A DNA stretch of 64,000 bases from the NCBI RefSeq assembly GCF_016862075.1, contig NZ_BOMG01000019.1:1-64000 (forward strand), in the 5' to 3' direction. Positions 1 through 64,000 of this stretch are shown piece by piece. A program made the position numbers and the translations under genes. The notes beneath the pieces were generated by a model that ran no database searches, had not been told where the DNA came from, and worked only from the letters and a program-made list of their open reading frames with translations. Numbering within the stretch: the first letter of the stretch is position 1; each line of letters opens with the position of its first letter. Origin of the DNA: Actinoplanes couchii (lineage in GTDB: Bacteria > Actinomycetota > Actinomycetes > Mycobacteriales > Micromonosporaceae).

Positions 1-2
1 CC

Positions 3-380
3 GGGCGCGAACCGGCGTTCGCGAGGGCCAGGCACGAACCGGCGTTCGCGAGGGCCGGGCGTGAGTTGGCGTTCGTGATGGCCGAGCATGGGTCGCCGTT
101 CGTGGGGGCCGGGTCTGAGGCGGTGTTCGCGCGAGCGAAGCACGAAGCTGCGCTTGCAGGGGCCGGGCGTGGGCCGAAACTTGCGGGGGTCGGGCGTGGG
201 CCGACGTTCTCAGGAGTCGGGTGCGGGGCTGCGCTTGGGAGGGGCGGGCGTGGGCCGGGGTTCGCGGGAGCCGGGTGCGGGGCAGAGCCCACTGGGGCCG
301 GGCGTGGGCCGGCGTCCGCGAGGGTTGGGCGTGGGCCGGGGTCTGTAAGGGCTGGGCTTGAAGCTGGGCTCGAGACTGGG
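3..380 (+). repeat. 27-bp minisatellite, about 14 imperfect units
   Basis: Fourteen consecutive 27-bp units can be laid out from base 3 to about base 380, with a core like GGGCGTGGGCCGGCGTTCG. The unit is a multiple of three, so the frame stays open to the left window edge and encodes a 9-residue repeat (GAGRGPxxx type). The array runs directly into the carboxypeptidase coding sequence, in the same frame as its SxxK motif. Some units differ at a third or more of their positions. Confidence 0.8.
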
Positions 381-1722
381 CTTGGGGGTGCGCTGGATCG
401 GGTTCTGGGGAGTGGGGGGCTTGCGGGGGCCACGGTTGCGGTGGATGTCCGGGACGCTGGGAGTGGGGGTGTCCTTTATCAGCGGAACCCTCGGCTTCGG
501 GTGGTGCCTGCCTCCAATCAGAAGTTGTTCACCGCGGCTGCTGCTCTGGATGTTCTCGGGAGCGACTATCGGTTTCGGACTTTCGGTTCGGGTGTCTGGG
601 GGTGATCTCTACCTGCAAGGGCGTGGGGATCCGACGATGACCTATCAGCGGTATGACCAGCTTGCCGGGCTTGTGGCCCGAGGTGGGACCACGCGGTTCG
701 CCGGGCGGCTGATCGCTGACGACTCCTGGTTCGATCGGGTTCCGCTCGGGCTGGACTGGTCCTGGGAAGACGAGTCCTATGACTACACGGCTCCCGTCTC
801 GGGGCTCACCTTCGCCGCTGGGCCGCGGTTCGGGACGGGGGCCGTAGAGATCCGGTACCGCGGGGTTGCCGGGCGGCGGCCCGTCGTCACCGTGTGGCCT
901 CCTACGGACAGCGTGCGTGTGGTCAACCGGGCCGTCACCGGTGGGGCGGGGGACTCGGTCGACGCCGTTCGGGTGCACGGCACCGCCGACGTCACCGTGA
1001 GTGGTGCGGTGGCGGCGGGGCGCTCGGGGACGGCGATGGTGTCGGTGCCCGACCCCACGGCCACGGCTGCCGGTATCTTCCGCGCGGCGTTGCGGCGACA
1101 CGGCGTGACCATTGACGGGCGTACCCGCAAAGGGGTGGTCCCCGCGGAGGCCCGCAACGTGGCCGCTCTCGTCTCGCCGCCGCTGTCCGAGATCGTTCGT
1201 CCATTTCTGAAGTTCTCCCACAACGGGCACGCCGAAATCCTGGTCAAAGCCATGTCCCGGGTCGCGGCCCCGGGAAAACCCGGCAGCTGGCCGACCGGTT
1301 TGGCGGCGGCTACCGCGGCGCTCGCGCGGCTCGGTGTCGACACCCGGCTGCTCACCATGGGTGACGGTTCCGGGTTGAGCCGGCGCAACTGGGTGACCGT
1401 CCGTCAGGTGACCACGCTGTTGCGGGCGGTGCGCGGACGGGCCTGGTTCCCGGCGTTCCGGACGGCCCTGCCGGTCGCCGGTGACCCGGATCCGATGGTC
1501 GGCGGCACGCTGCGTAACCGGATGCGGGGCACTCCGGCCGCGGGGGCCGTGCTGGCCAAGACCGGCACGCTGACCGGGGTGGACGCCCTCTCCGGCTACG
1601 TCACCGCCGCCGACGGCCGCGCGCTGGTCTTCGCGGTGATCATCAACGGGTCGGTCACCGGCGCCGCCGGGATCCTGGACCGCGTCGCCGTCACCCTGGC
1701 GTCGAGCGGGCCGGCCACCTGA
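66..1722 (+). pseudogene. D-alanyl-D-alanine carboxypeptidase/endopeptidase (PBP4/DacB family, S13), frameshifted
   Basis: S13 enzymes trim or cleave peptidoglycan peptides outside the cytoplasmic membrane. The three active-site motifs are present but split over two frames. SxxK (ASNQKLFTAAA) lies in the frame that is open from the left edge to base 605. SxN (KFSHNGHAEIL) and KTG (AKTGTLTG) lie in the +1 frame ending at 1722. Homology moves from one frame to the other at about base 582 in a TTT run: the reading YRFRT continues as SVRVSGGDLYLQG only after one base is skipped. The usual signal peptide is not visible and the N-terminus is instead a 9-residue repeat, so the true start may lie outside the window. 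A sequencing error in the T run is possible, and then this would be an intact gene. Confidence 0.72.
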
Positions 1723-1737
1723 AAGGGATCGAAAAGG

Positions 1738-2256
1738 TCAAAGTCCGGCGATGGTACGGGTGAGCCAGTCCCGTTCCGCCCGGCTGGTGGCCCGCGCGAT
1801 CTCGAACATGCCCTGCCGGAACGGGTCGTCGACGTCGGCCGCGCGGAGTCGTTCGCCGCCCCGGCTGAAGAAGGTGGCGGGCGCGTCGAGGAACGCGAGC
1901 CGTCGCCGCAGCACCGCCGCCTGCTCGCCGGGTGACGGCAGGTGGCGCAGGAACGCGAGGACGGTGAACCACCGGTTCCGGTCGGTGATCTCCACCTCGG
2001 TCGGTTCGCGCAGCCGGCGCAGGAGTTCGGCCCGCCCGCCGTCGGTGAGGGACAGGGTCTGCCGGGGTGCCGCGGCGGCGCCGGGTTCGGTGCGCCGTTC
2101 GAGGAGCCCGGCCGTCTCCAGCCGGGTGATCGCGGGGTAGAGGGCGCCGTCGCTGACCGCCCGCACGTGCCCGGTGAGGGCGCGGATGCGTTCTTTCAGC
2201 TCATATCCGTGCAGCGGTTCCTCGTAGAGAAATCCCTGGATCGCCAGCGCCAGCAT
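1738..2256 (-). CDS. PadR family transcriptional regulator
   Basis: A 172-residue protein with an N-terminal PadR winged helix (LAIQGFLYEEPLHGYELKERI, then ALYPAITRLETAGLLERR) and a C-terminal helical Vir-like dimerisation region. PadR proteins are usually local repressors of efflux or stress genes and often respond to small aromatic or drug-like ligands. The gene is divergent from a MATE exporter with about 50 bp between the starts, and that gap holds an inverted repeat. The simplest reading is a repressor of the exporter and of itself. The ligand cannot be predicted. Confidence 0.88.
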   Translation of the reverse strand: MLALAIQGFLYEEPLHGYELKERIRALTGHVRAVSDGALYPAITRLETAGLLERRTEPGAAAAPRQTLSLTDGGRAELLRRLREPTEVEITDRNRWFTVLAFLRHLPSPGEQAAVLRRRLAFLDAPATFFSRGGERLRAADVDDPFRQGMFEIARATSRAERDWLTRTIAGL

Positions 2257-2273
2257 GCCGGTAGCCTATTGCC

Positions 2274-2292
2274 TCGATGAGAGGTACATCGA
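2274..2292. promoter_or_regulatory. Candidate PadR operator (inverted repeat)
   Basis: TCGATG at 2274-2279 and CATCGA at 2287-2292 form a perfect 6-bp inverted repeat with a 7-bp spacer. It lies between the divergent padR-like and MATE genes. The element AGAGGTA occurs twice nearby (2280-2286 and again just before the MATE start). Assignment to the PadR protein is inference from position. Confidence 0.5.
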
Positions 2293-2305
2293 AAAGAGGT
2301 ATACG

Positions 2306-3535
2306 GTGTTGCTGAAACTCGCCCTGCCCAACTACCTGGCCCTGCTCTCCGGGGTGATCGCCGGCGTCATCGACGTGGCCTGGATCGCCCGCCTCGGTTC
2401 CGCCCCGGCCGCCGCGGTCGCCGTCGCCACCAGCGTCGAGAACGTGCTGCTCGGACTGGTCCTGCTGATCCACGGCGGGCTGACGGTGGTGATCGCCGGA
2501 CGATCCGGCGCCGCGGCGGCGACCGCGATCCGGGCCGGCTGGATCCTCTACGCCCTGCTCACCCCGGCCGTCGTCGCCGCCGGCCTGCTGCTGCGCGAAC
2601 CACTCGCCGCTCTGCTGCTGCCCGACCCGCACGCGGCGGACCTGGCCGTCGACTTCCTGACGATCCTGTTCCCGGGACTCGTCGTGTTCTACGCGCAGTC
2701 GGTCGTCGACGGGATCTTCGCGGGCCACGGCGACACCCGCACCCCGATGCGCCTCGCCCTGACCGCCAACGGGCTGCTGCTGGTCCTCGACCCGATCCTG
2801 ATCTACGGCGCCGGACTGGGCGTGACCGGCGCTGCCCTGGCCACCCTGATCGGCCGGACGATCGCGCTGCTCACCGGGCTGACCCTGCTGCGCCGGCGCG
2901 GACTCCGGGGCGCCGGCCCGGCGTCGGTGCGGGAGGTCGCGGCCGCCGGAACGCCGATCGCCGGGGACTTCCTGCTGCGCATGGGCGGGGCGCTGGCGGT
3001 GGTCGCGGTGGTCGGCCGGTTCGGGGTCACCCAGATCGCCGCGTACGGGATCGGCGTCAAAGTGTTGTACCTGGCCACGATGGGGTTCTACGCGTTACGC
3101 AACGCCACCACGATCCTGGCCGCGCGTACCGGCGGAGAAAGGGGCTTGGCACGCCGGGCAGTGACCGCCGCGCTCGTCGCCGGGACCGGATCCGCGCTGC
3201 TCTTCGCCATCCTGGCCGATCCGCTGATGCGACTGTTCACCACCGACCCGCCGGTCGTCGCGGCGGGCGTGAGCTTCCTGCGTGCCATCGGCGGTTACCT
3301 GGTGCCGATCGCGGTGGTGATCGTCCTCGGCGGATACCTGACCGGCACCGGCCGTGGCTCCCGGCTGATGATGATCACGCTCGCCGGGATGATCACGCAG
3401 ACCGCCCTGGCCTGGCTTCTTTCACACCATTTCGGCCTGTACGGGGTGTGGCTGGCGATGGCCGCGGCAGCGCTGATCCAACTGGTGGCGGTACTCCCGG
3501 CCGCTCGGAGCAGCCGGGAATACGCCGCGTACTAG
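2306..3535 (+). CDS. MATE family efflux transporter (NorM/DinF-like)
   Basis: About 409 residues and roughly 12 hydrophobic segments, with the two-fold repeat of MATE antiporters. These inner-membrane proteins export drugs or metabolites in exchange for Na+ or H+. The N-terminal helix LPNYLALLSGVIAGVIDVAWIARLG and the central GDTRTPMRLAL loop are typical. I prefer the GTG at 2306, preceded by an AGAGG element, because the longer frame would overlap the divergent regulator and adds a non-hydrophobic tail. Control by the adjacent PadR protein is likely. The 3' end overlaps the convergent HNH gene by 4 bp. Confidence 0.85.
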   Translation: MLLKLALPNYLALLSGVIAGVIDVAWIARLGSAPAAAVAVATSVENVLLGLVLLIHGGLTVVIAGRSGAAAATAIRAGWILYALLTPAVVAAGLLLREPLAALLLPDPHAADLAVDFLTILFPGLVVFYAQSVVDGIFAGHGDTRTPMRLALTANGLLLVLDPILIYGAGLGVTGAALATLIGRTIALLTGLTLLRRRGLRGAGPASVREVAAAGTPIAGDFLLRMGGALAVVAVVGRFGVTQIAAYGIGVKVLYLATMGFYALRNATTILAARTGGERGLARRAVTAALVAGTGSALLFAILADPLMRLFTTDPPVVAAGVSFLRAIGGYLVPIAVVIVLGGYLTGTGRGSRLMMITLAGMITQTALAWLLSHHFGLYGVWLAMAAAALIQLVAVLPAARSSREYAAY

Positions 3536-4185
3536 CTGCTGCAGGTGTTGAGGGACGTCTGCAGGGCGGTCTTCTCGGACGACTGGAGGTTCAGCGCCCA
3601 GTAGTACTTCACCGCGATCCACATCTTGGCGTACGTGCACCGGTACGAGGTGACCGACGGCTGCCACGTCGACGGGTCCTGGTCGCTCTTCGACTGGTTC
3701 ACGTTGTCGGTGACCGCGATCAGCTGCGGGCGGGTCAGGTCGTTGGCGAAACTCTGCCGCTTGCTGGTGGTCCAGGCGCTGGCGCCGGAACGCCACGCCT
3801 CGGCCAGCGGCACCACGTGATCGATGTCGACGTCACTGGCGGCGGTCCAGGTCGCACCGTCGTACGGCGAGTACCAGGAACCGGAGGTGGCGGCACATGC
3901 CGAACTCGTCACCACGTTCGTCCCGTCCCGCTTCAGGACGGTCTCGCGGGTGTTGCAGGTCCCGCTGATGGTGATCCAGTGCGGGAAGAGATCGCGGTCG
4001 TACGTTCCGGCGTTGGCCTCGGCGGCCACCGTCAGCGAGTTCAGGTACGTCTGGGCGGTCGCCTTCGACGGGATGCCGGTCGGCGCGGCCTGGGCCGGGG
4101 AAGCCAGCAGGCCGAGCGCGAGAACACCGGCGGAGAGCCCGGCCACGAGAGCGCGGGGAGTGAGGGATCGGGGGAAGAGGCGCAT
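3532..4185 (-). CDS. Secreted HNH endonuclease family protein (DUF1524/GmrSD C-terminal-like)
   Basis: The 217-residue protein begins with a Sec signal peptide: positively charged N-region, a hydrophobic LVAGLSAGVLALGLLA stretch and an AQAA cleavage site. The mature part carries the degenerate HNH/His-Me motif DIDHVVPLAEAWRSGAS and the downstream NDLTRPQLIAVTDNVNQSKSD segment typical of this extracellular actinobacterial nuclease family. Paired cysteines (CNT...CAA, and RC...C near the end) suggest disulfides. The ATG at 4185 is favoured by an AAGGAG six bases upstream. The 298 bp upstream (4186-4483) must hold its promoter, but I see no clear element there. Confidence 0.8.
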   Translation of the reverse strand: MRLFPRSLTPRALVAGLSAGVLALGLLASPAQAAPTGIPSKATAQTYLNSLTVAAEANAGTYDRDLFPHWITISGTCNTRETVLKRDGTNVVTSSACAATSGSWYSPYDGATWTAASDVDIDHVVPLAEAWRSGASAWTTSKRQSFANDLTRPQLIAVTDNVNQSKSDQDPSTWQPSVTSYRCTYAKMWIAVKYYWALNLQSSEKTALQTSLNTCSS

Positions 4186-4483
4186 CAACGGCTCCTTGTA
4201 GGTCGTCCGATTCGGACATCACAGATCTACGGGAATCGAACGTCTCAAGATGATGATCGCCGTGAATTTCTCGTGTCCGAACAAACAAGAACAAACCCAC
4301 GCCGGAAACAGCCCGTTCACAACCCGGCGGGGCGGCGTTCCGGCTGCGAATGGACGACGGAACGCCTGGTCGGCGCGGGGAGAAAGGGGCGCCGGGCCAG
4401 GGGCGGCGGAGTGCTGGGCCTGAGGAGGGCAAAGGAGTGAGAGGCGGCGGGGCGGCGGGCCAGGGGAATGGCGCGGGTGAGGG

Positions 4484-5710
4484 TCAGTGGGATGTCGGGG
4501 TCGCGGCGTGGGCGGCCAGGACCGCGCCCCAGGCTCCGGCCCAGATGCCGAGTTCGGCCGGGACGATCGGGGGGAGCTGGTGGAAGGTCGCGTTCTGGGC
4601 GGTCTTGCGCACCACCGGGTCGAGGATCCAGGTGCGGGATTCGGCCAGGCCACCGCCGATCACGATCAGGCCCGGGTCGATGAGGGCGACGATCCCGAGC
4701 AGGCTGTGACTCAGGGTGGTGGTCACCTCGTCGAGCAGGGTGATAGCCGCCGGGTCACCCGCGGACGCGGCCTCGACCACCGCCCGGGCGCCCTCGGCAC
4801 TCGTCTCAACCACCGCCCGGGCACCCTGGGTGCCCGCCTCGACCACGGCCTGGGCGCCTTCGGCATTCGCCTCGACCACGGCATGGGCGTCCTCGGTGCC
4901 CGTCCTGGCAGCGGCTGGGGCGCTTTCGGCTCTCGACGAGGAGTCGGGACCTGGGCCGGGAGCGGTGGCATCAAGGCTGGGGGCGGTGGTGGGTGGGGAA
5001 GTGGTGGTGGGTGGGGAGGGGCGGGCGGCTCGGGACTCGGACCAGCGGGTGGCCAGTTGGGTGCCGCCGATGGCGGATTCCAGGCAACCCCGTTGGCCGC
5101 AGCTGCACAGGCGGCCCTGGCCGGAGGCCATGTGGCCCACCTCGCCGGCCGCGCCGTGGGCGCCGCGGCGTAGTTCGCCGTCGACTATGTGGGCGCCGGC
5201 GATTCCGGTTCCCAGGGCCAGGACGAACAGGTCGTCACTTTCCCGGCCCGCGCCCAGGGCCGCCTCGGCGGCGGCGGCCGCGTTGCCGTCGTGGACTGCC
5301 ACCGCGGGGATGCCGAGGGCGGCGGAGAGTTCGTGGGCCGGGTTCAGGCCGGTCAGCCAGGGGACGTTGGTGCTGGCCAGAACGGTTCCGGTGGTCTCGT
5401 CGAGGAGTCCGGGCACGGTGGTGCCGAGGGCCACGGGACGGTCCGGGCCGAGGAAGACGCGGATCGACGCTGCCAGGGCGGGAAGGCTGCGCGGGGTGAC
5501 GATGCGATGCGACCGGACCAGGGCGAACCCGTCCCCGTCCACGCGTGCCAGGAGCAGTTTGCTGGACGTTCCGCCGTAGTCGATACCGAGCAGCGTCCGG
5601 CCGGCCACCGGATCAGGGCCGGCCGAGGACCGCGTTGTCCGTTGGTGGCCGGCGTGCGGTGGGGCCGGGAGGTCGTGGGTGCCGGGGGCCGAGTGGCCGA
5701 GGGGGGTCAT
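4484..5710 (-). CDS. ROK family sugar kinase (glucokinase/N-acetylglucosamine kinase-like) with internal repeat insertion
   Basis: ROK kinases phosphorylate hexoses or amino-sugars in the cytoplasm. The N-terminal phosphate loop LLGIDYGGTSSK, the catalytic segment VAVHDGNAAAAAEA, the GTGIAGAHIVDGEL motif and the zinc site GEVGHMASGQGRLCSCGQRGCLE are all present; no N-terminal HTH is seen, so this is an enzyme rather than a repressor. Unusually, about 80 low-complexity residues interrupt the C-terminal lobe, including four tandem 11-residue units (AVVEA(N/G/T)xxGA). It is the last gene of the carbohydrate operon and its ATG overlaps the cutC stop. Substrate unknown; a fucosidase-released sugar or an amino-sugar would fit the context. 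Confidence 0.82.
   Translation of the reverse strand: MTPLGHSAPGTHDLPAPPHAGHQRTTRSSAGPDPVAGRTLLGIDYGGTSSKLLLARVDGDGFALVRSHRIVTPRSLPALAASIRVFLGPDRPVALGTTVPGLLDETTGTVLASTNVPWLTGLNPAHELSAALGIPAVAVHDGNAAAAAEAALGAGRESDDLFVLALGTGIAGAHIVDGELRRGAHGAAGEVGHMASGQGRLCSCGQRGCLESAIGGTQLATRWSESRAARPSPPTTTSPPTTAPSLDATAPGPGPDSSSRAESAPAAARTGTEDAHAVVEANAEGAQAVVEAGTQGARAVVETSAEGARAVVEAASAGDPAAITLLDEVTTTLSHSLLGIVALIDPGLIVIGGGLAESRTWILDPVVRKTAQNATFHQLPPIVPAELGIWAGAWGAVLAAHAATPTSH
4772..4903 (-). repeat. 33-bp in-frame tandem repeat inside the ROK kinase
   Basis: Four 33-bp units encode AVVEANAEGAQ, AVVEAGTQGAR, AVVETSAEGAR and AVVEAASAGDP. They lie within the kinase fold, after a Pro/Thr/Ser-rich linker, and keep the frame open. 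Confidence 0.85.
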
Positions 5711-6501
5711 GGGCGGGATCCGGCTGTTCGTAGGGCCTCGATCAGCCGTAGGGCGGTCCGCTCGTCGGTGGTCTCGCGGCCCGCGTCCGGGCCGGTGGCG
5801 GCGCTGCCCAGGGTCAGGGTGCCGCTGTCCGGGACGACCGTCTTGGCGGAGGCGTGCACGGCCGGGACACCGGTGGCCAGCAGGGCCGGGATCAGGGCGG
5901 GGCTGACACCGCCGCCGGCCTGGATCTCCACCCGGCCGGACGCGGCGGTCACCAGGTGGCGCAGGCCGGGCAGGCCGTCGGCGACCACGGTCGGGCACCC
6001 GGCGGTCAGGATCCGGCGGACACCCAGGCCGATCAGCTCCTCGATGCCCCGGATCGGGTCGGCCAGCAGGTCGAACGCGCGATGGAAGGTGACCTCGGCA
6101 CCGTCGGCGGCGGCCACCACCCGGTCCACCAGCGCCGAGTCGATGTGGCCGTCACGCAGACCACCGATCACCACCCCGGCGGCGCCCGCCGCGACGGCGT
6201 GCCGCACGTCGCGGACCGTGGTGGCGACCTCGGCCGGCGTGTACTCGAACCCGCCCGGCCGCGGCCTGACCAGGACGTGCACCGGCACGCCACCCGGCCG
6301 GGTGGCGGTGGCAGCGTCAGGAAGACGGACGTCGGAGGAGGAAGAAGGGGAACGGGCGGCGACGGCGGCTTCGATCAGGCCCAGGGACGGCGTCACACCA
6401 CCCAGCGGGAGGGCGCTGCACAGTTCGAGGCGGTCGGCGGCCAGGCGGTTGGCGACGTCGATGCCGTGCTCGTCCTGGACGGCCAGTTCGAAAGTGGTCA
6501 T
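5707..6501 (-). CDS. cutC: Copper homeostasis protein CutC family
   Basis: A 264-residue TIM-barrel protein with the CutC signatures: N-terminal FELAVQDEHGIDVANRLAADRLELC, the segment VHVLVRPRPGGFEYTPAE, GVVIGGLRDGHIDSALV, and VTFHRAFDLLADP. CutC was linked genetically to copper tolerance, but its biochemical role is unsettled. In actinomycete carbohydrate operons CutC-like proteins sit beside sugar ABC transporters, which suggests a sugar-related role. Start and stop overlap both neighbours by 4 bp, so it is translationally coupled to the M81 gene and the ROK kinase. Confidence 0.87.
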   Translation of the reverse strand: MTTFELAVQDEHGIDVANRLAADRLELCSALPLGGVTPSLGLIEAAVAARSPSSSSDVRLPDAATATRPGGVPVHVLVRPRPGGFEYTPAEVATTVRDVRHAVAAGAAGVVIGGLRDGHIDSALVDRVVAAADGAEVTFHRAFDLLADPIRGIEELIGLGVRRILTAGCPTVVADGLPGLRHLVTAASGRVEIQAGGGVSPALIPALLATGVPAVHASAKTVVPDSGTLTLGSAATGPDAGRETTDERTALRLIEALRTAGSRP

Positions 6502-7931
6502 GACAGCATCGTCGCCGTCAGGTCGGGGGTTGCGGGGAAAACGTCGAACGGGAACATCGGGCGGTTGATCCGGTGGTGGCCGAGGCGCTCCAGGTCCTGG
6601 TCCACCGGGCCGGGGGTCAGGGCCAGGGTCCAGCCGGTCGCGATGTCGTACAGGGTGGGCTCCAGGTATCCGATCTTGGTGATGATGATGTCGGCGGCGG
6701 CCGGATCCAGGCCGATCGCCGAGAAGTCGCCGGTCCGGTGGTACGCCTTGCGGAACTCGGTGACGATCACGTGCAGCCCACCCACCTTGATCACCGCGAT
6801 GCGCCCGGCGTCGGGATCGCCGTGATGCAGCCCGTGCAGGACCCCGGTGATCTGCACCGGTCCGCTGACCCGGGAGTCGACCCGGGCCCCGGCGGTCACC
6901 GACACCGCGTCGCCGACCCGGTGACCGAAGAGCACCTCGACGGCAGCCTCGTCGAAAATCGACGCCACGTAGACGACATGCCCGGCAAAGCGATCGGAGG
7001 ACGCGAGCAACCGGTGCAACACCCAGGTGACGTCCCCACTACCACCCGCGCCCGGATTGTCCCCCGAGTCGCTGATCAGATACGGACGGGTGGACGAGGC
7101 GAGCGCCCGGGATATCGCCTCGTCGAGAGTCCCCGGCGGCCCGACGAAATCGAACGAGGCCCGCGCGGACCACAACCGCCGGGCCAGCTCGGACGCCGAG
7201 GCGGCGACCACCTCCGGCGAGTCCCCGGTGACGATCACGGTGGCATGGCACCGCGGCTCGTCCGCCCAGGCGTACCCGATCCAGATCGACGCGTCGGTGA
7301 CGCCCGCCCTGGCCTCGACCGCCGACAGCGACCCGTAGAGGCTCCTCGCGGGTTCGACCCGCGTCGAGGTCTTCTCACCCGGCAGCAGGATCGGCACCCG
7401 CACCCAGGCCCGATGCGGGCGCTTGCCGGAGGCGAGGTACGCGACCAGGTTGCGGGCGGCGCGTTCGCGGGTCTCCCCGGCGTCCTCGTGCGGCGCGAGC
7501 CGGTAGCAGGTGGGCAGTTCGACGGCGCGGGCGAACCGTTCCGACACGTTGCCGTGCAGGTCCATCGGGGCGGAGACCAGCACGTCCGGCCCGATCACGG
7601 CGCGGATCGCGGTGATCAGGTCACCCTCGGCGTCGTCCATGCCGTCGACGCTCATCGCCCCGTGGATGTCGAAGTACAGCCCGTCGATCGGCCCGGCGTT
7701 TCGTAGCCCGTCCAGGATGCGCTGCTTGAAGTCGTCGTACACCTCGCGCAGCACTTTCCCGCCGGGGATGGACCGGGCGTGGAGGATCCCGATCCACTCG
7801 GCCGCCGGGTCCAGGAAGTCGTATCGCGACAGGACCGCTGATCCGGAGAGAACGGAGAAGTCCCGGTAACCGGCCCGATGAGCGGCGTACGCGCTGGATT
7901 CGATGTGCATTCCGGCGATCGCGATTCTCAT
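6498..7931 (-). CDS. M81 family metallopeptidase (MlrC/microcystinase C-like)
   Basis: About 477 residues. The MlrC N-terminal domain is recognisable from MRIAIAGMHIESS, the metal-site segments YFDIHGAMSVDG and SAPMDLHGNVSERF, and SDSGDNPGAGGSGD at the domain junction, followed by the MlrC C-terminal domain. MlrC degrades linearised microcystin, but most homologues in soil actinobacteria are linked to ABC sugar or oligopeptide transporters and have unknown substrates. The ATG at 7931 overlaps the stop of the upstream permease gene, and the 3' end overlaps cutC. The open frame upstream of 7931 is a shadow of the permease. Confidence 0.85.
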   Translation of the reverse strand: MRIAIAGMHIESSAYAAHRAGYRDFSVLSGSAVLSRYDFLDPAAEWIGILHARSIPGGKVLREVYDDFKQRILDGLRNAGPIDGLYFDIHGAMSVDGMDDAEGDLITAIRAVIGPDVLVSAPMDLHGNVSERFARAVELPTCYRLAPHEDAGETRERAARNLVAYLASGKRPHRAWVRVPILLPGEKTSTRVEPARSLYGSLSAVEARAGVTDASIWIGYAWADEPRCHATVIVTGDSPEVVAASASELARRLWSARASFDFVGPPGTLDEAISRALASSTRPYLISDSGDNPGAGGSGDVTWVLHRLLASSDRFAGHVVYVASIFDEAAVEVLFGHRVGDAVSVTAGARVDSRVSGPVQITGVLHGLHHGDPDAGRIAVIKVGGLHVIVTEFRKAYHRTGDFSAIGLDPAAADIIITKIGYLEPTLYDIATGWTLALTPGPVDQDLERLGHHRINRPMFPFDVFPATPDLTATMLS

Positions 7932-8761
7932 CGTCCCCCCAGGCCTGACGTGGCGATTCCCTTGACCAGATGTCGTTGCAGTGCGATCACCAGGATCGTC
8001 GTCGGGATCATCGAGATCACCGAGGCGGCCATCTGCAGATCCCACCGGGTGCCGGTCTGGCTGGAGAAGCTCGCCAGCCCGATCGGCAGGGTGCCGAGTG
8101 TGGCGTAGTCGTTGACCGCGATCAGTGGCCACAGATAGCTGTTCCAGTAGTTCAGGAAGGTGAAGACGGCCAGCACCGCGAGCGCCGGCCCGGCCAACGG
8201 CAGCACGATCCGGGTGAACGCGCGGACCGGCCCGGCGCCGTCCACCCGGGCCGCTTCCTCCAGTTCGTAGGGAATGCCCCGGAAGAACTGCCGCATCAGG
8301 AACGTGCCGAACGCGGTGAACGCCCACGGAAAGATCAGCGCCGGGTACGAGTCGACCCAGCCGAACCACTGCATCACCACGAACATCGGGATGACCAGCA
8401 CCTCCTGCGGCACCATCAGGGTGCCGAGGAACAGCACGAACACCACGTCCCGCCCGCGCCAGCGCAGCCGGGCGAACGCGTAACCGGCGGTCGCCGACAC
8501 GAACAACACCACCAGCACACCGGCTGAGGACACCAGAAAGGAATTGATGATGTACGTGGTGAACGGTGCGAACGTGAAGACCTCGGCGAAATTGCCCCAC
8601 CGCACCTCGGAACCGATCAGTGCCGGCGGCGCGAGCAGCACCTCGCGGGACGGTTTCAGCGCCGAGAAGAAGGCGTACACCAAAGGGGTGATGAATAGGA
8701 GAGCGGCGACCACCGCCGTGCCGTGCGCGACGAACGATCGCCACCGGCCGCTAGTGCTCAT
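7928..8761 (-). CDS. Carbohydrate ABC transporter permease (MalG family)
   Basis: A 277-residue integral membrane protein with six hydrophobic segments and the MalG-type cytoplasmic loop EEAARVDGAGPVRAFTRIVLPLAGPAL, which docks the ATPase. Motifs FGTFLMRQFFRGIPYELEEAA and FLNYWNSYLWPL are typical of CUT1 sugar permeases. It overlaps the partner permease by 11 bp and the M81 gene by 4 bp. No ATPase gene is in the operon; actinomycete CUT1 systems often use a shared MsiK-type ATPase encoded elsewhere. Confidence 0.93.
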   Translation of the reverse strand: MSTSGRWRSFVAHGTAVVAALLFITPLVYAFFSALKPSREVLLAPPALIGSEVRWGNFAEVFTFAPFTTYIINSFLVSSAGVLVVLFVSATAGYAFARLRWRGRDVVFVLFLGTLMVPQEVLVIPMFVVMQWFGWVDSYPALIFPWAFTAFGTFLMRQFFRGIPYELEEAARVDGAGPVRAFTRIVLPLAGPALAVLAVFTFLNYWNSYLWPLIAVNDYATLGTLPIGLASFSSQTGTRWDLQMAASVISMIPTTILVIALQRHLVKGIATSGLGGR

Positions 8762-9626
8762 AATGCACCCACCTCCGCTGCGCCCGGAACTGCAGCGCGG
8801 TGATGCCGATGATCAAAACGAACAGCAGCCACGCGGCGGCCGAGGCCAGTCCCAGGTCCTGGAACTTGAATCCGGTGTCGTAGATGAACATGACCAGCGG
8901 AATGGTGCTGTTGCCCGGTCCACCACCGGTGAGCAGTTGCGGCTGGGCGAAGACCTGCAGCGATCCGATGATCGTCATGACCGCGGCGAAGAAGATCGCC
9001 GGGGAGATCAGCGGCAGCGTCACCCGCCACAGCAGGTGCCGGCCCTGCGCGCCGTCCATCCGGGCCGCCTCCAGCACCGACGTGGGCAGCTGTTCCAGCG
9101 CGGCGGTCAGGACCAGCATGTTATAGCCCATGCCGGCCCACACGCTCATCACGACGATCGCGATCATCGCCCAGTTCCGGTCGGCCAGGAAACTCGGCAG
9201 GGTGATCCCGAACCACTCGCCGGCCAGGCCGTTGAGCAGGCCTTCCGGTTGCAGCACCAGCTTCCAGACCAGCGCGTTCGCGACCATCGGGGTGACCACC
9301 GGGATGAAGAACAGCACCCGGAAGACGGCCCGGCCGCGCAGCCGCGGGCCCAGCAGCAGGGCCAGGACCAGGGCTACGGTCAGGTTGGCCGGCACGTAGA
9401 GGACCGTGAAGAGGATCGAATTGCGCAGCGCCGGCCAGAAATCCGGTGACTCGGTGAGCAGCGTCCGGTAATTGCCCAGGCCGGTGAACTCGCGATCGCC
9501 GAAGATCGGCCAGTCGAACAGGCTCATGATCACGGCCAGTGCGACCGGCAGCGCGGTGAACACGCTCAGACCGGCCAGCGCGGGACTGATGAAACCGAGC
9601 GCGTGCCAGCGTTCCCGGTTTTTCAT
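8751..9626 (-). CDS. Carbohydrate ABC transporter permease (MalF/UgpA family)
   Basis: A 291-residue membrane protein with a MalF/UgpA-like N-terminus (FISPALAGLSVFTALPVALAVIMSLFDWPIFG) and an EAA loop (LEAARMDGAQGRHLLWRVTLPLISPAIFF). It forms the heteromeric transmembrane pore with the downstream MalG-type permease. The start overlaps the fucosidase stop by 4 bp. The substrate is inferred only from the neighbouring fucosidase and sugar-binding lipoprotein. Confidence 0.93.
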   Translation of the reverse strand: MKNRERWHALGFISPALAGLSVFTALPVALAVIMSLFDWPIFGDREFTGLGNYRTLLTESPDFWPALRNSILFTVLYVPANLTVALVLALLLGPRLRGRAVFRVLFFIPVVTPMVANALVWKLVLQPEGLLNGLAGEWFGITLPSFLADRNWAMIAIVVMSVWAGMGYNMLVLTAALEQLPTSVLEAARMDGAQGRHLLWRVTLPLISPAIFFAAVMTIIGSLQVFAQPQLLTGGGPGNSTIPLVMFIYDTGFKFQDLGLASAAAWLLFVLIIGITALQFRAQRRWVHYEH

Positions 9627-10825
9627 AGGTACAGCTCGATGACGGGTAGCGCCACATCCGGTTTCCGCACCGGGAGGCTGAGGGTCAGCGTGCCCGGCTC
9701 CGGGGCGGCCGGATTCAGGTTGAACGCCTGCTGACCAGCGGGGATCTCGGAGAAGCGGATCTCCGAGCCGTCGTTCAGCAGCCTGGCGAACCGCACCCTG
9801 CCCGCGAGCCCCGGCAGGTGCAACAGGCCGAACGGCCAGTCGAAAAGATGGGCATAAAGACGATCACCCCGTTGCGTGTACGTCACACCCGACGGTGCCG
9901 TGAACTCCGGCGGGCCGGCGCCGTGGATCGCGGGGGAGTGCCGGCGCATCCACTCGCCGACCTCCGCCAACAGTGCCGCGTCCGTCGGAGCGATCTCGCC
10001 GCGACCGGTCGGGCCCACGTTGAGCAGCAGGTTTCCACCGAGAGCCACGGAGCCCGCCAGCATGCGTACGAGCAGATCGGCGGTTTTGACGTTGAGGTTG
10101 TCACGGTGATAACCCCAGCTGCCGTTGACGGTCTGGCACGCCTCCCAGAGCCCGGGAAACGGACGGACCGGCTGATACTGCTCGGGGGTGACCAGGTCGC
10201 CGGGGATGCCGAGCCGGTCGTTGACGATCATGCCGGGCTGGAGTTCGCGGCACATCGCCATCAGGGTCTCCGCGTCCCAGTCCCCGGGGGTCGTGCCACC
10301 ACTGCCGGGCTCGTCGGTGAAGTCGAAGAACAGGTAGTCGATCTGCCCGTATGCGGTGAGCAGTTCTTTTACTTGCGCGTGAAGGTAAGGCCGGTAGGCA
10401 CCGATGTCCCTTTTTTCGGAATTTTTGCGCATCGGGTGGTGCTTGTCGATCGGATAATCCGGGTGATGCCAGTCGAGCAGCGAATAGTAGAGGCCGACCT
10501 TGAGCCCCTCTTCCCTCATCGCGGCGACGTATTCCGCGACCAGATCCCGCGACGATTTGAAATCAGTAGTCGCGGTATCCCACAGGCAGAAACCCTCGTG
10601 ATGCTTGGCGGTCAGAACGGCATACCGCTGACCCGCCTCCTTGGCCGCTCTCGCGATCGCTCGGGCATCGAACAGATCCGGGTCGAAGAACTCGGCATAC
10701 CGGGCGTATTCAGCAGCCGGAATCTCCTCGTAGTTCTGCACCCATTCGTGCCGGGCCGCCACGCTGTACAACCCGAAGTGCACGAACAGCCCGAACCGAT
10801 CGTGCGCGAACCACTCCGCCGTCAT
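9623..10825 (-). CDS. Alpha-L-fucosidase (GH29)
   Basis: GH29 enzymes release terminal L-fucose by a retaining mechanism. The 400-residue protein begins EWFAHDRFGLFVHFGLYSV, the GH29 N-terminal signature, and continues with YAVLTAKHHEGFCLWDT and GLYYSLLDWHHPDYP; the candidate nucleophile Asp lies in IDYLFFDFTDEPG. No signal peptide is evident, so it probably acts in the cytoplasm on imported fucosylated oligosaccharides, consistent with its place between the binding protein and the permeases. The ATG at 10825 overlaps the stop of the binding-protein gene. A C-terminal beta-sandwich of about 75 residues follows the barrel. Confidence 0.88.
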   Translation of the reverse strand: MTAEWFAHDRFGLFVHFGLYSVAARHEWVQNYEEIPAAEYARYAEFFDPDLFDARAIARAAKEAGQRYAVLTAKHHEGFCLWDTATTDFKSSRDLVAEYVAAMREEGLKVGLYYSLLDWHHPDYPIDKHHPMRKNSEKRDIGAYRPYLHAQVKELLTAYGQIDYLFFDFTDEPGSGGTTPGDWDAETLMAMCRELQPGMIVNDRLGIPGDLVTPEQYQPVRPFPGLWEACQTVNGSWGYHRDNLNVKTADLLVRMLAGSVALGGNLLLNVGPTGRGEIAPTDAALLAEVGEWMRRHSPAIHGAGPPEFTAPSGVTYTQRGDRLYAHLFDWPFGLLHLPGLAGRVRFARLLNDGSEIRFSEIPAGQQAFNLNPAAPEPGTLTLSLPVRKPDVALPVIELYL

Positions 10826-12069
10826 TTGCCGAACTTCGTCTGCAGGTTGCCGAGCGCGTCCGCCATCGATCCCTGGCCGGTGTAGACGGTGACCAGTTCG
10901 TTCGGCATCGCGGTGGCGACCTGGGTCCATTCGGCGGTGACCCGCTGCGCCGAGGCGCCCTGGAACCCGGCCCGGAAAGCCGCGGTCAGCATCTCCCGTT
11001 TGCCGTCCGGCAGCGACGCGAAATAGCCCTCCTGGCTGCCGGTCTGCGCCGGATGGTTGCCCTGCTTCGCGATCAGATCCTCGCCCGCCCTACCGGCCAG
11101 CGCGCCGAGCACCTTGAGCGCGGCGTCCTTGTCCTCGCAGTTCTTGGCGATGCCGTAGCCGGAGCCGAGCGCCACCCCGAACGGCCCGGCAGTGCCGGAC
11201 GGCAGCCGGACCGCGCCACCGTCGAACGGCAGTTCGTCGGCGGTGTAGGTGGCGGCCTGCCAGGTCCCGTCGATGATCATCGCGGCTTTTCCGTTCTGGA
11301 ACTGGGTGACCTCCCAGCCGGTCTCCGACGCCGACGGCACCGCCTCGGACACCTTCTGCCCGGTGACCAGATCGCCGTACCAGGTGGCGGCGTCCACGAA
11401 CGCCGGATCGGTCAGCGCCAGTTTTCCGCTCTCGTTGACAGGCTGCTTTCCGGCCCGGGCCATCGGCAGCGACAACCACTGGAATTCGTCGAGCGAGACG
11501 GCGAAGCCCTTGACCCCGGTCTTCTCGGTGATCGTCTTCGCGGCGGTCTCGAAGTCCGCGATGGTCCAGCTGTTGGTGGGCGGCGTGACTCCGGCCTTCG
11601 TGAACAGATCGGCGTTGTAGAAAAGGAACATGGTCGCCGTGTCGTACGGCAATCCGTAGAGCTTTCCGTCGTTCTCCATCACACTCAGCGCGCCCGGGTT
11701 GTAGTCGGCCCGGGAGATCCCCATGGTGGTCAGATCGGCGTCGGTGAGCGGCTCGAACGCGGCGGTGTAGTCGGTGAGGCGCTGCCCGTTCATGGCGGTG
11801 ACGCAGGCGAGTTTGCCGGAGGCCATGTTGGCGTTCAGTTTGGTGAAGAAATCGGCCCACGGGGCGGTCCGCAGCTCGATGGTGATGTCCGCACCGACGG
11901 CGGCCTGCGCGACGGCCATCTGCTCTTTCAGTTTCTGCTCGGACTCGGTGTCGCCGGACCACATGTTCCAGACGACTGTGGTCTTTCCGTCCGAGGAGCC
12001 GCCGGACGAGCAGGCGCCGACGCCGAGAGTCATCACGAGTGCGGTGAGAGCCGATCCCCATTTACGCAT
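10822..12069 (-). CDS. Sugar ABC transporter substrate-binding lipoprotein
   Basis: A 415-residue extracytoplasmic binding protein of the family 1 (MalE-like) type. The N-terminus has a lipoprotein signal peptide with lipobox LGVGAC, then a Ser/Gly linker. The fold motifs WNMWSGDTESEQK and LYGLPYDTATMFLFYNADLF and the C-terminal ALGNLQTKFGK are typical. I prefer the ATG at 12069 (MRKWGS) because AGAGGG lies six bases upstream of it, while the ATG at 12075 abuts that element. It is the first gene after the palindromic operator and leads the operon into the fucosidase and permeases. Confidence 0.92.
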   Translation of the reverse strand: MRKWGSALTALVMTLGVGACSSGGSSDGKTTVVWNMWSGDTESEQKLKEQMAVAQAAVGADITIELRTAPWADFFTKLNANMASGKLACVTAMNGQRLTDYTAAFEPLTDADLTTMGISRADYNPGALSVMENDGKLYGLPYDTATMFLFYNADLFTKAGVTPPTNSWTIADFETAAKTITEKTGVKGFAVSLDEFQWLSLPMARAGKQPVNESGKLALTDPAFVDAATWYGDLVTGQKVSEAVPSASETGWEVTQFQNGKAAMIIDGTWQAATYTADELPFDGGAVRLPSGTAGPFGVALGSGYGIAKNCEDKDAALKVLGALAGRAGEDLIAKQGNHPAQTGSQEGYFASLPDGKREMLTAAFRAGFQGASAQRVTAEWTQVATAMPNELVTVYTGQGSMADALGNLQTKFGK

Positions 12070-12133
12070 GGCCATCCCTCTTCCAACGGTCCTTCGTGGA
12101 CGAGGAGATCGTAAGCGCGTAACAGGTATTGCT

Positions 12134-12176
12134 ACAAGAATCGAAGTTAGTTCGATTCTTGTATTCGATTATCGAA
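12134..12176. promoter_or_regulatory. Operator region of the carbohydrate operon: two inverted repeats
   Basis: ACAAGAATCGAA (12134-12145) and TTCGATTCTTGT (12151-12162) are a perfect 12-bp inverted repeat with a 5-bp spacer. A second palindrome, TTCGAT-T-ATCGAA (12164-12176), overlaps the 3' end of the ROK repressor gene. Both lie upstream of the sugar-binding protein gene, and this AT-richer patch stands out. The adjacent ROK repressor is the obvious candidate ligand-responsive regulator, by inference. Confidence 0.7.
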
Positions 12177-13329
12177 GTAAGCGGACCTTCTCGTCGATCT
12201 GCTGCGGATCCAGCAGCTCGTCGATCACCAGGGCGGCCACACCCCGCGCCCCGATGTCCGGCCCGGCCGACGACGCCCCGATCTCCAGCCCCTCCGTCGA
12301 CACCGGCAGGCACTGGTCGTAGACGGCCGACCGCACCGCCGCCACGAACACGTCACTCGACGACAGGCTCCCGGCCAGCACCAGCCGCTCCGGGTTGAAG
12401 AACCCGACGAGCGTCGCCAGCACCACCCCGGTCCGCTGCCCCGCCTCCCGCAGCAGCCGCGACGCCAGCGGATGCGCGTCCCGGGCCAGCCGCACCACGT
12501 CCGCCACGTCCGACACCGCCTCGCCGGCCGCCTGCAACGCCAGCACCATCGACCGGCCGCCGGCCACCGTGTCCAGGCACCCGGTCCGCCCGCACGAACA
12601 TAGCCCGCCGTCGTCGGTGACCCGGGTGTGGCTGACGTCCCCGGCGATCCCGCGCGAGCCCCGGTGCAGCGTGCCGGAGGCGATGATCCCGGTGCCGATG
12701 CTCGCCCCCACCTTCACCAGGATCAGATGCGCGGCGGTACGCCCGGTCGCCACGAACTCGCCCACCGCCATCGCGTTCGCGTCGTTCTCGGTCCGCACCG
12801 GCACCCCGGAGATCCCGGCCAGGATCGCCGCCGGATCCACCCCGTTCCAGCCCGGCATCCGCGACGGCGACACCACCCGCCGGTCCACCGTCCGCACCGG
12901 CCCCGGCACCGCCAGCCCGATCCCGGCCAGCTCCCGCCCCGGATTCATCGCACTGAGCTGCTGAAACACCGTCCGCAACACCGACTCCGGGGAGATCCCG
13001 ATGTCCACCACGATGTCCCGCCCGGAAACCCGCGTGCCCGCCAGGTCGTACACCCGCAGGGTCGCGTGCCGGGCGCCCAGATCAACACCGGCGATCAACC
13101 GGTTGTCGTACGCCAGACCGAGCCGCCGTGGCCGCCGCCCGCCCTGCGACGGGCCCTGACCCGACTCGGTCAGATAGCCGTGCCGGATCAGCTCGTCGAT
13201 CCGCAGCGCCACCGTGGACGGCGCCAGCCCGGTCAGCCGGGACAGCTCCGCACGGGACGCCGCCCGCCCGTCCCGGACCAGGGAGAAGATGCCGCCGGCG
13301 GAGGTCAGATCGGCATGGGGCGCACGCAT
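12169..13329 (-). CDS. ROK family transcriptional repressor (NagC/XylR type)
   Basis: About 386 residues: an N-terminal winged helix (ASRAELSRLTGLAPSTVALRIDELIRHGYL, residues 20-55) fused to a ROK sugar-binding domain with GVDLGARHATL, VRTENDANAMAVGEF, GASIGTGIIASGTLHRG and the zinc motif GLCSCGRTGCLDT. Such proteins repress sugar operons and release DNA when a sugar or sugar phosphate binds. It is encoded immediately upstream of the ABC/fucosidase operon on the same strand, and strong palindromes lie at its 3' end. The ATG at 13329 avoids overlap with the divergent aldo/keto reductase gene. Confidence 0.88.
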   Translation of the reverse strand: MRAPHADLTSAGGIFSLVRDGRAASRAELSRLTGLAPSTVALRIDELIRHGYLTESGQGPSQGGRRPRRLGLAYDNRLIAGVDLGARHATLRVYDLAGTRVSGRDIVVDIGISPESVLRTVFQQLSAMNPGRELAGIGLAVPGPVRTVDRRVVSPSRMPGWNGVDPAAILAGISGVPVRTENDANAMAVGEFVATGRTAAHLILVKVGASIGTGIIASGTLHRGSRGIAGDVSHTRVTDDGGLCSCGRTGCLDTVAGGRSMVLALQAAGEAVSDVADVVRLARDAHPLASRLLREAGQRTGVVLATLVGFFNPERLVLAGSLSSSDVFVAAVRSAVYDQCLPVSTEGLEIGASSAGPDIGARGVAALVIDELLDPQQIDEKVRLLR

Positions 13330-13354
13330 GGGGCACAACGATAGGGTGCGGGAC

Positions 13355-14320
13355 ATGGAATATGTGCGGCTGGGCGGGACAGGACTCAAGGTCTCCCGGA
13401 TCTGTCTCGGGATGATGACCTACGGTTCGACGACGTGGCGGGACTGGGTGATCGACGAGCAGGCCGCCACCCCGATCGTGCGGCAGGCCGTCGACCAGGG
13501 CATCACCTTCTTCGATACGGCCGACATGTACTCGGTCGGTGCCAGCGAGGAGATCACCGGGCGGCTCCTGCGGTCCCACTTCGCGAACCGCGACGACTAC
13601 GTGCTCGCGACCAAGGTCTTCTTCCCGATGGCCGGCGGCCCCAACGACGGCGGCCTGTCCCGCAAACACATCATGGCCTCGATCGACGCGTCGCTGCGCC
13701 GGCTCGGCACCGACCACGTCGACCTCTACCAGATCCACCGCTTCGACCGGGCCACCCCGATCGAGGAGACCATGGAGGCGCTGCACGACGTGGTGAAGGC
13801 CGGCAAGGCCCGCTACATCGGCGCGTCGAGCATGTACACGTGGCAGTTCGCGAAGATGCAGTACACCGCTGCACTCAACGGCTGGACGAGGTTCGTGTCG
13901 ATGCAGCCGCAGTACAACCTCACCTACCGCGAGGAGGAACGGGAGATGCTGCCGTTCTGCCTCGACTCCGGCGTCGGCGTCATCCCGTGGAGCCCGCTGG
14001 CCCGCGGCGTCCTGGCCCGGGGCCGCGCCGCCGAGTCGGTCCGCGCGAAGACCGACCAGATGATGGCCCGCCTGTCCAACGAGGAGGACTTCGCCGTCGC
14101 CGACGTGGTAGCCGACGTGGCCAAGTCCCGCGACACGTCCCCGGCCCGGGTCGCCCTGTCCTGGCTGCTCTCGAAGCAGGCCGTGACCGCCCCCATCATC
14201 GGAGCCTCCAAGCAGTCCCACATCGACGACGCGGTGGCCGCGGTCGACCTGAAACTCACCGACGCCGAGATCGCCACGCTGGAGGCCCCGTACCGCCCGC
14301 ACAACGTAATCGGTTTCTAG
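13355..14320 (+). CDS. Aldo/keto reductase
   Basis: A 321-residue NADPH-dependent oxidoreductase of the AKR superfamily, subgroup related to plant potassium-channel beta subunit-like and YajO/Tas-type enzymes. It begins EYVRLGGTGLKVSRICLGMMTYG. The catalytic tetrad is visible: Asp and Tyr in FFDTADMYSVG, Lys in VLATKVFF, His in YQIHRFD. The C-terminal cofactor segment SWLLSKQAVTAPIIGASKQSH is also intact. The substrate is unknown. It is divergent from the ROK repressor with a 25-bp gap, so the promoters must overlap. The 3' end overlaps a small convergent gene by 4 bp. Confidence 0.9.
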   Translation: MEYVRLGGTGLKVSRICLGMMTYGSTTWRDWVIDEQAATPIVRQAVDQGITFFDTADMYSVGASEEITGRLLRSHFANRDDYVLATKVFFPMAGGPNDGGLSRKHIMASIDASLRRLGTDHVDLYQIHRFDRATPIEETMEALHDVVKAGKARYIGASSMYTWQFAKMQYTAALNGWTRFVSMQPQYNLTYREEEREMLPFCLDSGVGVIPWSPLARGVLARGRAAESVRAKTDQMMARLSNEEDFAVADVVADVAKSRDTSPARVALSWLLSKQAVTAPIIGASKQSHIDDAVAAVDLKLTDAEIATLEAPYRPHNVIGF

Positions 14321-14595
14321 AACGCCCGGTCCGGTTCCTGGTCCAGCCGCCGGATGACGGCCTCCGCCCGGAGAGCCTGCTCGTCGCGTTCCCCGGGGCC
14401 CGGGACCGAGCACCACCGGCGGTAGGCATCCACCACATCCGCGGTCGCCTCGGCGTACGCCGCCGAGGCGACCGCTTCGGTCAGCCCGACCCGGCCTCCC
14501 AGAACGTCACCCGCCAGTTCCCGAAGCCGGGGATCGTCTGCTTCACGCTGAAGGTGCAGGAGCAACCGCTCGACGATCTGCTCACGTCCGTTCAT
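14317..14595 (-). CDS. Hypothetical protein, 92 residues
   Basis: A small, charged, helical protein (MNGREQIVERLLLHLQREADDP...) with no motif I recognise. Its ATG overlaps the stop of the upstream WXG100/LXG-like gene (ATGA), which indicates co-translation as the last member of a small secretion-type operon. It could be an accessory or immunity-like partner, but nothing in the sequence shows this. Confidence 0.6.
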   Translation of the reverse strand: MNGREQIVERLLLHLQREADDPRLRELAGDVLGGRVGLTEAVASAAYAEATADVVDAYRRWCSVPGPGERDEQALRAEAVIRRLDQEPDRAF

Positions 14596-15332
14596 CGCGC
14601 TTCTCCGGGATGTGCGTACGGGGCGCCCGGTAACTGCTCGACCATGACGTTGACGTCCGCGGCAGCCGATTGAATCGTTCCTGAGATACCGTTCACCAGC
14701 GCTGATGCTGTCGCGATGAGTTTCCGCGCGTCGTTGGTGAGTTCGATGATCCGATGCGCCTCGTATGCTGCGATGGCCCAGCCGGTGACGAATCCGACAC
14801 CGGTCTCGATCGCCGCTGTCCCGGCGGAGGCCGCGATCACGGCGATCGCCGCGCTGTCCATCAGGTCCTTGAGGATCCCGGACACGCCCTCCTGAAGTCG
14901 ATAGGTGCCTTCGGCGGCCGTCTCGTAGGCTTCCGCGAGTCGCATCAGTGGTCCGTACTGCTCGCTGAGGGCTGATCCCAGATCGCTGAAGTACACAAAA
15001 GCAGCGTCGGCGGCGTTTCCGTCCCAGTCGCCGTCCAACTCCAGATTGCCTTTGGTGACGTTGCTGCCGATGTCCTGAAATGCCGCAGCCAGGTTGCGCA
15101 GGGCTCCGGCGGATCGCCACACCGATTCCCAGTCACCGCTCAGTGCCATCGCGGCGTCGCCGAAAACATCCTGGCCTGTCGTCTGTTTGACCAGCTCGTT
15201 GATCATGTGTGAGAGGCTCAGCCAGTCCAGTGCCACAGTGATGTTGCTGAACGGCTGCCCGAGGATGTCGGTGCTGTGTGGTTCGGGAGTCATCAGTCGC
15301 TGCGCGGGCTCGGCGAAATCGCTGTACGGCAT
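14592..15332 (-). CDS. WXG100/ESX-type secreted-protein-like, 246 residues
   Basis: The first two thirds are long amphipathic helices containing a WES/W-containing turn (LSGDWESVWRSAGALRNLAAAFQDIGSNVTKGNLELDGDWDGNAADAA), reminiscent of the WXG100 helix-turn-helix of type VII secretion substrates. This is followed by two hydrophobic stretches (AIAVIAASAGTAAIETGVGFVTGWAIAAYEA). The start at 15332 overlaps the stop of the EspC-like gene. Export by an ESX system is inference, because no EccC or EccD gene is in the window. Confidence 0.6.
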   Translation of the reverse strand: MPYSDFAEPAQRLMTPEPHSTDILGQPFSNITVALDWLSLSHMINELVKQTTGQDVFGDAAMALSGDWESVWRSAGALRNLAAAFQDIGSNVTKGNLELDGDWDGNAADAAFVYFSDLGSALSEQYGPLMRLAEAYETAAEGTYRLQEGVSGILKDLMDSAAIAVIAASAGTAAIETGVGFVTGWAIAAYEAHRIIELTNDARKLIATASALVNGISGTIQSAAADVNVMVEQLPGAPYAHPGEAR

Positions 15333-15670
15333 CAGACGACACCCGCGATCGGTCGTTGCACCTCGGGGTAAGCCGCATCCAGATCGGCGGCGGCCTGCTG
15401 AGTCTCCTCCTGGTAGGCGGTGGAGGCGGCGCTGACACCACCGCGGGAACCGTCGAGGAGAGCCGACACCTTCGTCAGCATCGCGGCCAGCCGCTGTTGA
15501 ACCGCGATGTGTTCGTAGACGAGCGGGTTGATGATCCCGCCCTCGACGGGCGAGATCTCCGGTATCCACTGGCCGGCGTAGCGCTGACAGGTCTGGGAGT
15601 CCTCTTGAGCCCTGCTCAGTAGTGCGGCGTAGCCGTCGAGGCCGGGTGGATGTACTCGTAGCGTGGACAT
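15332..15670 (-). CDS. EspC-like / WXG100-like small helical protein
   Basis: A 112-residue helical protein (STLRVHPPGLDGYAALLSRAQEDSQTCQRY...) with the layout of the ESX-1 EspC/type VII substrate family found in Micromonosporaceae: a short N-terminal strand, two helices and a YxxxE-like motif (AYQEETQQAAADLD). It is translationally coupled to the larger helical protein downstream. The two probably form a heterodimer or a substrate/chaperone pair, as in EsxA/EsxB-type gene pairs. Confidence 0.62.
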   Translation of the reverse strand: MSTLRVHPPGLDGYAALLSRAQEDSQTCQRYAGQWIPEISPVEGGIINPLVYEHIAVQQRLAAMLTKVSALLDGSRGGVSAASTAYQEETQQAAADLDAAYPEVQRPIAGVV

Positions 15671-15687
15671 CGAGCCTCCCCGTCAGG

Positions 15688-15981
15688 TCAGGAGATCAGG
15701 GCGTTGATGCCGTACAGCGCTGTGTCGCCGAGCAGGACCAGGGCGCACGCCGTGGCCAGTCGGATGGAGGCAGCCCGTGGGACTCGGGTGGTCATGCTCA
15801 GAACGGCGAACACGACGCCGGCCAGGTTGATCGGTGCGCCGACGAGCACCGGCACCCAGGCGTTGCCGGCCTCGCTGCCGGAAGCCACCAGGGCCATCCC
15901 GCCGATCGGCGCGATCGCGAAGAATATCGCGGCGAGACCGATGTACCAGCGCATCTGATCGGTCGGGTCGTCCAGGCTCAC
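15688..15981 (-). CDS. Small integral membrane protein, 97 residues
   Basis: Three or so hydrophobic segments (WYIGLAAIFFAIAPIGGMALV, WVPVLVGAPINLAGVVFAVL, LATACALVLLGDTALYGI) with short polar loops. I chose the GTG at 15981 because GGAGG lies five bases upstream. It precedes the EspC-like gene by 17 bp and may head that small operon. I recognise no family. Confidence 0.6.
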   Translation of the reverse strand: MSLDDPTDQMRWYIGLAAIFFAIAPIGGMALVASGSEAGNAWVPVLVGAPINLAGVVFAVLSMTTRVPRAASIRLATACALVLLGDTALYGINALIS

Positions 15982-16071
15982 GTGTCCTCCAACGACTGAG
16001 GCAGTCGACGGAGAGTATCGACCTGACACGATATCTGGTTCAATGCTGTCAGACTTGCGACTTTGCGCTGA

Positions 16072-16548
16072 TCAGGCTGCCCGGCCGGTCTCCGAGGGAG
16101 CAGGTGGGGCGTCCTGCCAGATGGCCCAGCGGGTGTCGGGGCCCTGGGATTTCGCCTTCTGCATGGCCCGGGTGGCTCGGTCCAGCAAGGCGTCGTGGGA
16201 CAGGCCGGCCGGTGGGGTCGCTGCCACGCCGATCGCCGCGGCCAGGGTCACCAGGCGGCCGTCGAGCAGGATCGGGCCCAGGGACGCGGCCAATCGGCCG
16301 GCCACCTCGTACGCCGCGTCCGGGGTGTTGATCTCGGGCAGGAGCAGCGCGAACCCGGAGGCGGAGAGCCGGACCTGGTGGGACGACGGCGGCGCGCAGC
16401 GGCGCAGCACCTGCGTGAACGCGGCGCGGAGACGGGCGTCGACGTCGCCGTTCAGGTCGACTACGACGATCGCTGTCGGGGAGCGGCGTGCGGACCTGGT
16501 GAAACGGGTCCGGAGGCAGCGCGTTCGGAGGGGGTCGGCAAGCCACAC
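16072..16548 (-). CDS. Degenerate GGDEF-domain protein
   Basis: The 158-residue product resembles the second half of a diguanylate cyclase domain: VVVDLNGDVDARLRAAFTQVLRRC, then a site reading RLSASGFALLLPE where active enzymes have R(M/L)GGDEFA, then AIGVAATPPAGLSHDALLDRATRAMQKAKSQG. The metal- and GTP-binding GGDEF residues are lost and the N-terminal part of the domain is short. It is likely catalytically dead and may be a c-di-GMP effector or a decaying remnant. The start is uncertain. Confidence 0.55.
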   Translation of the reverse strand: MWLADPLRTRCLRTRFTRSARRSPTAIVVVDLNGDVDARLRAAFTQVLRRCAPPSSHQVRLSASGFALLLPEINTPDAAYEVAGRLAASLGPILLDGRLVTLAAAIGVAATPPAGLSHDALLDRATRAMQKAKSQGPDTRWAIWQDAPPAPSETGRAA

Positions 16549-16601
16549 GAGGCTGTTGATCGGGTGTCCGGCGGGCTAGTTGAGGAACATAGGATCGGCG
16601 G

Positions 16602-17783
16602 ATGGCCGTACCGCAGAACCACGACGCGGCGATCAGCGTCGCCCATCAGCTCGCCGACCTGCTCGAAGCGGGGGCGATCCAGCGTGACCGGGACGGGGCC
16701 GACGTCGTCCCGCACGAGGCGGTGGGGGCGCTCGACGCGTCGGGGCTGCTCGGGATCACCGTCTCCGCAGACGATGGTGGGCCGGGGCTGGGGCCCCGCA
16801 CCCTGGCTGAGGTGACCCGGATTCTGGCCATGGCGGATCCGGCGATCGCTCAGATTCCGCAGGGGCATTTCCTGATGGTCGACGCGATCACCGTGCACGG
16901 TGGGGCCGAGGCCCGGAAGCGGATCCTCGGGGACGTGCTGGCCGGCAGACGGCTGGGGAACGGGCTTGCCGAGCGCGGTGGGAGACACGCGCAGGACTTG
17001 CGGACGCGGATCACCGAGGGCCGGCTGGACGGCGTCAAGTACTATACGACGGGTGCCCTGACCAGCGCCTGGATCGCGGTCAGCGCGCTCGACGAGGACG
17101 GCCGGGTGGTCCTCGCCGTGGTGCCGCGGGACGCGGACGGGATCACCGTCGACACCGACTGGGACATGATCGGGCAGCGGGCGACCATCTCCGGCACCGC
17201 CACGTTCACCGGGGTTCCGGTCGAGCCGGGGCTGCGGATCGACTGGTCGAGCGCCTTCGAGGTGCCGCAGCAGCTCGGCGCGCGGGCTCAGCTGGTGCAC
17301 ACCGCGATCGAGGTGGGCATCGCCGGCGCCGCGCTGCGCGACGCCCGCCGCTACCTGCGTGACAAGGCCCGGCCGTCGACCGAGGCGGTGCGCCGGGGCG
17401 CCACGGTGGCCACCGACGATCCGCACGTCAGGCATCGGTACGGGCGTCTCGCCACCCGGGTCCGCGCTGCTGAGGCACTGCTCGACGGGTCCGCGCGTAC
17501 CCAGGCGGAAGTGGGGTTGATCCCGGCCGACGCGGACGCGGCGGCGCGTGGCTCACTCGCGGTGGCCGCGGCGAAGGCGTTCGGCACCGAGGTCGCGCTG
17601 GAGGTGTCGTCGGAGCTGTTCACCCTGTGCGGCACCAGCTCGGCGGCCGCGAAGTACGACCTGGACCGGCACTGGCGCAACGCGCGCACGCACAGCGTGC
17701 ACGACCCGGTCGACTACAAATACGCCCACATCGCCGCGTTCGAACTGGCCGGCGAACAACCCCCCAACCACGGACAACTTTGA
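16602..17783 (+). CDS. Acyl-CoA dehydrogenase family monooxygenase-like (SfnB/DszC type)
   Basis: A 393-residue flavoprotein of the acyl-CoA dehydrogenase fold. The N-terminal helical domain (LLGITVSADDGGPGLGPRTLAEV), the middle beta domain (GVKYYTTGALTSAWIAVSALDEDGR) and the C-terminal segment RHWRNARTHSVHDPVDYKYAHIA are characteristic of the SfnB/DszC/DBT-desulfurisation subgroup, which are FMNH2-dependent monooxygenases rather than dehydrogenases. Such proteins oxidise sulfones, thiophenes or other heteroatoms. No flavin reductase or sulfonate transporter is adjacent, so the substrate is open. Confidence 0.8.
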   Translation: MAVPQNHDAAISVAHQLADLLEAGAIQRDRDGADVVPHEAVGALDASGLLGITVSADDGGPGLGPRTLAEVTRILAMADPAIAQIPQGHFLMVDAITVHGGAEARKRILGDVLAGRRLGNGLAERGGRHAQDLRTRITEGRLDGVKYYTTGALTSAWIAVSALDEDGRVVLAVVPRDADGITVDTDWDMIGQRATISGTATFTGVPVEPGLRIDWSSAFEVPQQLGARAQLVHTAIEVGIAGAALRDARRYLRDKARPSTEAVRRGATVATDDPHVRHRYGRLATRVRAAEALLDGSARTQAEVGLIPADADAAARGSLAVAAAKAFGTEVALEVSSELFTLCGTSSAAAKYDLDRHWRNARTHSVHDPVDYKYAHIAAFELAGEQPPNHGQL

Positions 17784-17892
17784 CGTACGCCTACCGGAAC
17801 GGTCCCGTGGCCACCCGCGAGGTGGTCCCGGGACCGGGTGTCCCCGCGACCGCCGGGCCGATGGCGATGGTCCGGCTTCAAGAAAACCGGGC

Positions 17893-18549
17893 TCAGATCC
17901 GGTACGCCCCGAACACGACGTCGGCGTTGTGGGTGAACCCGAGCCGCCCGTACAACCGGATGGCGTTGTCGTTGTCGTGCACCGCGTGCAGGAACGGCAG
18001 CTCGCCGCGGGCCAGGATGCCGGACGCCACCGCCAGGGTGAGCCGGGCGGCGAGCCCCTTGCCACGCCACTCCGGGTCGGTGCAGACGGCGCTCACCTCG
18101 GTCCACCCGGGCATCCGGAACCGCTCGCCGGCCATCGCGACCAGCTTGCCGCCGGAGTCGCGGATGCCGAGGTAACGCCCCAGGTCGACGGTGCGCTTGA
18201 GGAACGGGCCGGGCTTGGCGCGGGCCACCAGCTCCAGCATCTCGGGCACGTCCTTCTCGGTGAGGACGACCGTGTCCGGGTCGTCCACCCCGGACATGCT
18301 CTGGCCGATCATCTGGACTCCGGGTGTCACCGACTCCGTCCGCCACCCGGCGAGCGGGATGACGGACGGGCCGGTGACGATCGCGAAGTCGGTGATGGTG
18401 GCCAGGTCCCGCCAGGCGGACGGGTCGGCCGGGTCACTGAGGGCGGCGAACGGGGCGATCTCGGGCAGGTATCGGGCGGCGTTGCCCGCGGCCTCGGCGA
18501 AACACGCCTGCGGCCCGGAGAGGGCGGCCCACACGGGGTTGGTCAGCAC
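17893..18549 (-). CDS. GNAT family N-acetyltransferase
   Basis: A 218-residue protein with a C-terminal GNAT domain. The acetyl-CoA-binding loop is in VSAVCTDPEWRGKGLAARLTLAVA (Q/RxxGxG/A variant), followed by FLHAVHDNDNAIRLYGRLGF, the canonical motif B. The N-terminal half resembles the FR47-like subgroup. The acceptor is unknown. It is encoded 17 bp after the GGDEF/EAL gene on the same strand and may be co-transcribed with it. Confidence 0.85.
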   Translation of the reverse strand: MLTNPVWAALSGPQACFAEAAGNAARYLPEIAPFAALSDPADPSAWRDLATITDFAIVTGPSVIPLAGWRTESVTPGVQMIGQSMSGVDDPDTVVLTEKDVPEMLELVARAKPGPFLKRTVDLGRYLGIRDSGGKLVAMAGERFRMPGWTEVSAVCTDPEWRGKGLAARLTLAVASGILARGELPFLHAVHDNDNAIRLYGRLGFTHNADVVFGAYRI

Positions 18550-18566
18550 ACCCTGGACACTGCCCG

Positions 18567-21500
18567 TTACCGGCCGTCAGCGCCAGTAGATATCGGTCGA
18601 ACCACTCGGCCGTTCGTCTGTCGGGTTTCGTCACGGTCGGTGGCGGGATACGGCTCGTACTGCTCGGCCATGGCCGGCACGTCGCCGGGCCACAGCGGCT
18701 TGGCGAAGTGGTATCCCTGCCCGTACCGGCAGCCCATCGCGTCCAGAGCCGCCCGCTGGCCGGCCTCCTCGATACCCTCGGCCACCACGGCCAGGTCGAG
18801 GTTGTGCGACAGGGTGACGATCGCGTCGACGAGCGCGTGCTGCTGACGGCTGTGCAGGATGTCGTCGATGAACGACTTGTCCAGCTTCAGCACGTCGACC
18901 GGCATCTGCCGCAGGTAGCTCAGCGACGAGTAACCCGTACCGAAGTCGTCGATCGCGATCCGCACACCGATCTCGCGCAGCGCCTTCAACTCGGCGAGCA
19001 CCCGGTCGGCGTCCTTGAGCACCAGGCTCTCGGTGATCTCCAGCAGCAGCCACTCCGGCCGGGCGCCACTCGCGGCCAGCGCGTCGCGCACCTGATCGGC
19101 GAAACCGGCGGCCCGGAACTGGCGTACCGACACGTTGACACTGACGTACCGCAGCGTGGTGTCCAGGTGTTCGGTCTTCCACTGCGCGAACTGGCGCAGC
19201 GCCTCCCGCAGCACCCAGTTGCCGATGCCGACGATCGCGCCGCTCTCCTCGGCCGCCTCCACGAAGTGGTACGGGCCGAGCAGCCCGCGCACCGGGTGCT
19301 GCCAGCGGACCAGCGCCTCCACGCCGGTGATCTTCTGGTCGATCAGCTCCACGATCGGCTGGAACTGGAGCACGAACTGCTCCTGCTCGATCGCCTCGTA
19401 CAGCGCCGTGCGCATCTCCAGGCGCTGCATCATCGCGGTGTGCAGGTCGCTCTGGTACCGCTGCCAGCCACCCTTGCCGTTGCCCTTGGCCAGGTAGAGC
19501 GCCAGGTCGGCGTGCCGCAGCAGCTCGGTGGCGTTGCCGGCGTCCCGGTTGGTGGCGACCCCGACACTGGACCGGGCGCTGACCACGTGCGTGCCACCGG
19601 TGCCGTCCGGCACCTCGACCGGTCCGGCCAGAGCCTCCACCAGCGCGGCGGCCACCCGCTCGGCGGCGTCCACCGAGTCGCTCTGCTCGACCAGGACGGC
19701 GAACTCGTCGCCACCCATCCGGGCCGCGGTGCTGCCGGCACCGATGATCTCGGTGATCCGCTCCGCCACGTGCAGCAGCAGCTGGTCGCCGACCGCGTGC
19801 CCGAGGGTGTCGTTGACCTCCTTGAAGTCGTCCAGGTCGACGAAGAGCACACCCAGGGTGGCGCCGTCGCGCTGCGCCACGCTGAACGCCTGCTCCAGCC
19901 GGTCCCGGAACAGCACCCGGTTGGCCAGCCCGGTCAGCGCGTCGTGGAACGCCTGGTGGGTCAGGTCCTTCTCCAGGCCACGCCGCTCGGTCACGTCCCG
20001 CAACGTCATGACCAGCCCGGCCACCGTCGGGTCGGCCCGTAGGTCGCGCAGATCGCACTCGATCTCCACGGTACGGCCGCCGGTCCGGACCGCGGTCAGC
20101 TCGATGTCGTCCATGTCGCCGGCCCCGGCACGCACCCGCGCCAGAACCTCGCGCAGCGCCGAGTGCGAACTCTCGGCGATCAACGAGGACAGCTCGGTGC
20201 CGGTGGGGTCGGTCCCGAACAGCGGCTCCGCGGACGGGGTCGCGTACCGGATGGTGCCGTTGGGGTTGACGATGAAGATCACGTCGGCGGCGCTCTGGAT
20301 CAGCGTCCGGAACCAGGCCTCACCCTCGGCGCGGCTGACCTCGGCGGTCAGCGCGATCCGCTCCAGGACCACGACGATCTGCTGTCCCAGAGCCTCGAAC
20401 GCCGGGGTCAGCAGGCGCAGCACCCGGTCCGGGGCGCCGATCGCCAGCCGCAGTGCCCGATCGCCGGACAACGCGTGGGTGGCGTACAGGACGTTCAGGT
20501 AGCCGCCGGACCGCAGGCCCTCCGGCAGCTGGGAAGTGGGGATCACGCGGATCGCCGACTCGACCGAACCGTGCGCCTGCACGGGCTCCGGGAGGTGCAG
20601 GTGGAAGGCCTGGCCGGGCGGCATCAGACGGGCCACGCCGGCCTCGACCGCCTTGAACACCTCACGCTCGGTGCTGGCGGCGAACAGACCCGCGCTGGCC
20701 TCGCGCAGCGCCCGCTCCAGGCTGCTGGCCTGCCGCTGCGACCGGGCCAGGTCCGCGACCCGGACCAGGACCATCAGGAACATGGTCGCCGCGGCGGCCG
20801 CGATCACCGGGGCGTCGACCACGCCACCGCGCTCGATCTCCACCTCCCGGCCCTGCATGTACTCCAGGGCCAGGACGGCCGGCGCGGTCAGGGCGGCCGA
20901 ACTCAGCCAGAACAGCCGCTGGCTGTCGATGCCGGTGTCGACGCCGGTGACCGGCTCGGACAGCTCCCGCATCTCCGGGCGCAGTGCGGCGAAACCCATC
21001 GCCGAGTAGAAGACGACCCAGCCCAGGTCGACCGGGCCACCCAGGTTCCAGGCCTGGCTCAGCTGCGACTGGCCGTAGAAGACGTCGGACACCAGCAGGC
21101 CGACCAGCGCCACCCCGAGTGGGCCGACCGCGCCCAGGTTCTTGCCCGAGCCGGTGAACATCCGCAGGATCACGGCCAGCACCAGCACGTCACCGAGCGG
21201 GTAGCCGATCGAGACCAGCTTCTCGATCATCGACAGGTGGTCGGCCCGGGTGAACGGGGCGATCCAGTACACCCAGGCCAGCAGGCCCAGGCCGACCGTC
21301 GGCACCAGCGCGTCCAGCAGCGCCGCCCGGTTCGCGCCGCCGCCGTTACGGGCCCGCACCAGCATCAGCAGGCCGGCCGTCAGCAGCGGGTAGACCGCCA
21401 GGTAGAAGAAGTCCGCCAGGCCCGGGAAACCGGGCTGGCCACCCCGCGCCAGCACCAGGTTGTACCAGCTGTCACCGGTGGTGAAACACGCGATGCCCAG

Positions 21501-21686
21501 GCTGATCAGAACCCACGGCAGTTTGCGGCGGGGCTTGTGCATCCACACCCCGGCAAGCACCGCGAGTGCGGCGGAATATCCCAGGGCCGCCCAGCTGTAC
21601 AGGTGGGCGTCCGGGAAGGCGTAGTAGACGCTGGTGATGACCAGCGTCCACACGCCGAAGCACGCGCGAACCACTCGCGTCGACAA
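18567..21686 (-). CDS. Membrane-anchored PAS-GGDEF-EAL cyclic-di-GMP enzyme
   Basis: A 1,039-residue signalling protein. Residues 1-310 hold about eight membrane helices, followed by a linker or GAF-like region to about 450. Next comes a PAS domain (AWFRTLIQSAADVIFIVNPNGTI), then a GGDEF domain with intact ARMGGDEFAVLVEQ, then an EAL domain with GVEALVRWQHP, the LLLEITESLVLKDAD segment and DDFGTGYSSLSYL. Both catalytic motifs are intact, so it could both synthesise and hydrolyse c-di-GMP. The inhibitory RxxD site upstream of GGDEF is not seen. c-di-GMP controls development in actinomycetes through BldD. Confidence 0.92.
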   Translation of the reverse strand: MSTRVVRACFGVWTLVITSVYYAFPDAHLYSWAALGYSAALAVLAGVWMHKPRRKLPWVLISLGIACFTTGDSWYNLVLARGGQPGFPGLADFFYLAVYPLLTAGLLMLVRARNGGGANRAALLDALVPTVGLGLLAWVYWIAPFTRADHLSMIEKLVSIGYPLGDVLVLAVILRMFTGSGKNLGAVGPLGVALVGLLVSDVFYGQSQLSQAWNLGGPVDLGWVVFYSAMGFAALRPEMRELSEPVTGVDTGIDSQRLFWLSSAALTAPAVLALEYMQGREVEIERGGVVDAPVIAAAAATMFLMVLVRVADLARSQRQASSLERALREASAGLFAASTEREVFKAVEAGVARLMPPGQAFHLHLPEPVQAHGSVESAIRVIPTSQLPEGLRSGGYLNVLYATHALSGDRALRLAIGAPDRVLRLLTPAFEALGQQIVVVLERIALTAEVSRAEGEAWFRTLIQSAADVIFIVNPNGTIRYATPSAEPLFGTDPTGTELSSLIAESSHSALREVLARVRAGAGDMDDIELTAVRTGGRTVEIECDLRDLRADPTVAGLVMTLRDVTERRGLEKDLTHQAFHDALTGLANRVLFRDRLEQAFSVAQRDGATLGVLFVDLDDFKEVNDTLGHAVGDQLLLHVAERITEIIGAGSTAARMGGDEFAVLVEQSDSVDAAERVAAALVEALAGPVEVPDGTGGTHVVSARSSVGVATNRDAGNATELLRHADLALYLAKGNGKGGWQRYQSDLHTAMMQRLEMRTALYEAIEQEQFVLQFQPIVELIDQKITGVEALVRWQHPVRGLLGPYHFVEAAEESGAIVGIGNWVLREALRQFAQWKTEHLDTTLRYVSVNVSVRQFRAAGFADQVRDALAASGARPEWLLLEITESLVLKDADRVLAELKALREIGVRIAIDDFGTGYSSLSYLRQMPVDVLKLDKSFIDDILHSRQQHALVDAIVTLSHNLDLAVVAEGIEEAGQRAALDAMGCRYGQGYHFAKPLWPGDVPAMAEQYEPYPATDRDETRQTNGRVVRPISTGADGR

Positions 21687-21767
21687 TGCGTACTCCGTTC
21701 GCCGGGCGGACTGACTCCGGGTGGCTGAATCGGTACCACCGCCGACGAACTGAGCAGTTGTGACCCG

Positions 21768-22676
21768 CTACACCGCCATGGCGTCGACGAGCCGCCGGGC
21801 GGACCCCGCCAGGTTCCACCGTTCGGCCAGGGCCAGCAGGGTCTCGGCGTCCTTCGGGGCGTCCGGCAGCACCGGGTCGAACTCCGGCAACGGGACGTCC
21901 AGCGCCACCTTGCACACCGGCAGGGCACGGGCCAGGTAGTCGCGGGAGGCGTCCAGTTTCGTCCGGACACCCGGCGCGAACCCGGCGTCCGGGTCGTCCA
22001 GCGCGGCCAGGATCTGCTCGACCCCGCCGTACCGCTCGATCAGGCGGGCCGCGGTCTTCTCACCCACCCCGGCCACCCCCGGCAGGCCGTCACTGGCGTC
22101 GCCGCGCATCGCCGCGAAATCCGCGTACCAGCGGGCCTCTACCCCGTACTTGGCCATCACCAGCGCCTCGTCGGCGTCCTCCAGCTTCGCCACGCCACGC
22201 CCGCAGTACAGCAACCTGGTCCGCCGGGCGTCGTCGACCAGCTGGAACAGGTCACGGTCACCGGAGACCACCTCGACCGGGGCCGGCTGGGTCGCGGCGA
22301 GCGTGCCCAGCACGTCGTCGGCCTCGAACCCGCTCACCCCGAACGCCGGGATGCCGATCGCGGTCAGCACCTCCAGCAGCACCGGCACCTGCTTCTCCAG
22401 CGACGCCGGCACCTCCTCGACGTCGCCGTGCGCCACCCGGTGCTGCTTGTACGACGGGACCAGTTTCACCCGCCAGTCCGGGCGCCAGTCCGCGTCCAGC
22501 GCGCAGACCAGCCGGTCCGGCCGCCGGGTGCGGATCAACTGGGCCAGCATGTCCAGAAAGCCGCGGATCGCGTTGACCGGCTCACCGGCCTCGGTCCGGG
22601 CCGCCTTCTCCGGAATCCCGTGGAAGGCGCGGAAGTACAGGCTGGGTGCGTCAACTGCCAGCAGTGGTCGGCTCAC
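21768..22676 (-). CDS. 5'-3' exonuclease / flap endonuclease family (Pol I N-terminal domain-like)
   Basis: A 302-residue stand-alone homologue of the 5' nuclease domain of DNA polymerase I. The acidic metal-binding clusters are visible: LLAVDAPSLYFRAFHG, LVCALDADWRPDWR, GFEADDVLGTLA, EVVSGDRDLFQLV and the helix-hairpin-helix region GDASDGLPGVAGVGEKTAARLIERYG. Such enzymes remove RNA primers or flaps in replication and repair. Stand-alone copies are standard in actinobacteria. It is probably a single gene with its own promoter. Confidence 0.92.
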   Translation of the reverse strand: MSRPLLAVDAPSLYFRAFHGIPEKAARTEAGEPVNAIRGFLDMLAQLIRTRRPDRLVCALDADWRPDWRVKLVPSYKQHRVAHGDVEEVPASLEKQVPVLLEVLTAIGIPAFGVSGFEADDVLGTLAATQPAPVEVVSGDRDLFQLVDDARRTRLLYCGRGVAKLEDADEALVMAKYGVEARWYADFAAMRGDASDGLPGVAGVGEKTAARLIERYGGVEQILAALDDPDAGFAPGVRTKLDASRDYLARALPVCKVALDVPLPEFDPVLPDAPKDAETLLALAERWNLAGSARRLVDAMAV

Positions 22677-22712
22677 CGTCGCTACTTTAGTGCGCGGTGG
22701 TGCGGGGTGGGG

Positions 22713-23183
22713 TCAGGGCTTGTGGTGCAGGGCCCGGGCCAGGCAGGCGAAGGCGGCGGTGGTGATCGCGGTGCGGCCCAGGTTCGCGGTGGACCAGCGT
22801 TTCTCGAAGGCCGAGCGGGAACCGCCCGCGTCCAGGCGGCGGTTCAGTGGGACGTGGTACCGGGAGGTCAGCGCCAGGACCGCGCCGTAGCCGATGGTTC
22901 CGGCCAGGGCCCAGCCGGCCGCCTTGCGGTTGCCGGCCCGCCAGTGCAGGACGGCGGCGGTGGCCGGCAGGGCCAGGGAGCCGACGTAGGTGGCGGCGAA
23001 GACCGGGTTCTCGATGGCCCTGTTGATGTGGCGCATCGAGGACACGAACGTCTCGTCGTCGGCTTTCGCCAGCCCCGGCATGACGGCGACGTCGAACGCG
23101 TAGAACAGGCCGGCCATCAGCCCGGTCGACACGGTCGCGGCTCCGAGGGCGGCGTCGGCTCGGCGGTCCGTGGTTGCGGACAT
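22713..23183 (-). CDS. DUF1772 (anthrone oxygenase-like) membrane protein, copy 1
   Basis: A 156-residue protein with four membrane segments and the family features GLMAGLFYAFDVAVMPGL, INRAIENPVF and VPLNRRL. DUF1772 includes fungal anthrone oxidases and a few polyketide-associated proteins, but most bacterial members are uncharacterised. Two further copies lie at 48.8-50.5 kb in the same cluster. The ATG at 23183 has GGGAGG at good spacing. An 8-bp inverted repeat sits 40-68 bp upstream. Membership in the biosynthetic cluster is inferred from the family recurrence. Confidence 0.78.
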   Translation of the reverse strand: MSATTDRRADAALGAATVSTGLMAGLFYAFDVAVMPGLAKADDETFVSSMRHINRAIENPVFAATYVGSLALPATAAVLHWRAGNRKAAGWALAGTIGYGAVLALTSRYHVPLNRRLDAGGSRSAFEKRWSTANLGRTAITTAAFACLARALHHKP

Positions 23184-23222
23184 GGTGACCTCCCGGTGAT
23201 CGTGATGTCGAAAAGAGTCAAG

Positions 23223-23251
23223 CACGTATGTATTCGCCCGATCCATACGTG
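23223..23251. promoter_or_regulatory. Inverted repeat upstream of the first DUF1772 gene (candidate operator)
   Basis: CACGTATG (23223-23230) and CATACGTG (23244-23251) are perfect 8-bp arms separated by 13 bp, a spacing typical of TetR or MarR operators. A TTGACT that could be a -35 hexamer on the minus strand follows on the gene side. The regulator that binds here is not identified. Confidence 0.5.
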
Positions 23252-23285
23252 AGAGCGTCAGGCGGATACGCGGGCGTCCAAACCG

Positions 23286-24416
23286 TCACTCGGCCAGACG
23301 GCGCAGGTCCGCGGCGCGGCCGGTGTCCTCCCACGTGAAGTCACGACCGAAATGTCCGTAGGCGGCGGTGCGCTGGTAGATCGGCCGCAGCAGGTCCAGG
23401 TCCCGGATGATCGCGGCGGGCCGCAGGTCGAAGACCTCACGAACGGCCTTCTCGATACGTTCGGCGGGCACGTTCTCGGTGCCGAAGGTCTCCACGAACA
23501 GGCTGACCGGCTCCGCCCGGCCGATCGCGTAGGCGACCTGCACCTCGCACCGTTCGGCGAGGCCGGCCGCCACCACGTTCTTGGCGACCCATCTCATCGC
23601 GTACGCCGCCGAACGGTCCACCTTCGACGGGTCCTTGCCGGAGAACGCGCCGCCACCGTGCCGGGCGTAACCCCCGTAGGTGTCGACGATGATCTTCCGG
23701 CCGGTCAGTCCGGCGTCGCCCATCGGCCCGCCGATCTCGAACCGCCCGGTCGGGTTGACCAGCAGCCGGTAGCCGTCGGTGTCCAGCCCGGTCAGTTCCG
23801 GGGTGAGCACGTGCTCCCGGATGTCCGGGTTGAGCAGCCCGTCGAGGGAGATGCCCGGCGCGTGCTGGGACGAGACGACGACCGTGTCGAGGCGTACCGG
23901 ACGATGTCCGTCGTACTCGATGGTGACCTGGGTCTTGCCGTCCGGCCGCAGGTAGGGGACCGTGCCGTCCTTGCGGACCGCGGTCAGCCGCCGGGCGAGG
24001 CGGTGCGCGAGGGCGATCGGCAGCGGCATCAGCTCGGGCGTCTCCGAGCAGGCGAAGCCGAACATCATCCCCTGGTCACCGGCCCCCTCGGCGTCGACGC
24101 CGAGCGCGATGTCCGGTGACTGCCCGCCGATCGACACGCTGACCCCGCAGGACGCGCCGTCGAAACCCTTCTGCGACGAGTCGTAGCCGATCTCCAGGAC
24201 GGTGTCCCGGACGATCTTCGGGATGTCGGCGTACGCCCGGGTGGTGACCTCCCCGGCCACGTGCACCTGACCGGTGGTGATCAGGGTTTCCACCGCGACC
24301 CGGCTGCGCGGGTCCTCGGTGAGCAGGGCGTCCAGGATCCCGTCACTGATCTGGTCGGCGATCTTGTCGGGGTGACCTTCGGTGACCGACTCGGAGGTGA
24401 ACAGGCGACGTGCCAT
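23286..24416 (-). CDS. metK: S-adenosylmethionine synthetase, cluster-associated
   Basis: A 376-residue methionine adenosyltransferase making SAM from methionine and ATP. Signatures are intact: [17 protein letters not shown] (ATP and metal), [12 protein letters not shown] (substrate) and the glycine-rich [23 protein letters not shown]. It lies 23 bp after the multicopper oxidase gene on the same strand, as the last gene of the methyltransferase-to-oxidase operon. The housekeeping metK of actinomycetes normally sits elsewhere, so this is probably a second copy that feeds the cluster methyltransferase. That point needs the rest of the genome to confirm. Confidence 0.93.
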
Positions 24417-24438
24417 GGCGGGCTCTCCCGGGCTCTCG

Positions 24439-25932
24439 TTACTGGTGGTGGCGGATGGCGGCGTACTTCTCGCGGCCGGGAGCGACGACCAGGAACTGGC
24501 CCATCATCCCCTCGACCTCGTGCCGCAGGACGTGGCAGTGGTACATGTACGGGGTGTTCTCGTCGGCGTTGCCGGAGAACTCGACGAGCAGCCGGAAACG
24601 GACGCCCATCGGCAGGTTGATCGTGTCCTTCCAGCCGGCCAGCTCGGCCGGCGGCGGATCACCGTCCACGTCGAGCACCCGGAAACGCTGACCGTGCAGG
24701 TGGAAGATGTGCGGCATCAGGTGTGTGCTGTGGACCGTCCAGATCTCCCTGGTGCCGGCGACCGCCACCAGGTCGGTGCGGTGCATGTCCATGCTCTTGT
24801 CGTTGATGGTGCGCTGGTAGAACTCGAACGACCGTTCGTGGGCGGCGCCGGTCGGATCCGGTGGCGGCAGATCGGACAGCACCGGCGGCAGCGGCGGGCT
24901 CGGTGTCAGGGTGGCCGCGGCCCGCAGCTCCAGCACGTCGAACGAGTCCATGCCGCCTTCGAAGCGCCGGACCAGGAGGTTCTCGCCGGGTGACGGAGCC
25001 AGACTGCGTAGCGTCAGGCGTTCACCGGGCCGTACCGGCACCACGATGTCGGCGCGTTCCCCGGCCGCGAGCCGGATCCGGGTGCGCGCCACCGGCGCCG
25101 CGAGCAGGCCTCCGTCGGTGCTGATCACCTGGAACCCGCGGTCGCCGGCCTCATGATCACTGACGAGGCCGAATTCGTACGGCCGCCCGGCCGAGCCGTT
25201 GAGCAGCCGCAGCCGGACCAGACTGGTACGGACCTCGCGGTACGGGCCGATCACGCCGTTGACCAGCAGCGTGTCGCCGAGCACGCCGATGTCGCTGCTG
25301 AAGTCGGGCCGGGTCCGGAACTGTCCGCGCCTGTCGAACTCCCGGTCCTGCACGATCACCGGCAGGTCGTCGACGCCGTACTCGTGGGGGAGTCCCGCGG
25401 TCCGCGGATCGTCGTCGTCGATCAGGAACATCCCGGCCAGCCCGCGCATCACCTGGTCCTCGGTGTGCCCGTCCGGGTGCGGGTGGTACCAGAGGGTGGC
25501 CGCCGGCTGGTCGACGGTCCACCGCATGTCGGCGGTGCGGCCGGCCCGGATCGGCCGGTGCGGGCCGCCGTCCACCGCAGCCGGCAGGATCGCGCCGTGC
25601 CAGTGGACGGTGCTGTCCTGCTCCAGGTCGTTGCGGACCCGGACCCGGATCCGCTCGCCCCGTTTCACCCGCAGCGTCGGCCCCAGGTAGGTGCCGTTGT
25701 ACCCGGCCGTGCGGGTCCCGCCGTGACCGAAGTCGGTCACCCCGCCGGCGGCGGTCAGGTCGAAGGTCCGGAACCCGTCCACCACCGTCGACGGCGCGAG
25801 CGGCGGGATCGCCAGCTTCCGGTCGAAGGCCACCCGCCCGACCGTCGACAGTGGCGGCCGGTCCGTGTACCAGACGGCGGCGCCGGCCAGCAGCGCCAGG
25901 ACCAGCCAGATCTTCCACAGCCGGCGTTTCAC
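24439..25932 (-). CDS. Multicopper oxidase (phenoxazinone synthase/CotA-like)
   Basis: A 497-residue enzyme with all four copper motifs: [36 protein letters not shown] and [19 protein letters not shown]. The N-terminus is a hydrophobic anchor or signal ([15 protein letters not shown]), so it probably acts at or outside the membrane. The residue after the copper ligands is Met (GMMGQF), as expected for a type 1 site with an axial ligand. In this operon it most likely performs an oxidative coupling or ring oxidation on the pathway product. The GTG at 25932 overlaps the thioesterase stop; sequence upstream of it is a shadow frame. Confidence 0.88.
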
Positions 25933-26711
25933 GGGATCCCGGCCGGCAGCAGATCGGCGGCGGCCAGATCCGCGCGGATCGCGGCCGTCACCGCGGCCGG
26001 CGCGTCCCGGTGGTAGAAGTGGTCGCCGTCGAACATCCGCAGCCGGAACGGCCCGGTGGTGGACTCCCGCCACCGGGCCACCTGCTCCTCGGTGGCCACC
26101 GGGTCCTGCCGGCCGTGGTAGGCGACCACCGGGCAGGACAGCCCCGGCTCCGGCCCGGTCCGGTACGTCTCGGTCAGCCCGTAGTCGGCCCGCAACATCG
26201 GCACGAACGACTCCAGCAGCCGGCGCCGCAGCCCGGTGCCGGCCGCGGTGCCGCCGAGCGCGATCAGGTGGTCGAGGAACTGTTCGGTCGGCAGCAGGTG
26301 CAGCGACGACTGCCGGGACTGCTGCGGGGCCTGCCGTCCGGAGGCGAGCAGCACCGCCGGCCCGGGGCGACCTTCCACGATCAACTGCTTGGCCGTCTCG
26401 TACGCCAGCAGAGAGCCCAGACTGTGGCCGAAGAAGGCGTACGGCCGGTCCAGGTACGGGGCCAGCGCCGCGCTCAGTTCCCGGACCAGCGGGCCGAGCC
26501 GGGTCCGGGGCTCCTCCCGCAGCCGGGACTCGCGGCCGGGCAGCACGATCGGGCAGACCTGCACGTCCGGGCCGAGTGCCTCGCGCCACGGGAGGAAGAA
26601 CCGGGCCCCGCCGCCGGCGTGCGCGAAACAGAACAGCCGGACGGCGTCACCGGCGGGCGCCGCCCCGGAGATCCAGCGGCCCGGCGCCGCCGGGTTGTCA
26701 GCACTCGGCAC
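25929..26711 (-). CDS. Type II thioesterase (GrsT/RifR family)
   Basis: A 260-residue alpha/beta hydrolase with the type II thioesterase signatures LFCFAHAGGGARFFLPW, the nucleophile elbow FFGHSLGSLLAYE and the terminal HFYHRD histidine. These editing enzymes remove mis-primed or stalled acyl groups from carrier proteins. Two carrier proteins are encoded in the cluster. A GAGGAG lies just upstream of two tandem GTG codons (26714, 26711), and I use the second for its spacing. The gene overlaps the oxidase gene by 4 bp and follows the alpha/beta hydrolase by 10 bp. Confidence 0.88.
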   Translation of the reverse strand: MPSADNPAAPGRWISGAAPAGDAVRLFCFAHAGGGARFFLPWREALGPDVQVCPIVLPGRESRLREEPRTRLGPLVRELSAALAPYLDRPYAFFGHSLGSLLAYETAKQLIVEGRPGPAVLLASGRQAPQQSRQSSLHLLPTEQFLDHLIALGGTAAGTGLRRRLLESFVPMLRADYGLTETYRTGPEPGLSCPVVAYHGRQDPVATEEQVARWRESTTGPFRLRMFDGDHFYHRDAPAAVTAAIRADLAAADLLPAGIP

Positions 26712-26721
26712 CACGGTCTCC

Positions 26722-27522
26722 TCAGGCCAGTCCGGTGACGGCGCGGACCAGGTGATCCGGGCTCTCCAGCGGCAGCAGGTGCCCGGCGCCGGGGATCTTC
26801 TCGAACCGGCCCCGCGGCAGGGTGCGGGACAGTTCCTCGCCGTACGAGCAGGAAATGATCTTGTCGTTCTCCCCGGCCAGGACCACGGCCGGCACGGTGA
26901 CCGTGGCCAGCCCGGGACGCAGGTCCATCCCGCAGGAGATCCGGAAGAACTCGCGGCGCACCGCCGGTTCGACACTCGCGAACAGTTCCCGGTTCAGCTC
27001 GGCGATCGACCGGCCGGCGTCCGGCCCGAGCATCCCGCCGAGCATCCTGCGGCCCAGTGCGGGCCGGCGCAGCGCCCAGGAGAACACCGGGTTGCCCATC
27101 ATCCGCAGCTCACCGGCCGGGGTGTCCTGGCCGTACGCCGCGGTGCCGGCCAGCACCAGGCCACCGAGCCGGCGCTGATCGGCCGCCGCGTACGCCAGCG
27201 CGGTGTAGCCGCCGCCGGAGTGCCCGACGAGGATCGGATCCTCGGCGCCGAACCGGTCCAGCACCTGGCCCAGGTCGGCGCGCAGCCGGTCGAGACTGAC
27301 GCCGTCCCGGCCGGTCGAGGAGCCGCCGTGCCCGCGCAGGTCGAAACTGACCACCCGGTAGCCCAGCACGGCGAGCGGGGTGGCGACCGTGTCCCAGACC
27401 GACCGGGCCCCGCCCCAGCCGTGCACCAGCACCACCGTGCGGCCGGAACCCCCGGTGACGGAGGTGGCCAGCCGGGCGCCGTCGTCGGTCTGCAGCCGCT
27501 CGGCGGTGCCGATGCCGGTCAC
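26722..27522 (-). CDS. Alpha/beta hydrolase
   Basis: A 266-residue hydrolase with oxyanion segment VLVHGWGGARSVWD, nucleophile elbow LVGHSGGGYTALAYA and catalytic His in GAGHLLPLE. It is closest in layout to chloroperoxidase/esterase-type hydrolases, and could act as an esterase, lactonase or off-loading hydrolase. The Baeyer-Villiger enzyme in the same operon makes an ester or lactone, which a hydrolase could then open. This coupling is inference. The gene overlaps the SRPBCC gene by 4 bp. Confidence 0.82.
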   Translation of the reverse strand: MTGIGTAERLQTDDGARLATSVTGGSGRTVVLVHGWGGARSVWDTVATPLAVLGYRVVSFDLRGHGGSSTGRDGVSLDRLRADLGQVLDRFGAEDPILVGHSGGGYTALAYAAADQRRLGGLVLAGTAAYGQDTPAGELRMMGNPVFSWALRRPALGRRMLGGMLGPDAGRSIAELNRELFASVEPAVRREFFRISCGMDLRPGLATVTVPAVVLAGENDKIISCSYGEELSRTLPRGRFEKIPGAGHLLPLESPDHLVRAVTGLA

Positions 27523-28010
27523 CGGCCGCTCCGGACCACGCTCGGGGTGCTGCCGAGCAGCGACGCCAGCTTCGCGAACGCGGCGGAGGTCGCCTTGGCG
27601 TGCTCGGCGCCGATGTCGGCCAGCTTGGCCAGCTGCTTGACGAAGCCGTTCGGGCGGGCCGCGAACCGCATCGACAGCAGGGTGCCGCCGTCCGGAAGCG
27701 GCTCGACCAGGAATTCGCTGGTGCCGAGGAATGCCCCGGAGACGTACTCGCCGGCCAGCCGGCGGCCCGGTTCGACGGCCACGGTCCGCGAGGTGAACCG
27801 CAGCTTCGGGCCGCCCTTGTCGACACCCTTGGTGTGTACGGTCACCACGGTCTCGCCGCCGGCCTGCTCGGGCGGTGTCGTGCCGGGCTGGAAGGTGTTG
27901 GCCGGCACCCAGAAGGCACGGGCGCCGTTGAGCTCCGCGATCAGCGCCGCCCAGACCTGGTCCGGATCGGCGTCGAGCACCGCTTCGTTGATGATGTCGT
28001 AGCTGGTCAT
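27519..28010 (-). CDS. SRPBCC family protein (polyketide cyclase/dehydrase-like)
   Basis: A 163-residue START/Bet v1-type protein: N-terminal strand IINEAVLDADPDQVWAALIAEL, central FRxGT-like strands and a long C-terminal helix. Members bind hydrophobic ligands and include aromatase/cyclases of aromatic polyketide pathways. The ATG at 28010 has GGAG at suitable spacing. It overlaps the hydrolase gene by 4 bp and lies 16 bp after the monooxygenase gene. A cyclase or ligand-carrier role in the cluster is plausible, but no catalytic residue can be singled out. Confidence 0.7.
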   Translation of the reverse strand: MTSYDIINEAVLDADPDQVWAALIAELNGARAFWVPANTFQPGTTPPEQAGGETVVTVHTKGVDKGGPKLRFTSRTVAVEPGRRLAGEYVSGAFLGTSEFLVEPLPDGGTLLSMRFAARPNGFVKQLAKLADIGAEHAKATSAAFAKLASLLGSTPSVVRSGR

Positions 28011-28026
28011 CTCACACTCCTGCGGT

Positions 28027-29529
28027 TCAGCGGGTGGGTTCGAGCAGTCGCTCGGTGCCCGCGGAGGTGGCGATCTGATAGGAGGCCAGGTCGAACCGGC
28101 GGGTGTTGCGCCGGAAACGCCAGGTGTAGGTGGGGAAGATCGACGAGTTCCGGCCGGTGGCGTCGACGTACCAGTTCCTGCATCCGCCGGAGTTCCACAC
28201 CGTGCCGTCCAGGGCGCCGTCCAGCCAGGTGTTGTACTCCTGCTGGGCCTCGGGGCGGACCTCGACACTCGCCAGGTCACGGTCCTTCATCTGGGCGAGG
28301 GCGTCGATCACGTACGCCAGCTGGGCCTCGATCATCACGGTCTGCGACGAGTGGCCGAGCGTGGTGTTCGGGCCGAGCAGCATGAACAGGTTCGGGAACC
28401 CGGCCACCGTGGTGCCCCGGTAACCGGTCATCCCGTCGCTCCACGCCGTGCTGAGCGAGACGCCGTCCCGGCCGTGGATCAGTTTCGCGACCGGCCGGTC
28501 GGTGGCCCGGAAGCCGGTGCCCATGATGATCGCGTCGACCTGGCGTTCCTGCCCGTCGGTGGTGACGATCGAGTCCGGGCCGATCTTCGCGATGCCGTCC
28601 GTGACGACCTCGACGTTCGGCTCCTGGATGGCCTGGTACCAGTTGTTGGAGAACAGCAGCCGCTTGCAGCCGACCGAGTAGTCCGGGGTCAGCTTCGCCC
28701 GCAGGACCGGATCGGTGACCTGCTTCTGCAGGTTCTTCTCGGCCATGCCCTTGATGGTCTTGTCGGCGCGGGCCGGGTCGGACATCAGGAACGCGACGAT
28801 CTCGCGGCCCCACATGTTGAAGTTGCGCCGGAAGTTCTGGTACGTGGGCATGTTCCGGCGGCGCTTGCGCTGGGCCGGGGTGATCACCAGGTCCGGTTTC
28901 GGGGCCACCCACGGCGCGGTCCGCTGGTAGAGGTCGACGTGGCCGGCCACCTTCTGGACCTCCGGCACGAACTGGATCGCCGAGGCGCCGGTGCCGACCA
29001 CCGCGACCCGCTTGCCCTCGAGCGGGAAGTCGTGGTTCCAGTTCGACGAGTGGAAGACCTCGCCGGTGAACGAGTCCAGGCCGGGCAGGTCCGGGATCTT
29101 CGGGTCGCTCAGGTAACCGGTGCCGGTGACCAGCACCCGCGCGGTGTAGTCGCCCTGGCTGGTGGCGATGTGCCAGCGCCGGGTCAGCCGGTCCCAGCGG
29201 GCGCCGGTCAGCGCGTGCCCGAACCGCAGGTGCGGGTGCAGCTCGAACCTGTCGACGCAGTCGCGCAGGTAGTCCAGCACCTCCTCCTGCTTGGCGAAGG
29301 TGGACTTCCAGTCCGGGTTCTGGGCGAAGGAGTACGAGTAGAGCAGCGCCATCACGTCACAGGCGCAGCCCGGGTAGGTGTTGTCCCGCCAGGTCCCGCC
29401 GATCGCGGCGGCCCGCTCGAAGACGAGGAAGTCCTCCTCGCCCTCCTGCTTGAGCCGGATCGCCATGCCGAGCCCGGAGAACCCGGTGCCGATGATCGCG
29501 ACTCGCAGATGCCTGATCGTCTCGCTCAT
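28027..29529 (-). CDS. Flavin-dependent Baeyer-Villiger-type monooxygenase
   Basis: A 500-residue FAD/NADPH monooxygenase. It has two Rossmann motifs (GTGFSGLGMAIRLK near the N-terminus and VVGTGASAIQFVPE near residue 185) and, between them, FTGEVFHSSNWNHD, which fits the Baeyer-Villiger fingerprint FxGxxxHxxxW. The ATG motif IIMGTGFRATDRPVAK is also present. Such enzymes insert oxygen next to a ketone to give an ester or lactone, or oxidise heteroatoms. It is the second gene of the methyltransferase operon, and with the oxoamine synthase in the cluster a ketone substrate is reasonable. Confidence 0.9.
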   Translation of the reverse strand: MSETIRHLRVAIIGTGFSGLGMAIRLKQEGEEDFLVFERAAAIGGTWRDNTYPGCACDVMALLYSYSFAQNPDWKSTFAKQEEVLDYLRDCVDRFELHPHLRFGHALTGARWDRLTRRWHIATSQGDYTARVLVTGTGYLSDPKIPDLPGLDSFTGEVFHSSNWNHDFPLEGKRVAVVGTGASAIQFVPEVQKVAGHVDLYQRTAPWVAPKPDLVITPAQRKRRRNMPTYQNFRRNFNMWGREIVAFLMSDPARADKTIKGMAEKNLQKQVTDPVLRAKLTPDYSVGCKRLLFSNNWYQAIQEPNVEVVTDGIAKIGPDSIVTTDGQERQVDAIIMGTGFRATDRPVAKLIHGRDGVSLSTAWSDGMTGYRGTTVAGFPNLFMLLGPNTTLGHSSQTVMIEAQLAYVIDALAQMKDRDLASVEVRPEAQQEYNTWLDGALDGTVWNSGGCRNWYVDATGRNSSIFPTYTWRFRRNTRRFDLASYQIATSAGTERLLEPTR

Positions 29530-29538
29530 GACGGCTCC

Positions 29539-30423
29539 TCAGCCCCGGCGCCGCAGCACGATGCGGAAGTTGTTGAAGTACTTGTCCTCGAGGGTGTAGG
29601 CGAAGATGTCCAGGTAGCGCTCGAAGCGGCGGACCACGTCCTCGCCGTCCAGGGCGACCGCCTCGTCCCGCCGTTCGGCCAGCTGCTCCAGCCACACCCG
29701 GCAGGCGATGCTGAACGACTCCCGCTCGTTGCGGATCTCCACCACGTCGAACAGCCCCTCCATCGCGGAGGTCAGCTCGCTCAGGTGCGGGATGTGGCAG
29801 CCGGCGAACTCCTCCCGCTGCAGGAACTTCAGGTCGGCCAGCAGGGCCCGGTTCAGCGGCAGGGCCTCGGCGGTCATCGCGTGCAGCACAAAACCGGCGT
29901 CCGGACGCAGCAGCGAGTGCACCTTGGTGAAGAAATCCTGGTAGCGCCGGGTCCGCTCACGGGGCGACAGACTCGAGTGGACGAAGTGTTCGATCGCGTT
30001 GATGCAGAAGGCCGCGTCGTACGGCGTCTCGGTGGTGTGGTCCTCCCAGCTCTCCACCTTGATGTCGATCTTGTCGTTGCCGATCGCCCGGACGAACTCC
30101 TGCTGGGTGCGGCTCAGGGTCACGCCGACACCACGCCCGACACCGTGCACGGTGGTGGCCCGGTCCAGCATGGTGCCCCAGCCGGAGCCGATGTCCAGCA
30201 CACTGTCCGCCCCGGCGGCGCCGGCCAGCTCGACGAAGGCGTCCAGCTTGCGCATCTGCGCCTCGTCGTGCACGGCGCGCTGGTCCTCGCCGTCGTTCCA
30301 GTAGCCGCCGGAATACATCATCGCCGGGCCGAGGATGATCCGGTACAGCTCGTTGCTGATCTCGTAGTGGTGGCGGATCGCGTCCACCTCGGGGTTCAGC
30401 GCCGGTGTCTCGACTGCCGTCAT
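29539..30423 (-). CDS. SAM-dependent C-methyltransferase (cyclopropane-fatty-acid synthase-like fold)
   Basis: A 294-residue class I methyltransferase. Motif I is VLDIGSGWGTMLDRA, followed by GVGVTLSRTQQEFVRA. The N-terminal HHYEISNELYRIILGPAMMYSGGYW is the hallmark of the CFA/mycolate-cyclopropane synthase group, which also includes C-methyltransferases of isoprenoid and polyketide substrates. The C-terminal FAYTLEDKYFNNFRIVLRR is typical of the group. It leads the minus-strand operon that ends in a SAM synthetase and is preceded by a SARP-type box. The substrate is not predictable. Confidence 0.83.
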   Translation of the reverse strand: MTAVETPALNPEVDAIRHHYEISNELYRIILGPAMMYSGGYWNDGEDQRAVHDEAQMRKLDAFVELAGAAGADSVLDIGSGWGTMLDRATTVHGVGRGVGVTLSRTQQEFVRAIGNDKIDIKVESWEDHTTETPYDAAFCINAIEHFVHSSLSPRERTRRYQDFFTKVHSLLRPDAGFVLHAMTAEALPLNRALLADLKFLQREEFAGCHIPHLSELTSAMEGLFDVVEIRNERESFSIACRVWLEQLAERRDEAVALDGEDVVRRFERYLDIFAYTLEDKYFNNFRIVLRRRG

Positions 30424-30472
30424 GGCGGGTCCTCTCTGGTCGTCTGCACGGGCCGTCTGAGGTAAACCGCCC

Positions 30473-30490
30473 GGCGCAAGCCCGGCGCAA
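30473..30490 (-). promoter_or_regulatory. SARP box A (direct heptamer repeats) facing the methyltransferase operon
   Basis: On the minus strand, TTGCGCC, a 4-bp spacer and TTGCGCC. Eight bases further downstream lies TACCTC, usable as a -10 hexamer. An 11-bp period with 8 bp to the -10 is the classical arrangement for SARP activators. The heptamer is shared with boxes B and C of the same cluster. Confidence 0.75.
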
Positions 30491-30500
30491 CACGGTGTTC

Positions 30501-30518
30501 TTGCGCCTCTGTTGCGCC
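30501..30518 (+). promoter_or_regulatory. SARP box B (direct heptamer repeats) facing the ACP/KAS III/SDR operon
   Basis: TTGCGCC (30501-30507), spacer TCTG, TTGCGCC (30512-30518), then eight bases and TAGCTG at 30527 as a possible -10. It is divergent from box A and 67 bp upstream of the ACP start. Confidence 0.75.
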
Positions 30519-30585
30519 TGGCCCGTTAGCTGCTGACCGGGCAAGCACACCGCGTTGTCCCGACGAACGAGGAGGAACGATTCCG

Positions 30586-30840
30586 ATGGAGATCCCCACC
30601 GTTGAGGACCTGGCCACCCAGCTCCAGGCCGTCTCCGGCGCCAAGGTCGTCGACGCGGACGCGGCGCTGCAGCGAATCGCCGACGTCGACTCGCTGGACC
30701 TGATGGAGTGGCTGTACGGCTTCCAGGAGCAGTACCCGCACATCCCGGCGGACGAGTCGCTGTTCAAGGACATGGACGAGACCACCACCCTGCGGACCGT
30801 GCACGGCCGGATCCTGGCGCTCGTCCCGCAGCAGGTCTAG
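30586..30840 (+). CDS. Acyl carrier protein
   Basis: An 84-residue ACP with the phosphopantetheine serine in IADVDSLDLMEWLYGFQ (Ser36). It carries acyl intermediates for the adjacent KAS III, the SDR and, in trans, the KAS II and MaoC enzymes. A GGAGG lies 12 bases before the ATG. It begins the divergent plus-strand operon behind SARP box B and is 2 bp from the KAS III gene. The cluster phosphopantetheinyl transferase at 49-50 kb probably activates it. Confidence 0.88.
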   Translation: MEIPTVEDLATQLQAVSGAKVVDADAALQRIADVDSLDLMEWLYGFQEQYPHIPADESLFKDMDETTTLRTVHGRILALVPQQV

Positions 30841-30842
30841 GC

Positions 30843-31829
30843 GTGAGCGGCTTCGCACTCACCGGCTGGGGCATGGCCGTACCGGATCAGGTACGCACCA
30901 GCGTGGAACTGGCCGATCATTTCGGTGTCGACGAGGACTGGATCGTCAGCCGCTGCGGTATCCGGGAGCGGCGGATCGTCGCTCCCGGCGAGACCACCGC
31001 GAGTCTCGCCGTGCTGGCCGGCCGGCGGGCGCTGGAGAAGGCCGGCCTGACCGGCGCCGACATCGCCCACCTGATCGTGGCGACCGCGACGCCCGAGCAG
31101 CCGTCCCCGGCCACCTCGGCGTTCGTCCACCACGAACTGGACATCGCGGGCAGCGCCCACGACGTGAACGCCGAGTGCTCGGGTTTCGTCTACGGCCTGA
31201 TGACCGCGGCGGCCTGGATGGCGCTCGACCCGCGCCCGGTCCTGGTGATCGGCTCGGACACCCACTCGCTCACCGTCGACCCCGACGACCGGGATCTCAG
31301 CATCCTGGTCGGGGACGGCGCCGGCGCGGTGGTGCTGACCCCGACCCCGGCCACCTGGCTGCGGTCCTGGAACCTGGGCGCCGACGGGGCCTGCACCGGC
31401 AGTCTCAAGGTGCCGGCCGGCGGCAGCCGGATGCCGACCACCGAGCAGACGGTCCGGGACGGGCTGCACTTCGCCCGGATCAAGGGCAACGAGATCTACC
31501 TGAACGCGGTCCGGTTCTCGGTGCGCTCGATCCGGGAGACCCTCGCCTCGGGCAAACGGGAGGCCGGCGAGATCGACCACTTCGTGCCGCACCAGGCGAA
31601 CATCCGGATCATCAACTCGATCATGTCGCACACCGGGCTGCCGCCCGAGCGCCTGATCACCAACCTGGAGCGGTTCGGCAACACCGCGTCGGCGTCGGTG
31701 CCGATCGCCCTGACCGAGGCCCTGGACGCCGGCCGGATCAGCGACGGCGACCGGGTGCTGCTGGCCGGCTTCGGCGCCGGCATGACCTGGGGCTCGATGC
31801 TCCTCGACTGGGGTGGGGTCACGAGATGA
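30843..31829 (+). CDS. 3-oxoacyl-ACP synthase III (FabH-like)
   Basis: A 328-residue thiolase-fold condensing enzyme. The catalytic triad is visible: Cys112 in NAECSGFVYG, His in FVPHQANIRI and Asn in NLERFGNTASAS. KAS III enzymes usually start chains by condensing an acyl-CoA with malonyl-ACP, and cluster versions can take unusual starters. The GTG at 30843 lies two bases after the ACP stop, and the 3' end overlaps the SDR ATG (ATGA). The role here is probably priming of the acyl chain or of an aminoacyl/pyrrolyl starter. Confidence 0.9.
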   Translation: MSGFALTGWGMAVPDQVRTSVELADHFGVDEDWIVSRCGIRERRIVAPGETTASLAVLAGRRALEKAGLTGADIAHLIVATATPEQPSPATSAFVHHELDIAGSAHDVNAECSGFVYGLMTAAAWMALDPRPVLVIGSDTHSLTVDPDDRDLSILVGDGAGAVVLTPTPATWLRSWNLGADGACTGSLKVPAGGSRMPTTEQTVRDGLHFARIKGNEIYLNAVRFSVRSIRETLASGKREAGEIDHFVPHQANIRIINSIMSHTGLPPERLITNLERFGNTASASVPIALTEALDAGRISDGDRVLLAGFGAGMTWGSMLLDWGGVTR

Positions 31830-32566
31830 GCGACAACCGGCCGGAATCCCCGGTCGCCCTGGTCACCGGCGCGTCCGGTGGCCTGGGCCAGGCCCTGGCC
31901 ATGGAGCTGGACGCGCTCGGCTGCCGGGTGGCGATCCACTACAACCGGTCCGAACAGGACGCCCTGGCCCTGCGCGGCAAACTGCAGAACGACGCCACGG
32001 TGGTCACCGGCGACGTCGGCTCCTGGGACGCGGTGCAGGCCATGCACCAGCAGATCAGCGACCGGCTCGGCCCGGTCGACGTGCTGGTGAACAACGCCGC
32101 GGTCCGGATCGACCAGTTGATGGCGATGCAGGTGGTCGAGGACTGGACCCGGGTGATCCAGACCAACCTGATCGGCACCTTCCACACCAGCCGGGTGAGC
32201 GTGCCCGGCATGCTGCGCCGCCGCTGGGGACGCATCGTCAACATCGTGTCCCCGTCCGGGCTGATCGCCTCGCCCGGCCAGACCGCCTACTCGGCGTCGA
32301 AGGCCGGCGTCATCGGGTTCACCAGGACACTCGCCGCCGAATGCGGCCGCCGCGGTGTCACGGTCAACGCGCTGTCACCCGGGTTCATGCTGACCAACAT
32401 GACCAGCAACCTGTCCGAGCAGGTGGTCGACGGCATGCGGACCAAATCGCCGGTACCCGGTTTCGTCTCGCCCGAGGAGGTGGCCCGTAGCCTCGGGTTC
32501 ATCCTGGGCAGCGATTATCTCACCGGCCAGGTGATCAGCATCGACGGTGGCATCTCCACCACCTAG
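31826..32566 (+). CDS. 3-oxoacyl-ACP reductase-like SDR (FabG type)
   Basis: A 246-residue short-chain dehydrogenase. The cofactor motif TGASGGLGQ, the NNAAVR motif, the catalytic Ser and Tyr-Lys (SPSGLIASPGQTAYSASK) and the C-terminal GQVISIDGG are intact. It probably reduces the beta-keto group on the ACP made by the adjacent KAS III or by KAS II. It overlaps the KAS III stop by 4 bp. No enoyl reductase is found in the cluster, so reduction may stop at the enoyl stage after the MaoC step. Confidence 0.9.
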   Translation: MSDNRPESPVALVTGASGGLGQALAMELDALGCRVAIHYNRSEQDALALRGKLQNDATVVTGDVGSWDAVQAMHQQISDRLGPVDVLVNNAAVRIDQLMAMQVVEDWTRVIQTNLIGTFHTSRVSVPGMLRRRWGRIVNIVSPSGLIASPGQTAYSASKAGVIGFTRTLAAECGRRGVTVNALSPGFMLTNMTSNLSEQVVDGMRTKSPVPGFVSPEEVARSLGFILGSDYLTGQVISIDGGISTT

Positions 32567-32620
32567 GAGCCCGCCGCGGCCCGTTCGACCCCCGCGGCGG
32601 GCCGCGGCGACCATCGATCG

Positions 32621-33817
32621 ATGCTAATTTTCCTGACAGCTGCTGCGGCACTGACGGAGGCTTGCTTGACCGGCGTCTGCGTTTCCTCGACCACCTTCCT
32701 GTCCGAACTCGGCCCGTCCGGCGACACCCTGGAATGCGAGCGGGTCCAGGAGATCGTCTCCGGCCACGGTGGCGCGGTCCAGGCGGCCACCGGTTGCGGC
32801 CCGGCGCCCGGCCGCCGGGGTGCGCGGATCGAGGCCGAGTTCGCCAGCGCGTACGACGCGGCCCGCGCCGCCGTCGAGGTCGTCACCGCGGTGCCCGGGC
32901 GGCACAGCCGGGAGGCGCCGCGGATCGTGCTGTCCGGGCCGGAACCCGGCCGGCGCGCGCCCGCCGACCACTGGCTGCCGTCCCGGGCGCTGGAGATCGC
33001 CGATCCGGGCCAGATCCTGGTCACCGCGCCGACCGCCGTGGTCGTCGGCCCCGGCCTGCCCGGCTCCACGGTCCTGGTCCACCGCGGCCACCTGCCGGCC
33101 GGCGACGGCCGGGAGACCCAGCGGCTGTACGAACTGCGCCTCGCCGCCGACGACAGGCAGGCCAACCTGGACTGGGCCCGCCGGGCCGTGGACGGATCCG
33201 CCATCGTGCTGGACCTGTCCGGGCTCACCGCCACCTGGCGGCAGGCCGCCGCCGGTGACGCCCGGCTGATCCTGCTCTCCGGCCCGCGCGAGTCGCACCG
33301 CGGCGCGGTCGCCGCCGAGGTGGCGTTACGGCTGCACAGCGCCGGTGCGCAGGTGCTCTACGGAAGCTGGCAGGACGGCACGCCGCCGCTCGGTGGCGCG
33401 TTCCTGGAGGCCCTCGGCGTCTACGCCGGCGGGGTGAGCGCCGAGCGGCTGCGCGCCGAACTACGCGGCTGTGTCGCGGCGGTGGGCGGCCTGCTGCCCG
33501 AGGTGGCCGCCCGGCTGGGCGGGCGCCGCGACCACCCGGAGGCCCCGCACGTGGTGCGGGCCGGCGACGTCGTCGAGCACTGGCTCCGCGCGATCGCCTG
33601 CCGCCGGCCGACCCTGCTGGTGCTCGACGACGCCCATCTGGCCGACCCGGCCGGGCTGCGGCAGCTGTGCGACGTCTGGTACGCCTGCCGCCGCAGCCCG
33701 CTGATGATCCTGGTGTCCGCGATGGAGGACGGGCGCAAGCCCGGTTCGGCCGCCGGCCGGGTCATCGAGCTGGCCGCCGCCACCGACCCGAAGTCCTTCA
33801 CCCACCTCCGCCTCTGA
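32621..33817 (+). CDS. Degenerate cyclase-homology/AAA regulator-like protein with a TTA codon
   Basis: A 398-residue protein. Residues 1-190 resemble a worn class III nucleotide-cyclase homology domain: VQEIVSGHGGAVQAATG, then LPSRALEIADPGQILVTAPT, the latter like the conserved (A)RLxxxAxPGQILVS segment. Residues 200-398 resemble a STAND/AAA ATPase with Walker B (LLVLDDAHLADPAGLRQL), but the Walker A site reads LLSGPRESHRG and lacks the GK(S/T). The C-terminal sensor and any HTH are missing. Leu236 is encoded by TTA (33326-33328), a codon that in actinomycetes often marks bldA-dependent regulators. It may be a cofactor for the convergent SARP or a decaying regulator. Confidence 0.6.
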   Translation: MLIFLTAAAALTEACLTGVCVSSTTFLSELGPSGDTLECERVQEIVSGHGGAVQAATGCGPAPGRRGARIEAEFASAYDAARAAVEVVTAVPGRHSREAPRIVLSGPEPGRRAPADHWLPSRALEIADPGQILVTAPTAVVVGPGLPGSTVLVHRGHLPAGDGRETQRLYELRLAADDRQANLDWARRAVDGSAIVLDLSGLTATWRQAAAGDARLILLSGPRESHRGAVAAEVALRLHSAGAQVLYGSWQDGTPPLGGAFLEALGVYAGGVSAERLRAELRGCVAAVGGLLPEVAARLGGRRDHPEAPHVVRAGDVVEHWLRAIACRRPTLLVLDDAHLADPAGLRQLCDVWYACRRSPLMILVSAMEDGRKPGSAAGRVIELAAATDPKSFTHLRL

Positions 33818-33842
33818 CCGTCCCACCCGTGCGGCCCGGCAC

Positions 33843-33867
33843 GCCGCGGTCCGGTCCGGACCGCGGC
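33843..33867. terminator. Bidirectional hairpin between convergent regulator genes
   Basis: GCCGCGGTCC, loop GGTCC, GGACCGCGGC: a perfect 10-bp stem located between the stops at 33817 (plus) and 33878 (minus). There is no U tract, as is usual for high-GC actinomycetes. Confidence 0.7.
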
Positions 33868-33877
33868 TCACCACGAG

Positions 33878-36800
33878 TCAGGCGCTGACGGCCAGCTCCG
33901 GGCGGCGCAGGCTCACCGTGGCCAGCGTCTGTGCCGCCTCGCGGCGGAACGCTTCGGCGTGCCGGCGGTCGGTGGGCCGCCCCCGCCCGTCCAGCGCCCG
34001 GGCCATCGACCCCTGCGCGAGGGCGATCCACGGCTTGGCGCCCCGCTCGGTGAGCTGGGCGAGGGCCACCGTCAGGTGCCGTTCGGCGGCCGGCCAGTCG
34101 CCACCGAGCACCGCCAGCCGGCCCAGATGCAACGAGACCGGGCCGACGAAGCTGCGGTAGCCGACGCCGCACTGGTGACTGGCGTACGGCGCGAGCAGCG
34201 CCCGGGTCGCCTCGGCGGTGCGCGGGTCGCCGAGTTCGACCGCGCCCATCGCCAGGATCCCCAGCACGTGCAGCAGGTCGTCCCCCTCGGGCAGCGGCAG
34301 CGCCCCGGTGGCCAGCGCCCGGATGGTCAGGTGCGGCATGCCGCGTTCGCCGCCGACGATGGTGGTGAGCGAGTGCTCGACCGCCGCGAGTCCGCGGGCG
34401 AAGCTGTCGTCCCAGGTCGGCCAGCAGCCGGCCCGGAGCCAGCGGGCGATCAGCAGCTGCCGGGCGGCCATCGTGCCGGGCGCCGGGTCCACCCCGGGGA
34501 TCGGCGTGGCCAGTGGGCGCACCATCCGGGCCGCGGCCATCGCGTCGACGAACCGGCCCTGCCGTACCGCCTCGGCCACCAGGTGCTCGCCGAACAGGGC
34601 CGCCCCGGCCGCGGTGCCGCCACCGAGCCGGGTGGCCTGCCCCAGCGCGGCGAGGGCGGCCGACCGGGCCGGTTCCTCGCCGGCCAGGTCGGCGGCCATC
34701 GCGACGTGGTGGGCGGCCACCAGCTGGGCGGCCGGGTCCTCGACCGCGATCGCCACGTCCAGCATCTCCTGCCCCAGCCGGTGCCGCCGGTCCCGGTGAT
34801 CGGGGCCGGTCAGCTCGCCGAGGACCAGGCCCATCGCGGTCAGCGCGGTGTCGGCGGCCGCCCGGTCGGGGACCAGGGCGCCGAGCCGGACGCCGCGGGC
34901 CAGCAGCCTGCCGTACAGCACCGGGTCGAGTTCGTCGGCCTCCTTGCGCATCAGCGAGTCGAGCAGGGCGAGGACCTCGCTGAGCAGCTGGGGCCGGGTC
35001 CGCACCACCTCGGACAGGCCGAGCACCGCGCGGGCGGCCATCGCGACGTGCCCGCGGTGCAGGGACCGGATGGCGCCGTCGAGCAGGTTCTGCTCGCCGT
35101 TGTCGCCGGCCTCGAGCTGGGCGAGACCGAGATTGATCAGCGCTTCGGCGAACAGGTCGGGTTCTCCCGGCGGCACGTGCCCGAGGGCCTGGTGGTGCAG
35201 CCGGACGGCCTCCTCGGCGGCGCCCTGCCCGGCCACCTCGGCGGCCGCCCGCCACCCCCAGCGGACCGCCCGGGAGTCCCCGGTGGGCGCCGCGCCCAGG
35301 GCGCGGTGATGGGCCAGTTGGGTGCTGTACCCGGCGAGCCCGCCGGGGCGGTGGCCCTCGATCGCGTCGGCCAGCAGGGTGTGCAGGTGGCTGCGGTGGG
35401 CCGGGGCGGCGGACCGGTACACCGCACGCCGCAGCACGTCCTGGGTGAACCGGTACACCCGGCCCCGGTGCCCCGGCCGGGTGTCCGGCGCCTCGGCGAC
35501 CCACCCGTGCGCGCCGGCCTCGGTCAGCGCGCCGAACGCCTGCGCCTGGCTCAGCCCGGCGGCCCCGGCGACCAGGTCGAGTTCGAAGACCGGCCCGGCC
35601 GCGGCGGCGTGGCGCAACAGGTCCCGGGTCGCCGGGGCGAGTCGCCCGAGCTGGCTGGCGGCGAACTCCAGCAGGGCCGGCGGCAGGTCGTCGGCGCGGC
35701 CGCCGCGGGGCCGGCGCAGCAGCTCCAGCAGCAGGTATGGATTGCCCGCGGTGTCCGCGGCGAGCTGCTTCGGAGTGGGCAGCCCGGCGGTGTCCGGCGC
35801 GGCGTCGTACAGCAGCCGGCGTATCTCGGCATCGGTCAGCCCGCCCAGGGCGACCCGGCGCAGCACCCCGTTGACGTCGGCGTCGCTGAACGCCTGCAGG
35901 AACCGGGAGGTGACCGGGGAGGGCGTCCCGGCGGTGCCGAGCACCAGCAGCGGGAGCGCGCGCTCCTCGCAGAGCAGCCTGCCGAACAGCGCCATCGAGG
36001 CGCGGTCGATCGCCTCCATGTTCTCCAGCAGGAGCAGCACCGGCTGGTCCCGGCTGATCTCGCTGAACACGTCGACGATGGCGGAGGCGAGGGCGGCCCG
36101 GTGCAGCGGCCCGGGCCGGTTCGCCACCGACACCACGTCCAGCGCCACCCGGGCGGCCGCGGTCAGGCCGGGGACGCCACCGTCCGGCGCGCCCGACACC
36201 AGGGCGCTGAGCGCGTCCACGTACGGCTGGTAGGGCACCGTACTGCCGGAGTGGCAACGTCCGAAAATGACCATCGCGCCGTTGCGTGCCATCCGCTTCG
36301 CCGCCTCACCGAGGAAACGGCTCTTCCCGATGCCGGCCGGCCCTTCCACCAGGACGACCCGGGCCTGCCCGCGGACCGCCGCCGCCCAGGACTCCTCGAC
36401 GTCCGCCAGCTCGGCGGCCCGGCCGACGAACGGCACCCGTTCGCTGATCCGCCCGGACGGTTCCGGACGGGACGGCGTGCCACCGGAGCCGAGCAGTTCG
36501 ACGTACGCGGCCTGGGTCTCCGGCGCCGGGTCGACCCCGAGCTCGTCGGCGAGCACCCGCCGCAGCCGGTGGTAGGCGCCGAGGGCTTCGGCCCGGTTGC
36601 CGGCGGCGGCGTGCGCGGTCATCCGGCACCGGTGAGCGCTCTCCCGGAGCGGAGCCTCGCGGACCGCTTCGTCCGCGAGCCGCAACGCGTCGCGGGAGTC
36701 GCCGAGCGCGGCGGCGGCGAGGCTGGCCGTCTCCAGGCCGGAGACGAGCAGGCCGTGCAGCCGTTCCCGGACCGAACTGACCCATTCACCCTCGTGCCCG

Positions 36801-37228
36801 GGAAGGAACGGGCTGCTCAGGCAGCTGATGGCGAGCCCGGCGGCGTGCCGGGCCTCGGGATGGGCCCCGCCGGCGAACGCCCGGTCCGCCTCCCGGATGG
36901 CCTCCTCGGCGCGCTCCAGGTCGACGGTGACGCCGGGTGGGAGCCGCAGCAGGTAGCGCCCGCCCTGGGCGACCACCGGCGGCGTCTCGTCGCAGCCGCC
37001 GTCGCTGACGAACGCCCGGACCCGGCTGACCACGCTGCGCAGCGCGGAGGCCCAGGTGTCCGGCAGCCCGTCCGGCCACACCGTGTCGGCGAGCTGGTCC
37101 CGGCTGGTGCCGCTGGACCGTTCCACGATGAGCCTGGCGAACGCCACCTGCGCCTGGGCGCTGGCGAGTTGCCGGGGCGCCGCGCCGAGCGTCTCGATCA
37201 TCACGGTGCCGACCAGTTTGATCATCAT
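33878..37228 (-). CDS. AfsR/SARP family transcriptional regulator (large, with ATPase and TPR-like regions)
   Basis: A 1,116-residue pathway activator. Residues about 10-90 form an OmpR-type winged helix (ASAQAQVAFARLIVERSSGTSRDQLADTVWPD). Residues 95-245 form a bacterial transcriptional activation domain (VDLERAEEAIREADRAF...DELGVDPAPETQAAYVELL). Then comes a STAND ATPase with Walker A VEGPAGIGKSRFLGE and Walker B VLLLLENME, followed by a long helical TPR-like C-terminus without a terminal HTH. The ATG at 37228 has GGGGA at good spacing. It lies between the cluster operons, and its expected DNA site, direct heptamers at 11-bp spacing, is present three times. Confidence 0.9.
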   Translation of the reverse strand: MMIKLVGTVMIETLGAAPRQLASAQAQVAFARLIVERSSGTSRDQLADTVWPDGLPDTWASALRSVVSRVRAFVSDGGCDETPPVVAQGGRYLLRLPPGVTVDLERAEEAIREADRAFAGGAHPEARHAAGLAISCLSSPFLPGHEGEWVSSVRERLHGLLVSGLETASLAAAALGDSRDALRLADEAVREAPLRESAHRCRMTAHAAAGNRAEALGAYHRLRRVLADELGVDPAPETQAAYVELLGSGGTPSRPEPSGRISERVPFVGRAAELADVEESWAAAVRGQARVVLVEGPAGIGKSRFLGEAAKRMARNGAMVIFGRCHSGSTVPYQPYVDALSALVSGAPDGGVPGLTAAARVALDVVSVANRPGPLHRAALASAIVDVFSEISRDQPVLLLLENMEAIDRASMALFGRLLCEERALPLLVLGTAGTPSPVTSRFLQAFSDADVNGVLRRVALGGLTDAEIRRLLYDAAPDTAGLPTPKQLAADTAGNPYLLLELLRRPRGGRADDLPPALLEFAASQLGRLAPATRDLLRHAAAAGPVFELDLVAGAAGLSQAQAFGALTEAGAHGWVAEAPDTRPGHRGRVYRFTQDVLRRAVYRSAAPAHRSHLHTLLADAIEGHRPGGLAGYSTQLAHHRALGAAPTGDSRAVRWGWRAAAEVAGQGAAEEAVRLHHQALGHVPPGEPDLFAEALINLGLAQLEAGDNGEQNLLDGAIRSLHRGHVAMAARAVLGLSEVVRTRPQLLSEVLALLDSLMRKEADELDPVLYGRLLARGVRLGALVPDRAAADTALTAMGLVLGELTGPDHRDRRHRLGQEMLDVAIAVEDPAAQLVAAHHVAMAADLAGEEPARSAALAALGQATRLGGGTAAGAALFGEHLVAEAVRQGRFVDAMAAARMVRPLATPIPGVDPAPGTMAARQLLIARWLRAGCWPTWDDSFARGLAAVEHSLTTIVGGERGMPHLTIRALATGALPLPEGDDLLHVLGILAMGAVELGDPRTAEATRALLAPYASHQCGVGYRSFVGPVSLHLGRLAVLGGDWPAAERHLTVALAQLTERGAKPWIALAQGSMARALDGRGRPTDRRHAEAFRREAAQTLATVSLRRPELAVSA

Positions 37229-37435
37229 TCGAGTCCCCGTTTCGACATGATCAAATCCCACTTTCCCGCGACGGCACGGCATTCCCCGGTGAATGTCCGT
37301 CCAAAGGGGAGAGATGCACAGAACGGCATGATCGCGTTCTGAAGCGGAGGATAGTCATCAGTTATCGACAACGGTCAAGGTCGCCGTGAAAACCACTGGT
37401 TAAATTTGAACAACCGGCACGCTCGGCGCCCCGTG

Positions 37436-37467
37436 TTGCGCCCGGCTTGCGCTTCTCCCCGTAAAAC
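37436..37467 (+). promoter_or_regulatory. SARP box C and -10 element of the oxoamine synthase/trp-like operon
   Basis: TTGCGCC (37436-37442), spacer CGGC, TTGCGCT (37447-37453), then exactly eight bases and TAAAAC (37462-37467) as -10, 29 bp before the ATG. The 21-bp context CGTGTTGCGCCxGGCTTGCGC is repeated with one mismatch, in the opposite orientation, at box A. Confidence 0.78.
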
Positions 37468-37496
37468 TTCGCCAGACCCAAGCGGAGGAGAAGCAG

Positions 37497-38720
37497 ATGA
37501 CCGTGTCCGAGGGATGGCAGCGCCTCGAGCCGAAGCTGAACGCCATCCGGACCAGGCTGAGCGCACTCGAGTACGAGCCCGATCGCCGGCACAGCTTCCT
37601 GCCGTTCACCCACGAGCAGGACAGCCCGTACGTCGACTTCGAGGGCTCGCGCTACCTGATGATGTCCGGCTACAGCTACCTCGGCCTGGCCGGCGACCCG
37701 CGGGTCAAGGCCGCGGCCAAGGCGGCTGTCGACCAGTACGGCACCGGCGCCCACGGCGTGCGCGCCCTGGCCGGATCCCTGCCCCTGCACGAGGAGCTGG
37801 AGACCGCGGTCGCCCGGACGATGGGCCGCGAGGCCGCCATGGTGTTCGGCTCCGGCTACGCGGCGAACGTCGGCACCGTCGGCGCCCTGGTCGGGCCGGG
37901 CGACACCGTCCTGATCGACAAGCTCGACCACGCCAGCATCGTGGACGGCTGCCAGCTCAGCGGCGCCACCGTCACCCGGTTCCGGCACAACGACCCGGAG
38001 CACCTGGACCGGCGGCTCGCCGACGCCAAGGGCACCGGCCTGAAGCTGGTCATCGTGGACAGCGTCTACTCGATGGACGGCGATGTCGCGCCGCTGCCCG
38101 AGCTGCGCGCGGTCTGTGACGCACACGGCGCGCTGCTGATGGTCGACGAGGCGCACGCCCTCGGCGTCATCGGCGCTACCGGCCGCGGCATCGAGGAACA
38201 CTTCGGCGGCCGGGCCCTGGTCGACGTGAAGCTCGGCACCCTCTCCAAGGCGGTGCCCGCCACCGGCGGCTGGGTGGCCGGCCCGCAGGCGCTCATCGAC
38301 CACCTGCGGTTCAACGCCCGGCCGTTCCTGTTCTCCGCGGCGCTGGCCCCGGCCCAGGCCGGCGCGGCCCTGGAGACGCTGCGCATCCTGGACGCCGAAC
38401 CGCACCGGGTCACCCACATCCAGCGCGAGTCGGCCCGGCTGCGGGAGACGCTGAACAAGGCCGGCATCGACACCGGCACCAGCGAGACCGCCGTCATCCC
38501 GATCATCGCGGGCTCCGACGAGAAGGCGTACGACCTGGCCACCGCCTGCCGCAAGGCCGGCGTGATCGGTCTGCCGGTGGTCTCCCCGGCGGTGCCGAAC
38601 ACCCAGGCCCGGCTCCGGATCGCGGTCACCGCCCGGCACTCGGCGCAGGACCTCGACGTGGCCGCCGCGGGCTTCCTGGAGGCCGCCCACGCGGTCGACC
38701 TGATCCCGAGCCTTCCGTGA
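37497..38720 (+). CDS. Alpha-oxoamine synthase (PLP-dependent acyltransferase, AONS/SPT-like)
   Basis: A 407-residue fold-type I PLP enzyme that condenses an acyl thioester with an amino acid, losing CO2, to give an alpha-amino ketone. The PLP lysine is Lys251 in LGTLSKAVPATGG, the cofactor Asp is in MVDEAHALGVIG (residues 216-224), and the substrate segment GTGAHGVRALAGSLPLHEELE is conserved. A GGAGGAG precedes the ATG. It heads the long operon behind SARP box C and is coupled to the KAS II gene. In prodigiosin-type pathways a related domain (C-terminus of PigH) builds a second pyrrole ring, which is a useful analogy here. Confidence 0.88.
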   Translation: MTVSEGWQRLEPKLNAIRTRLSALEYEPDRRHSFLPFTHEQDSPYVDFEGSRYLMMSGYSYLGLAGDPRVKAAAKAAVDQYGTGAHGVRALAGSLPLHEELETAVARTMGREAAMVFGSGYAANVGTVGALVGPGDTVLIDKLDHASIVDGCQLSGATVTRFRHNDPEHLDRRLADAKGTGLKLVIVDSVYSMDGDVAPLPELRAVCDAHGALLMVDEAHALGVIGATGRGIEEHFGGRALVDVKLGTLSKAVPATGGWVAGPQALIDHLRFNARPFLFSAALAPAQAGAALETLRILDAEPHRVTHIQRESARLRETLNKAGIDTGTSETAVIPIIAGSDEKAYDLATACRKAGVIGLPVVSPAVPNTQARLRIAVTARHSAQDLDVAAAGFLEAAHAVDLIPSLP

Positions 38721-39946
38721 GCGTCGCCGCCGACGTGGTCGTCACCGGGATGGGCGTGGTCAGCCCGGCCGGCTGCGACCTCGCCGGGTTCTGGCCGGCG
38801 CTGCTGGCCGGGCGTTCGCTGGCCGCGCCGGTGACCACTTTCGACACCAGCCGGCACAAGGCCCGGATCGGCTGTCAGGTGGCCGGCTTCGAGCAGCACG
38901 AGCACCTGGGCGCGAAGGAGGCCCGGCGGATGGACCCGTTCGCCAGGTACGCCCTCGCCGCGGCCCTCAGCGCGCACACCCACGCCGGGGCCCCCACGGT
39001 GGACGTCACCCGTACCGCCGTGGTGGTCGGCAACGCCGTCGGCGGGCGGACCGTCAGCGATCAGGAGAGCCGCAACCACGACGTGCACGGCCCGGCCCGG
39101 GTCAACCCGCTGATGCCGCTGATGACGATGCCGAACGCCGCCGCCGCGCTGATCTCGATGCGGCTGGGCTGGCGGGGACCGGCGACCACGATCGCGAACA
39201 CCTGCGCCAGCGGGGCGGACGCGATCGGGCACGCCGCGCTGCTGCTGCGCACCGGGCAGGCCGACATCGTGCTGGCCGGTGGCGCCGAGGCCACGCTGAC
39301 CCCGGTCACCATGGCCGCGTTCGGCAACCTCGGCGCGGTCTCCGCACGCAACGACGACCCGGCCGCCGCGGCCCGCCCGTTCGACGTGGACCGGGACGGG
39401 TTCGTGATGGGCGAGGGCGCGGCCTTCGTGGTGCTGGAGCGCCGGGCCGACGCCGCCGCCCGCGGGGCCACCGCGCACGCGGTGGTCAGCGGGTACGCCT
39501 CCGGATCGGACGCCTACCACCTGTCCATGCCGCGGGCCGGCGGGGACGGCGCGGCCGCGGTGATGACCGCCGCGATCACCGCCGCCGGGCTGCGGCCGGA
39601 CGACATCCGGCACGTCAACGCGCACGGCACCGCGACCCCGCACAACGACCGGGCCGAGGCCCGCGCCCTGCACACCGTGTTCGGCGCGGACCAGCCGCCG
39701 GTCACCTCGCTCAAGGGCACCATCGGCCACCTGATCGGCGCGGCCGGCGCGGTGGAGTTCGTCGCCACCGTGCTCGCGCTGCGGCACGGCCTGGTGCCCC
39801 CGACCGCCAATCACCAGAAGACGGAGCCTGGAATGGATCTCGACGTGGTCGCCGGAGCGGCGCGGGTGGTACCCGCCGGACCGGCGCTGAGCAACTCGTT
39901 CGGGTTCGGCGGGCACAACGCCGCGCTCGTGGTGAGCCCCGCATGA
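38717..39946 (+). CDS. 3-oxoacyl-ACP synthase II (FabF-like ketosynthase)
   Basis: A 409-residue ketosynthase with the intact Cys-His-His triad: Cys163 in IANTCASGADAIGHAA, His in VNAHGTATPHND and His in LKGTIGHLIGAAGA. It extends acyl thioesters with malonyl-ACP. The GTG at 38717 overlaps the upstream stop and the 3' end overlaps the MaoC gene, so the three are translationally coupled. No chain-length-factor partner is present, which argues against a typical aromatic type II polyketide system and for a FAS-like or PigJ-like extension step. Confidence 0.9.
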   Translation: MSVAADVVVTGMGVVSPAGCDLAGFWPALLAGRSLAAPVTTFDTSRHKARIGCQVAGFEQHEHLGAKEARRMDPFARYALAAALSAHTHAGAPTVDVTRTAVVVGNAVGGRTVSDQESRNHDVHGPARVNPLMPLMTMPNAAAALISMRLGWRGPATTIANTCASGADAIGHAALLLRTGQADIVLAGGAEATLTPVTMAAFGNLGAVSARNDDPAAAARPFDVDRDGFVMGEGAAFVVLERRADAAARGATAHAVVSGYASGSDAYHLSMPRAGGDGAAAVMTAAITAAGLRPDDIRHVNAHGTATPHNDRAEARALHTVFGADQPPVTSLKGTIGHLIGAAGAVEFVATVLALRHGLVPPTANHQKTEPGMDLDVVAGAARVVPAGPALSNSFGFGGHNAALVVSPA

Positions 39947-40713
39947 GCGCGCTTGTCGCCTACCGTGCTGCGGTCCGGGCGCCGATCGGGCCGGCCGCCG
40001 TGCCCGGGCCGTCGCCGGTGCACCCCTTCGTGCTGTCCACCACCGAGTTCGAACAGACCACCCGGCGGATCGGCGGGACCGGCGCCCAGGTGCACGTCAG
40101 CCAGGAGTTCGCGGTGCACCGGCTGCTGCGCGAGGGCGAGACGGCGAGCACCGGGCTGGAGGTCGTCGGCGCCCGCAAGGAGGGCCGCGGGGTCCGGCTG
40201 GGGCTGCGCGCCGAGGTCCGCGGCGACGGCGGCGACCCGGTCTGCGCGATGGTCACCACGGTCCTGCTGACCGGCGCCACCGCCCCGGAGCCGTTCGGCG
40301 CGATGCCGCCGCTCACCGCGCCGGCCGGTTCCGGCCCCGGCGAACCGGTCACCCGGACCGTGACGCTGACCAGGGCGGACATCGCCCGGTACGCGGAGGC
40401 GTCCGGCGACCTCAACCCGATCCACCTGGACGACGAGGCGGCCCGCGCCGCCGGGTTCGATCGCGTGATCGCCCACGGCATGAACGTGGTGGCCCTGGTC
40501 ACCGAGCTCGCCGCCGACCTGTTCGCGGCCGGCGACCCGGCCCGGGTCCGCGCGGTGGGCTGCCGGTTCTCCGCGCCGGTCCACCCGGACGAGCCGGTCG
40601 AGGTCACCTTCCGGCCGGACACCGCCGGCACGGTGGTGGCGTTCACCTGCGCGACCCCGCGCGGGATCGCGCTCAAGGGCGGCTGGGTCACCCTGGGAGC
40701 CGGCGATGACTGA
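39943..40713 (+). CDS. MaoC-like 3-hydroxyacyl dehydratase (double hot-dog)
   Basis: A 256-residue protein. The C-terminal half is a MaoC/R-hydratase hot-dog with the catalytic segment YAEASGDLNPIHLDDEAARAAGFDRVIAHGM (Asp and His of the dyad). The N-terminal half is a degenerate hot-dog like that of actinobacterial FAS II dehydratases. It probably dehydrates the 3-hydroxyacyl-ACP made by the SDR. Overlaps of 4 bp with KAS II and 8 bp with the adenylation gene show tight coupling. Confidence 0.87.
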   Translation: MSALVAYRAAVRAPIGPAAVPGPSPVHPFVLSTTEFEQTTRRIGGTGAQVHVSQEFAVHRLLREGETASTGLEVVGARKEGRGVRLGLRAEVRGDGGDPVCAMVTTVLLTGATAPEPFGAMPPLTAPAGSGPGEPVTRTVTLTRADIARYAEASGDLNPIHLDDEAARAAGFDRVIAHGMNVVALVTELAADLFAAGDPARVRAVGCRFSAPVHPDEPVEVTFRPDTAGTVVAFTCATPRGIALKGGWVTLGAGDD

Positions 40714-42187
40714 CCCGTCACCCCGGCCGGACGTTCCGGCGGTGGCCGCCGCGTTCCTGGAGCACGCCCGGCGTGACCCGGGCGCGCCGGCGCTGGCCTG
40801 GGCGGACCGGGAGATCTCCTACGGCGAACTCGCCGCCCTGGCCGCCGGGCAGCGGCCCCTACTGGACCGGCTCGGGCCGGACGAACCGGTCGGTGTCCTG
40901 GCCGCCAAGTCGCCGGGCGCCCTGGCGCTGGTCCTGGCCTGCCTGCTCACCGGGCGGCGCTTCCTGCTGCCGTCGCCGTCGCTGGCCGCGGAGACCCTGG
41001 ACACCCTGTTCGACCAGGCCGGCTGCCGGACGATCGTGCGCGAGGAGGACCTGCTGCCGCCCGCCGGCGAGGTCACCTGGCCGGCGGTCGACCCGGACTC
41101 CATCGGCTTCATGCTGACCACCTCCGGGTCGACCGGGCTGCCGAAGATCGTGCCGCTGCCGCACCGGGCCGTCGACGCGTTCGCCGCCTGGGCGGCCGGG
41201 ACCTTCCGGATCGGGCCGGGCCGGTCGGTGTTCAGCTACGCGCCGCTCAACTTCGACCTGTGCCTGCTCGACGTGTGGACCACCCTGGCGTACGGCGGCC
41301 GGGTGGTGCTCGCCGACACCGCCCGCGCGGCGCACGGCGGATACCTGGCGGACCTGCTGCGCCGGTACCCGGTGGACGTGATCCAGGGCGTGCCGATGCT
41401 GTACAACCTGTTGCTGGACTCCGGGGCGATCGGTTTCGCCGGGGTGTCGCACGTGCTCGTCACCGGGGACGTGATCGGCGCGGACACCCTCGCCGCGCTG
41501 CCCTGGCTGTTCCCCGGCGCGCGCCTGCACAACGTGTACGGCTGCACCGAGACCAACGACAGCCTGATCGCCGAACTGGAGCCCGGGCGGTCCGGTCCGG
41601 CGCCGCTCGGCGTGCCGCTGCCCGGCGTGGACGTGCTGCTCCTGGACTCCGGCGGGCAGCCGGTCGACGGCCCCGGAACCGGCGAGCTGTACGTCACCAC
41701 CCCCTTCCAGAGCGGCGGTTACCTGGACGCGGCCCGCAGCGCCGGGAAGTTCACCGGGCACCCGCTCGGGTCCGACGACCGGCAGTGGTTCCGCAGCGGC
41801 GACCTGGTCCGGCGGGACTCCGGCGGCTCGCTGGCCCTGATCGGCCGGACCGACTTCCAGATCAAGATCCGCGGTACGGCGATCAACACCGCCGAGGTCG
41901 AGTCGGTGCTCCGTGAGTGCGACGGGGTGCTGGACGCGGCCGTGCTGACCTCTACCGACCCGGTGGCCGGCCGTCAACTGGCCGCGGTGCTGACCCGGGT
42001 GCCGGGCAGCGCCGTCAACAGCCTGACGGTGCGCCTGCACTGCGCCGCCCACCTGCCCAAGGCCGCCGTCCCGTCGACTCTGCGGATCGTGGACGTCCCG
42101 CTGCCCCGGACCTCCACCGGGAAGCTGGACCGCTCCGCAGCCGAAGAACTGCTGACCCCCGAACCGATTCCCGGAAGGACGTCATGA
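40706..42187 (+). CDS. Stand-alone amino acid adenylation enzyme (prolyl-AMP ligase-like)
   Basis: A 493-residue ANL-family ligase that activates an amino acid and loads it onto the adjacent PCP. Core motifs are A3 (LTTSGSTGLPK), A5 (NVYGCTETND), A7/A8 (SGDLVRR, GRTDFQIKIRG) and A10 (PRTSTGKLDR, with the catalytic Lys). In the A4 region NFDLCLLDVW the Asp that holds the alpha-amino group is present, so an alpha-amino acid is expected rather than an aryl acid. The first specificity positions read Asp-Leu-Leu, as in free-standing prolyl ligases of pyrrole pathways (RedM/PltF type); the later positions differ. Proline is therefore the favoured but unproven substrate. Confidence 0.82.
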   Translation: MTDPSPRPDVPAVAAAFLEHARRDPGAPALAWADREISYGELAALAAGQRPLLDRLGPDEPVGVLAAKSPGALALVLACLLTGRRFLLPSPSLAAETLDTLFDQAGCRTIVREEDLLPPAGEVTWPAVDPDSIGFMLTTSGSTGLPKIVPLPHRAVDAFAAWAAGTFRIGPGRSVFSYAPLNFDLCLLDVWTTLAYGGRVVLADTARAAHGGYLADLLRRYPVDVIQGVPMLYNLLLDSGAIGFAGVSHVLVTGDVIGADTLAALPWLFPGARLHNVYGCTETNDSLIAELEPGRSGPAPLGVPLPGVDVLLLDSGGQPVDGPGTGELYVTTPFQSGGYLDAARSAGKFTGHPLGSDDRQWFRSGDLVRRDSGGSLALIGRTDFQIKIRGTAINTAEVESVLRECDGVLDAAVLTSTDPVAGRQLAAVLTRVPGSAVNSLTVRLHCAAHLPKAAVPSTLRIVDVPLPRTSTGKLDRSAAEELLTPEPIPGRTS

Positions 42188-42447
42188 CAAACATCGACAC
42201 GATTCGGCAGTTCGTTCTCGAGGAGTTCCTCCCGGACGTGCCCGCCGACCAGCTGGCGAACGACCTGGACCTGATGGAGAGCGGTGTCGTCGACAGCCTG
42301 GGCGTGCTCAAGCTGATCGCCTGGGTGGAGGACCGCTTCGAGGTGGTCGTCGACGACACCGAGCTGAACCCGGACAACTTCCGGTCGGTGCTGGCCATCG
42401 ACGCCTTCGTCACCCGCGCCGCCGTCTCCGCGGTCGGGGGGCGTTAG
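42184..42447 (+). CDS. Peptidyl carrier protein (PigG/PltL-like)
   Basis: An 87-residue carrier with the phosphopantetheine serine in MESGVVDSLGVLKLIAWVEDRF (Ser38). The tail DDTELNPDNFRSVLAIDAFV is the layout seen in small carriers that partner with prolyl-AMP ligases and with dehydrogenases of pyrrole biosynthesis. The ATG overlaps the ligase stop (ATGA), so ligase and carrier are made together. It should present the aminoacyl thioester to the acyl-CoA dehydrogenase homologue at 44.6-45.8 kb. Confidence 0.87.
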   Translation: MTNIDTIRQFVLEEFLPDVPADQLANDLDLMESGVVDSLGVLKLIAWVEDRFEVVVDDTELNPDNFRSVLAIDAFVTRAAVSAVGGR

Positions 42448-42451
42448 CACC

Positions 42452-43447
42452 GTGCACCCCACCGTCGAGCTGTTGTTGCAGCGCCGTGCCGAGGTGAGCC
42501 GCGAGTCGTGGGACGCCCTCTGGGACGCGCTGCGGGACCGGAGCCTGGACCGCGACGACGCGCTGGCCCTGCTGGGTTCGCTGGCCGGCGCGCTGCCCGG
42601 CCCGGTGTCGTCGGCCGCGCTGCTGGAGTCGTTCGCCGGCCGCCGCGCCACCGGGCCGGAACGGCGGCCCGGCACGGTCAACGTGGTGGGCACCGGCGGT
42701 GGACCGGCGACCTTCAACATCTCCACCGCCGCCGCCTTCACCGCGGCGGCGATCGGGGTGCCGGTGGTGAAGTCGGGCTCCCGGGCGTACACCGGCGTGC
42801 TCGGGTCGATCGACCTGCTGGAGCGCCTCGGCATCCGGCCGGCCGGCTCGTACCCGCAGATCGAGGACTCTCTCGACCGGTTCGGGCTGGCCTTCGCCGG
42901 TGGCTTCGTCTACCCGGCCGAGCTGACCCGGCTGGCCCGCCTGATCCTGCCCGCCGGGCTGCGGCCGTTCGGCCGGTTCCTCAACACGCTGGGCCCGTTC
43001 CTGGCCGAGCTGCCGGTCACCGCCCAGGTCACCGGCGTCTCCGACCCGGCCGTGCTGCCGCTGCTGCGCGACCTCGCGGCCACCGTGCCGGACCGGCGGA
43101 TCTGGCTGTCCACCAACGACGCCGGGGCCGACGAGCTGCTGCCGTTCGCGGTGAACACCGTCGACACGAACTCCGGGACGGTGCCGGCGCTCCCGGCGCC
43201 GTCCGGGGGCACCCTCGCCGACCTCCGCCCGGGCACCGGCCCGGCCGGTGCGGCGGCCCGATTCCTGGAGGTCGTCGCCGGGTCCGCCGGGGACGTCGCG
43301 ACCCGGACGGTGGCGTTCAACGCGGCGGCGCTCGCCCTGGCCGGCGGGCACGCCACCGCCTGGGAACCGGCGGTCGCCGAGGCCGGGAAGGCGCTGCGCG
43401 AGGGCGCGGTCCTGGCCCTGGTCATGCGGATGCGCACCGATGGCTGA
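42452..43447 (+). CDS. Anthranilate phosphoribosyltransferase-like protein, divergent (TrpD family)
   Basis: A 331-residue class IV phosphoribosyltransferase. The PRPP site is recognisable (VNVVGTGGGPATFNISTAAA, GSIDLLERLGI) and so is a metal-binding Asp-Glu pair (GADELLP). However the usual KHGNR motif reads KSGSR (residues 107-111), so the His and Asn that contact anthranilate are lost. The downstream RT(I/L)FNxLGP motif reads GRFLNTLGP with the Arg displaced. It probably still attaches phosphoribose to an amine, but maybe not to anthranilate. The GTG at 42452 is 4 bp after the PCP stop, and the gene overlaps the TrpA-like gene by 8 bp. Confidence 0.8.
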   Translation: MHPTVELLLQRRAEVSRESWDALWDALRDRSLDRDDALALLGSLAGALPGPVSSAALLESFAGRRATGPERRPGTVNVVGTGGGPATFNISTAAAFTAAAIGVPVVKSGSRAYTGVLGSIDLLERLGIRPAGSYPQIEDSLDRFGLAFAGGFVYPAELTRLARLILPAGLRPFGRFLNTLGPFLAELPVTAQVTGVSDPAVLPLLRDLAATVPDRRIWLSTNDAGADELLPFAVNTVDTNSGTVPALPAPSGGTLADLRPGTGPAGAAARFLEVVAGSAGDVATRTVAFNAAALALAGGHATAWEPAVAEAGKALREGAVLALVMRMRTDG

Positions 43448-44246
43448 CTTCTTCGCGGGCGGTCCCGGGCTGGCCCTGTTCCTGAACGCCGGTGACCCGC
43501 CGCTGGACGTGCTGCGGGACGCGGTCCTCGCCCTGGACGAGGCCGGGCTCGCCTGCCTGGAGCTGGCCGTGCCGTTCCCCGGTTCGGTCACCGACGGGCC
43601 GGTGATCAGGCGGTCGGCGGAGCGGGCGCTGCGCGCGGGTGTCGACCTGGACGCGGTGCTGGACTTCGTCGCCGGCATCCGGCCGCGGCTGCGGACCACC
43701 CGGATCGCGCTGCTGGCCGACTGGAGCCACAGCCTGAAGGGGCATCCGCTGCCGGACATGCTCGACCGGATCGCCGGGTCCGGCGCCGACGGTGTGCTGC
43801 TGCACGCGCTGCCGCCCCGGCTGCGGCAGTCGTACCACGCGTCGGCGCGGGCGGCCGGACTGCCCGTCGTCACCACCTGTTACCACGGCACCTCCCGTCC
43901 CGAGGTGCTGGCCGAGGCGGCCGCGGAAGCCACCGCGTACGTCTACCTCGTCGCCCGTTACGGCCGCAGCGGCACCGCGCCCGCAGCCGGATACGGCGAC
44001 CTGAACGTGTCCGTCGCAGCGTTGCGCACGGGTACCCGGGCACCGATCGCCGTCGGCTTCGGTGTCCGGAACAGCCAGGACGTGGCGGCCGTACGCGCCA
44101 CCGGGGCCGACGGCGTGATCGTCGGCAGCGCCGGTGTCGCCCGGGTCGAAACGGCTCTGGCCGAGGGCCGGGACGTCGTACCCGTACTGCGGGAACTCGT
44201 CCTGGACCTTGATCCCCTCCACCATCGGAACAGGAGTCTCACGTGA
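43440..44246 (+). CDS. Tryptophan synthase alpha chain-like / indole-3-glycerol-phosphate lyase (TrpA family)
   Basis: A 268-residue TIM barrel. The two TrpA catalytic acids are conserved with normal spacing: Glu41 (LELAVPF) and Asp52 (VTDGPVI). The phosphate-binding end (APIAVGFGVRNSQDV, GVIVGSAGV) is also present. There is no TrpB in the cluster, so it may work alone as a retro-aldolase that releases a free indole-like heterocycle and glyceraldehyde 3-phosphate, as plant BX1/IGL enzymes do. The loop that contacts TrpB is altered (YGRSGTAPAAGYGD). The ATG at 43440 overlaps the trpD-like gene. Confidence 0.82.
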   Translation: MADFFAGGPGLALFLNAGDPPLDVLRDAVLALDEAGLACLELAVPFPGSVTDGPVIRRSAERALRAGVDLDAVLDFVAGIRPRLRTTRIALLADWSHSLKGHPLPDMLDRIAGSGADGVLLHALPPRLRQSYHASARAAGLPVVTTCYHGTSRPEVLAEAAAEATAYVYLVARYGRSGTAPAAGYGDLNVSVAALRTGTRAPIAVGFGVRNSQDVAAVRATGADGVIVGSAGVARVETALAEGRDVVPVLRELVLDLDPLHHRNRSLT

Positions 44247-44617
44247 TCATCAGGAACCTGGAGAACGTCAAGACCGTCGAGTGGGGCAACGGCGTCAGCC
44301 GCCGTTTCCTGCTGGAGAACGACCGGATCGGTTACAGCATCACCGACACGGTGGTCCGGGCCGGCACGAAGTCGCTGCTGGAGTACCGCAACCACATGGA
44401 GTCCTGCTACTGCATCGCGGGCTCCGGCGAGGTCGTCGACATGCAGGGCAACTCGCACCCGATCGTCCCGGGCACGCTCTACGCCCTCGACCAGCACGAC
44501 GCGCACTACCTGGTGGCGAGCCCGCACGAGGATCTCCGCCTGGTCTGCGTGTTCACCCCCGCGCTGCGGGGCGACGAGGTGCACGACCTCGACGGCAGCA
44601 GCTCCAGCCACTACTGA
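44243..44617 (+). CDS. Ectoine synthase-like cupin (EctC family)
   Basis: A 124-residue cupin clearly of the EctC family: RNHMESCYCIAGSGEVVDM and PGTLYALDQHDAHYLVASPHEDLRLVCVFTPALRGDEVHDLDG. The metal ligands of EctC are kept at Glu53, Tyr80 and His88. The TTIYAGTETHIHYKNH-type substrate wall of true EctC reads DTVVRAGTKSLLEYRNH, so the substrate differs. No ectA, ectB or ectD is present. It sits between the trpA-like and dehydrogenase genes with overlap, so it is a pathway enzyme, probably a cyclodehydratase that closes a ring or cyclic amidine. The GTG at 44243 follows AGGAG. Confidence 0.88.
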   Translation: MIIRNLENVKTVEWGNGVSRRFLLENDRIGYSITDTVVRAGTKSLLEYRNHMESCYCIAGSGEVVDMQGNSHPIVPGTLYALDQHDAHYLVASPHEDLRLVCVFTPALRGDEVHDLDGSSSSHY

Positions 44618-44638
44618 CGCACACACCCCGGGGTCATC

Positions 44639-45778
44639 ATGATCGAATGGAACGACGACCAGGTCGCTCTCCGCGACGGCCTGGGCCGCTGGAACGACGC
44701 CCTCAGCTCCGGTCACGTCGAAGGTGACGCGGCCGGGACGTTCGACTGGGACAAGTGGAAGCTGATCCGGGACACCGGAGTCCTGGGCCTGCCGTTCGGC
44801 ACCGACTGGAACGGCCTGGACCAGGACCTGCTCACCACCATGTACGTCCTGGAAGGTCTCGGCGAGGGCTGCCGGGACGGTGGCCTGAGCTTCTCGGCGA
44901 CCACCAGCATGGCCAGCGTCGGCGTTCCCCTGCAGAAGTTCGGCCGCCCGGAACTGCGCGACAGGCACCTGCCGCGGATCTGTTCCGGCGAGTCGATCGG
45001 AGCCCACGCCATCACCGAGGCGGACGGTGGCTCCGACGCGCTGAAGATGCGAACCCGGGCCGAACGCGACGGCGACGATTTTGTCCTCACCGGCGCCAAG
45101 ACGTTCGTGAGCAACGGCCCGATCGCAGATCTGATCATGGTTTACGCCCGCTCCCACCCCGGTGGTGGTGCTCTGGGGGTGACCGCGTTCCTGGTGGAAC
45201 GGGACACTCCCGGCCTGAGCGTGGGCGGTCCCTTCCACAAGATGGGACTGCGCACGTCGCCGCTGAGCGAGATCTTCCTGGACGGCTGCCGCGTCCCGGC
45301 CGCCAACGTGGTCGGCCGGATCGGCGGCGGCTTCATGGTCCTGGACCACGTGATGAAACGGGAGATCCTGTTCACCTTCATCGTCCAGGTGGGCGAGATG
45401 GCCCATCGCCTCCAACGGTGTGTCGGGTACGCCCGCACCCGCATGCAGTTCGGTAGGCCGATCGGCGCCAACCAGTCGATCTCCAACAAGATCGTGGACA
45501 TGAAGGTCCGCCTGGAGACCGCCCGCAAGTGGCTCTACGACACCGCCGAGAAGCTCGAGCGCGGCCAGGACGTCACCGCCGACATCGCGATCGCGAAGCT
45601 GCTCACCAGTCAGGCCAACGTCGCCTCCGGCCTGGACGCGGTGCAGATCTTCGGCGGCAACGGCTACATGGCCGAGTACGGCCTGGAGAAGGATCTGCGC
45701 AACGCCGTCGGCGCGACCATCTACTCCGGTACCAACGAGATCCAGTACAACCGCATCGCTGCGACGCTGGGGCTATGA
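44639..45778 (+). CDS. Acyl-CoA dehydrogenase-like, probable aminoacyl(prolyl)-PCP dehydrogenase
   Basis: A 379-residue FAD enzyme of the acyl-CoA dehydrogenase fold. The C-terminal catalytic position of standard dehydrogenases (IYEGT) reads IYSGT, but a Glu is present at position 242 in the helix-G segment MKREILF, the site used by isovaleryl-CoA dehydrogenase and by prolyl-PCP dehydrogenases (PigA/PltE type). QSISNKIVDMKVRLETARKWLY is also like that group. With the adenylation enzyme and PCP it should oxidise prolyl-PCP to pyrrole-2-carboxyl-PCP. It follows the EctC-like gene by 21 bp and overlaps the trpF-like gene. Confidence 0.85.
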   Translation: MIEWNDDQVALRDGLGRWNDALSSGHVEGDAAGTFDWDKWKLIRDTGVLGLPFGTDWNGLDQDLLTTMYVLEGLGEGCRDGGLSFSATTSMASVGVPLQKFGRPELRDRHLPRICSGESIGAHAITEADGGSDALKMRTRAERDGDDFVLTGAKTFVSNGPIADLIMVYARSHPGGGALGVTAFLVERDTPGLSVGGPFHKMGLRTSPLSEIFLDGCRVPAANVVGRIGGGFMVLDHVMKREILFTFIVQVGEMAHRLQRCVGYARTRMQFGRPIGANQSISNKIVDMKVRLETARKWLYDTAEKLERGQDVTADIAIAKLLTSQANVASGLDAVQIFGGNGYMAEYGLEKDLRNAVGATIYSGTNEIQYNRIAATLGL

Positions 45779-46470
45779 GCACCGGCCGGCAGGGTGCCCT
45801 GCTCAAAGTGTGCGGCGCGACCTCGGCCGCCGAGGTGCGGCTGCTCGCGGCCTCCGGCGCCGACTACGTCGGGCTCTGGTACGGCGTGTCCGGCGGCCCG
45901 GCCGACCTGTCCCTGGACCGGCTCGTGGAGCTGGCCGGGGTGGCCCGCGACGCCGGGATCAACCCGGTGCTCGTCACCTTCCTCGGCGCCGTCGACGCCC
46001 TGCATCAGGCGCTCACGCTCTCCGGGATCCGGCACCTGCAACTGCACGCCTACCAGACGCCGGGGGCGGTCGCCGCGCTGCGCCGCGCCCATCCCGGCCT
46101 GTCCGTCCTCAAGGTGCTGCACCTACGGGACGGGCAGTGCCTGGAGGACCGGTTCATCGGCGCCTACCAGCGGGCCGGGACCAGCATGTTCCTGCTCGAC
46201 AAGACCACCGCGACCGGGCGGGTCGGCAGCACCGGCCACCGGCTGGACCCGGCCGAGGTGCGCGCCCTGATGCCGCGCCTGGACGTCCCGTTCCTGCTGG
46301 CCGGGGGAGTGTCCGCGGACAGTGGCGGCTACCACGACCTGATCGGTGGCCCCAGCCTGCACGGTGTCGACGTCGACACCGGCGCCCGCGACACCCTCGG
46401 CGGCTTCGACCCCGGGCTGATCGGTGCGATCGCCCGGGCCTGGCAAACCGTTCCCGAGCCGCTGAGGTGA
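45775..46470 (+). CDS. Phosphoribosylanthranilate isomerase-like (TrpF family)
   Basis: A 231-residue TIM barrel that performs an Amadori rearrangement of an N-phosphoribosyl amine. Both catalytic residues are in place: Cys13 (LKVCGAT) and Asp142 (FLLDKTT). The phosphate site PFLLAGGVSAD and GVDVDTGARD is also normal. TrpF is usually about 200-220 residues, so size is ordinary. The ATG at 45775 overlaps the dehydrogenase stop. Its presence with TrpD and TrpC homologues indicates that an N-phosphoribosyl intermediate is really processed in this pathway. Confidence 0.88.
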   Translation: MSTGRQGALLKVCGATSAAEVRLLAASGADYVGLWYGVSGGPADLSLDRLVELAGVARDAGINPVLVTFLGAVDALHQALTLSGIRHLQLHAYQTPGAVAALRRAHPGLSVLKVLHLRDGQCLEDRFIGAYQRAGTSMFLLDKTTATGRVGSTGHRLDPAEVRALMPRLDVPFLLAGGVSADSGGYHDLIGGPSLHGVDVDTGARDTLGGFDPGLIGAIARAWQTVPEPLR

Positions 46471-46473
46471 CCC

Positions 46474-47160
46474 TTGTCCGGATTCCTGTCCACGCTGCTG
46501 ACCGCCGACCTCCCGCTGATCATGGAGATCAAGCCGCGTGATCCGGACGGCACCGATCTGCTCGGCGGCCGCAGCGCGGCGGAGGTGGTGGACACCTACG
46601 AGGCGGCCGGCGCGCCCTGCCTCTCGGTGGTCACCGGGCACTGGTTCGGCGGGTCACCGGACCTGCTGCGCGAGGTGACCCGGCGGACCACCCGGCCGGT
46701 CCTGCAGAAGGACTTCGTCACCCGGCGGGACCAGCTGGCCACCGCCCGGGACCTGGGCGCGTCGGCGGTCCTGCTGACCGCCGGCCTGCTGCCCGCCGCG
46801 GTGCTGGCCCGGATGGTGACCGCCGCGCTCTCCGCGGGCCTGACGCCGTTCGTCGAGGTCACCACCGAGCGGGAGATCGCCGCGGTGCCGCACGCCGCCG
46901 AGTGCGTGCTGGCGGTCAACAACAAGGACATCAAGATCCGCGAGCGGGGTACGGCGGAACTCACCCGTAGCACCGCCCTGTTGCCGGCTCTACGGGCCGC
47001 CGGGACGCTCTGCCCGGTGAGCGCCAGCGGCATCCACGACGCGGCGGTCGCCGCCGACCTGCTCGGACAGGGCTTCGCCGGGCTGCTGATCGGCACCTCA
47101 CTGCTGCGCAGCACCGATGTCACGGCGTGGGCCGCCGACGTCCGGAACCGGTACCGCTGA
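46474..47160 (+). CDS. Indole-3-glycerol-phosphate synthase-like (TrpC family)
   Basis: A 228-residue TIM barrel, slightly shorter than the usual 250-270 because the N-terminal helices are reduced. The catalytic set is recognisable: Glu18 and Lys20 (IMEIKPRDP), Lys79 (LQKDF), Glu128 (PFVEVTTE), Asn149/150 (AVNNKDI) and Ser in PVSASGI, where the usual SESGI Glu is Ala. The CLSVVTGHWF segment lacks the acid normally found after LT. It should catalyse decarboxylative ring closure to a pyrrole. TTG at 46474, with GAGGTGA upstream, seems the start. It is the last gene of the core operon. Confidence 0.85.
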   Translation: MSGFLSTLLTADLPLIMEIKPRDPDGTDLLGGRSAAEVVDTYEAAGAPCLSVVTGHWFGGSPDLLREVTRRTTRPVLQKDFVTRRDQLATARDLGASAVLLTAGLLPAAVLARMVTAALSAGLTPFVEVTTEREIAAVPHAAECVLAVNNKDIKIRERGTAELTRSTALLPALRAAGTLCPVSASGIHDAAVAADLLGQGFAGLLIGTSLLRSTDVTAWAADVRNRYR

Positions 47161-47290
47161 GACGCTGACGCATCTCCCTGAGCCCGACGACTATGGACCG
47201 TCCAGCTCTCGCTGGTTGTAATGGTCACATGACGCTCGGCGTTCCCACCTGGCCGTTCGAGCAGCCGTCGCCGCATCGAAGGAGTCGCTC

Positions 47291-47947
47291 GTGCGCCCAG
47301 CCATGTCCAGTGAGAACGGTGTCCACTCGCTACCGGAGCACCTGCGGGCCTTCGCGCTGATGCACGTCGGCATGCGCCGCGACGCCCAGCGGCTGGTGGA
47401 CGCCGCCCCGAACGCCACCCCGGGCACCCACTCCGGCCTCAACTCCTGGTGGCGGCAACTGCACGACGTCATCGACTGGCACCACCACAGCGAGGACGAG
47501 GTGCTCTGGCCGTCGCTGCGGGCCCTGGTGCCGGAGTTCGACGCCATCGAACGGGAGATGCTGCACGACCACTCCGCCCTGGAGGAGTCGATGGCCCAGG
47601 TCTCGGCGAACATGCGCCGGTCCACCGGGCTGACCGCGCTGGCCCCCGCCGCACACCGCTTCCACCAGATCCTGGTGGACCACCTGCGGCACGAGGAGGC
47701 GGCGATCTTCCCGGTGCTGGCCGGGCACCTGACCGTCGCCCAGTACCTCTCGATCGAACAGCGGATCATCGGCTCCGCGCCGCCGCGGGTCATGTCGTAC
47801 CTGCAGCCCTGGATGTTCGACGACGCCGACCCGGCGGTGATCAGGCAGGTCGGCGCGGGCATCCCGACCCCGTTGCGGCTGCTCGGCAACACCGTCCTGA
47901 AGATGCGCTACCAGCGGACCGTCGACCCGGTGCTGGCCCTGATCTGA
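47291..47947 (+). CDS. Hemerythrin HHE domain protein
   Basis: A 218-residue four-helix protein with hemerythrin-type iron ligands: WHHHSEDEVLWPSL, LHDHSALEE and VDHLRHEEAAIFPVL. Such domains bind a diiron centre and sense or use O2 or NO; a few act as oxygenases. GTG at 47291 is preceded by GAAGGAG. It follows the core operon after 130 bp and precedes an ABC-type protein on the same strand. The C-terminal 50 residues, with TVLKMRYQRTVDPVLAL, lie outside the domain. A role in the pathway is possible but not shown. Confidence 0.8.
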   Translation: MRPAMSSENGVHSLPEHLRAFALMHVGMRRDAQRLVDAAPNATPGTHSGLNSWWRQLHDVIDWHHHSEDEVLWPSLRALVPEFDAIEREMLHDHSALEESMAQVSANMRRSTGLTALAPAAHRFHQILVDHLRHEEAAIFPVLAGHLTVAQYLSIEQRIIGSAPPRVMSYLQPWMFDDADPAVIRQVGAGIPTPLRLLGNTVLKMRYQRTVDPVLALI

Positions 47948-47983
47948 CCTGTCCGACCCACTTCTTCCTCGACTGGGGGCACC

Positions 47984-48787
47984 ATGTCGCTGGACACCAC
48001 CCTGGACGTACCGCCGGGTCCGGGCGGCGCCCGCCGCCACATCCCACCCGACACCGCCGGGAGCATCCGCTGGCACACCACCGGGTTGTCCGCCCGGGGA
48101 TCGGGCGGCGCGCAAGCGGACGCCCGGGAACGTGTCGTCCGCTGCCGCGGTCTGTCCTACCGCGCCGAAGGGCAGGCCGTCGTCGACGGAGTGTCCTTCG
48201 ACATCCACGCCGGCGAGGCGTTCGGCCTGTTCGGGTCGGACGCGCCGGCCCGCTCGGCGATCGTCGCCATGGTGTGCGGCCTGCTCGAATCCGGCACCGG
48301 ATCGGTCCACCTGCTCGGCACCCCGGTCGAGCGGATCGAACCCGCGGACCTGCCCGCCACCGTCGGTTACGTGGCCCGCAGCTCGGTCCTGCTCAGCTCC
48401 GGGACGATCGGCGAGAACCTGTCCCTGTGGGCCCGGATCGGCGACCTGCCGGACAGCGAACACCAGCTGCGCATCGCCGGCGCGCTGGCCCAGGTCGGCC
48501 TCACCACCCGCCGCGACGACCCGGTGGCCCGCTGCACCACCGGCACCCTGCGCGAACTCAGCGTCGCGGTGGCCCTGCTGCACCGGCCGCGGGTGCTGGT
48601 CCTCGACGAACCGGGCACCGGGCTGACCCCACGCGGCCGGACCCGGCTCGGCGCCACCCTGGCCGGACTGCGCGACAGCGGCGTCGCCCTGCTCTGCTCC
48701 GGGGCCGCGGCCTCGGACTTCCCCGGGCTCTGCCGGTCGGCGGCCCGCCTCGAGAACGGCCTGCTCACCCTCGACCCGGCCGCCTGA
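47984..48787 (+). CDS. ABC-type ATPase with degenerate Walker A
   Basis: A 267-residue protein with the fold pattern of an ABC ATPase (drug-export type): CRGLSYRAEGQAVVDGVSFDIHAGEAFGLFG, LLESGTGSVHLLGTPV and Walker B VLVLDEPGTGLTPRGR. The P-loop reads FGSDAPARSA and has no lysine, and the signature LSGGQ region reads GTLRELSVA. It is unlikely to hydrolyse ATP in the normal way. No ABC permease is adjacent. The N-terminal 45 residues are a disordered extension. It may be an evolved regulator or resistance-type remnant. Confidence 0.72.
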   Translation: MSLDTTLDVPPGPGGARRHIPPDTAGSIRWHTTGLSARGSGGAQADARERVVRCRGLSYRAEGQAVVDGVSFDIHAGEAFGLFGSDAPARSAIVAMVCGLLESGTGSVHLLGTPVERIEPADLPATVGYVARSSVLLSSGTIGENLSLWARIGDLPDSEHQLRIAGALAQVGLTTRRDDPVARCTTGTLRELSVAVALLHRPRVLVLDEPGTGLTPRGRTRLGATLAGLRDSGVALLCSGAAASDFPGLCRSAARLENGLLTLDPAA

Positions 48788-48793
48788 GAAACA

Positions 48794-48804
48794 CTTTCGG
48801 AAAG
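48794..48804. promoter_or_regulatory. Palindrome CTTTCGGAAAG before DUF1772 copy 2
   Basis: CTTTC-G-GAAAG, perfect arms around one base, 6 bp before the ATG at 48811. The 13-mer ACTTTCGGAAAGG recurs upstream of DUF1772 copy 3. Here it overlaps the ribosome binding site (GGAAAGGG), so it may be an operator, a translational element or both. Confidence 0.45.
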
Positions 48805-48810
48805 GGCGTC

Positions 48811-49395
48811 ATGTCCAGCAACCCTCCCTATGCGGTGCCCTACCCGGCCGTACCGCGGCAGGCTCGTCCCGGCCCACGGGGAACCCGGCGGGTGACCGCC
48901 ACCCTGATCGCGTCGACGGTCTGCATGGGCCTGATGGCCGGGATCTTCTTCGCCTTCACCGTCTCGGTCATGCCCGGCCTCGCGGTGAGCGACGACCTGA
49001 CCTTCGTCACGGCGATGCAGCACATCAACGACAAGATCGAGAACGGGCTGTTCGGCCTGGTCTTCGTCGGCGCCTTCGCCTTCCCGGTGGCCGCCGCCGT
49101 CCAGCTGTTCCGCCGCGGGCGGTGGGCCGCCGCGATCTGGACCGCCGCGGCGGCCTTCGCCTACCTGCTGGTGCTCGGCCTGACCATGGCGGTGGAGATC
49201 CCGCTCAACGAGACCCTGGCGGCGGCCGGTGATCCGAGCCGGATCAGCGACCTGGCCCGGGTCCGCGGCGACTTCGAGCACACCTGGGTGCCGGTGAACG
49301 ATCTGCGGACCTTCTTCAACCTGGCCGGCCTGGCGCTGCTGGCGCCGGCCCTCTACCTGCACGGCAAGGCGTCGGCCGCTTCCTCGCGCGGCTGA
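48811..49395 (+). CDS. DUF1772 (anthrone oxygenase-like) membrane protein, copy 2
   Basis: A 194-residue protein with about 40 extra N-terminal residues (Pro-rich) before four membrane segments. Family features: GLMAGIFFAFTVSVMPGL, INDKIENGLFG and IPLNETL. AAAGGG lies ahead of the ATG. It is the second of three copies in the cluster, and together with copy 3 it flanks the phosphopantetheinyl transferase. DUF1772 members in natural-product loci have been proposed to oxidise or protect aromatic intermediates; direct evidence is from fungal anthrone oxidases. The 3' end overlaps the convergent PPTase gene by 43 bp. Confidence 0.78.
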   Translation: MSSNPPYAVPYPAVPRQARPGPRGTRRVTATLIASTVCMGLMAGIFFAFTVSVMPGLAVSDDLTFVTAMQHINDKIENGLFGLVFVGAFAFPVAAAVQLFRRGRWAAAIWTAAAAFAYLLVLGLTMAVEIPLNETLAAAGDPSRISDLARVRGDFEHTWVPVNDLRTFFNLAGLALLAPALYLHGKASAASSRG

Positions 49396-50033
49396 GCCGC
49401 GATCGCGGCCAGCAGGAGTCCGTCGTGCACACTCCACCGACCGCCGGGCAGCACCGGGTCACCCGGCTGCCCGGCGACCGGCACCGCGGTGAAACCACCC
49501 TCCGGATCCAGGGTCACCACCACGTCCCGGAAGCCGAGCCAGCGACCGGTGAGCGGGAACCACGCCTTGTAGAAGGCCTCCTTCACACCGAACAGGACCT
49601 TCTCCCAGGGCACCTCCGCCCGTACGACGGACAACCGCGCCAGATCCTCCCGCTCCTGACCGGAACTGATCAGACCGAGCACCCCGTTCGGGAGCGGGCC
49701 GGCCGGCTCCGCGTCGATACCCAGCGACGCGGCCACCGACGTCGGCGCCACCACCGCGGCCCGGAAACCCCGGCAATGGGTCAGGCTGCCCGCCACGCCC
49801 TCGGGCCAGACCGGCGCACCGCCCGGCCCCCGCACGATCGGCATCGGCGGGTGCCCCAGTTCGGCCAGGGCTTGCCGGGCGCACCTCCGGACGGTGGCGA
49901 ACTCGCTCCGCCGGGCCGGCGTGGCACCCACGATCAGCTCCTGCTCGGCGGGGAAGAGCGGGGCCGGCGCGTCGTCGTCGAAGGCGACGGCGCACCGGAT
50001 CCCGGGCGGGAGCAGATCCTCCAGGAGGGTCAC
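49353..50033 (-). CDS. 4'-phosphopantetheinyl transferase (EntD/Sfp superfamily)
   Basis: A 226-residue PPTase of the EntD-like group. Motifs: VRRCARQAL near the N-terminus, GVAGSLTHCRGFRAAVVA, the metal-binding SLGIDAEPAGPLPNGV and the catalytic FGVKEAFYKAWFPLTGRWLGFRDV. It converts apo carrier proteins to holo form and should activate the cluster ACP and PCP. The GTG at 50033 overlaps the DUF1772 stop (GTGA), so the two genes are coupled on the minus strand, opposite to the core operon. Confidence 0.9.
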   Translation of the reverse strand: MTLLEDLLPPGIRCAVAFDDDAPAPLFPAEQELIVGATPARRSEFATVRRCARQALAELGHPPMPIVRGPGGAPVWPEGVAGSLTHCRGFRAAVVAPTSVAASLGIDAEPAGPLPNGVLGLISSGQEREDLARLSVVRAEVPWEKVLFGVKEAFYKAWFPLTGRWLGFRDVVVTLDPEGGFTAVPVAGQPGDPVLPGGRWSVHDGLLLAAIAAQPREEAADALPCR

Positions 50034-50515
50034 AGCTGTCCGTGCTGGATCAGCGCCCAGACCACCGCGACGAACGCGCCGGTGTTGGTCAGGGTGCGCA
50101 GGTGGTGGGCCCGCACCCAGGGGCCGAAGAACGCGTCCCGCACCCGCTTCGGGTCGGTCACGCCCCGGGCCGGCCCGGCCGCGGCCAGCCGGTTGTTCAG
50201 CGGGATGTTCACCCCGAAGGTGATCACCAGGGTCGCGACGTACAGCAGCAGCCCGATCGCCAGCGGGATCCACACCGACGGGTGGCCGGCCGAGAACTGC
50301 TGGAACGTGGCCACCCCGGTGGCGATCAGCGAGCCGACGAACAGCAGGCCGAACACCGGGTTCTGGATGGACACGTTGATCCGCTGCATGACGTCGATGA
50401 CCGTCTTGTCGTCGGTCCCGCGCAGCGCCGGCATGACGGAGCCCGCGAACCCGTAGAACAGGCCGGCCATCAACCCGAGCGAGACGGCGGCGATGAACAG
50501 GATCGTGGTCGTCAT
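50030..50515 (-). CDS. DUF1772 (anthrone oxygenase-like) membrane protein, copy 3
   Basis: A 161-residue four-helix membrane protein with GLMAGLFYGFAGSVMPAL, INVSIQNPVFG and IPLNNRL. I use the ATG at 50515, the start of the hydrophobic domain; a longer version beginning further upstream is possible. It is divergent from an AraC regulator and coupled to the PPTase. The palindromic 11-mer CTTTCGGAAAG (minus-strand reading) lies 13 bp upstream, as at copy 2. Confidence 0.78.
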   Translation of the reverse strand: MTTTILFIAAVSLGLMAGLFYGFAGSVMPALRGTDDKTVIDVMQRINVSIQNPVFGLLFVGSLIATGVATFQQFSAGHPSVWIPLAIGLLLYVATLVITFGVNIPLNNRLAAAGPARGVTDPKRVRDAFFGPWVRAHHLRTLTNTGAFVAVVWALIQHGQL

Positions 50516-50527
50516 GTGCCGGGACAC

Positions 50528-50538
50528 CTTTCCGAAAG
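50528..50538. promoter_or_regulatory. Palindrome CTTTCGGAAAG (minus strand) before DUF1772 copy 3
   Basis: On the minus strand ACTTTCGGAAAGG, identical over 13 bases to the site before copy 2, although here further from the start codon. It is located in the gap to the divergent AraC gene. Confidence 0.45.
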
Positions 50539-50651
50539 TCATCTGGTCGGATCCATTCAATCGGATCCGGGCTGGACTCAACATGGTCAAGAGGCTCTCC
50601 GACATGTTTCATCGTCTAGCTGCCGGCACCTGTAGCCGATACGCTGCCACT

Positions 50652-51710
50652 ATGGACACCCTGACCGGCCTGCTGGACGAACCGCGTGCCCGGGGTGCCT
50701 TCCTGCTCCGGTCCGTCCTCGACCCGCCGTGGTGCCTGAGCATCCGGGACGAGGCGCCCCTCTCCCTGGTCACACCGGTCCGCGGCACCGCCTGGATCAC
50801 CCCGCGCGACGGCGGCCCGGTGCGCATCGACCCCGGCGACGTCGCCGTCATCCGCGGCCCCGACCACTACACCGTCGCCGACGACCCCGGCACCCCGGTG
50901 CAGATCGTCATCCACCCCGGCCAGCGGTGCACCACCATCGACGGCGCCGACCAGAGCGAGGTGATGGACCTCGGCGTCCGCACCTGGGGCGACAGCCTGG
51001 ACAGCCGGACCGTCATGATCAGCGGCACCTACCAGCTGCACAGCGAGATCAGCACCCGGCTGCTGCGTGCCCTGCCCACCCTGCTGGTGCGCCCCGCCGC
51101 CGACGGCGACGACACCCTGGTCACCCTGCTCGGTCAGGAGATGAGCCGCACCGGCCCGGCCCAGGAGCTCGTCCTCGACCGGATCCTCGACCTGCTGCTC
51201 ATCTCGGTCCTGCGCAGCTGGCTCGCCTCCTCCGACACCAGCGTGCCCGGCTGGCACCACGCCCAGAGCGACCAGGTCGTCGGCCCCGCCCTGCGGATGC
51301 TGCACGAGGAGCCCGCCCACCAGTGGACGGTGGCGTCCCTGGCCACCCGGGCCGGCGTGTCCCGGGCCTCGCTGGCCCGCCGGTTCACCGACCTGGTCGG
51401 CGAGCCCCCGATGACCTACCTGACCCGGTGGCGTCTCACCCTCGCCGCCGACATGCTGCGCCGCGGCGACGCGACCATCGGCACGGTGGCCCGGCACGTG
51501 GGGTACGGGAGCGCGTTCGCGCTGAGTGCCGCCTTCAAACGGGAACGCGGGGTGAGCCCGCAGGAGTACCGGCGGCTCGCCGACGGGCACCCCCGCCGCC
51601 CGCAGGAGAGCCCGTTCGCACCTCTGCAGCCGGACGGGCAGCCCCGGGTGGTCTGGCTCGGCGCGCCGGCGGCGCCGTCGGTCCCCGCCGCCCCGGTCCC
51701 GGTCGCCTGA
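50652..51710 (+). CDS. AraC family transcriptional regulator with cupin sensor
   Basis: A 352-residue regulator. Residues 1-190 form an AraC-binding-type-2 cupin (APLSLVTPVRGTAWITPRDGGPVRIDPGDVAVIRGPDHYTV). Residues 225-330 hold two HTH motifs (WTVASLATRAGVSRASLARRFTDLVGEPPMTYLTRWRL and ATIGTVARHVGYGSAFALSAAFKRERGVSPQEYRR). It is divergent from DUF1772 copy 3 with about 135 bp between the starts, so it probably controls that operon. The sensor suggests response to a small organic molecule, perhaps a pathway intermediate. Confidence 0.88.
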   Translation: MDTLTGLLDEPRARGAFLLRSVLDPPWCLSIRDEAPLSLVTPVRGTAWITPRDGGPVRIDPGDVAVIRGPDHYTVADDPGTPVQIVIHPGQRCTTIDGADQSEVMDLGVRTWGDSLDSRTVMISGTYQLHSEISTRLLRALPTLLVRPAADGDDTLVTLLGQEMSRTGPAQELVLDRILDLLLISVLRSWLASSDTSVPGWHHAQSDQVVGPALRMLHEEPAHQWTVASLATRAGVSRASLARRFTDLVGEPPMTYLTRWRLTLAADMLRRGDATIGTVARHVGYGSAFALSAAFKRERGVSPQEYRRLADGHPRRPQESPFAPLQPDGQPRVVWLGAPAAPSVPAAPVPVA

Positions 51711-51812
51711 CCACCCGTCCGCGCGGGCGGCAGTGGTGAGGGTCGATCTCGATTCGTTCTGGTCGGGTTGGGTATGGGATCTCTGACCGTTTCGCCGGAC
51801 AGAGGAGATCAG

Positions 51813-52196
51813 ATGAGCGCCGTCGCCAACCCGGCCACCGTCGCGGAGTGCCTGCGGATGGGGGCCGGATTCTCGCAGGGGGACCGCAACTGGATCGAGG
51901 AGCTGCTCGGCACCCTGGACACCCGGCTCGCGTCGTTCCACGAGGACTCCACCGCACTGGAGATCTCGGTCAAGGACCGCACCGCGCCCGGCCAGAAGGT
52001 GACCCTGGAGGCGTTCCTCAGTGGCGGCGACAAGATCGTCACCACCTCGTCCCTGGAGGACCTGCACGCGGCCGTCATGGATTGCCGCGACGACCTGCGG
52101 CGCCGGCTGAACGACGCCAAGACCCGGCAGGAGCCCCGCCACAACCGGCACCTGCGTGACGTGCCGCAGCCGGACCCGGCCGACCTGACCATCTGA
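51813..52196 (+). CDS. Ribosome hibernation factor (HPF/S30AE)-like small protein
   Basis: A 127-residue protein. The pattern IEELLGTLDTRLASFHEDSTALEISVKDRTAPGQKVTLEAFLSGGDKIVTTSSLEDLHAAVMDCRDDLRRRLNDAK matches the beta-alpha-beta-beta-beta-alpha layout of HPF/YfiA proteins, which bind the ribosomal decoding region in stationary phase. The charged tail RQEPRHNRHLRDV is basic. GAGGAG lies ahead of the ATG. The dimerisation domain of long HPF is absent. The match is by pattern only, so it is moderately supported. Confidence 0.55.
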   Translation: MSAVANPATVAECLRMGAGFSQGDRNWIEELLGTLDTRLASFHEDSTALEISVKDRTAPGQKVTLEAFLSGGDKIVTTSSLEDLHAAVMDCRDDLRRRLNDAKTRQEPRHNRHLRDVPQPDPADLTI

Positions 52197-52249
52197 GCCG
52201 ACCACCGGCGGGGCCCCGGGGTAGGGCCGGGGTTCCGCCGGGTGGCCGT

Positions 52250-52805
<556 letters not shown>

Positions 52806-52813
<8 letters not shown>

Positions 52814-53447
52814 CCGCGCTCCCTGGTTTGCGCACCAGCAGCTGCAGGGCCTCCGCGCTGTTCCGGTTCATGGTCGCCACCGTGACCCGGCGCTCCGTCA
52901 CCACCGCGTACCCGGGAAAGAGCCCTCGCAGGTGCTCCGCCGCATGATGGCGGCACACCGCGCCGTCCCCGGTGGTGAACACCCCGTACGGGGAGCCGCC
53001 GGCGTACCGCCGCAGGTTGCGCTCGTCGGACTGCAGCAGCAGGTCACTGAGGTGGACGAGCCCGCCGGGCGCCAGCACCCGGTCCAGTTCGGTCACCAGC
53101 GCCCGCTGGTCCCGGTCGGCCGGCACGCAGGTGAGCACGGCGAACAGCACGGCCACGTCGACGCTCCCGGAAGCCGCCGCCAGCCGTGGCGGGTCCGCCT
53201 GGACACGCAGATCGAGCCCGGGCCGGGCCGCTCGTCCCCGCTCGATCAGCGCGGCGGACACGTCCACCCCGGTGATCCGCCCGAACCCGGCGTCGGCGAG
53301 TTGCCCGGCGATCCGCCCGTACCCGCACCCGTAGTCGAGGATCCGCGAGTCCCGGCTGATCCCTTCCAGCCACGAGAGATCCATCGGGTGGGTGAACTCC
53401 TTGGCCGCGCCGATCGTGTTCCAGTAGTGCCGGGCAGGTTCTTCCAT
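52806..53447 (-). CDS. Class I SAM-dependent methyltransferase
   Basis: A 213-residue methyltransferase with motif I ILDYGCGYGRIAGQLADAGF, the acidic motif II ITGVDVSAALIERG, and VLAPGGLVHLSDLLL. Its N-terminus HYWNTIGAAKEFTHPMDLSWL is that of small-molecule or tRNA-type enzymes found widely in actinobacteria. The substrate is unknown. It is encoded upstream of, and overlapping, the Gly-Asp repeat gene on the minus strand; the start at 53447 excludes a shadow frame of the neighbouring dehydrogenase. Confidence 0.82.
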
Positions 53448-53522
53448 GCGGCAACACGGTAGTCCTGCCCGGCGACCGGCCGTGTCACCCACAATCCGAT
53501 GAACGATCGTTAGGCTGAGGTC

Positions 53523-54662
53523 ATGAGCGTTGACCGACTGCTTCCCACCCCTGAAGCACACGACCTGCTCGACCTGACCGCCGAGCTCGCCACCCGTGAG
53601 CTGGCCGGCAAGGTCGACGACTTCGAGGCGCGCGGCGAGTTCCCCCGTGAGGTGCTGCGGACCCTGGGCCGGGCCGGGCTGCTCGGGCTGCCCTATCCGG
53701 AGGCCGACGGCGGCGCCGCCCAGCCGTACGAGGTGTATGTCCAGGTCCTGGAGATCCTGGCGGGCACCTGGCTGGGCATCGCCGAGGCGGTCAGCGTGCA
53801 CACCCTGTCGTGTTTCCCGGTGGCCGGGTTCGGCACGCCGGAGCAGCGCAAGATGCTGCCCGACATGGTGGGCGGCGAGCTGCTGGGGGCCTACGCGCTC
53901 TCCGAACCGCAGGGCGGCAGCGACGCGGCGGGCCTGACCACCCGCGCGGTCGCCGACGGTGACGACTACGTGCTCAACGGGACGAAGGCGTGGATCACCC
54001 ACGGCGGACGAGCGGACTTCTACAACATCTTCTGCCGTACGGGTGGGGACGGCGCCCGGGGCATCTCGTGCGTGCTGGCCGACGCGTCGACGCCGGGCCT
54101 GCTGCCCCAGGCGCCGGAGCGGCTGATGGGCCTGCGGTCGTCGGCGCCGGCGCAGATCGTCCTCGAGGACGCCCGGGTGCCGAGAGATCGCCTGGTCGGG
54201 GTGGAGAACGAGGGTTTCGCCATCGCGATGAAGGCGCTCGACGCGGGCCGTCTCGGGATCGCCGCGTGCGCGGTGGGGCTGGCGCAGGCGGCTGTCGACT
54301 ACGCCACCGGGTACGCGAAGGAGCGTGAGCAGTTCGGCAAGCCGATCGCGTCGTTCCAGGGCCTCGGTTTCATGCTCGCCGACATGGCCACCCAGGTGTC
54401 CGCGGCCCGCGCGCTGCTGCTGAACGCGTCCCGGCTGAAGGACCACGGCCGTCCGTTCACGATCGAGGCGGCGAAGGCGAAACTGTTCGCCACCGACATG
54501 GCGATGCGGGTGACCACCGACGCGGTGCAGGTGCTCGGGGGGTACGGCTACTCCGCCGACCATCCGGTGGAGCGCTGGTTCCGGGAGGCGAAGGTGCTGC
54601 AGATCGTGGAGGGCACGAACCAGATCCAGCGGCTGGTGATCGCCCGGTCGATGACGAAGTGA
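53523..54662 (+). CDS. Acyl-CoA dehydrogenase
   Basis: A 379-residue FAD enzyme with the complete signatures of short/medium-chain acyl-CoA dehydrogenases: GAYALSEPQGGSDAAGLTT, GLRSSAPAQIVLEDARVP, EREQFGKPIASFQGLGFMLADMATQ, and GGYGYSADHPVERWFREAKVLQIVEGTNQIQ, where VEGT supplies the catalytic Glu. It acts in beta-oxidation or amino-acid catabolism. It is followed by a Lrp-type regulator and a kinase-like gene on the same strand with small gaps. It is unlike the cluster dehydrogenase at 44.6 kb, which lacks the Glu at this position. Confidence 0.92.
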   Translation: MSVDRLLPTPEAHDLLDLTAELATRELAGKVDDFEARGEFPREVLRTLGRAGLLGLPYPEADGGAAQPYEVYVQVLEILAGTWLGIAEAVSVHTLSCFPVAGFGTPEQRKMLPDMVGGELLGAYALSEPQGGSDAAGLTTRAVADGDDYVLNGTKAWITHGGRADFYNIFCRTGGDGARGISCVLADASTPGLLPQAPERLMGLRSSAPAQIVLEDARVPRDRLVGVENEGFAIAMKALDAGRLGIAACAVGLAQAAVDYATGYAKEREQFGKPIASFQGLGFMLADMATQVSAARALLLNASRLKDHGRPFTIEAAKAKLFATDMAMRVTTDAVQVLGGYGYSADHPVERWFREAKVLQIVEGTNQIQRLVIARSMTK

Positions 54663-54695
54663 GGTGCGGCGGCCCGGGTGCAGTAATCTGGCGCG

Positions 54696-55151
54696 GTGGA
54701 AGAGATCGACCAGGCTGTCGTGTCGGCCCTGACCGCGGACGGCCGGTTGTCGTACACCGACTTGGCCGAGCGGGTGGGCCTGAGCGTCTCCGCGGTGCAT
54801 CAGCGTGTCCGGCGGCTGGAGCAGCGCGGGGTGATCAACGGCTACACGGCCCGGGTGTCGTACGAGGCGCTGGATCTGCCGTTGACGGCGTTCGTGGCGA
54901 TCCGCCCGTTCGATCCGTCGCAGCCGGACGACGCGCCCGAGCGGCTCGCCCACCTGTCCGAGATCGACTCGTGCTATTCGGTGGCCGGTGAGGACTTCTA
55001 CCTGCTCCTGGTGCGGGTGAAGTCCCCGGCCGACCTGGAGCGCCTGTTGCAGGACATCCGGACGGCGGCGAACGTGACGACCCGGACGACGGTGGTGCTG
55101 TCGACACCGTACGAGCACCGGCCGCCCAAGATCGTCACACCCGCCGAGTAG
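54696..55151 (+). CDS. Lrp/AsnC family transcriptional regulator
   Basis: A 151-residue regulator: N-terminal HTH (EIDQAVVSALTADGRLSYTDLAERVGLSVSAVHQRVRRLEQRGVI) and a C-terminal RAM ligand-binding domain (YSVAGEDFYLLLVRVKSPADLERLL). Such proteins sense amino acids or their derivatives. It lies 33 bp after the acyl-CoA dehydrogenase gene and probably controls it. GTG at 54696. Confidence 0.92.
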   Translation: MEEIDQAVVSALTADGRLSYTDLAERVGLSVSAVHQRVRRLEQRGVINGYTARVSYEALDLPLTAFVAIRPFDPSQPDDAPERLAHLSEIDSCYSVAGEDFYLLLVRVKSPADLERLLQDIRTAANVTTRTTVVLSTPYEHRPPKIVTPAE

Positions 55152-55156
55152 CGCCG

Positions 55157-56146
55157 GTGGAGAGCATCACCAAGAACCGGCAGTCGCCGGCGGCGCTGCA
55201 GGCGATGATCGAGCGCGCCTACGGCCCGGCGGAGGTGCCGTCCGGCGACGGCTGGTTCACCGAGATGGGTGACGGCTGGTTCAGCGTGGTCTACCTGATC
55301 ACGCTGCGGTCCGGCACCCGGGTGGTCCTCAAGGTCGCGCCACCGGCCGGTGTCGAGGTGATGACCTACGAGATCGGCGCGATGGCCACCGAGCTGGAGG
55401 CGTTGCGCCTGCTCCGGGGGCATGTCCCGGTGCCCGCGGTGCACTTCGCGGACCGCAGTCACGACCTGTGCGACGCCGACTGGTTCTTCATGGACTTCGT
55501 CGACGCGCCGCATTTCGGCACCGTCCGCGGCACGCTCTCCGCCGCCGAGCAGGACACCGTCGGTGCGGCGATCGGCGCGCTCAACCGCCGGATCAACGGC
55601 ATCCGCGGTCCGGCGTTCGGCCCGCTGTCCGGCCCCGGCGACCCGACGTGGCGGGCGGCGTTCACCCGGATGATCGGCGCCGTCCTGGACGACGGCGAGC
55701 GCCGGTCGGTGCCGCTCGGCATCGGTTACGACGAGGTCCGGGCGCTGATCGCCGCGCACGCCGGCAGCCTCGACGAGGTCACCGAGCCCTGCCTGGTCGA
55801 GTGGGACCTGTGGTCCACGAACGTGCTGGTCCGGGACGGTGCCGTGGTGGCGATCATCGATCATGAGCGGGCGTTCTTCGGTGACCCGCTGATGGAGGCC
55901 GGGTTCACGGCGACCGATCTCCCGGCGTACGGCGAATCGTCCGCCTTCGTGCGTGGTTACGGCCGGTCCCCGGTCACGCCCGCCGAACGCACCCGCCGCC
56001 GCCTCTACACCCTGCACCTGACTCTGATCATGACGATCGAGCCGACGTTCCGGCAGTTCGACGACCCCGAGTCGTACGCCTGGGCCCGCGCCCGCCTGCA
56101 CGAGGCGCTGGCCCTGCTCACCGCCCCAGCCCCTGCCGAATGGTGA
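55157..56146 (+). CDS. Aminoglycoside phosphotransferase (APH)/choline-kinase-like protein
   Basis: A 329-residue APH-fold kinase. The nucleotide-binding strand VVLKVAPP provides the lysine. The catalytic loop is CLVEWDLWSTNVLVRDG with the Asp-x-x-x-x-Asn arrangement, followed by VAIIDHERAFFGDPL (DHE in place of DxD). Most such proteins in actinomycetes are small-molecule kinases of unknown substrate rather than resistance enzymes. GTG at 55157 is 5 bp after the Lrp stop, so it is in the same operon. The 3' end overlaps the convergent dioxygenase gene by 29 bp. Confidence 0.82.
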   Translation: MESITKNRQSPAALQAMIERAYGPAEVPSGDGWFTEMGDGWFSVVYLITLRSGTRVVLKVAPPAGVEVMTYEIGAMATELEALRLLRGHVPVPAVHFADRSHDLCDADWFFMDFVDAPHFGTVRGTLSAAEQDTVGAAIGALNRRINGIRGPAFGPLSGPGDPTWRAAFTRMIGAVLDDGERRSVPLGIGYDEVRALIAAHAGSLDEVTEPCLVEWDLWSTNVLVRDGAVVAIIDHERAFFGDPLMEAGFTATDLPAYGESSAFVRGYGRSPVTPAERTRRRLYTLHLTLIMTIEPTFRQFDDPESYAWARARLHEALALLTAPAPAEW

Positions 56147-56891
56147 TCTCCACCGGCGAATGGTCGCCGTCGGCCCGGTCCAGATCGTACGGCGCGTCCG
56201 GCATCAGCGGCGGCTGAGCCAGGAACCGCGGCCGCGTGCCGTGATGCGGTTGCGCCGCGTGCACCAGGAACGGATGGCACAGGAAGACGTCGCCCGGCGA
56301 CCCGGTGGCCAGCACGGTCGGCCGATGCCGGGACGCCGCTTCCAGTTCGGGGGCGAGGGTGAGCATGCTCGCCCCGTCGTCGCCGTGCTTCTCCAGCACC
56401 TTCGGCACGTCGAGGTGGGAGCCGGCCCGGATCCGGGTCGGGGCGTCCGCCTCCCCGACCTCGCTGAACAGGTACAGCATCAGCAGTGCCCGTCCTCGGG
56501 ACCGCAGGTTGGTGAAGTGCCAGCTCCCGTTCTCGCCCTCCGGCAGGTAACCGCCCTCGATGTGCCAGCCCGCGTCGTCCGGTTCCTCCTCGTGCGGGAA
56601 CCGCAGCGGGAACGAGCCCAGCGAGTAGCGCGGTAGCCACCGCCCGGGCCCGGCGAGCAGATCGTAGGCGTGGTGCAGGTACGGTGAGTTGGGCGCGGCG
56701 GCGAACGGCCCCTGCGTCATCTCGCCCACCCAGTGCACCGGTTTTGTCCAGGTCGCCGGATCGTCGCGGTCGCAGCCGGTCTCCCGCCACAGCAGCCGCG
56801 CACAGTGCTCGGCCACGAGGGGGGCGACGGCGCCCTCCAGTTTCACGAACCCGTCCCGCAGGAACCGCGACGTCAGCGTGGTGTCATCCAT
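56118..56891 (-). CDS. Phytanoyl-CoA dioxygenase family protein
   Basis: A 257-residue Fe(II)/2-oxoglutarate-type oxygenase. The first metal motif reads GWHIEGGYLP (His-x-Glu where His-x-Asp is usual), the distal His is in FLCHPFLVHAAQ, and the nearby Arg in GTRPRFLAQPP is placed for 2-oxoglutarate. Family members hydroxylate lipids, ectoine or small molecules. The start at 56891 is chosen because the frame above it is not conserved-looking. It is convergent with the kinase gene and divergent from the AraC/GyrI-type regulator. Confidence 0.78.
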   Translation of the reverse strand: MDDTTLTSRFLRDGFVKLEGAVAPLVAEHCARLLWRETGCDRDDPATWTKPVHWVGEMTQGPFAAAPNSPYLHHAYDLLAGPGRWLPRYSLGSFPLRFPHEEEPDDAGWHIEGGYLPEGENGSWHFTNLRSRGRALLMLYLFSEVGEADAPTRIRAGSHLDVPKVLEKHGDDGASMLTLAPELEAASRHRPTVLATGSPGDVFLCHPFLVHAAQPHHGTRPRFLAQPPLMPDAPYDLDRADGDHSPVEITIRQGLGR

Positions 56892-56988
56892 GCCCGTCAG
56901 CATCGCCGGCACCGGCCGCGGTCGCCCGACATCTTCCGCGCCGTTGCGATCAGGCCCCGCCGGCACCGGGCCTGCTAGGAAGGACCGT

Positions 56989-57831
56989 GTGATCTCGGAG
57001 CTCAACCGCCTGGTCGACCTCGTCGAAGCGAACCTGACCGGCGACCTCGACGTCAAGGACGTGGCCCGGCGGCTCGGCACCACCGAGTACCACCTGCGGC
57101 GGATGTTCTCGTCGCTGGCCGGGATGCCGCTGTCGGAGTACGTGCGCCGCCGCCGGATGACGGTCGCCGCCGCCGACGTCGTCCGGGGTGAGCCGGACCT
57201 GCTGACCGTCGCGATCCGGTACGGCTACGGCTCGGCCGAGGCGTTCGGGCGGGCGTTCCGGGCGGTCCACGGCGCCGGGCCGGGTGAGGTGCGCCGCGCC
57301 GGCGGCCCGCTGCGCTCACAACCGCAGCTCCGGTTCCGGCTGACCGTCGAGGGCAGCGAGCGGATGGACGCCCGCATCGTCGACCGCCCCGCCTTCCGGC
57401 TGGTGGGTCACGCCGCCCGGGTGCCGCTGATCCACCACGGCGTCAACGAGCACATCCGGCAGCACCTCCGATCGTTGCCGCCGACCGCACGCCCCCGCCT
57501 GCTGGCCCTCGGCGACACCGACCCGGCCGGCCTGCTCGGCGTCAGCGACGACCTGGACCCCGACCGGGCCGAAGGCACCGAACTGACCTATCTGTACGGC
57601 GTCGCGATGTCGCCGGGCACCCCGGTACCGTCCGGCCTGGACGTCATCGAGGTCCCGGCCGGCCGCTGGGTGGTCTTCCGGGCCGAGGGCCCGCAACCGG
57701 AGACCCTGCAGCGGATCTGGGCCGCCACCGCCACCGAGTGGTTCCCGTCCAACCCGTGGCGCCTGCGGGCCGCCCCGGAGATCGTCGCGACCGGCGAACT
57801 CTGGCTCCCGGTGGAGCCGGCAGGCTACTGA
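56989..57831 (+). CDS. AraC family regulator with GyrI-like effector domain
   Basis: A 280-residue regulator in Rob/SoxS layout: N-terminal double HTH (LVDLVEANLTGDLDVKDVARRLGTTEYHLRRMFSSLAGMPLSEYVRRRRM) and a C-terminal GyrI-like domain (MDARIVDRPAFRLVGHAARVPL...VIEVPAGRWVVF). Rob-type proteins bind hydrophobic or amphipathic ligands. GTG at 56989 with AGGAAGG upstream. It is divergent from the phytanoyl-type oxygenase by about 100 bp and could control it. The 3' end overlaps the aminotransferase gene by 7 bp, tail to tail. Confidence 0.88.
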   Translation: MISELNRLVDLVEANLTGDLDVKDVARRLGTTEYHLRRMFSSLAGMPLSEYVRRRRMTVAAADVVRGEPDLLTVAIRYGYGSAEAFGRAFRAVHGAGPGEVRRAGGPLRSQPQLRFRLTVEGSERMDARIVDRPAFRLVGHAARVPLIHHGVNEHIRQHLRSLPPTARPRLLALGDTDPAGLLGVSDDLDPDRAEGTELTYLYGVAMSPGTPVPSGLDVIEVPAGRWVVFRAEGPQPETLQRIWAATATEWFPSNPWRLRAAPEIVATGELWLPVEPAGY

Positions 57832-59030
57832 CGGTAACCGGAGAGGAAGTCGGCGAAACGGTTGATCGCCTCGTCCAGGACGTCCACCGGAGCCAGGAAG
57901 ACGAACCGTACGTGATCAGGGGTGTCGATGTTGAATCCGCTCCCGTGTGACAGGAGCAGGTGCTTCGCCTCCAGCAGGTCGATGATCAGGCGCTCGTCGT
58001 CCCGGATCTTGTGGACCTCGGGGTCGAGTTTGGCGAAGAGGTACAGCGCGCCCTCGGGCCGGAAACACTCCACCCCGGGAATGGCGGTCAGTGACTGCCA
58101 CGCGTGCTCCCGCTGGTCGTAGAGCCGGCCGCCGGGCCGCACCAGCGGCTCGATCGACTGGTAACCACCGAGCGCGGTCTGGATCGCGTGCTGCGCCGGC
58201 ACGTTGGGGCACAGGCGCATGTTGGCCAGCAGCTGGAGGCCCTCGAGGTAGTCGGTGTCCTGCGGCCCGAAGCCGGTCACCGCCAGCCAGCCGGACCGGA
58301 ACCCGGCGGCCCGGTGCGTCTTGGACAGCCCGCCCATGCTGATCATCGGCACGTCGGGGGCGATCGACGCGGCGGTGTGGTGGACCGCGTCGTCGTACAC
58401 GATCTTGTCGTAGATCTCGTCGGCGAAGACCAGCAGACCGTGCCGGCGGGCGATGTCCAGCATGCCCGCGAGGGTCGCGCGGGAGTAGACCGCGCCGGTC
58501 GGGTTGTTCGGGTTGATGATCACCATGGCGCGGGTGTTCGCGGTGATCCGGGACGCGAGATGCTCCAGATCGGGCTGCCACCCGTTGCTCTCGTCACACC
58601 GGTAGTGCACGGCCCGCCCACCGCACAGCGACACCGCGCCGGTCCACAACGGGTAGTCCGGCGACGGCACCAGCACCTCGTCACCGGTGTCCAGCAGCGC
58701 CTGCAATGACATCACGATCAGCTCGGAGACGCCGTTGCCGAGCATCACGTCCTCGGGCTGGACCGTGGTGGCGCCCTGCAGCTGGTACTTCTGCGCGACC
58801 GCGACCCGCGCCGAGTATATTCCCCGCGCGTCGCTGTAGCCCTGCGCGCTCTTCAGGTTGTGGACGACGTCGGCGACGATCGGATCGGGCGTGGCGAGGC
58901 CCCACGGCGCCGGGTTGCCGAGGTTCAGCTTGATGATCTGGTTGCCGGCGTCCTCCAGCTCGATCGCCCGGCGCAGGACCGGCCCGCGAATGTCGTAACG
59001 GACGGCCTTGAGCCGCTGCGCCTGCTTCAT
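57825..59030 (-). CDS. PLP-dependent aminotransferase class I/II (AlaA-like)
   Basis: A 401-residue fold-type I transaminase. The motifs INPNNPTGAVYSRATL, FADEIYDKIVYDD and the PLP lysine region SMGGLSKTHRAAGFRSGWLAVTG are intact. The C-terminal Arg is in DHVRFVFLAPVDVL. The N-terminus RYDIRGPVLRRAIELEDAGNQIIKLNLGNPAP is typical of the alanine/valine-pyruvate AlaA group. It probably makes alanine from pyruvate and glutamate. A GGAGGTCCC lies upstream of the ATG. Confidence 0.92.
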   Translation of the reverse strand: MKQAQRLKAVRYDIRGPVLRRAIELEDAGNQIIKLNLGNPAPWGLATPDPIVADVVHNLKSAQGYSDARGIYSARVAVAQKYQLQGATTVQPEDVMLGNGVSELIVMSLQALLDTGDEVLVPSPDYPLWTGAVSLCGGRAVHYRCDESNGWQPDLEHLASRITANTRAMVIINPNNPTGAVYSRATLAGMLDIARRHGLLVFADEIYDKIVYDDAVHHTAASIAPDVPMISMGGLSKTHRAAGFRSGWLAVTGFGPQDTDYLEGLQLLANMRLCPNVPAQHAIQTALGGYQSIEPLVRPGGRLYDQREHAWQSLTAIPGVECFRPEGALYLFAKLDPEVHKIRDDERLIIDLLEAKHLLLSHGSGFNIDTPDHVRFVFLAPVDVLDEAINRFADFLSGYRQ

Positions 59031-59110
59031 CGGGGACCTCCGGGTCGTGACCAGTGCCGAAGCCGAAGCCTAGCCACTGCGGCCGGGCCCTCCGCAGGCC
59101 AATTCCCGGA

Positions 59111-59674
59111 CTATGGTCTGCCGAACAGCAGATCCAGGTGCCCGTCCAGTGCCGCCCGGGCCTCCTGCGGGGTGTACTGCCCGCCGAGCAGGTACACGCC
59201 GAGACCCTCCATCAGAGCCAGAAGACCACGAGCCTGCTGCGGTACGGGGCACAGGCTCGCGAAGAACCCGGCCATCTGCCCGGTCTCCTCCCGCAGCACT
59301 GCCGAAGCCCCCGGCCGCACCGCCGTCCAGGCGAGGAACGCCAGCGCCACCCGCCCGTCCGCCCGCGACTCGTCGTCCAGCGGCAGCAGCGTGGTGATGA
59401 TGGTGCGCAGCAGCTCCCGGGGCTCCGGCGTGTCGCCGAGCCGCCCGACCGCCTCGGTGACCCGGACCTGGTTGCGCTCCCGGACGACGTCCATGGCGAA
59501 GGCCATCATCTCGGCCTTCGTCCTGAAATAGTGCTGCACCATGCCCGCCGACACGCCCGCCTCGGCCGCCACGTGCCGCAGGCTGACCGCTTCCAGACCG
59601 TGCTCGGCCGCGACCCGCATCAGCGCGTCGGCGATCAGGGTGCGCCGCTGCAGCCGGTCCACCTTCTTGGGCAT
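59111..59674 (-). CDS. TetR family transcriptional regulator
   Basis: A 187-residue regulator with an N-terminal HTH (RRTLIADALMRVAAEHGLEAVSLRHVAAEAGVSAGMVQHYFRTKAEMMAF) and a BetI/TetR_C_6-like C-terminal domain. It is divergent from the maleylpyruvate isomerase-like gene, with only about 20 bp between the starts, so promoters overlap and it probably regulates that gene. Ligand unknown. Confidence 0.9.
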   Translation of the reverse strand: MPKKVDRLQRRTLIADALMRVAAEHGLEAVSLRHVAAEAGVSAGMVQHYFRTKAEMMAFAMDVVRERNQVRVTEAVGRLGDTPEPRELLRTIITTLLPLDDESRADGRVALAFLAWTAVRPGASAVLREETGQMAGFFASLCPVPQQARGLLALMEGLGVYLLGGQYTPQEARAALDGHLDLLFGRP

Positions 59675-59692
59675 GGCCCGATGCTGTCACGC

Positions 59693-60271
59693 ATGATGGT
59701 CGGCATGGATGCCGGGGATGTGGAAGCCGCCGTCGAACAGATGCAGCGTGTCCTGGTGCCGGTGCAACACCACGATTGGTCGGTACGAGCGGGTGACCTC
59801 GACTGGACGTGCGCCGAGACGGCCGCGCACGTGGCCCACGACCTGACCGCCTACGCGACCCAGCTGGCGGGCCGGGTGCCCGACGCGTACCTGCCGCTGG
59901 ATCTGGGGGTCCGCCCGGGCACGGCGCCGGCCGTGATCCTGCGGGTGGCGGCCGCGTGCGGCGCGATGCTGTCGTCGGTGCTGCGCACGGCGGGCCCGGA
60001 GGCGCGGGCCTGGCACTGGGGCCCCACCGACCCGGCGGGCTTCGCCGCGATGGGTGTCAACGAGACCCTGGTGCACACCTGGGACGTGACCCGGGGCCTG
60101 ACGATCCCGTGGGCCCCGCCGCGGCGCCTGTCCGCGGCGGTCCTGTCCCGGCTGTTCCCGGACGCCCCGGCGGGTGACCCGTCCGAGGTACTTCTGTGGT
60201 GCACGGGCCGGATCGCGCTGCCGGCCCACCCGCGCCGTACATCGTGGAAGATGCGGGCCAGCGTCCTATAG
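59693..60271 (+). CDS. Maleylpyruvate isomerase/mycothiol-dependent family (DinB-like) protein
   Basis: About 192 residues, fewer if the ATG at 59705 is used. It has the DinB/MDMPI four-helix pattern: WTCAETAAHVAHDLTAYATQLAG near the N-terminus and MGVNETLVHTWDVTRGL, with His in the two usual metal positions. Members use mycothiol as cofactor or are metal-binding proteins of unknown function. The C-terminus overlaps the convergent DUF397 gene by 6 bp. A direct link to the TetR regulator is inferred from divergence. Confidence 0.75.
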   Translation: MMVGMDAGDVEAAVEQMQRVLVPVQHHDWSVRAGDLDWTCAETAAHVAHDLTAYATQLAGRVPDAYLPLDLGVRPGTAPAVILRVAAACGAMLSSVLRTAGPEARAWHWGPTDPAGFAAMGVNETLVHTWDVTRGLTIPWAPPRRLSAAVLSRLFPDAPAGDPSEVLLWCTGRIALPAHPRRTSWKMRASVL

Positions 60272-60499
60272 GTCGAACTCGCCGTCCTTGGCGCCGCTGA
60301 TGAAGGCCGCCCACTCGCGACGGTTGAAGGTCAGCACTGGTCCGCCCGGGTCCTTGGAGTCGCGGACCATGATCTGCTCGGGTTGCGGAGCGACCTCGAC
60401 ACACGCGCCACTGCTGCTGTGTGTGCTCTTGCGCCACTGTTCCACGGCCACCCACCGATCCATAGTCGTCGTCGTTACGACCGGATCGTACCCACGCAT
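60266..60499 (-). CDS. DUF397 domain protein
   Basis: A 77-residue protein (65 if the ATG at 60462 is the start) with the DUF397 signature WRKSTHSSSGACVEVA, VRDSKDPGGPVLTFNRREWAAFI. DUF397 proteins are almost always paired with an XRE/DUF5753 regulator in actinobacteria and are thought to act as its partner, as in BldB or Scr1-type systems. The partner is divergent at 60582, with about 80 bp between them. Confidence 0.9.
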   Translation of the reverse strand: MRGYDPVVTTTTMDRWVAVEQWRKSTHSSSGACVEVAPQPEQIMVRDSKDPGGPVLTFNRREWAAFISGAKDGEFDL

Positions 60500-60581
60500 T
60501 TGCCCGTTTTGTGGGTATTTTCAGGATCCTCATCTGCAATGTGCAGCGGACTAAGGTGGAGGGGCGTGTGAAGGGAGGCTC

Positions 60582-61451
60582 GTGACCGACCCGAACCCCG
60601 GCCCGGCGATCGCCCGGGCACTGCTCGCCAAAGACCTCCGGCTCCTGCGTGACGAGCGGCCGGCCGCCACGGTGGCCAGGTCCATGCACTGGTCACTGTC
60701 CAAACTGAACCGGATCGAGAACGGCAAGGTCACCATCCAGCCGGTCGAGGTCGAAGCCCTGGCCCGGCACTACGGGGTGGCCGCCGACGCCGAGCTGCGC
60801 CGACTGGTCCGCCTGTCGGTGGCGTCCCGGCAGCGGATGTGGTGGCGCGACGAGCACTTCGGCGAGGATTTCACCAACTTCATCGCCTTCGAGAACGACG
60901 CCTCCCATCTGTACGGCTACCAGGCCACCTACGTCCCGCCCCTGCTGCAGACCCCGGACTACGCCCTGGCCGTGACGTCGTCGGTGCTGCGCCGCCCGGC
61001 CCGCGACCGGCAGGTCCGCACCATCGTCGACGTCCGGCTGAAACGCCAGGCGACGCTGCGGCAGCGGCTCGCCGGCGAATTCGCGCCCCGGGTCAGCCAG
61101 GTCGTCGACGAGGCGGTGCTGCTGCGCCCGGTGGGCGGCCCCGACGTGATGGCCGGCCAGCTGGACCATCTTGCCGAGATGGCCGGCCGGGCGGGGGTCC
61201 GCCTGGTGGTGCTGCCGCTGCGCCTCGGCGTGCATCCCGGCCTGGGCGGCACGTTCGAGTTGCTCACCTTCGCCGAGGACGCCGACCTGGACGTGGTCTT
61301 CATCGAAACCCCGGCCAGCGACTTCCTGCTGACCGACACCGAGGACACCGCCACCTTCCGCGAGATCATCGACGACCTGCTGGCCACCGACCCGTCCGGC
61401 GAGAGCCTGCACCGATCCCTCACCGCCGCCAAGGCGGCCCTACGCCCATGA
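60582..61451 (+). CDS. XRE-family helix-turn-helix regulator (DUF5753, Scr1 type)
   Basis: A 289-residue protein: N-terminal HTH (LAKDLRLLRDERPAATVARSMHWSLSKLNRIENGKVTIQPVEVEALARHYGV) and a DUF5753 sensor domain (MWWRDEHFGEDFTNFIAFENDASHLYGYQATYVPPLLQTPDYALAV, then VLPLRLGVHPGLGGTFELLTFAEDADLDVVFIET). GTG at 60582 with AAGGGAGG upstream. It forms the usual divergent pair with the DUF397 gene. Such pairs influence development and secondary metabolism, and each has its own specificity. Confidence 0.9.
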   Translation: MTDPNPGPAIARALLAKDLRLLRDERPAATVARSMHWSLSKLNRIENGKVTIQPVEVEALARHYGVAADAELRRLVRLSVASRQRMWWRDEHFGEDFTNFIAFENDASHLYGYQATYVPPLLQTPDYALAVTSSVLRRPARDRQVRTIVDVRLKRQATLRQRLAGEFAPRVSQVVDEAVLLRPVGGPDVMAGQLDHLAEMAGRAGVRLVVLPLRLGVHPGLGGTFELLTFAEDADLDVVFIETPASDFLLTDTEDTATFREIIDDLLATDPSGESLHRSLTAAKAALRP

Positions 61452-61896
61452 CGACCGCCGCGGGGCGGCCTTCGACCGCCGCGGGTCGGCCTTCGACCGG
61501 TTCAGGCGGGCCGGACAGTGGCTCCCGGCAGTCGCCACGCGGGCCGGACGGAACGAGTGGGCCGGGTAGGTGCCGGGCGGTCCGCGGGGGCCGAGTGGGC
61601 CGGGTAGGTGTCGGGCGGGCTCGCGGATCAGGCAGGCCCGTCGGGCCGGACGATGGTCCGGGGCGGGCCGGGCGGTGGTCCCGGGCGGGTCGGGCGGCGG
61701 TCTCCCAGCAAGCCCAGCGCGGGTCGCGCGATCCGCGCGGTTCGGGCGGGTGATTCCGGTTTTCCGAGCGGATCGGGGTCCAGGCGCGGGTCGTGCAGGG
61801 TGGGCGGCGGGTTGCGGGCATGTCAGGCGCGGGTCGTGCGGGCGGGCGGTGGGTTGCGGGCATGTCAGATGTGGGTCGTGCAGGGTGGGCGGTGGG
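61452..61896. other. Intergenic repeat-rich stretch without a supported gene
   Basis: 445 bp of G-rich, low-complexity sequence with many GGGCGGG and GGGCCGGG elements (for example GTGGGCCGGGTAGGTG twice near 61557-61612). The open frames here have repetitive, unbalanced composition and no recognisable motif. It contains the 42-43 bp repeat at its right end. I see no clear promoter or terminator. Confidence 0.6.
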
Positions 61897-61897
61897 T
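61781..61897. repeat. Tandem repeat, unit 42-43 bp, about 2.7 copies
   Basis: Units at 61781-61823, 61824-61865 and a partial at 61866-61897 share the core GGGTCGTGCAGGGTGGGCGG followed by GGGTTGCGGGCATGT. The partial copy ends at the stop of the methyltransferase gene. Confidence 0.8.
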
Positions 61898-62565
61898 CAA
61901 GGGCGGGTCAGGGCGGTCGCGGTGACGCACTCGGTGACGCAGGGCAGGTCGTAGGAGCCGCGGCCGAGCAATGCCGGGTGGGTGGCCAGCAGCTGCCGAA
62001 CCTGGGCGAGCACGGCGGCCCGCTCGTCGGCCGGCAGCAGGACGATGTTGCCGCGGCCGGTGACCAGTTCGATCAGCTGGTCCGAACGCAGCGGATGGGA
62101 CCAGGCGAAGGTGGCCCGGTCGGCGGGCCCGAACGGCGGCCCGAGCCGAGGCTGCCGCCGGGCGTCCGGGCTGCCGACGATCTCGCCGAGGCGGGCGGCC
62201 CAGTCGACCCGGTCGTCGCGGGCGTTCCAGATCAGCGCCAGCCGCCCGCCGCCGCGCAGAACCCGGGCCACCTCGGCCGGCGCCCGCACCGGATCGGCCC
62301 AGTGCCAGCTCTCCCCGGCCACCACCACATCGGCACACCCGTCCGGCAGCGGAATAGCCCCAGCGTCCCCGACATGCGTGGCCACCCCCGGCACGGCCCG
62401 GCGCAACTCACCGAGCATCGCCACCGACGGATCCACCGCCACCACGTCCAGCCCACGCTCCCACAGCCGCCGGGTGAGCCGCCCGGTCCCGGCACCCACC
62501 TCGACAACCCGCCCCACGTCCCCGGGCAGCAGCCAGTCGAGGGCCTCCCCAGGCCAGCCATACAC
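61897..62565 (-). CDS. Class I SAM-dependent methyltransferase (UbiE/YcgJ-like)
   Basis: A 222-residue methyltransferase: motif I VVEVGAGTGRLTRRLWERGL, DVVAVDPSVAMLGELRRAVPG, then PLPDGCADVVVAGESWHWADPVRAPAEVARVLRGGGRLALIWNARD, the pattern of the SAM-dependent methyltransferase type 11 family common in mycobacteria and related genera. The substrate is unknown. It is flanked on both sides by minisatellites and has no operon partner. Confidence 0.83.
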   Translation of the reverse strand: MYGWPGEALDWLLPGDVGRVVEVGAGTGRLTRRLWERGLDVVAVDPSVAMLGELRRAVPGVATHVGDAGAIPLPDGCADVVVAGESWHWADPVRAPAEVARVLRGGGRLALIWNARDDRVDWAARLGEIVGSPDARRQPRLGPPFGPADRATFAWSHPLRSDQLIELVTGRGNIVLLPADERAAVLAQVRQLLATHPALLGRGSYDLPCVTECVTATALTRP

Positions 62566-62580
62566 TCACCGATCCTAGTC

Positions 62581-62803
62581 GTGCCCCCTTGATTCCAGGC
62601 CAGCCGTGCCCTTCGGTCCTGGGCCAGGCGTGCCGCTTTGGTCCCAGGCCAGCCGTGCCCTTCGGTCCTGGGCCAGCCGTGCCCCTCGGTCTCAGGCCAG
62701 CCGTGCCCTCTTGGTCCTAGACCGGTAGTGCCGCCTTGGTCCTAGGCCAGTCGGTGCCCCCTTGGTTCTAGGTCGGCCGCGCCCCTCGGTCCCAGGACGG
62801 CCC
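62581..62803. repeat. Tandem minisatellite, unit 24-26 bp, about nine copies
   Basis: Nine head-to-tail units, each beginning GTGCC and ending in a GGCCAGCC-like sequence (example GTGCCC, TTCGGTCCTGG, GCCAGCC). They are contiguous with no spacers, so not CRISPR. The array begins 16 bp from the methyltransferase start. Unit length is not a multiple of three and stop codons occur, so it is non-coding. Confidence 0.85.
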
Positions 62804-63396
62804 AAGCGCTGTAAGGCGGGACGAGGCCGCCGGCCTCGTGGCCGCCGTTGGATCACGTGGGAGCGACACGAAAACGTCCGCAGAACCGACGGCGATTCCA
62901 CCCTTCCCGCCGACGGCGAGACCTCCCACCCGTTCGACACATCGCGCCGCCCGTTCGACACATCGCGTGAGAGCAAAGCGAGGTTCCCGGTGGTGCCTGA
63001 TGGCATACAGCGGCAGACCCGGTACCCAACCTTCACCGACGCCGGCCGCCTCCCCGGTGGCGTCGGCCGGATGCGAGGCCCGGGCCGCCCGCCCGCAATC
63101 CCAACGCCGCCGACCCGCATCCCGGCCTCCGTCGGGCCACGTCGACCTCTGTCCGGTCGTCGCTGGGCGCTGCCGACCTTCGCTGGGCGCTGCCGACCTT
63201 CGCCGGGCGCTGCCGGGCGTCGGAGGGCGTCGCCGGGTGTCGGCTGGGCCGCCGCCGCAGCCCCGCGATCTCCCCGTGACGGCACTCGGGGGAGTGGGCC
63301 GTGACACGGGCTGTTTCAAGTGATCGCCGGCGGGGCAACCTACTTCTCGTAGGCAAGACCGCAGAACCGCTGCACAAGACCAAGGAGGGCGGGCGC
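62804..63396. other. Long intergenic region with short direct repeats, no supported gene
   Basis: About 590 bp. A 17-bp direct repeat CCGTTCGACACATCGCG occurs at 62930-62946 and 62951-62967. Near 63180-63240 the element GGGCGCTGCCGACCTTCGC recurs in shortened forms. Several overlapping frames are open on both strands, but none has a start with a good ribosome binding site or balanced composition. The last 90 bp must contain the csbD-like promoter; CTGTTTCAAG near 63308 could be a SigB-type -35 region, weakly. Confidence 0.55.
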
Positions 63397-63588
63397 ATGA
63401 GCATCACCGACAAGGTCAAGAACAAGGCCGAGGAACTGGCCGGCAAGGCCAAGCAGGGCGTCGGCCAGGCGACCGACAACGAGCGCCTCATCGCCGAGGG
63501 CAAGGCCCAGGAGACGGCGGCGCACGCGAAGCAGGCCGGTGAGCACGTCAAGGACGCCGGCCGGGACGTCCGCGACACCTTCAGCTAG
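63397..63588 (+). CDS. CsbD family stress protein
   Basis: A 63-residue, Lys/Glu/Ala-rich helical protein: DKVKNKAEELAGKAKQGVGQATDNERLIAEGKAQETAA matches the CsbD domain. In Bacillus csbD is under SigB control; in actinobacteria such genes are induced by osmotic or cell-wall stress, with unknown molecular role. AAGGAGGG lies ahead of the ATG. It ends at a strong bidirectional hairpin. Confidence 0.9.
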   Translation: MSITDKVKNKAEELAGKAKQGVGQATDNERLIAEGKAQETAAHAKQAGEHVKDAGRDVRDTFS

Positions 63589-63667
63589 CCAGCGGCTGCC
63601 GGGGAGTCTCAGCGACCGTGAGGGCGGTCGAGGGCATCAGGTTCATCCGGCGGCTCGTGGGCCGATA

Positions 63668-63710
63668 ATGACAGAGGGCGAGATCCGATTCGGGTCTCGC
63701 CCTCTGTCAT
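63668..63710. terminator. Bidirectional factor-independent-like terminator
   Basis: ATGACAGAGGGCGAGA (63668-63683) pairs perfectly with TCTCGCCCTCTGTCAT (63695-63710). The loop TCCGATTCGGG itself can pair (CCGA/TCGG), giving up to about 20 bp. It lies between the convergent csbD-like gene and the minus-strand gene that ends at 63716. Confidence 0.85.
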
Positions 63711-63715
63711 GTCCA

Positions 63716-64000
63716 TCAAGCCGCAGCCGTCGCCTCCTGCTGCTGCTGCTTGCGCCACCACGCCTGGCCGGATGCCGGGAGCGAGTCGATCGGGTCGTAG
63801 TAGGCGAACTGTTTGCCGAGCGCCTCGCTGTCCCCGGCCTCGATCGAGGTGCGGTAGTTCTTGGTCCAGTACGAGATGCCGTGCTCACGGTCGTAGTCGG
63901 CGACCATGTGGACCCAGCGCTTGCCGACGAAGGGCACGTCGCACACGATCCGCGGAGTGGCGTACCCGGGCAGATATCCCATCATGTCGTGCTGCAGCTG
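63716..64000 (-). CDS. Partial gene, C-terminal part of an unidentified protein
   Basis: The frame is open to the right edge of the window. The visible 94 or so residues read ...HDMMGYLPGYATPRIVCDVPFVGKRW and then YDREHGISYWTKNYRTSIEAGDSEALGKQFAYYDPIDSLP, ending in a Gln-rich tail QQQQ. The internal ATG at 63985 could be taken for a start, but coding-like sequence continues upstream. I recognise no family. The stop lies just after the strong hairpin shared with the csbD-like gene. Confidence 0.55.
   Translation of the reverse strand, partial: QLQHDMMGYLPGYATPRIVCDVPFVGKRWVHMVADYDREHGISYWTKNYRTSIEAGDSEALGKQFAYYDPIDSLPASGQAWWRKQQQQEATAAA

What the first reader, a model, noticed from the sequence alone, without database searches (positions are those of the whole stretch)
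42452..47160. A TrpD-TrpF-TrpC-TrpA set without TrpB, TrpE or TrpG inside a biosynthetic operon
Seen: homologues of four tryptophan enzymes (TrpD, TrpA, TrpF, TrpC) lie in one operon interleaved with an EctC-like cupin and an acyl-CoA dehydrogenase homologue. Catalytic residues of TrpA (Glu41, Asp52), TrpF (Cys13, Asp142) and most of TrpC are kept. Known: together these steps add two ribose carbons to an amine and its neighbouring carbon, close a pyrrole ring with loss of CO2, and TrpA removes glyceraldehyde 3-phosphate. Inference: without TrpB the set would release a free indole, or, if the starting amine is different, would annulate a pyrrole on another scaffold. That would be a new use of primary tryptophan chemistry.
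Basis: partly seen in the sequence, partly recalled or inferred. Interest (0 to 1): 0.93.

Follow-up and report, generated by a model that had tools for sequence, protein, structure and literature searches.

The report
Borrowed tryptophan enzymes building pyrrolopyrrole
A gene cluster in an actinomycete carries altered copies of four tryptophan-making enzymes next to a carrier protein, its loading enzyme, an ectoine-synthase relative and a dehydrogenase; together they are predicted to build an indole-like double ring (a pyrrolopyrrole), likely from glutamine and ribose, by a kind of chemistry proposed before for the antibiotic kosinostatin.

Summary
TrpD, TrpA, EctC-like, acyl-CoA-dehydrogenase-like, TrpF and TrpC genes lie in one operon at 42452-47160; no TrpB, TrpE or TrpG was found in the window, and the genome keeps trpE, C, B, A and D elsewhere. 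The true unit is larger: A domain-ACP-TrpD-TrpA-EctC-ACAD-TrpF-TrpC. Of 80 loci found with TrpC, 64 hold all eight genes, 61 in the same order and strand. The cassette also lies in the kosinostatin producer Micromonospora okii TP-A0468, where pyrrole + PRPP to pyrrolopyrrole was already proposed (Ma et al. 2013, as cited); a TrpF-homologue knock-out in another producer abolishes kosinostatin. So the principle is known. The window has AONS-KS-MaoC instead of a type II PKS, so it is another cluster class. New here: a family-wide TrpC signature (Glu210 to Ala, 83 of 83), an A-domain code with Asp235 in 71 of 71, which argues against the published nicotinate entry, and a conserved EctC iron site. 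I infer glutamine to cyclic amidine to aminopyrrole-ACP to pyrrolo[2,3-b]pyrrole-ACP. Some relatives add TrpB2 and UbiD. No chemistry was tested. Free indole is disfavoured; annulation on another scaffold is supported but not new in kind.

The parts
40706..42187 (+). stand-alone adenylation (A) domain, code D-L-L-Q-L-T-V-D-S
   Evidence: AMP-binding; code positions assigned by me from motifs (GrsA numbering recalled; alignment); Asp235/Gln278/Asp330/Ser331 in 71 of 71 rows
42184..42447 (+). acyl/peptidyl carrier protein, 87 aa, DSL serine motif
   Evidence: PP-binding Pfam match, start and motif
42452..43447 (+). TrpD homologue (phosphoribosyltransferase)
   Evidence: PF00591; TIGR01245 under its cut-off; PRPP and Mg ligands kept
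43440..44246 (+). TrpA homologue
   Evidence: TIGR00262 over its cut-off; Glu49/Asp60 equivalents kept in 72 of 72
44243..44617 (+). EctC (ectoine synthase) homologue, the only PF06339 match in the genome
   Evidence: PF06339 and NF009806 over cut-off; iron ligands kept in 76 of 76
44639..45778 (+). acyl-CoA-dehydrogenase-fold enzyme nearest to prolyl-carrier dehydrogenases PigA/RedW
   Evidence: NCBIfam PigA 358 bits, RedW 355 bits, both under their cut-offs
45775..46470 (+). TrpF homologue
   Evidence: PF00697; fold search; Cys7/Asp126 equivalents in 80 of 80
46474..47160 (+). TrpC homologue without the usual N-terminal segment
   Evidence: PF00218; fold search; signature residues
37497..38720 (+). 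AONS (BioF/KBL-type alpha-oxoamine synthase)
   Evidence: TIGR00858 389 bits, under cut-off
38717..39946 (+). FabF-like ketosynthase
   Evidence: NF005589 over cut-off; NTCAS motif
39943..40713 (+). MaoC-type dehydratase
   Evidence: PF01575
33878..37282 (-). SARP-type regulator (BTAD + AAA)
   Evidence: Pfam
30843..31829 (+). KASIII, probable wider cluster
   Evidence: Pfam; 74% identical to the homologue in L093
31835..32566 (+). SDR (FabG-like), probable wider cluster
   Evidence: Pfam; 71% identical to the homologue in L093
28027..29529 (-). FAD-dependent oxidoreductase, probable wider cluster
   Evidence: Pfam; 67% identical in L093
29539..30423 (-). CMAS-type methyltransferase, probable wider cluster
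   Evidence: Pfam; 70% identical in L093
47291..47947 (+). hemerythrin-domain protein
   Evidence: PF01814; 49% identical in L093
49353..50033 (-). 4'-phosphopantetheinyl transferase (start at GTG 50033 is my choice)
   Evidence: PF17837 and PF01648

Best explanation
The eight genes from 40706 to 47160 encode an A domain, a carrier protein, TrpD, TrpA, an EctC relative, a dehydrogenase, TrpF and TrpC, which together likely build a carrier-bound pyrrolo[2,3-b]pyrrole from glutamine and phosphoribosyl pyrophosphate. Proposed route, every chemical step inferred: (1) EctC closes glutamine, free or as Gln-S-ACP, to the cyclic amidine 5-amino-3,4-dihydro-2H-pyrrole-2-carboxyl (ADPC); the A domain loads Gln or ADPC on the ACP. 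(2) The PigA/RedW-like flavoenzyme removes 2 H and gives 5-aminopyrrole-2-carboxyl-S-ACP, an aromatic amine standing in for anthranilate. (3) TrpD puts phosphoribosyl on the exocyclic amine, TrpF does the Amadori rearrangement, TrpC closes the second pyrrole on the free, electron-rich neighbouring carbon with loss of water and no CO2, and TrpA removes glyceraldehyde 3-phosphate. (4) In this cluster the acyl group would pass to the KS/MaoC/AONS set, much as pyrrolyl-carrier does in prodigiosin-type bipyrrole assembly; other clusters would pass it to a type II PKS, an NRPS condensation domain, or TrpB2 plus UbiD.
For: Unit: of 80 loci found with TrpC, 64 hold all eight genes, 61 of them in the same order and strand. 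Same cassette in the kosinostatin producer M. okii TP-A0468 (L088, 46-68% identity per protein), where kst genes are said to make pyrrole + PRPP into pyrrolopyrrole (PMC7918784 Table 5, passage) and a TrpF-homologue knock-out in another producer abolishes the product (PMC13099267). Own trp genes elsewhere. TrpC clade separate from housekeeping. Catalytic residues kept: TrpC Glu51/Lys53/Lys110/Glu159 83 of 83, TrpA Glu49/Asp60 72 of 72, TrpF Cys7/Asp126 80 of 80, TrpD PRPP/Mg residues Asn117, Ser119, Lys135, Asp251, Glu252 73 of 73; substrate side changed: TrpC Glu210 to Ala 83 of 83, Arg182 to Lys 81 of 83, TrpD Asn138 (polar contact to the anthranilate carboxylate, PMC9835598 passage) to Ser/Ala 73 of 73. 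EctC Trp21, Arg25, Thr40, Tyr52, Glu57, Tyr84, His92, Phe106 76 of 76; Asn38, which touches the free carboxylate, never Asn (roles from PMC6344544 passages). H. elongata EctC makes ADPC from glutamine as a side reaction (PMC6344544). A code has Asp235 in 71 of 71, kosinostatin included. The only EctC in the genome is this one. IGPS can close a substrate without the carboxylate, weakly (PMC7681013 abstract). Nonomuraea L095 has A, ACP, EctC, ACAD without TrpD/A/F/C in 32 kb, as expected if EctC/ACAD act as a separable first half.
Against: No product or enzyme assay. Published work gives nicotinic acid and ribose as precursors of the kosinostatin pyrrolopyrrole (PMC5321127 and PMC7918784 passages); I could not read Ma et al. 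2013 and its feeding or assay data may outweigh a sequence argument; its delta-kstB7 strain, a gene outside my eight, had reduced kosinostatin (PMC7918784). The A-domain code matches no code I can name: its D-L-L resembles proline codes (recalled), so Gln, ADPC or Pro all remain open. Alanine at Glu219 (= Glu210) abolishes M. tuberculosis IGPS (PMC10591298), so this TrpC must work differently or do something else; and without the carboxylate PaIGPS is 41,000-fold less efficient (PMC7681013 passage). L046 has no EctC and L053 no TrpA within their loci. The carboxylate-anchoring Arg of TrpD (R193) and TrpF (R36, recalled) could not be judged: the alignment fails there for TrpD, and 11 of 80 TrpF rows have Arg. 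The AONS branch and the final product are guesses from gene content.
Confidence: 0.6

Rival explanations
1. Nicotinate entry (published kosinostatin model): the A domain loads nicotinic acid, the kstB-type enzymes contract it to a pyrrole, and TrpD/F/C/A fuse the second ring.
For: Stated for kst in PMC7918784 Table 5 and PMC5321127 (passages), resting on Ma et al. 2013, which I did not see. Deletion of kstB7, the proposed deformylase, reduced kosinostatin (PMC7918784).
Against: Asp235 in 71 of 71 cassette A domains, whereas the DhbE/MxcE code linked to nicotinate incorporation reads PLPAQGVVNK (PMC8400222 passage). None of the eight conserved genes is an obvious ring-contraction enzyme. kstB7 is missing from another producer's cluster, its nearest homologue lying almost 1 Mb away (PMC7918784). 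It gives EctC no clear role.
Confidence: 0.2
2. Proline entry: the A domain loads proline, the PigA/RedW-like enzyme makes pyrrolyl-S-ACP, EctC does something later (for example amidine closure), and the Trp enzymes work on a pyrrole-derived amine.
For: The ACAD is nearest to prolyl-carrier dehydrogenases among NCBIfam models; the A domain matches an L-prolyl-carrier ligase (6o6e) at 138 bits, 11th of the 60 shown of 195 PDB sequences matched, all the better ones being other amino-acid A domains or NRPS; D-L-L start of the code (proline code recalled).
Against: Gln278 and Asp330 are invariant and would be odd beside proline; pyrrolyl-ACP has no exocyclic amine for TrpD; the EctC iron site is fully kept.
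Confidence: 0.13
3. Ordinary TrpD/F/C/A acting on anthranilate, releasing free indole or topping up tryptophan.
For: All four catalytic cores are kept apart from TrpC Glu210.
Against: TrpC Glu210 to Ala in 83 of 83 and TrpD Asn138 to Ser/Ala in 73 of 73; separate TrpC clade; no TrpE/TrpG in the window; trp genes elsewhere; regular company of A domain, ACP, EctC.
Confidence: 0.04

Closest known systems
Kosinostatin (quinocycline) pyrrolopyrrole genes kstB/kstC, Micromonospora sp. TP-A0468 = M. okii
   Same: All eight cassette proteins have homologues in L088 of that strain at 46-68% identity, same order; A-domain code DLLQVTLDS against DLLQLTVDS.
   Different: kst joins the unit to a type II polyketide (PMC8698034, PMC7918784); in the window KS-alpha and CLF queries both match only the one KS beside AONS and MaoC. 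The published entry is nicotinate; I infer glutamine.
Tryptophan operon (TrpD, TrpF, TrpC, TrpA)
   Same: Folds and most catalytic residues; likely reaction order.
   Different: No TrpB/E/G found; TrpC shortened at the N-terminus with Ala for Glu210 and Lys for Arg182; TrpD lacks the Asp of GTGGD and Asn138.
Ectoine synthase EctC
   Same: Iron ligands and most substrate residues kept in 76 of 76.
   Different: Asn38 replaced (Thr in 72 of 76), three-residue insertion after Trp21; it sits inside the cassette, no other PF06339 match in the genome.
Prodigiosin bipyrrole (MBC) assembly: PigI/PigG/PigA, PigJ KS, PigH AONS (pathway recalled)
   Same: A domain, carrier protein, PigA-like dehydrogenase, KS and AONS side by side.
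   Different: Adds EctC and the four Trp enzymes; the NCBIfam prodigiosin models that match (PigA, RedW, PigJ) are under their cut-offs.

Membership tests
kosinostatin-type pyrrolopyrrole cassette | A domain + carrier protein + TrpD/TrpF/TrpC/TrpA homologues matching in order those of the producer M. okii TP-A0468 | tested here: met
   46-68% identity, each match covering at least 92% of the query, same order
kosinostatin-type pyrrolopyrrole cassette | makes a pyrrolopyrrole | not testable with these tools
   No chemistry; in vivo need of the TrpF homologue is published for another strain (PMC13099267)
kosinostatin biosynthetic gene cluster | type II PKS (KS-alpha/CLF) and octose genes | tested here: not met
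   KS-alpha and CLF queries match one and the same place, 38744-39937, at 38% and 36%; that KS is 67% identical to the KS of the AONS class in L093. Octose genes were not searched
tryptophan biosynthesis operon | TrpB, TrpE, TrpG present | tested here: not met
   No match better than E 0.046 in the window
indole-3-glycerol phosphate synthase (functional) | Glu at SsIGPS 210 / MtIGPS 219 and Arg182 | tested here: not met
   Ala in 83 of 83; Lys in 81 of 83, Gly in 2
ectoine synthase (EctC) | iron ligands Glu57, Tyr84, His92 and substrate residues Trp21, Arg25, Thr40, Tyr52 | tested here: met
   76 of 76 rows
ectoine synthase (EctC) | Asn38 (carboxylate contact) | tested here: not met
   Thr 72, Cys 2, Ala 2 of 76
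ectoine synthase (EctC) | ectA and ectB beside it | not tested
   The neighbours given to Pfam were not named EctA or EctB, but neither window nor genome was searched for them
prodigiosin MBC pathway | PigA/PigJ-type enzymes over NCBIfam cut-offs | tested here: not met
   PigA 358 of 500 bits, PigJ 72 of 900

The most novel reading that the evidence does not exclude
A shadow tryptophan pathway exists in which glutamine replaces anthranilate: EctC turns glutamine into a cyclic amidine, a proline-type dehydrogenase makes it an aminopyrrole on a carrier protein, and re-tooled TrpD/F/C/A, with decarboxylation dropped from the TrpC step, build an aza-indole (pyrrolo[2,3-b]pyrrole). Actinomycetes plug this unit into at least four kinds of machinery, including AONS/KS assembly (the window) and, in Actinocrispum and Lentzea, TrpB2 plus UbiD to make an unknown tryptophan analogue. 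The published nicotinate origin of the kosinostatin pyrrolopyrrole would then be wrong.
Probability: 0.4. Interest if true: 0.88.

Novelty: new variant of a known kind. Interest (0 to 1): 0.7.

Why it matters
If right, it gives the bicyclic amidine of kosinostatin a simple origin (glutamine + ribose), shows primary tryptophan chemistry rebuilt on a carrier protein without decarboxylation, and turns a route tied to one rare antibiotic (18 putative carriers of the whole kosinostatin cluster in 34,389 genomes, PMC13099267) into a portable building-block cassette found in dozens of strains here, with uncharacterised products. The eight genes and the expected ACP mass ladder make it directly testable.

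Tried and rejected
Free-indole or tryptophan-supply reading: tested by looking for trp genes elsewhere and by active-site and tree comparison; disfavoured. Nicotinate entry: weighed against the A-domain code, the gene content and KstB7. TrpD R193 and TrpF R36: tried as further signatures and dropped as inconclusive, since the own housekeeping TrpD also fails to place an Arg in that column and 11 of 80 TrpF rows carry Arg. The first partner tally scored 8 loci as type II PKS; four of them (L014, L021, L033, L037) have the window-type KS plus MaoC, so I count 4. The housekeeping rows in the alignment were wrong frames (longest ORF) and were replaced. One TrpB2 reference (L046) was given with wrong coordinates and matched nothing; the right frames were scanned. 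Paper searches on the cassette (several show only the top of a longer list: 10 of 52, 30 of 161, 15 of 18) showed nothing on it outside kosinostatin; all 38 papers naming kosinostatin were listed (titles and abstract starts seen; 5 opened for passages). The library lacks most subscription journals, so absence there proves little. Of 61 genomes of the family searched for IGPS, 4 (own included) have a low-scoring cassette-type copy; the other three were fetched and each holds all eight genes. In one search, 2 of 396 phylum genomes matched; the second (G071) was not examined.
Full report
OBSERVATION. Exact starts: ACP 42184, TrpA 43440, TrpF 45775. TrpF is the weakest by sequence (E 6.7e-7), but its predicted fold has PRAI/TrpF structures (two bifunctional) as the first 12 matches. 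E. coli TrpB, TrpE and TrpG find nothing better than E 0.046 in the window.

GENOME CONTEXT. The genome (11.46 Mb, 199 contigs) has trpE, trpC, trpB, trpA on C24, trpD on C25 and a second trpB-trpA pair on C110. A Pfam TrpF search finds nothing in it, not even the window copy; trpF is regularly missing in Actinomycetota, where PriA does the step, though Nonomuraea and Streptosporangium mostly have one (PMC13055916 abstract and passages). The nearest listed relative of the TrpC, the own copy aside, is in Actinoplanes derwentensis (89%). The genome has one EctC, this one.

THE UNIT. The protein search gave 843 TrpC relatives at E 0.001 or better; the 120 listed are 61-100% identical. A scan of named genomes with a TrpC alignment confirmed 90 places and kept the best 80 loci. 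Within them I looked for the window's neighbours: A domain in 68 of 80, ACP 70, TrpD 70, TrpA 71, EctC 71, ACAD 74, TrpF 76. All eight genes are together in 64 of 80, 61 of them in the same order and strand. Of 71 loci with at least 8 kb upstream, 9 lack one or more genes (L030, L042, L046, L053, L055, L058, L075, L080, L083). With four further loci from plasmid records (L093-L096) the count is 67 of 84. In the window's family 4 of 61 genomes have a cassette-type TrpC, and the three besides the own hold all eight genes: sporadic, as for a specialised pathway.

PARTNERS. Of the 84 loci (corrected): 40 have AONS and 4 more the same KS and MaoC without AONS (the window's class); 4 have a type II PKS (L082, L087, L088, L096); 7 have a condensation domain, a condensation-PCP didomain in the member scanned, each with a Glu/Leu-dehydrogenase-like gene, Streptomyces clavuligerus pSCL4 among them; 7 have TrpB2-like and/or UbiD genes; 22 fit none of these within the stretch held, several being short contigs. 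L088 is Micromonospora okii TP-A0468, the kosinostatin producer (PMC8698034 passages). In Actinocrispum wychmicini (L071) and Lentzea (L074) the operon reads A-ACP-TrpD-TrpA-EctC-ACAD-(transglutaminase-like)-TrpB2-TrpF-TrpC-UbiD. The TrpB2 homologues of L046, L071, L074, L080, L083 and L095 score 637-700 bits against a cut-off of 366 for the TrpB-like family. In Nonomuraea gerenzanensis (L095) A, ACP, EctC, ACAD and TrpB2 occur without TrpD/A/F/C in 32 kb. One same-genus genome (L128) combines the cassette with KS-alpha/CLF and UbiD.

ACTIVE SITES (rows are the window plus loci whose match covers at least 85% of the query; the rest of the 84 were dropped). TrpC, 83 rows: Glu51, Lys53, Lys110, Glu159 all kept; Glu210 is Ala in all 83; Arg182 is Lys in 81, Gly in 2. 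Roles: Lys119 acid, Glu168, Glu57 and Glu219 in M. tuberculosis IGPS, where Glu219Ala has no activity (PMC10591298 passages); Arg182 mutation raises Km in SsIGPS (PMC7681013 passage). The window TrpC also starts about 28-39 residues later than the full-length IGPS chains aligned; removing the segment of helix alpha-0 raises Km in other IGPS (PMC7681013). An opened site would suit a carrier-bound substrate (inference). TrpD, 73 rows: PRPP and Mg residues kept, Asp of GTGGD deleted in all, Asn138 to Ser/Ala in all; Asn138 and Arg193 hold the anthranilate carboxylate (PMC9835598); Arg193 could not be placed. TrpF, 80 rows: Cys7 and Asp126 kept. TrpA, 72 rows: Glu49, Asp60, Tyr175 kept. EctC, 76 rows: iron ligands Glu57, Tyr84, His92 and Trp21, Arg25, Thr40, Tyr52, Phe106 kept, Asn38 lost. 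A domain, 71 rows at 80% coverage: Asp235, Gln278, Asp330, Ser331 in all; I assigned these positions from motifs, with GrsA numbering recalled. The TrpC tree puts 33 cassette rows (the window and 32 chosen of the 84 loci) on one side and 31 housekeeping rows on the other, 100/100; it warns that long branches meet.

MECHANISM. Shown: gene content, conservation, residues. Inferred: chemistry. EctC of H. elongata is reported to close glutamine to ADPC as a side reaction (PMC6344544 passage). An ADPC-type ring is an amidine analogue of proline, which fits a dehydrogenase nearest to prolyl-carrier dehydrogenases; one two-electron oxidation then gives a 2-aminopyrrole. Its exocyclic amine replaces that of anthranilate, and its free neighbouring carbon is nucleophilic, so TrpC need not decarboxylate; IGPS tolerates a substrate without carboxylate, about 1000 times slower (PMC7681013 abstract). 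This would explain why residues facing the anthranilate half changed while the sugar-phosphate chemistry stayed. The product, pyrrolo[2,3-b]pyrrole, has the N-C-N bridge of a bicyclic amidine.

AGAINST THE PUBLISHED ENTRY. The kst model loads nicotinic acid and converts it to a pyrrole (PMC7918784 Table 5). Aryl-acid A domains lack Asp235 (recalled); the DhbE/MxcE code is PLPAQGVVNK (PMC8400222 passage). The cassette, kosinostatin's included, has Asp235. KstB7, proposed as deformylase, is absent from a second producer's cluster, though its deletion lowered production in the first (PMC7918784). I have not read Ma et al. 2013; its abstract is recalled only, and its feeding data count against me.

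NOVELTY. The principle is published for kosinostatin. Not seen in my searches: the cassette outside kosinostatin, a glutamine/EctC origin, the residue signature, or the TrpB2/UbiD version. Whole kosinostatin clusters are reported as rare, 18 putative carriers in 34,389 genomes (PMC13099267), whereas the cassette is in dozens of strains here. I therefore file it as a new variant of a known kind, with interest in the testable origin.

Noticed in passing
L071, L074, L046 (also L080, L083): Cassette or part-cassette operons with an added TrpB2-like enzyme and a UbiD decarboxylase: predicted route to a tryptophan analogue.
   Followed up: partly
L095 (Nonomuraea gerenzanensis) 12552-19613: A, ACP, EctC, ACAD and TrpB2-like genes without TrpD/A/F/C within 32 kb: perhaps an aminopyrrole-only branch.
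   Followed up: partly
L128 (unnamed same-genus genome) 4-12055: Complete cassette between KS-alpha/CLF genes and a UbiD gene: a further combination of partners.
   Followed up: no
L030 and L055: Lone cassette-type TrpC genes in Streptomyces; no other cassette gene was found in the roughly 20 kb held.
   Followed up: no
own genome contig C110 (L002): A second trpB-trpA pair besides the C24 trp genes.
   Followed up: no
L014: A record titled Rhodococcus rhodnii NRRL B-16535 carries a cluster almost like those of Kibdelosporangium; the strain label may be wrong.
   Followed up: no
window 23286-27522, - strand: SAM synthetase, multicopper oxidase, thioesterase and alpha/beta hydrolase genes that may belong to the same cluster; L093 also has a multicopper oxidase beside its cassette.
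   Followed up: partly
L061 8611-9318, L096 19585-20265 and others: A transglutaminase-like protein sits between ACAD and TrpF in several relatives but was not found in the window; role unknown.
   Followed up: no
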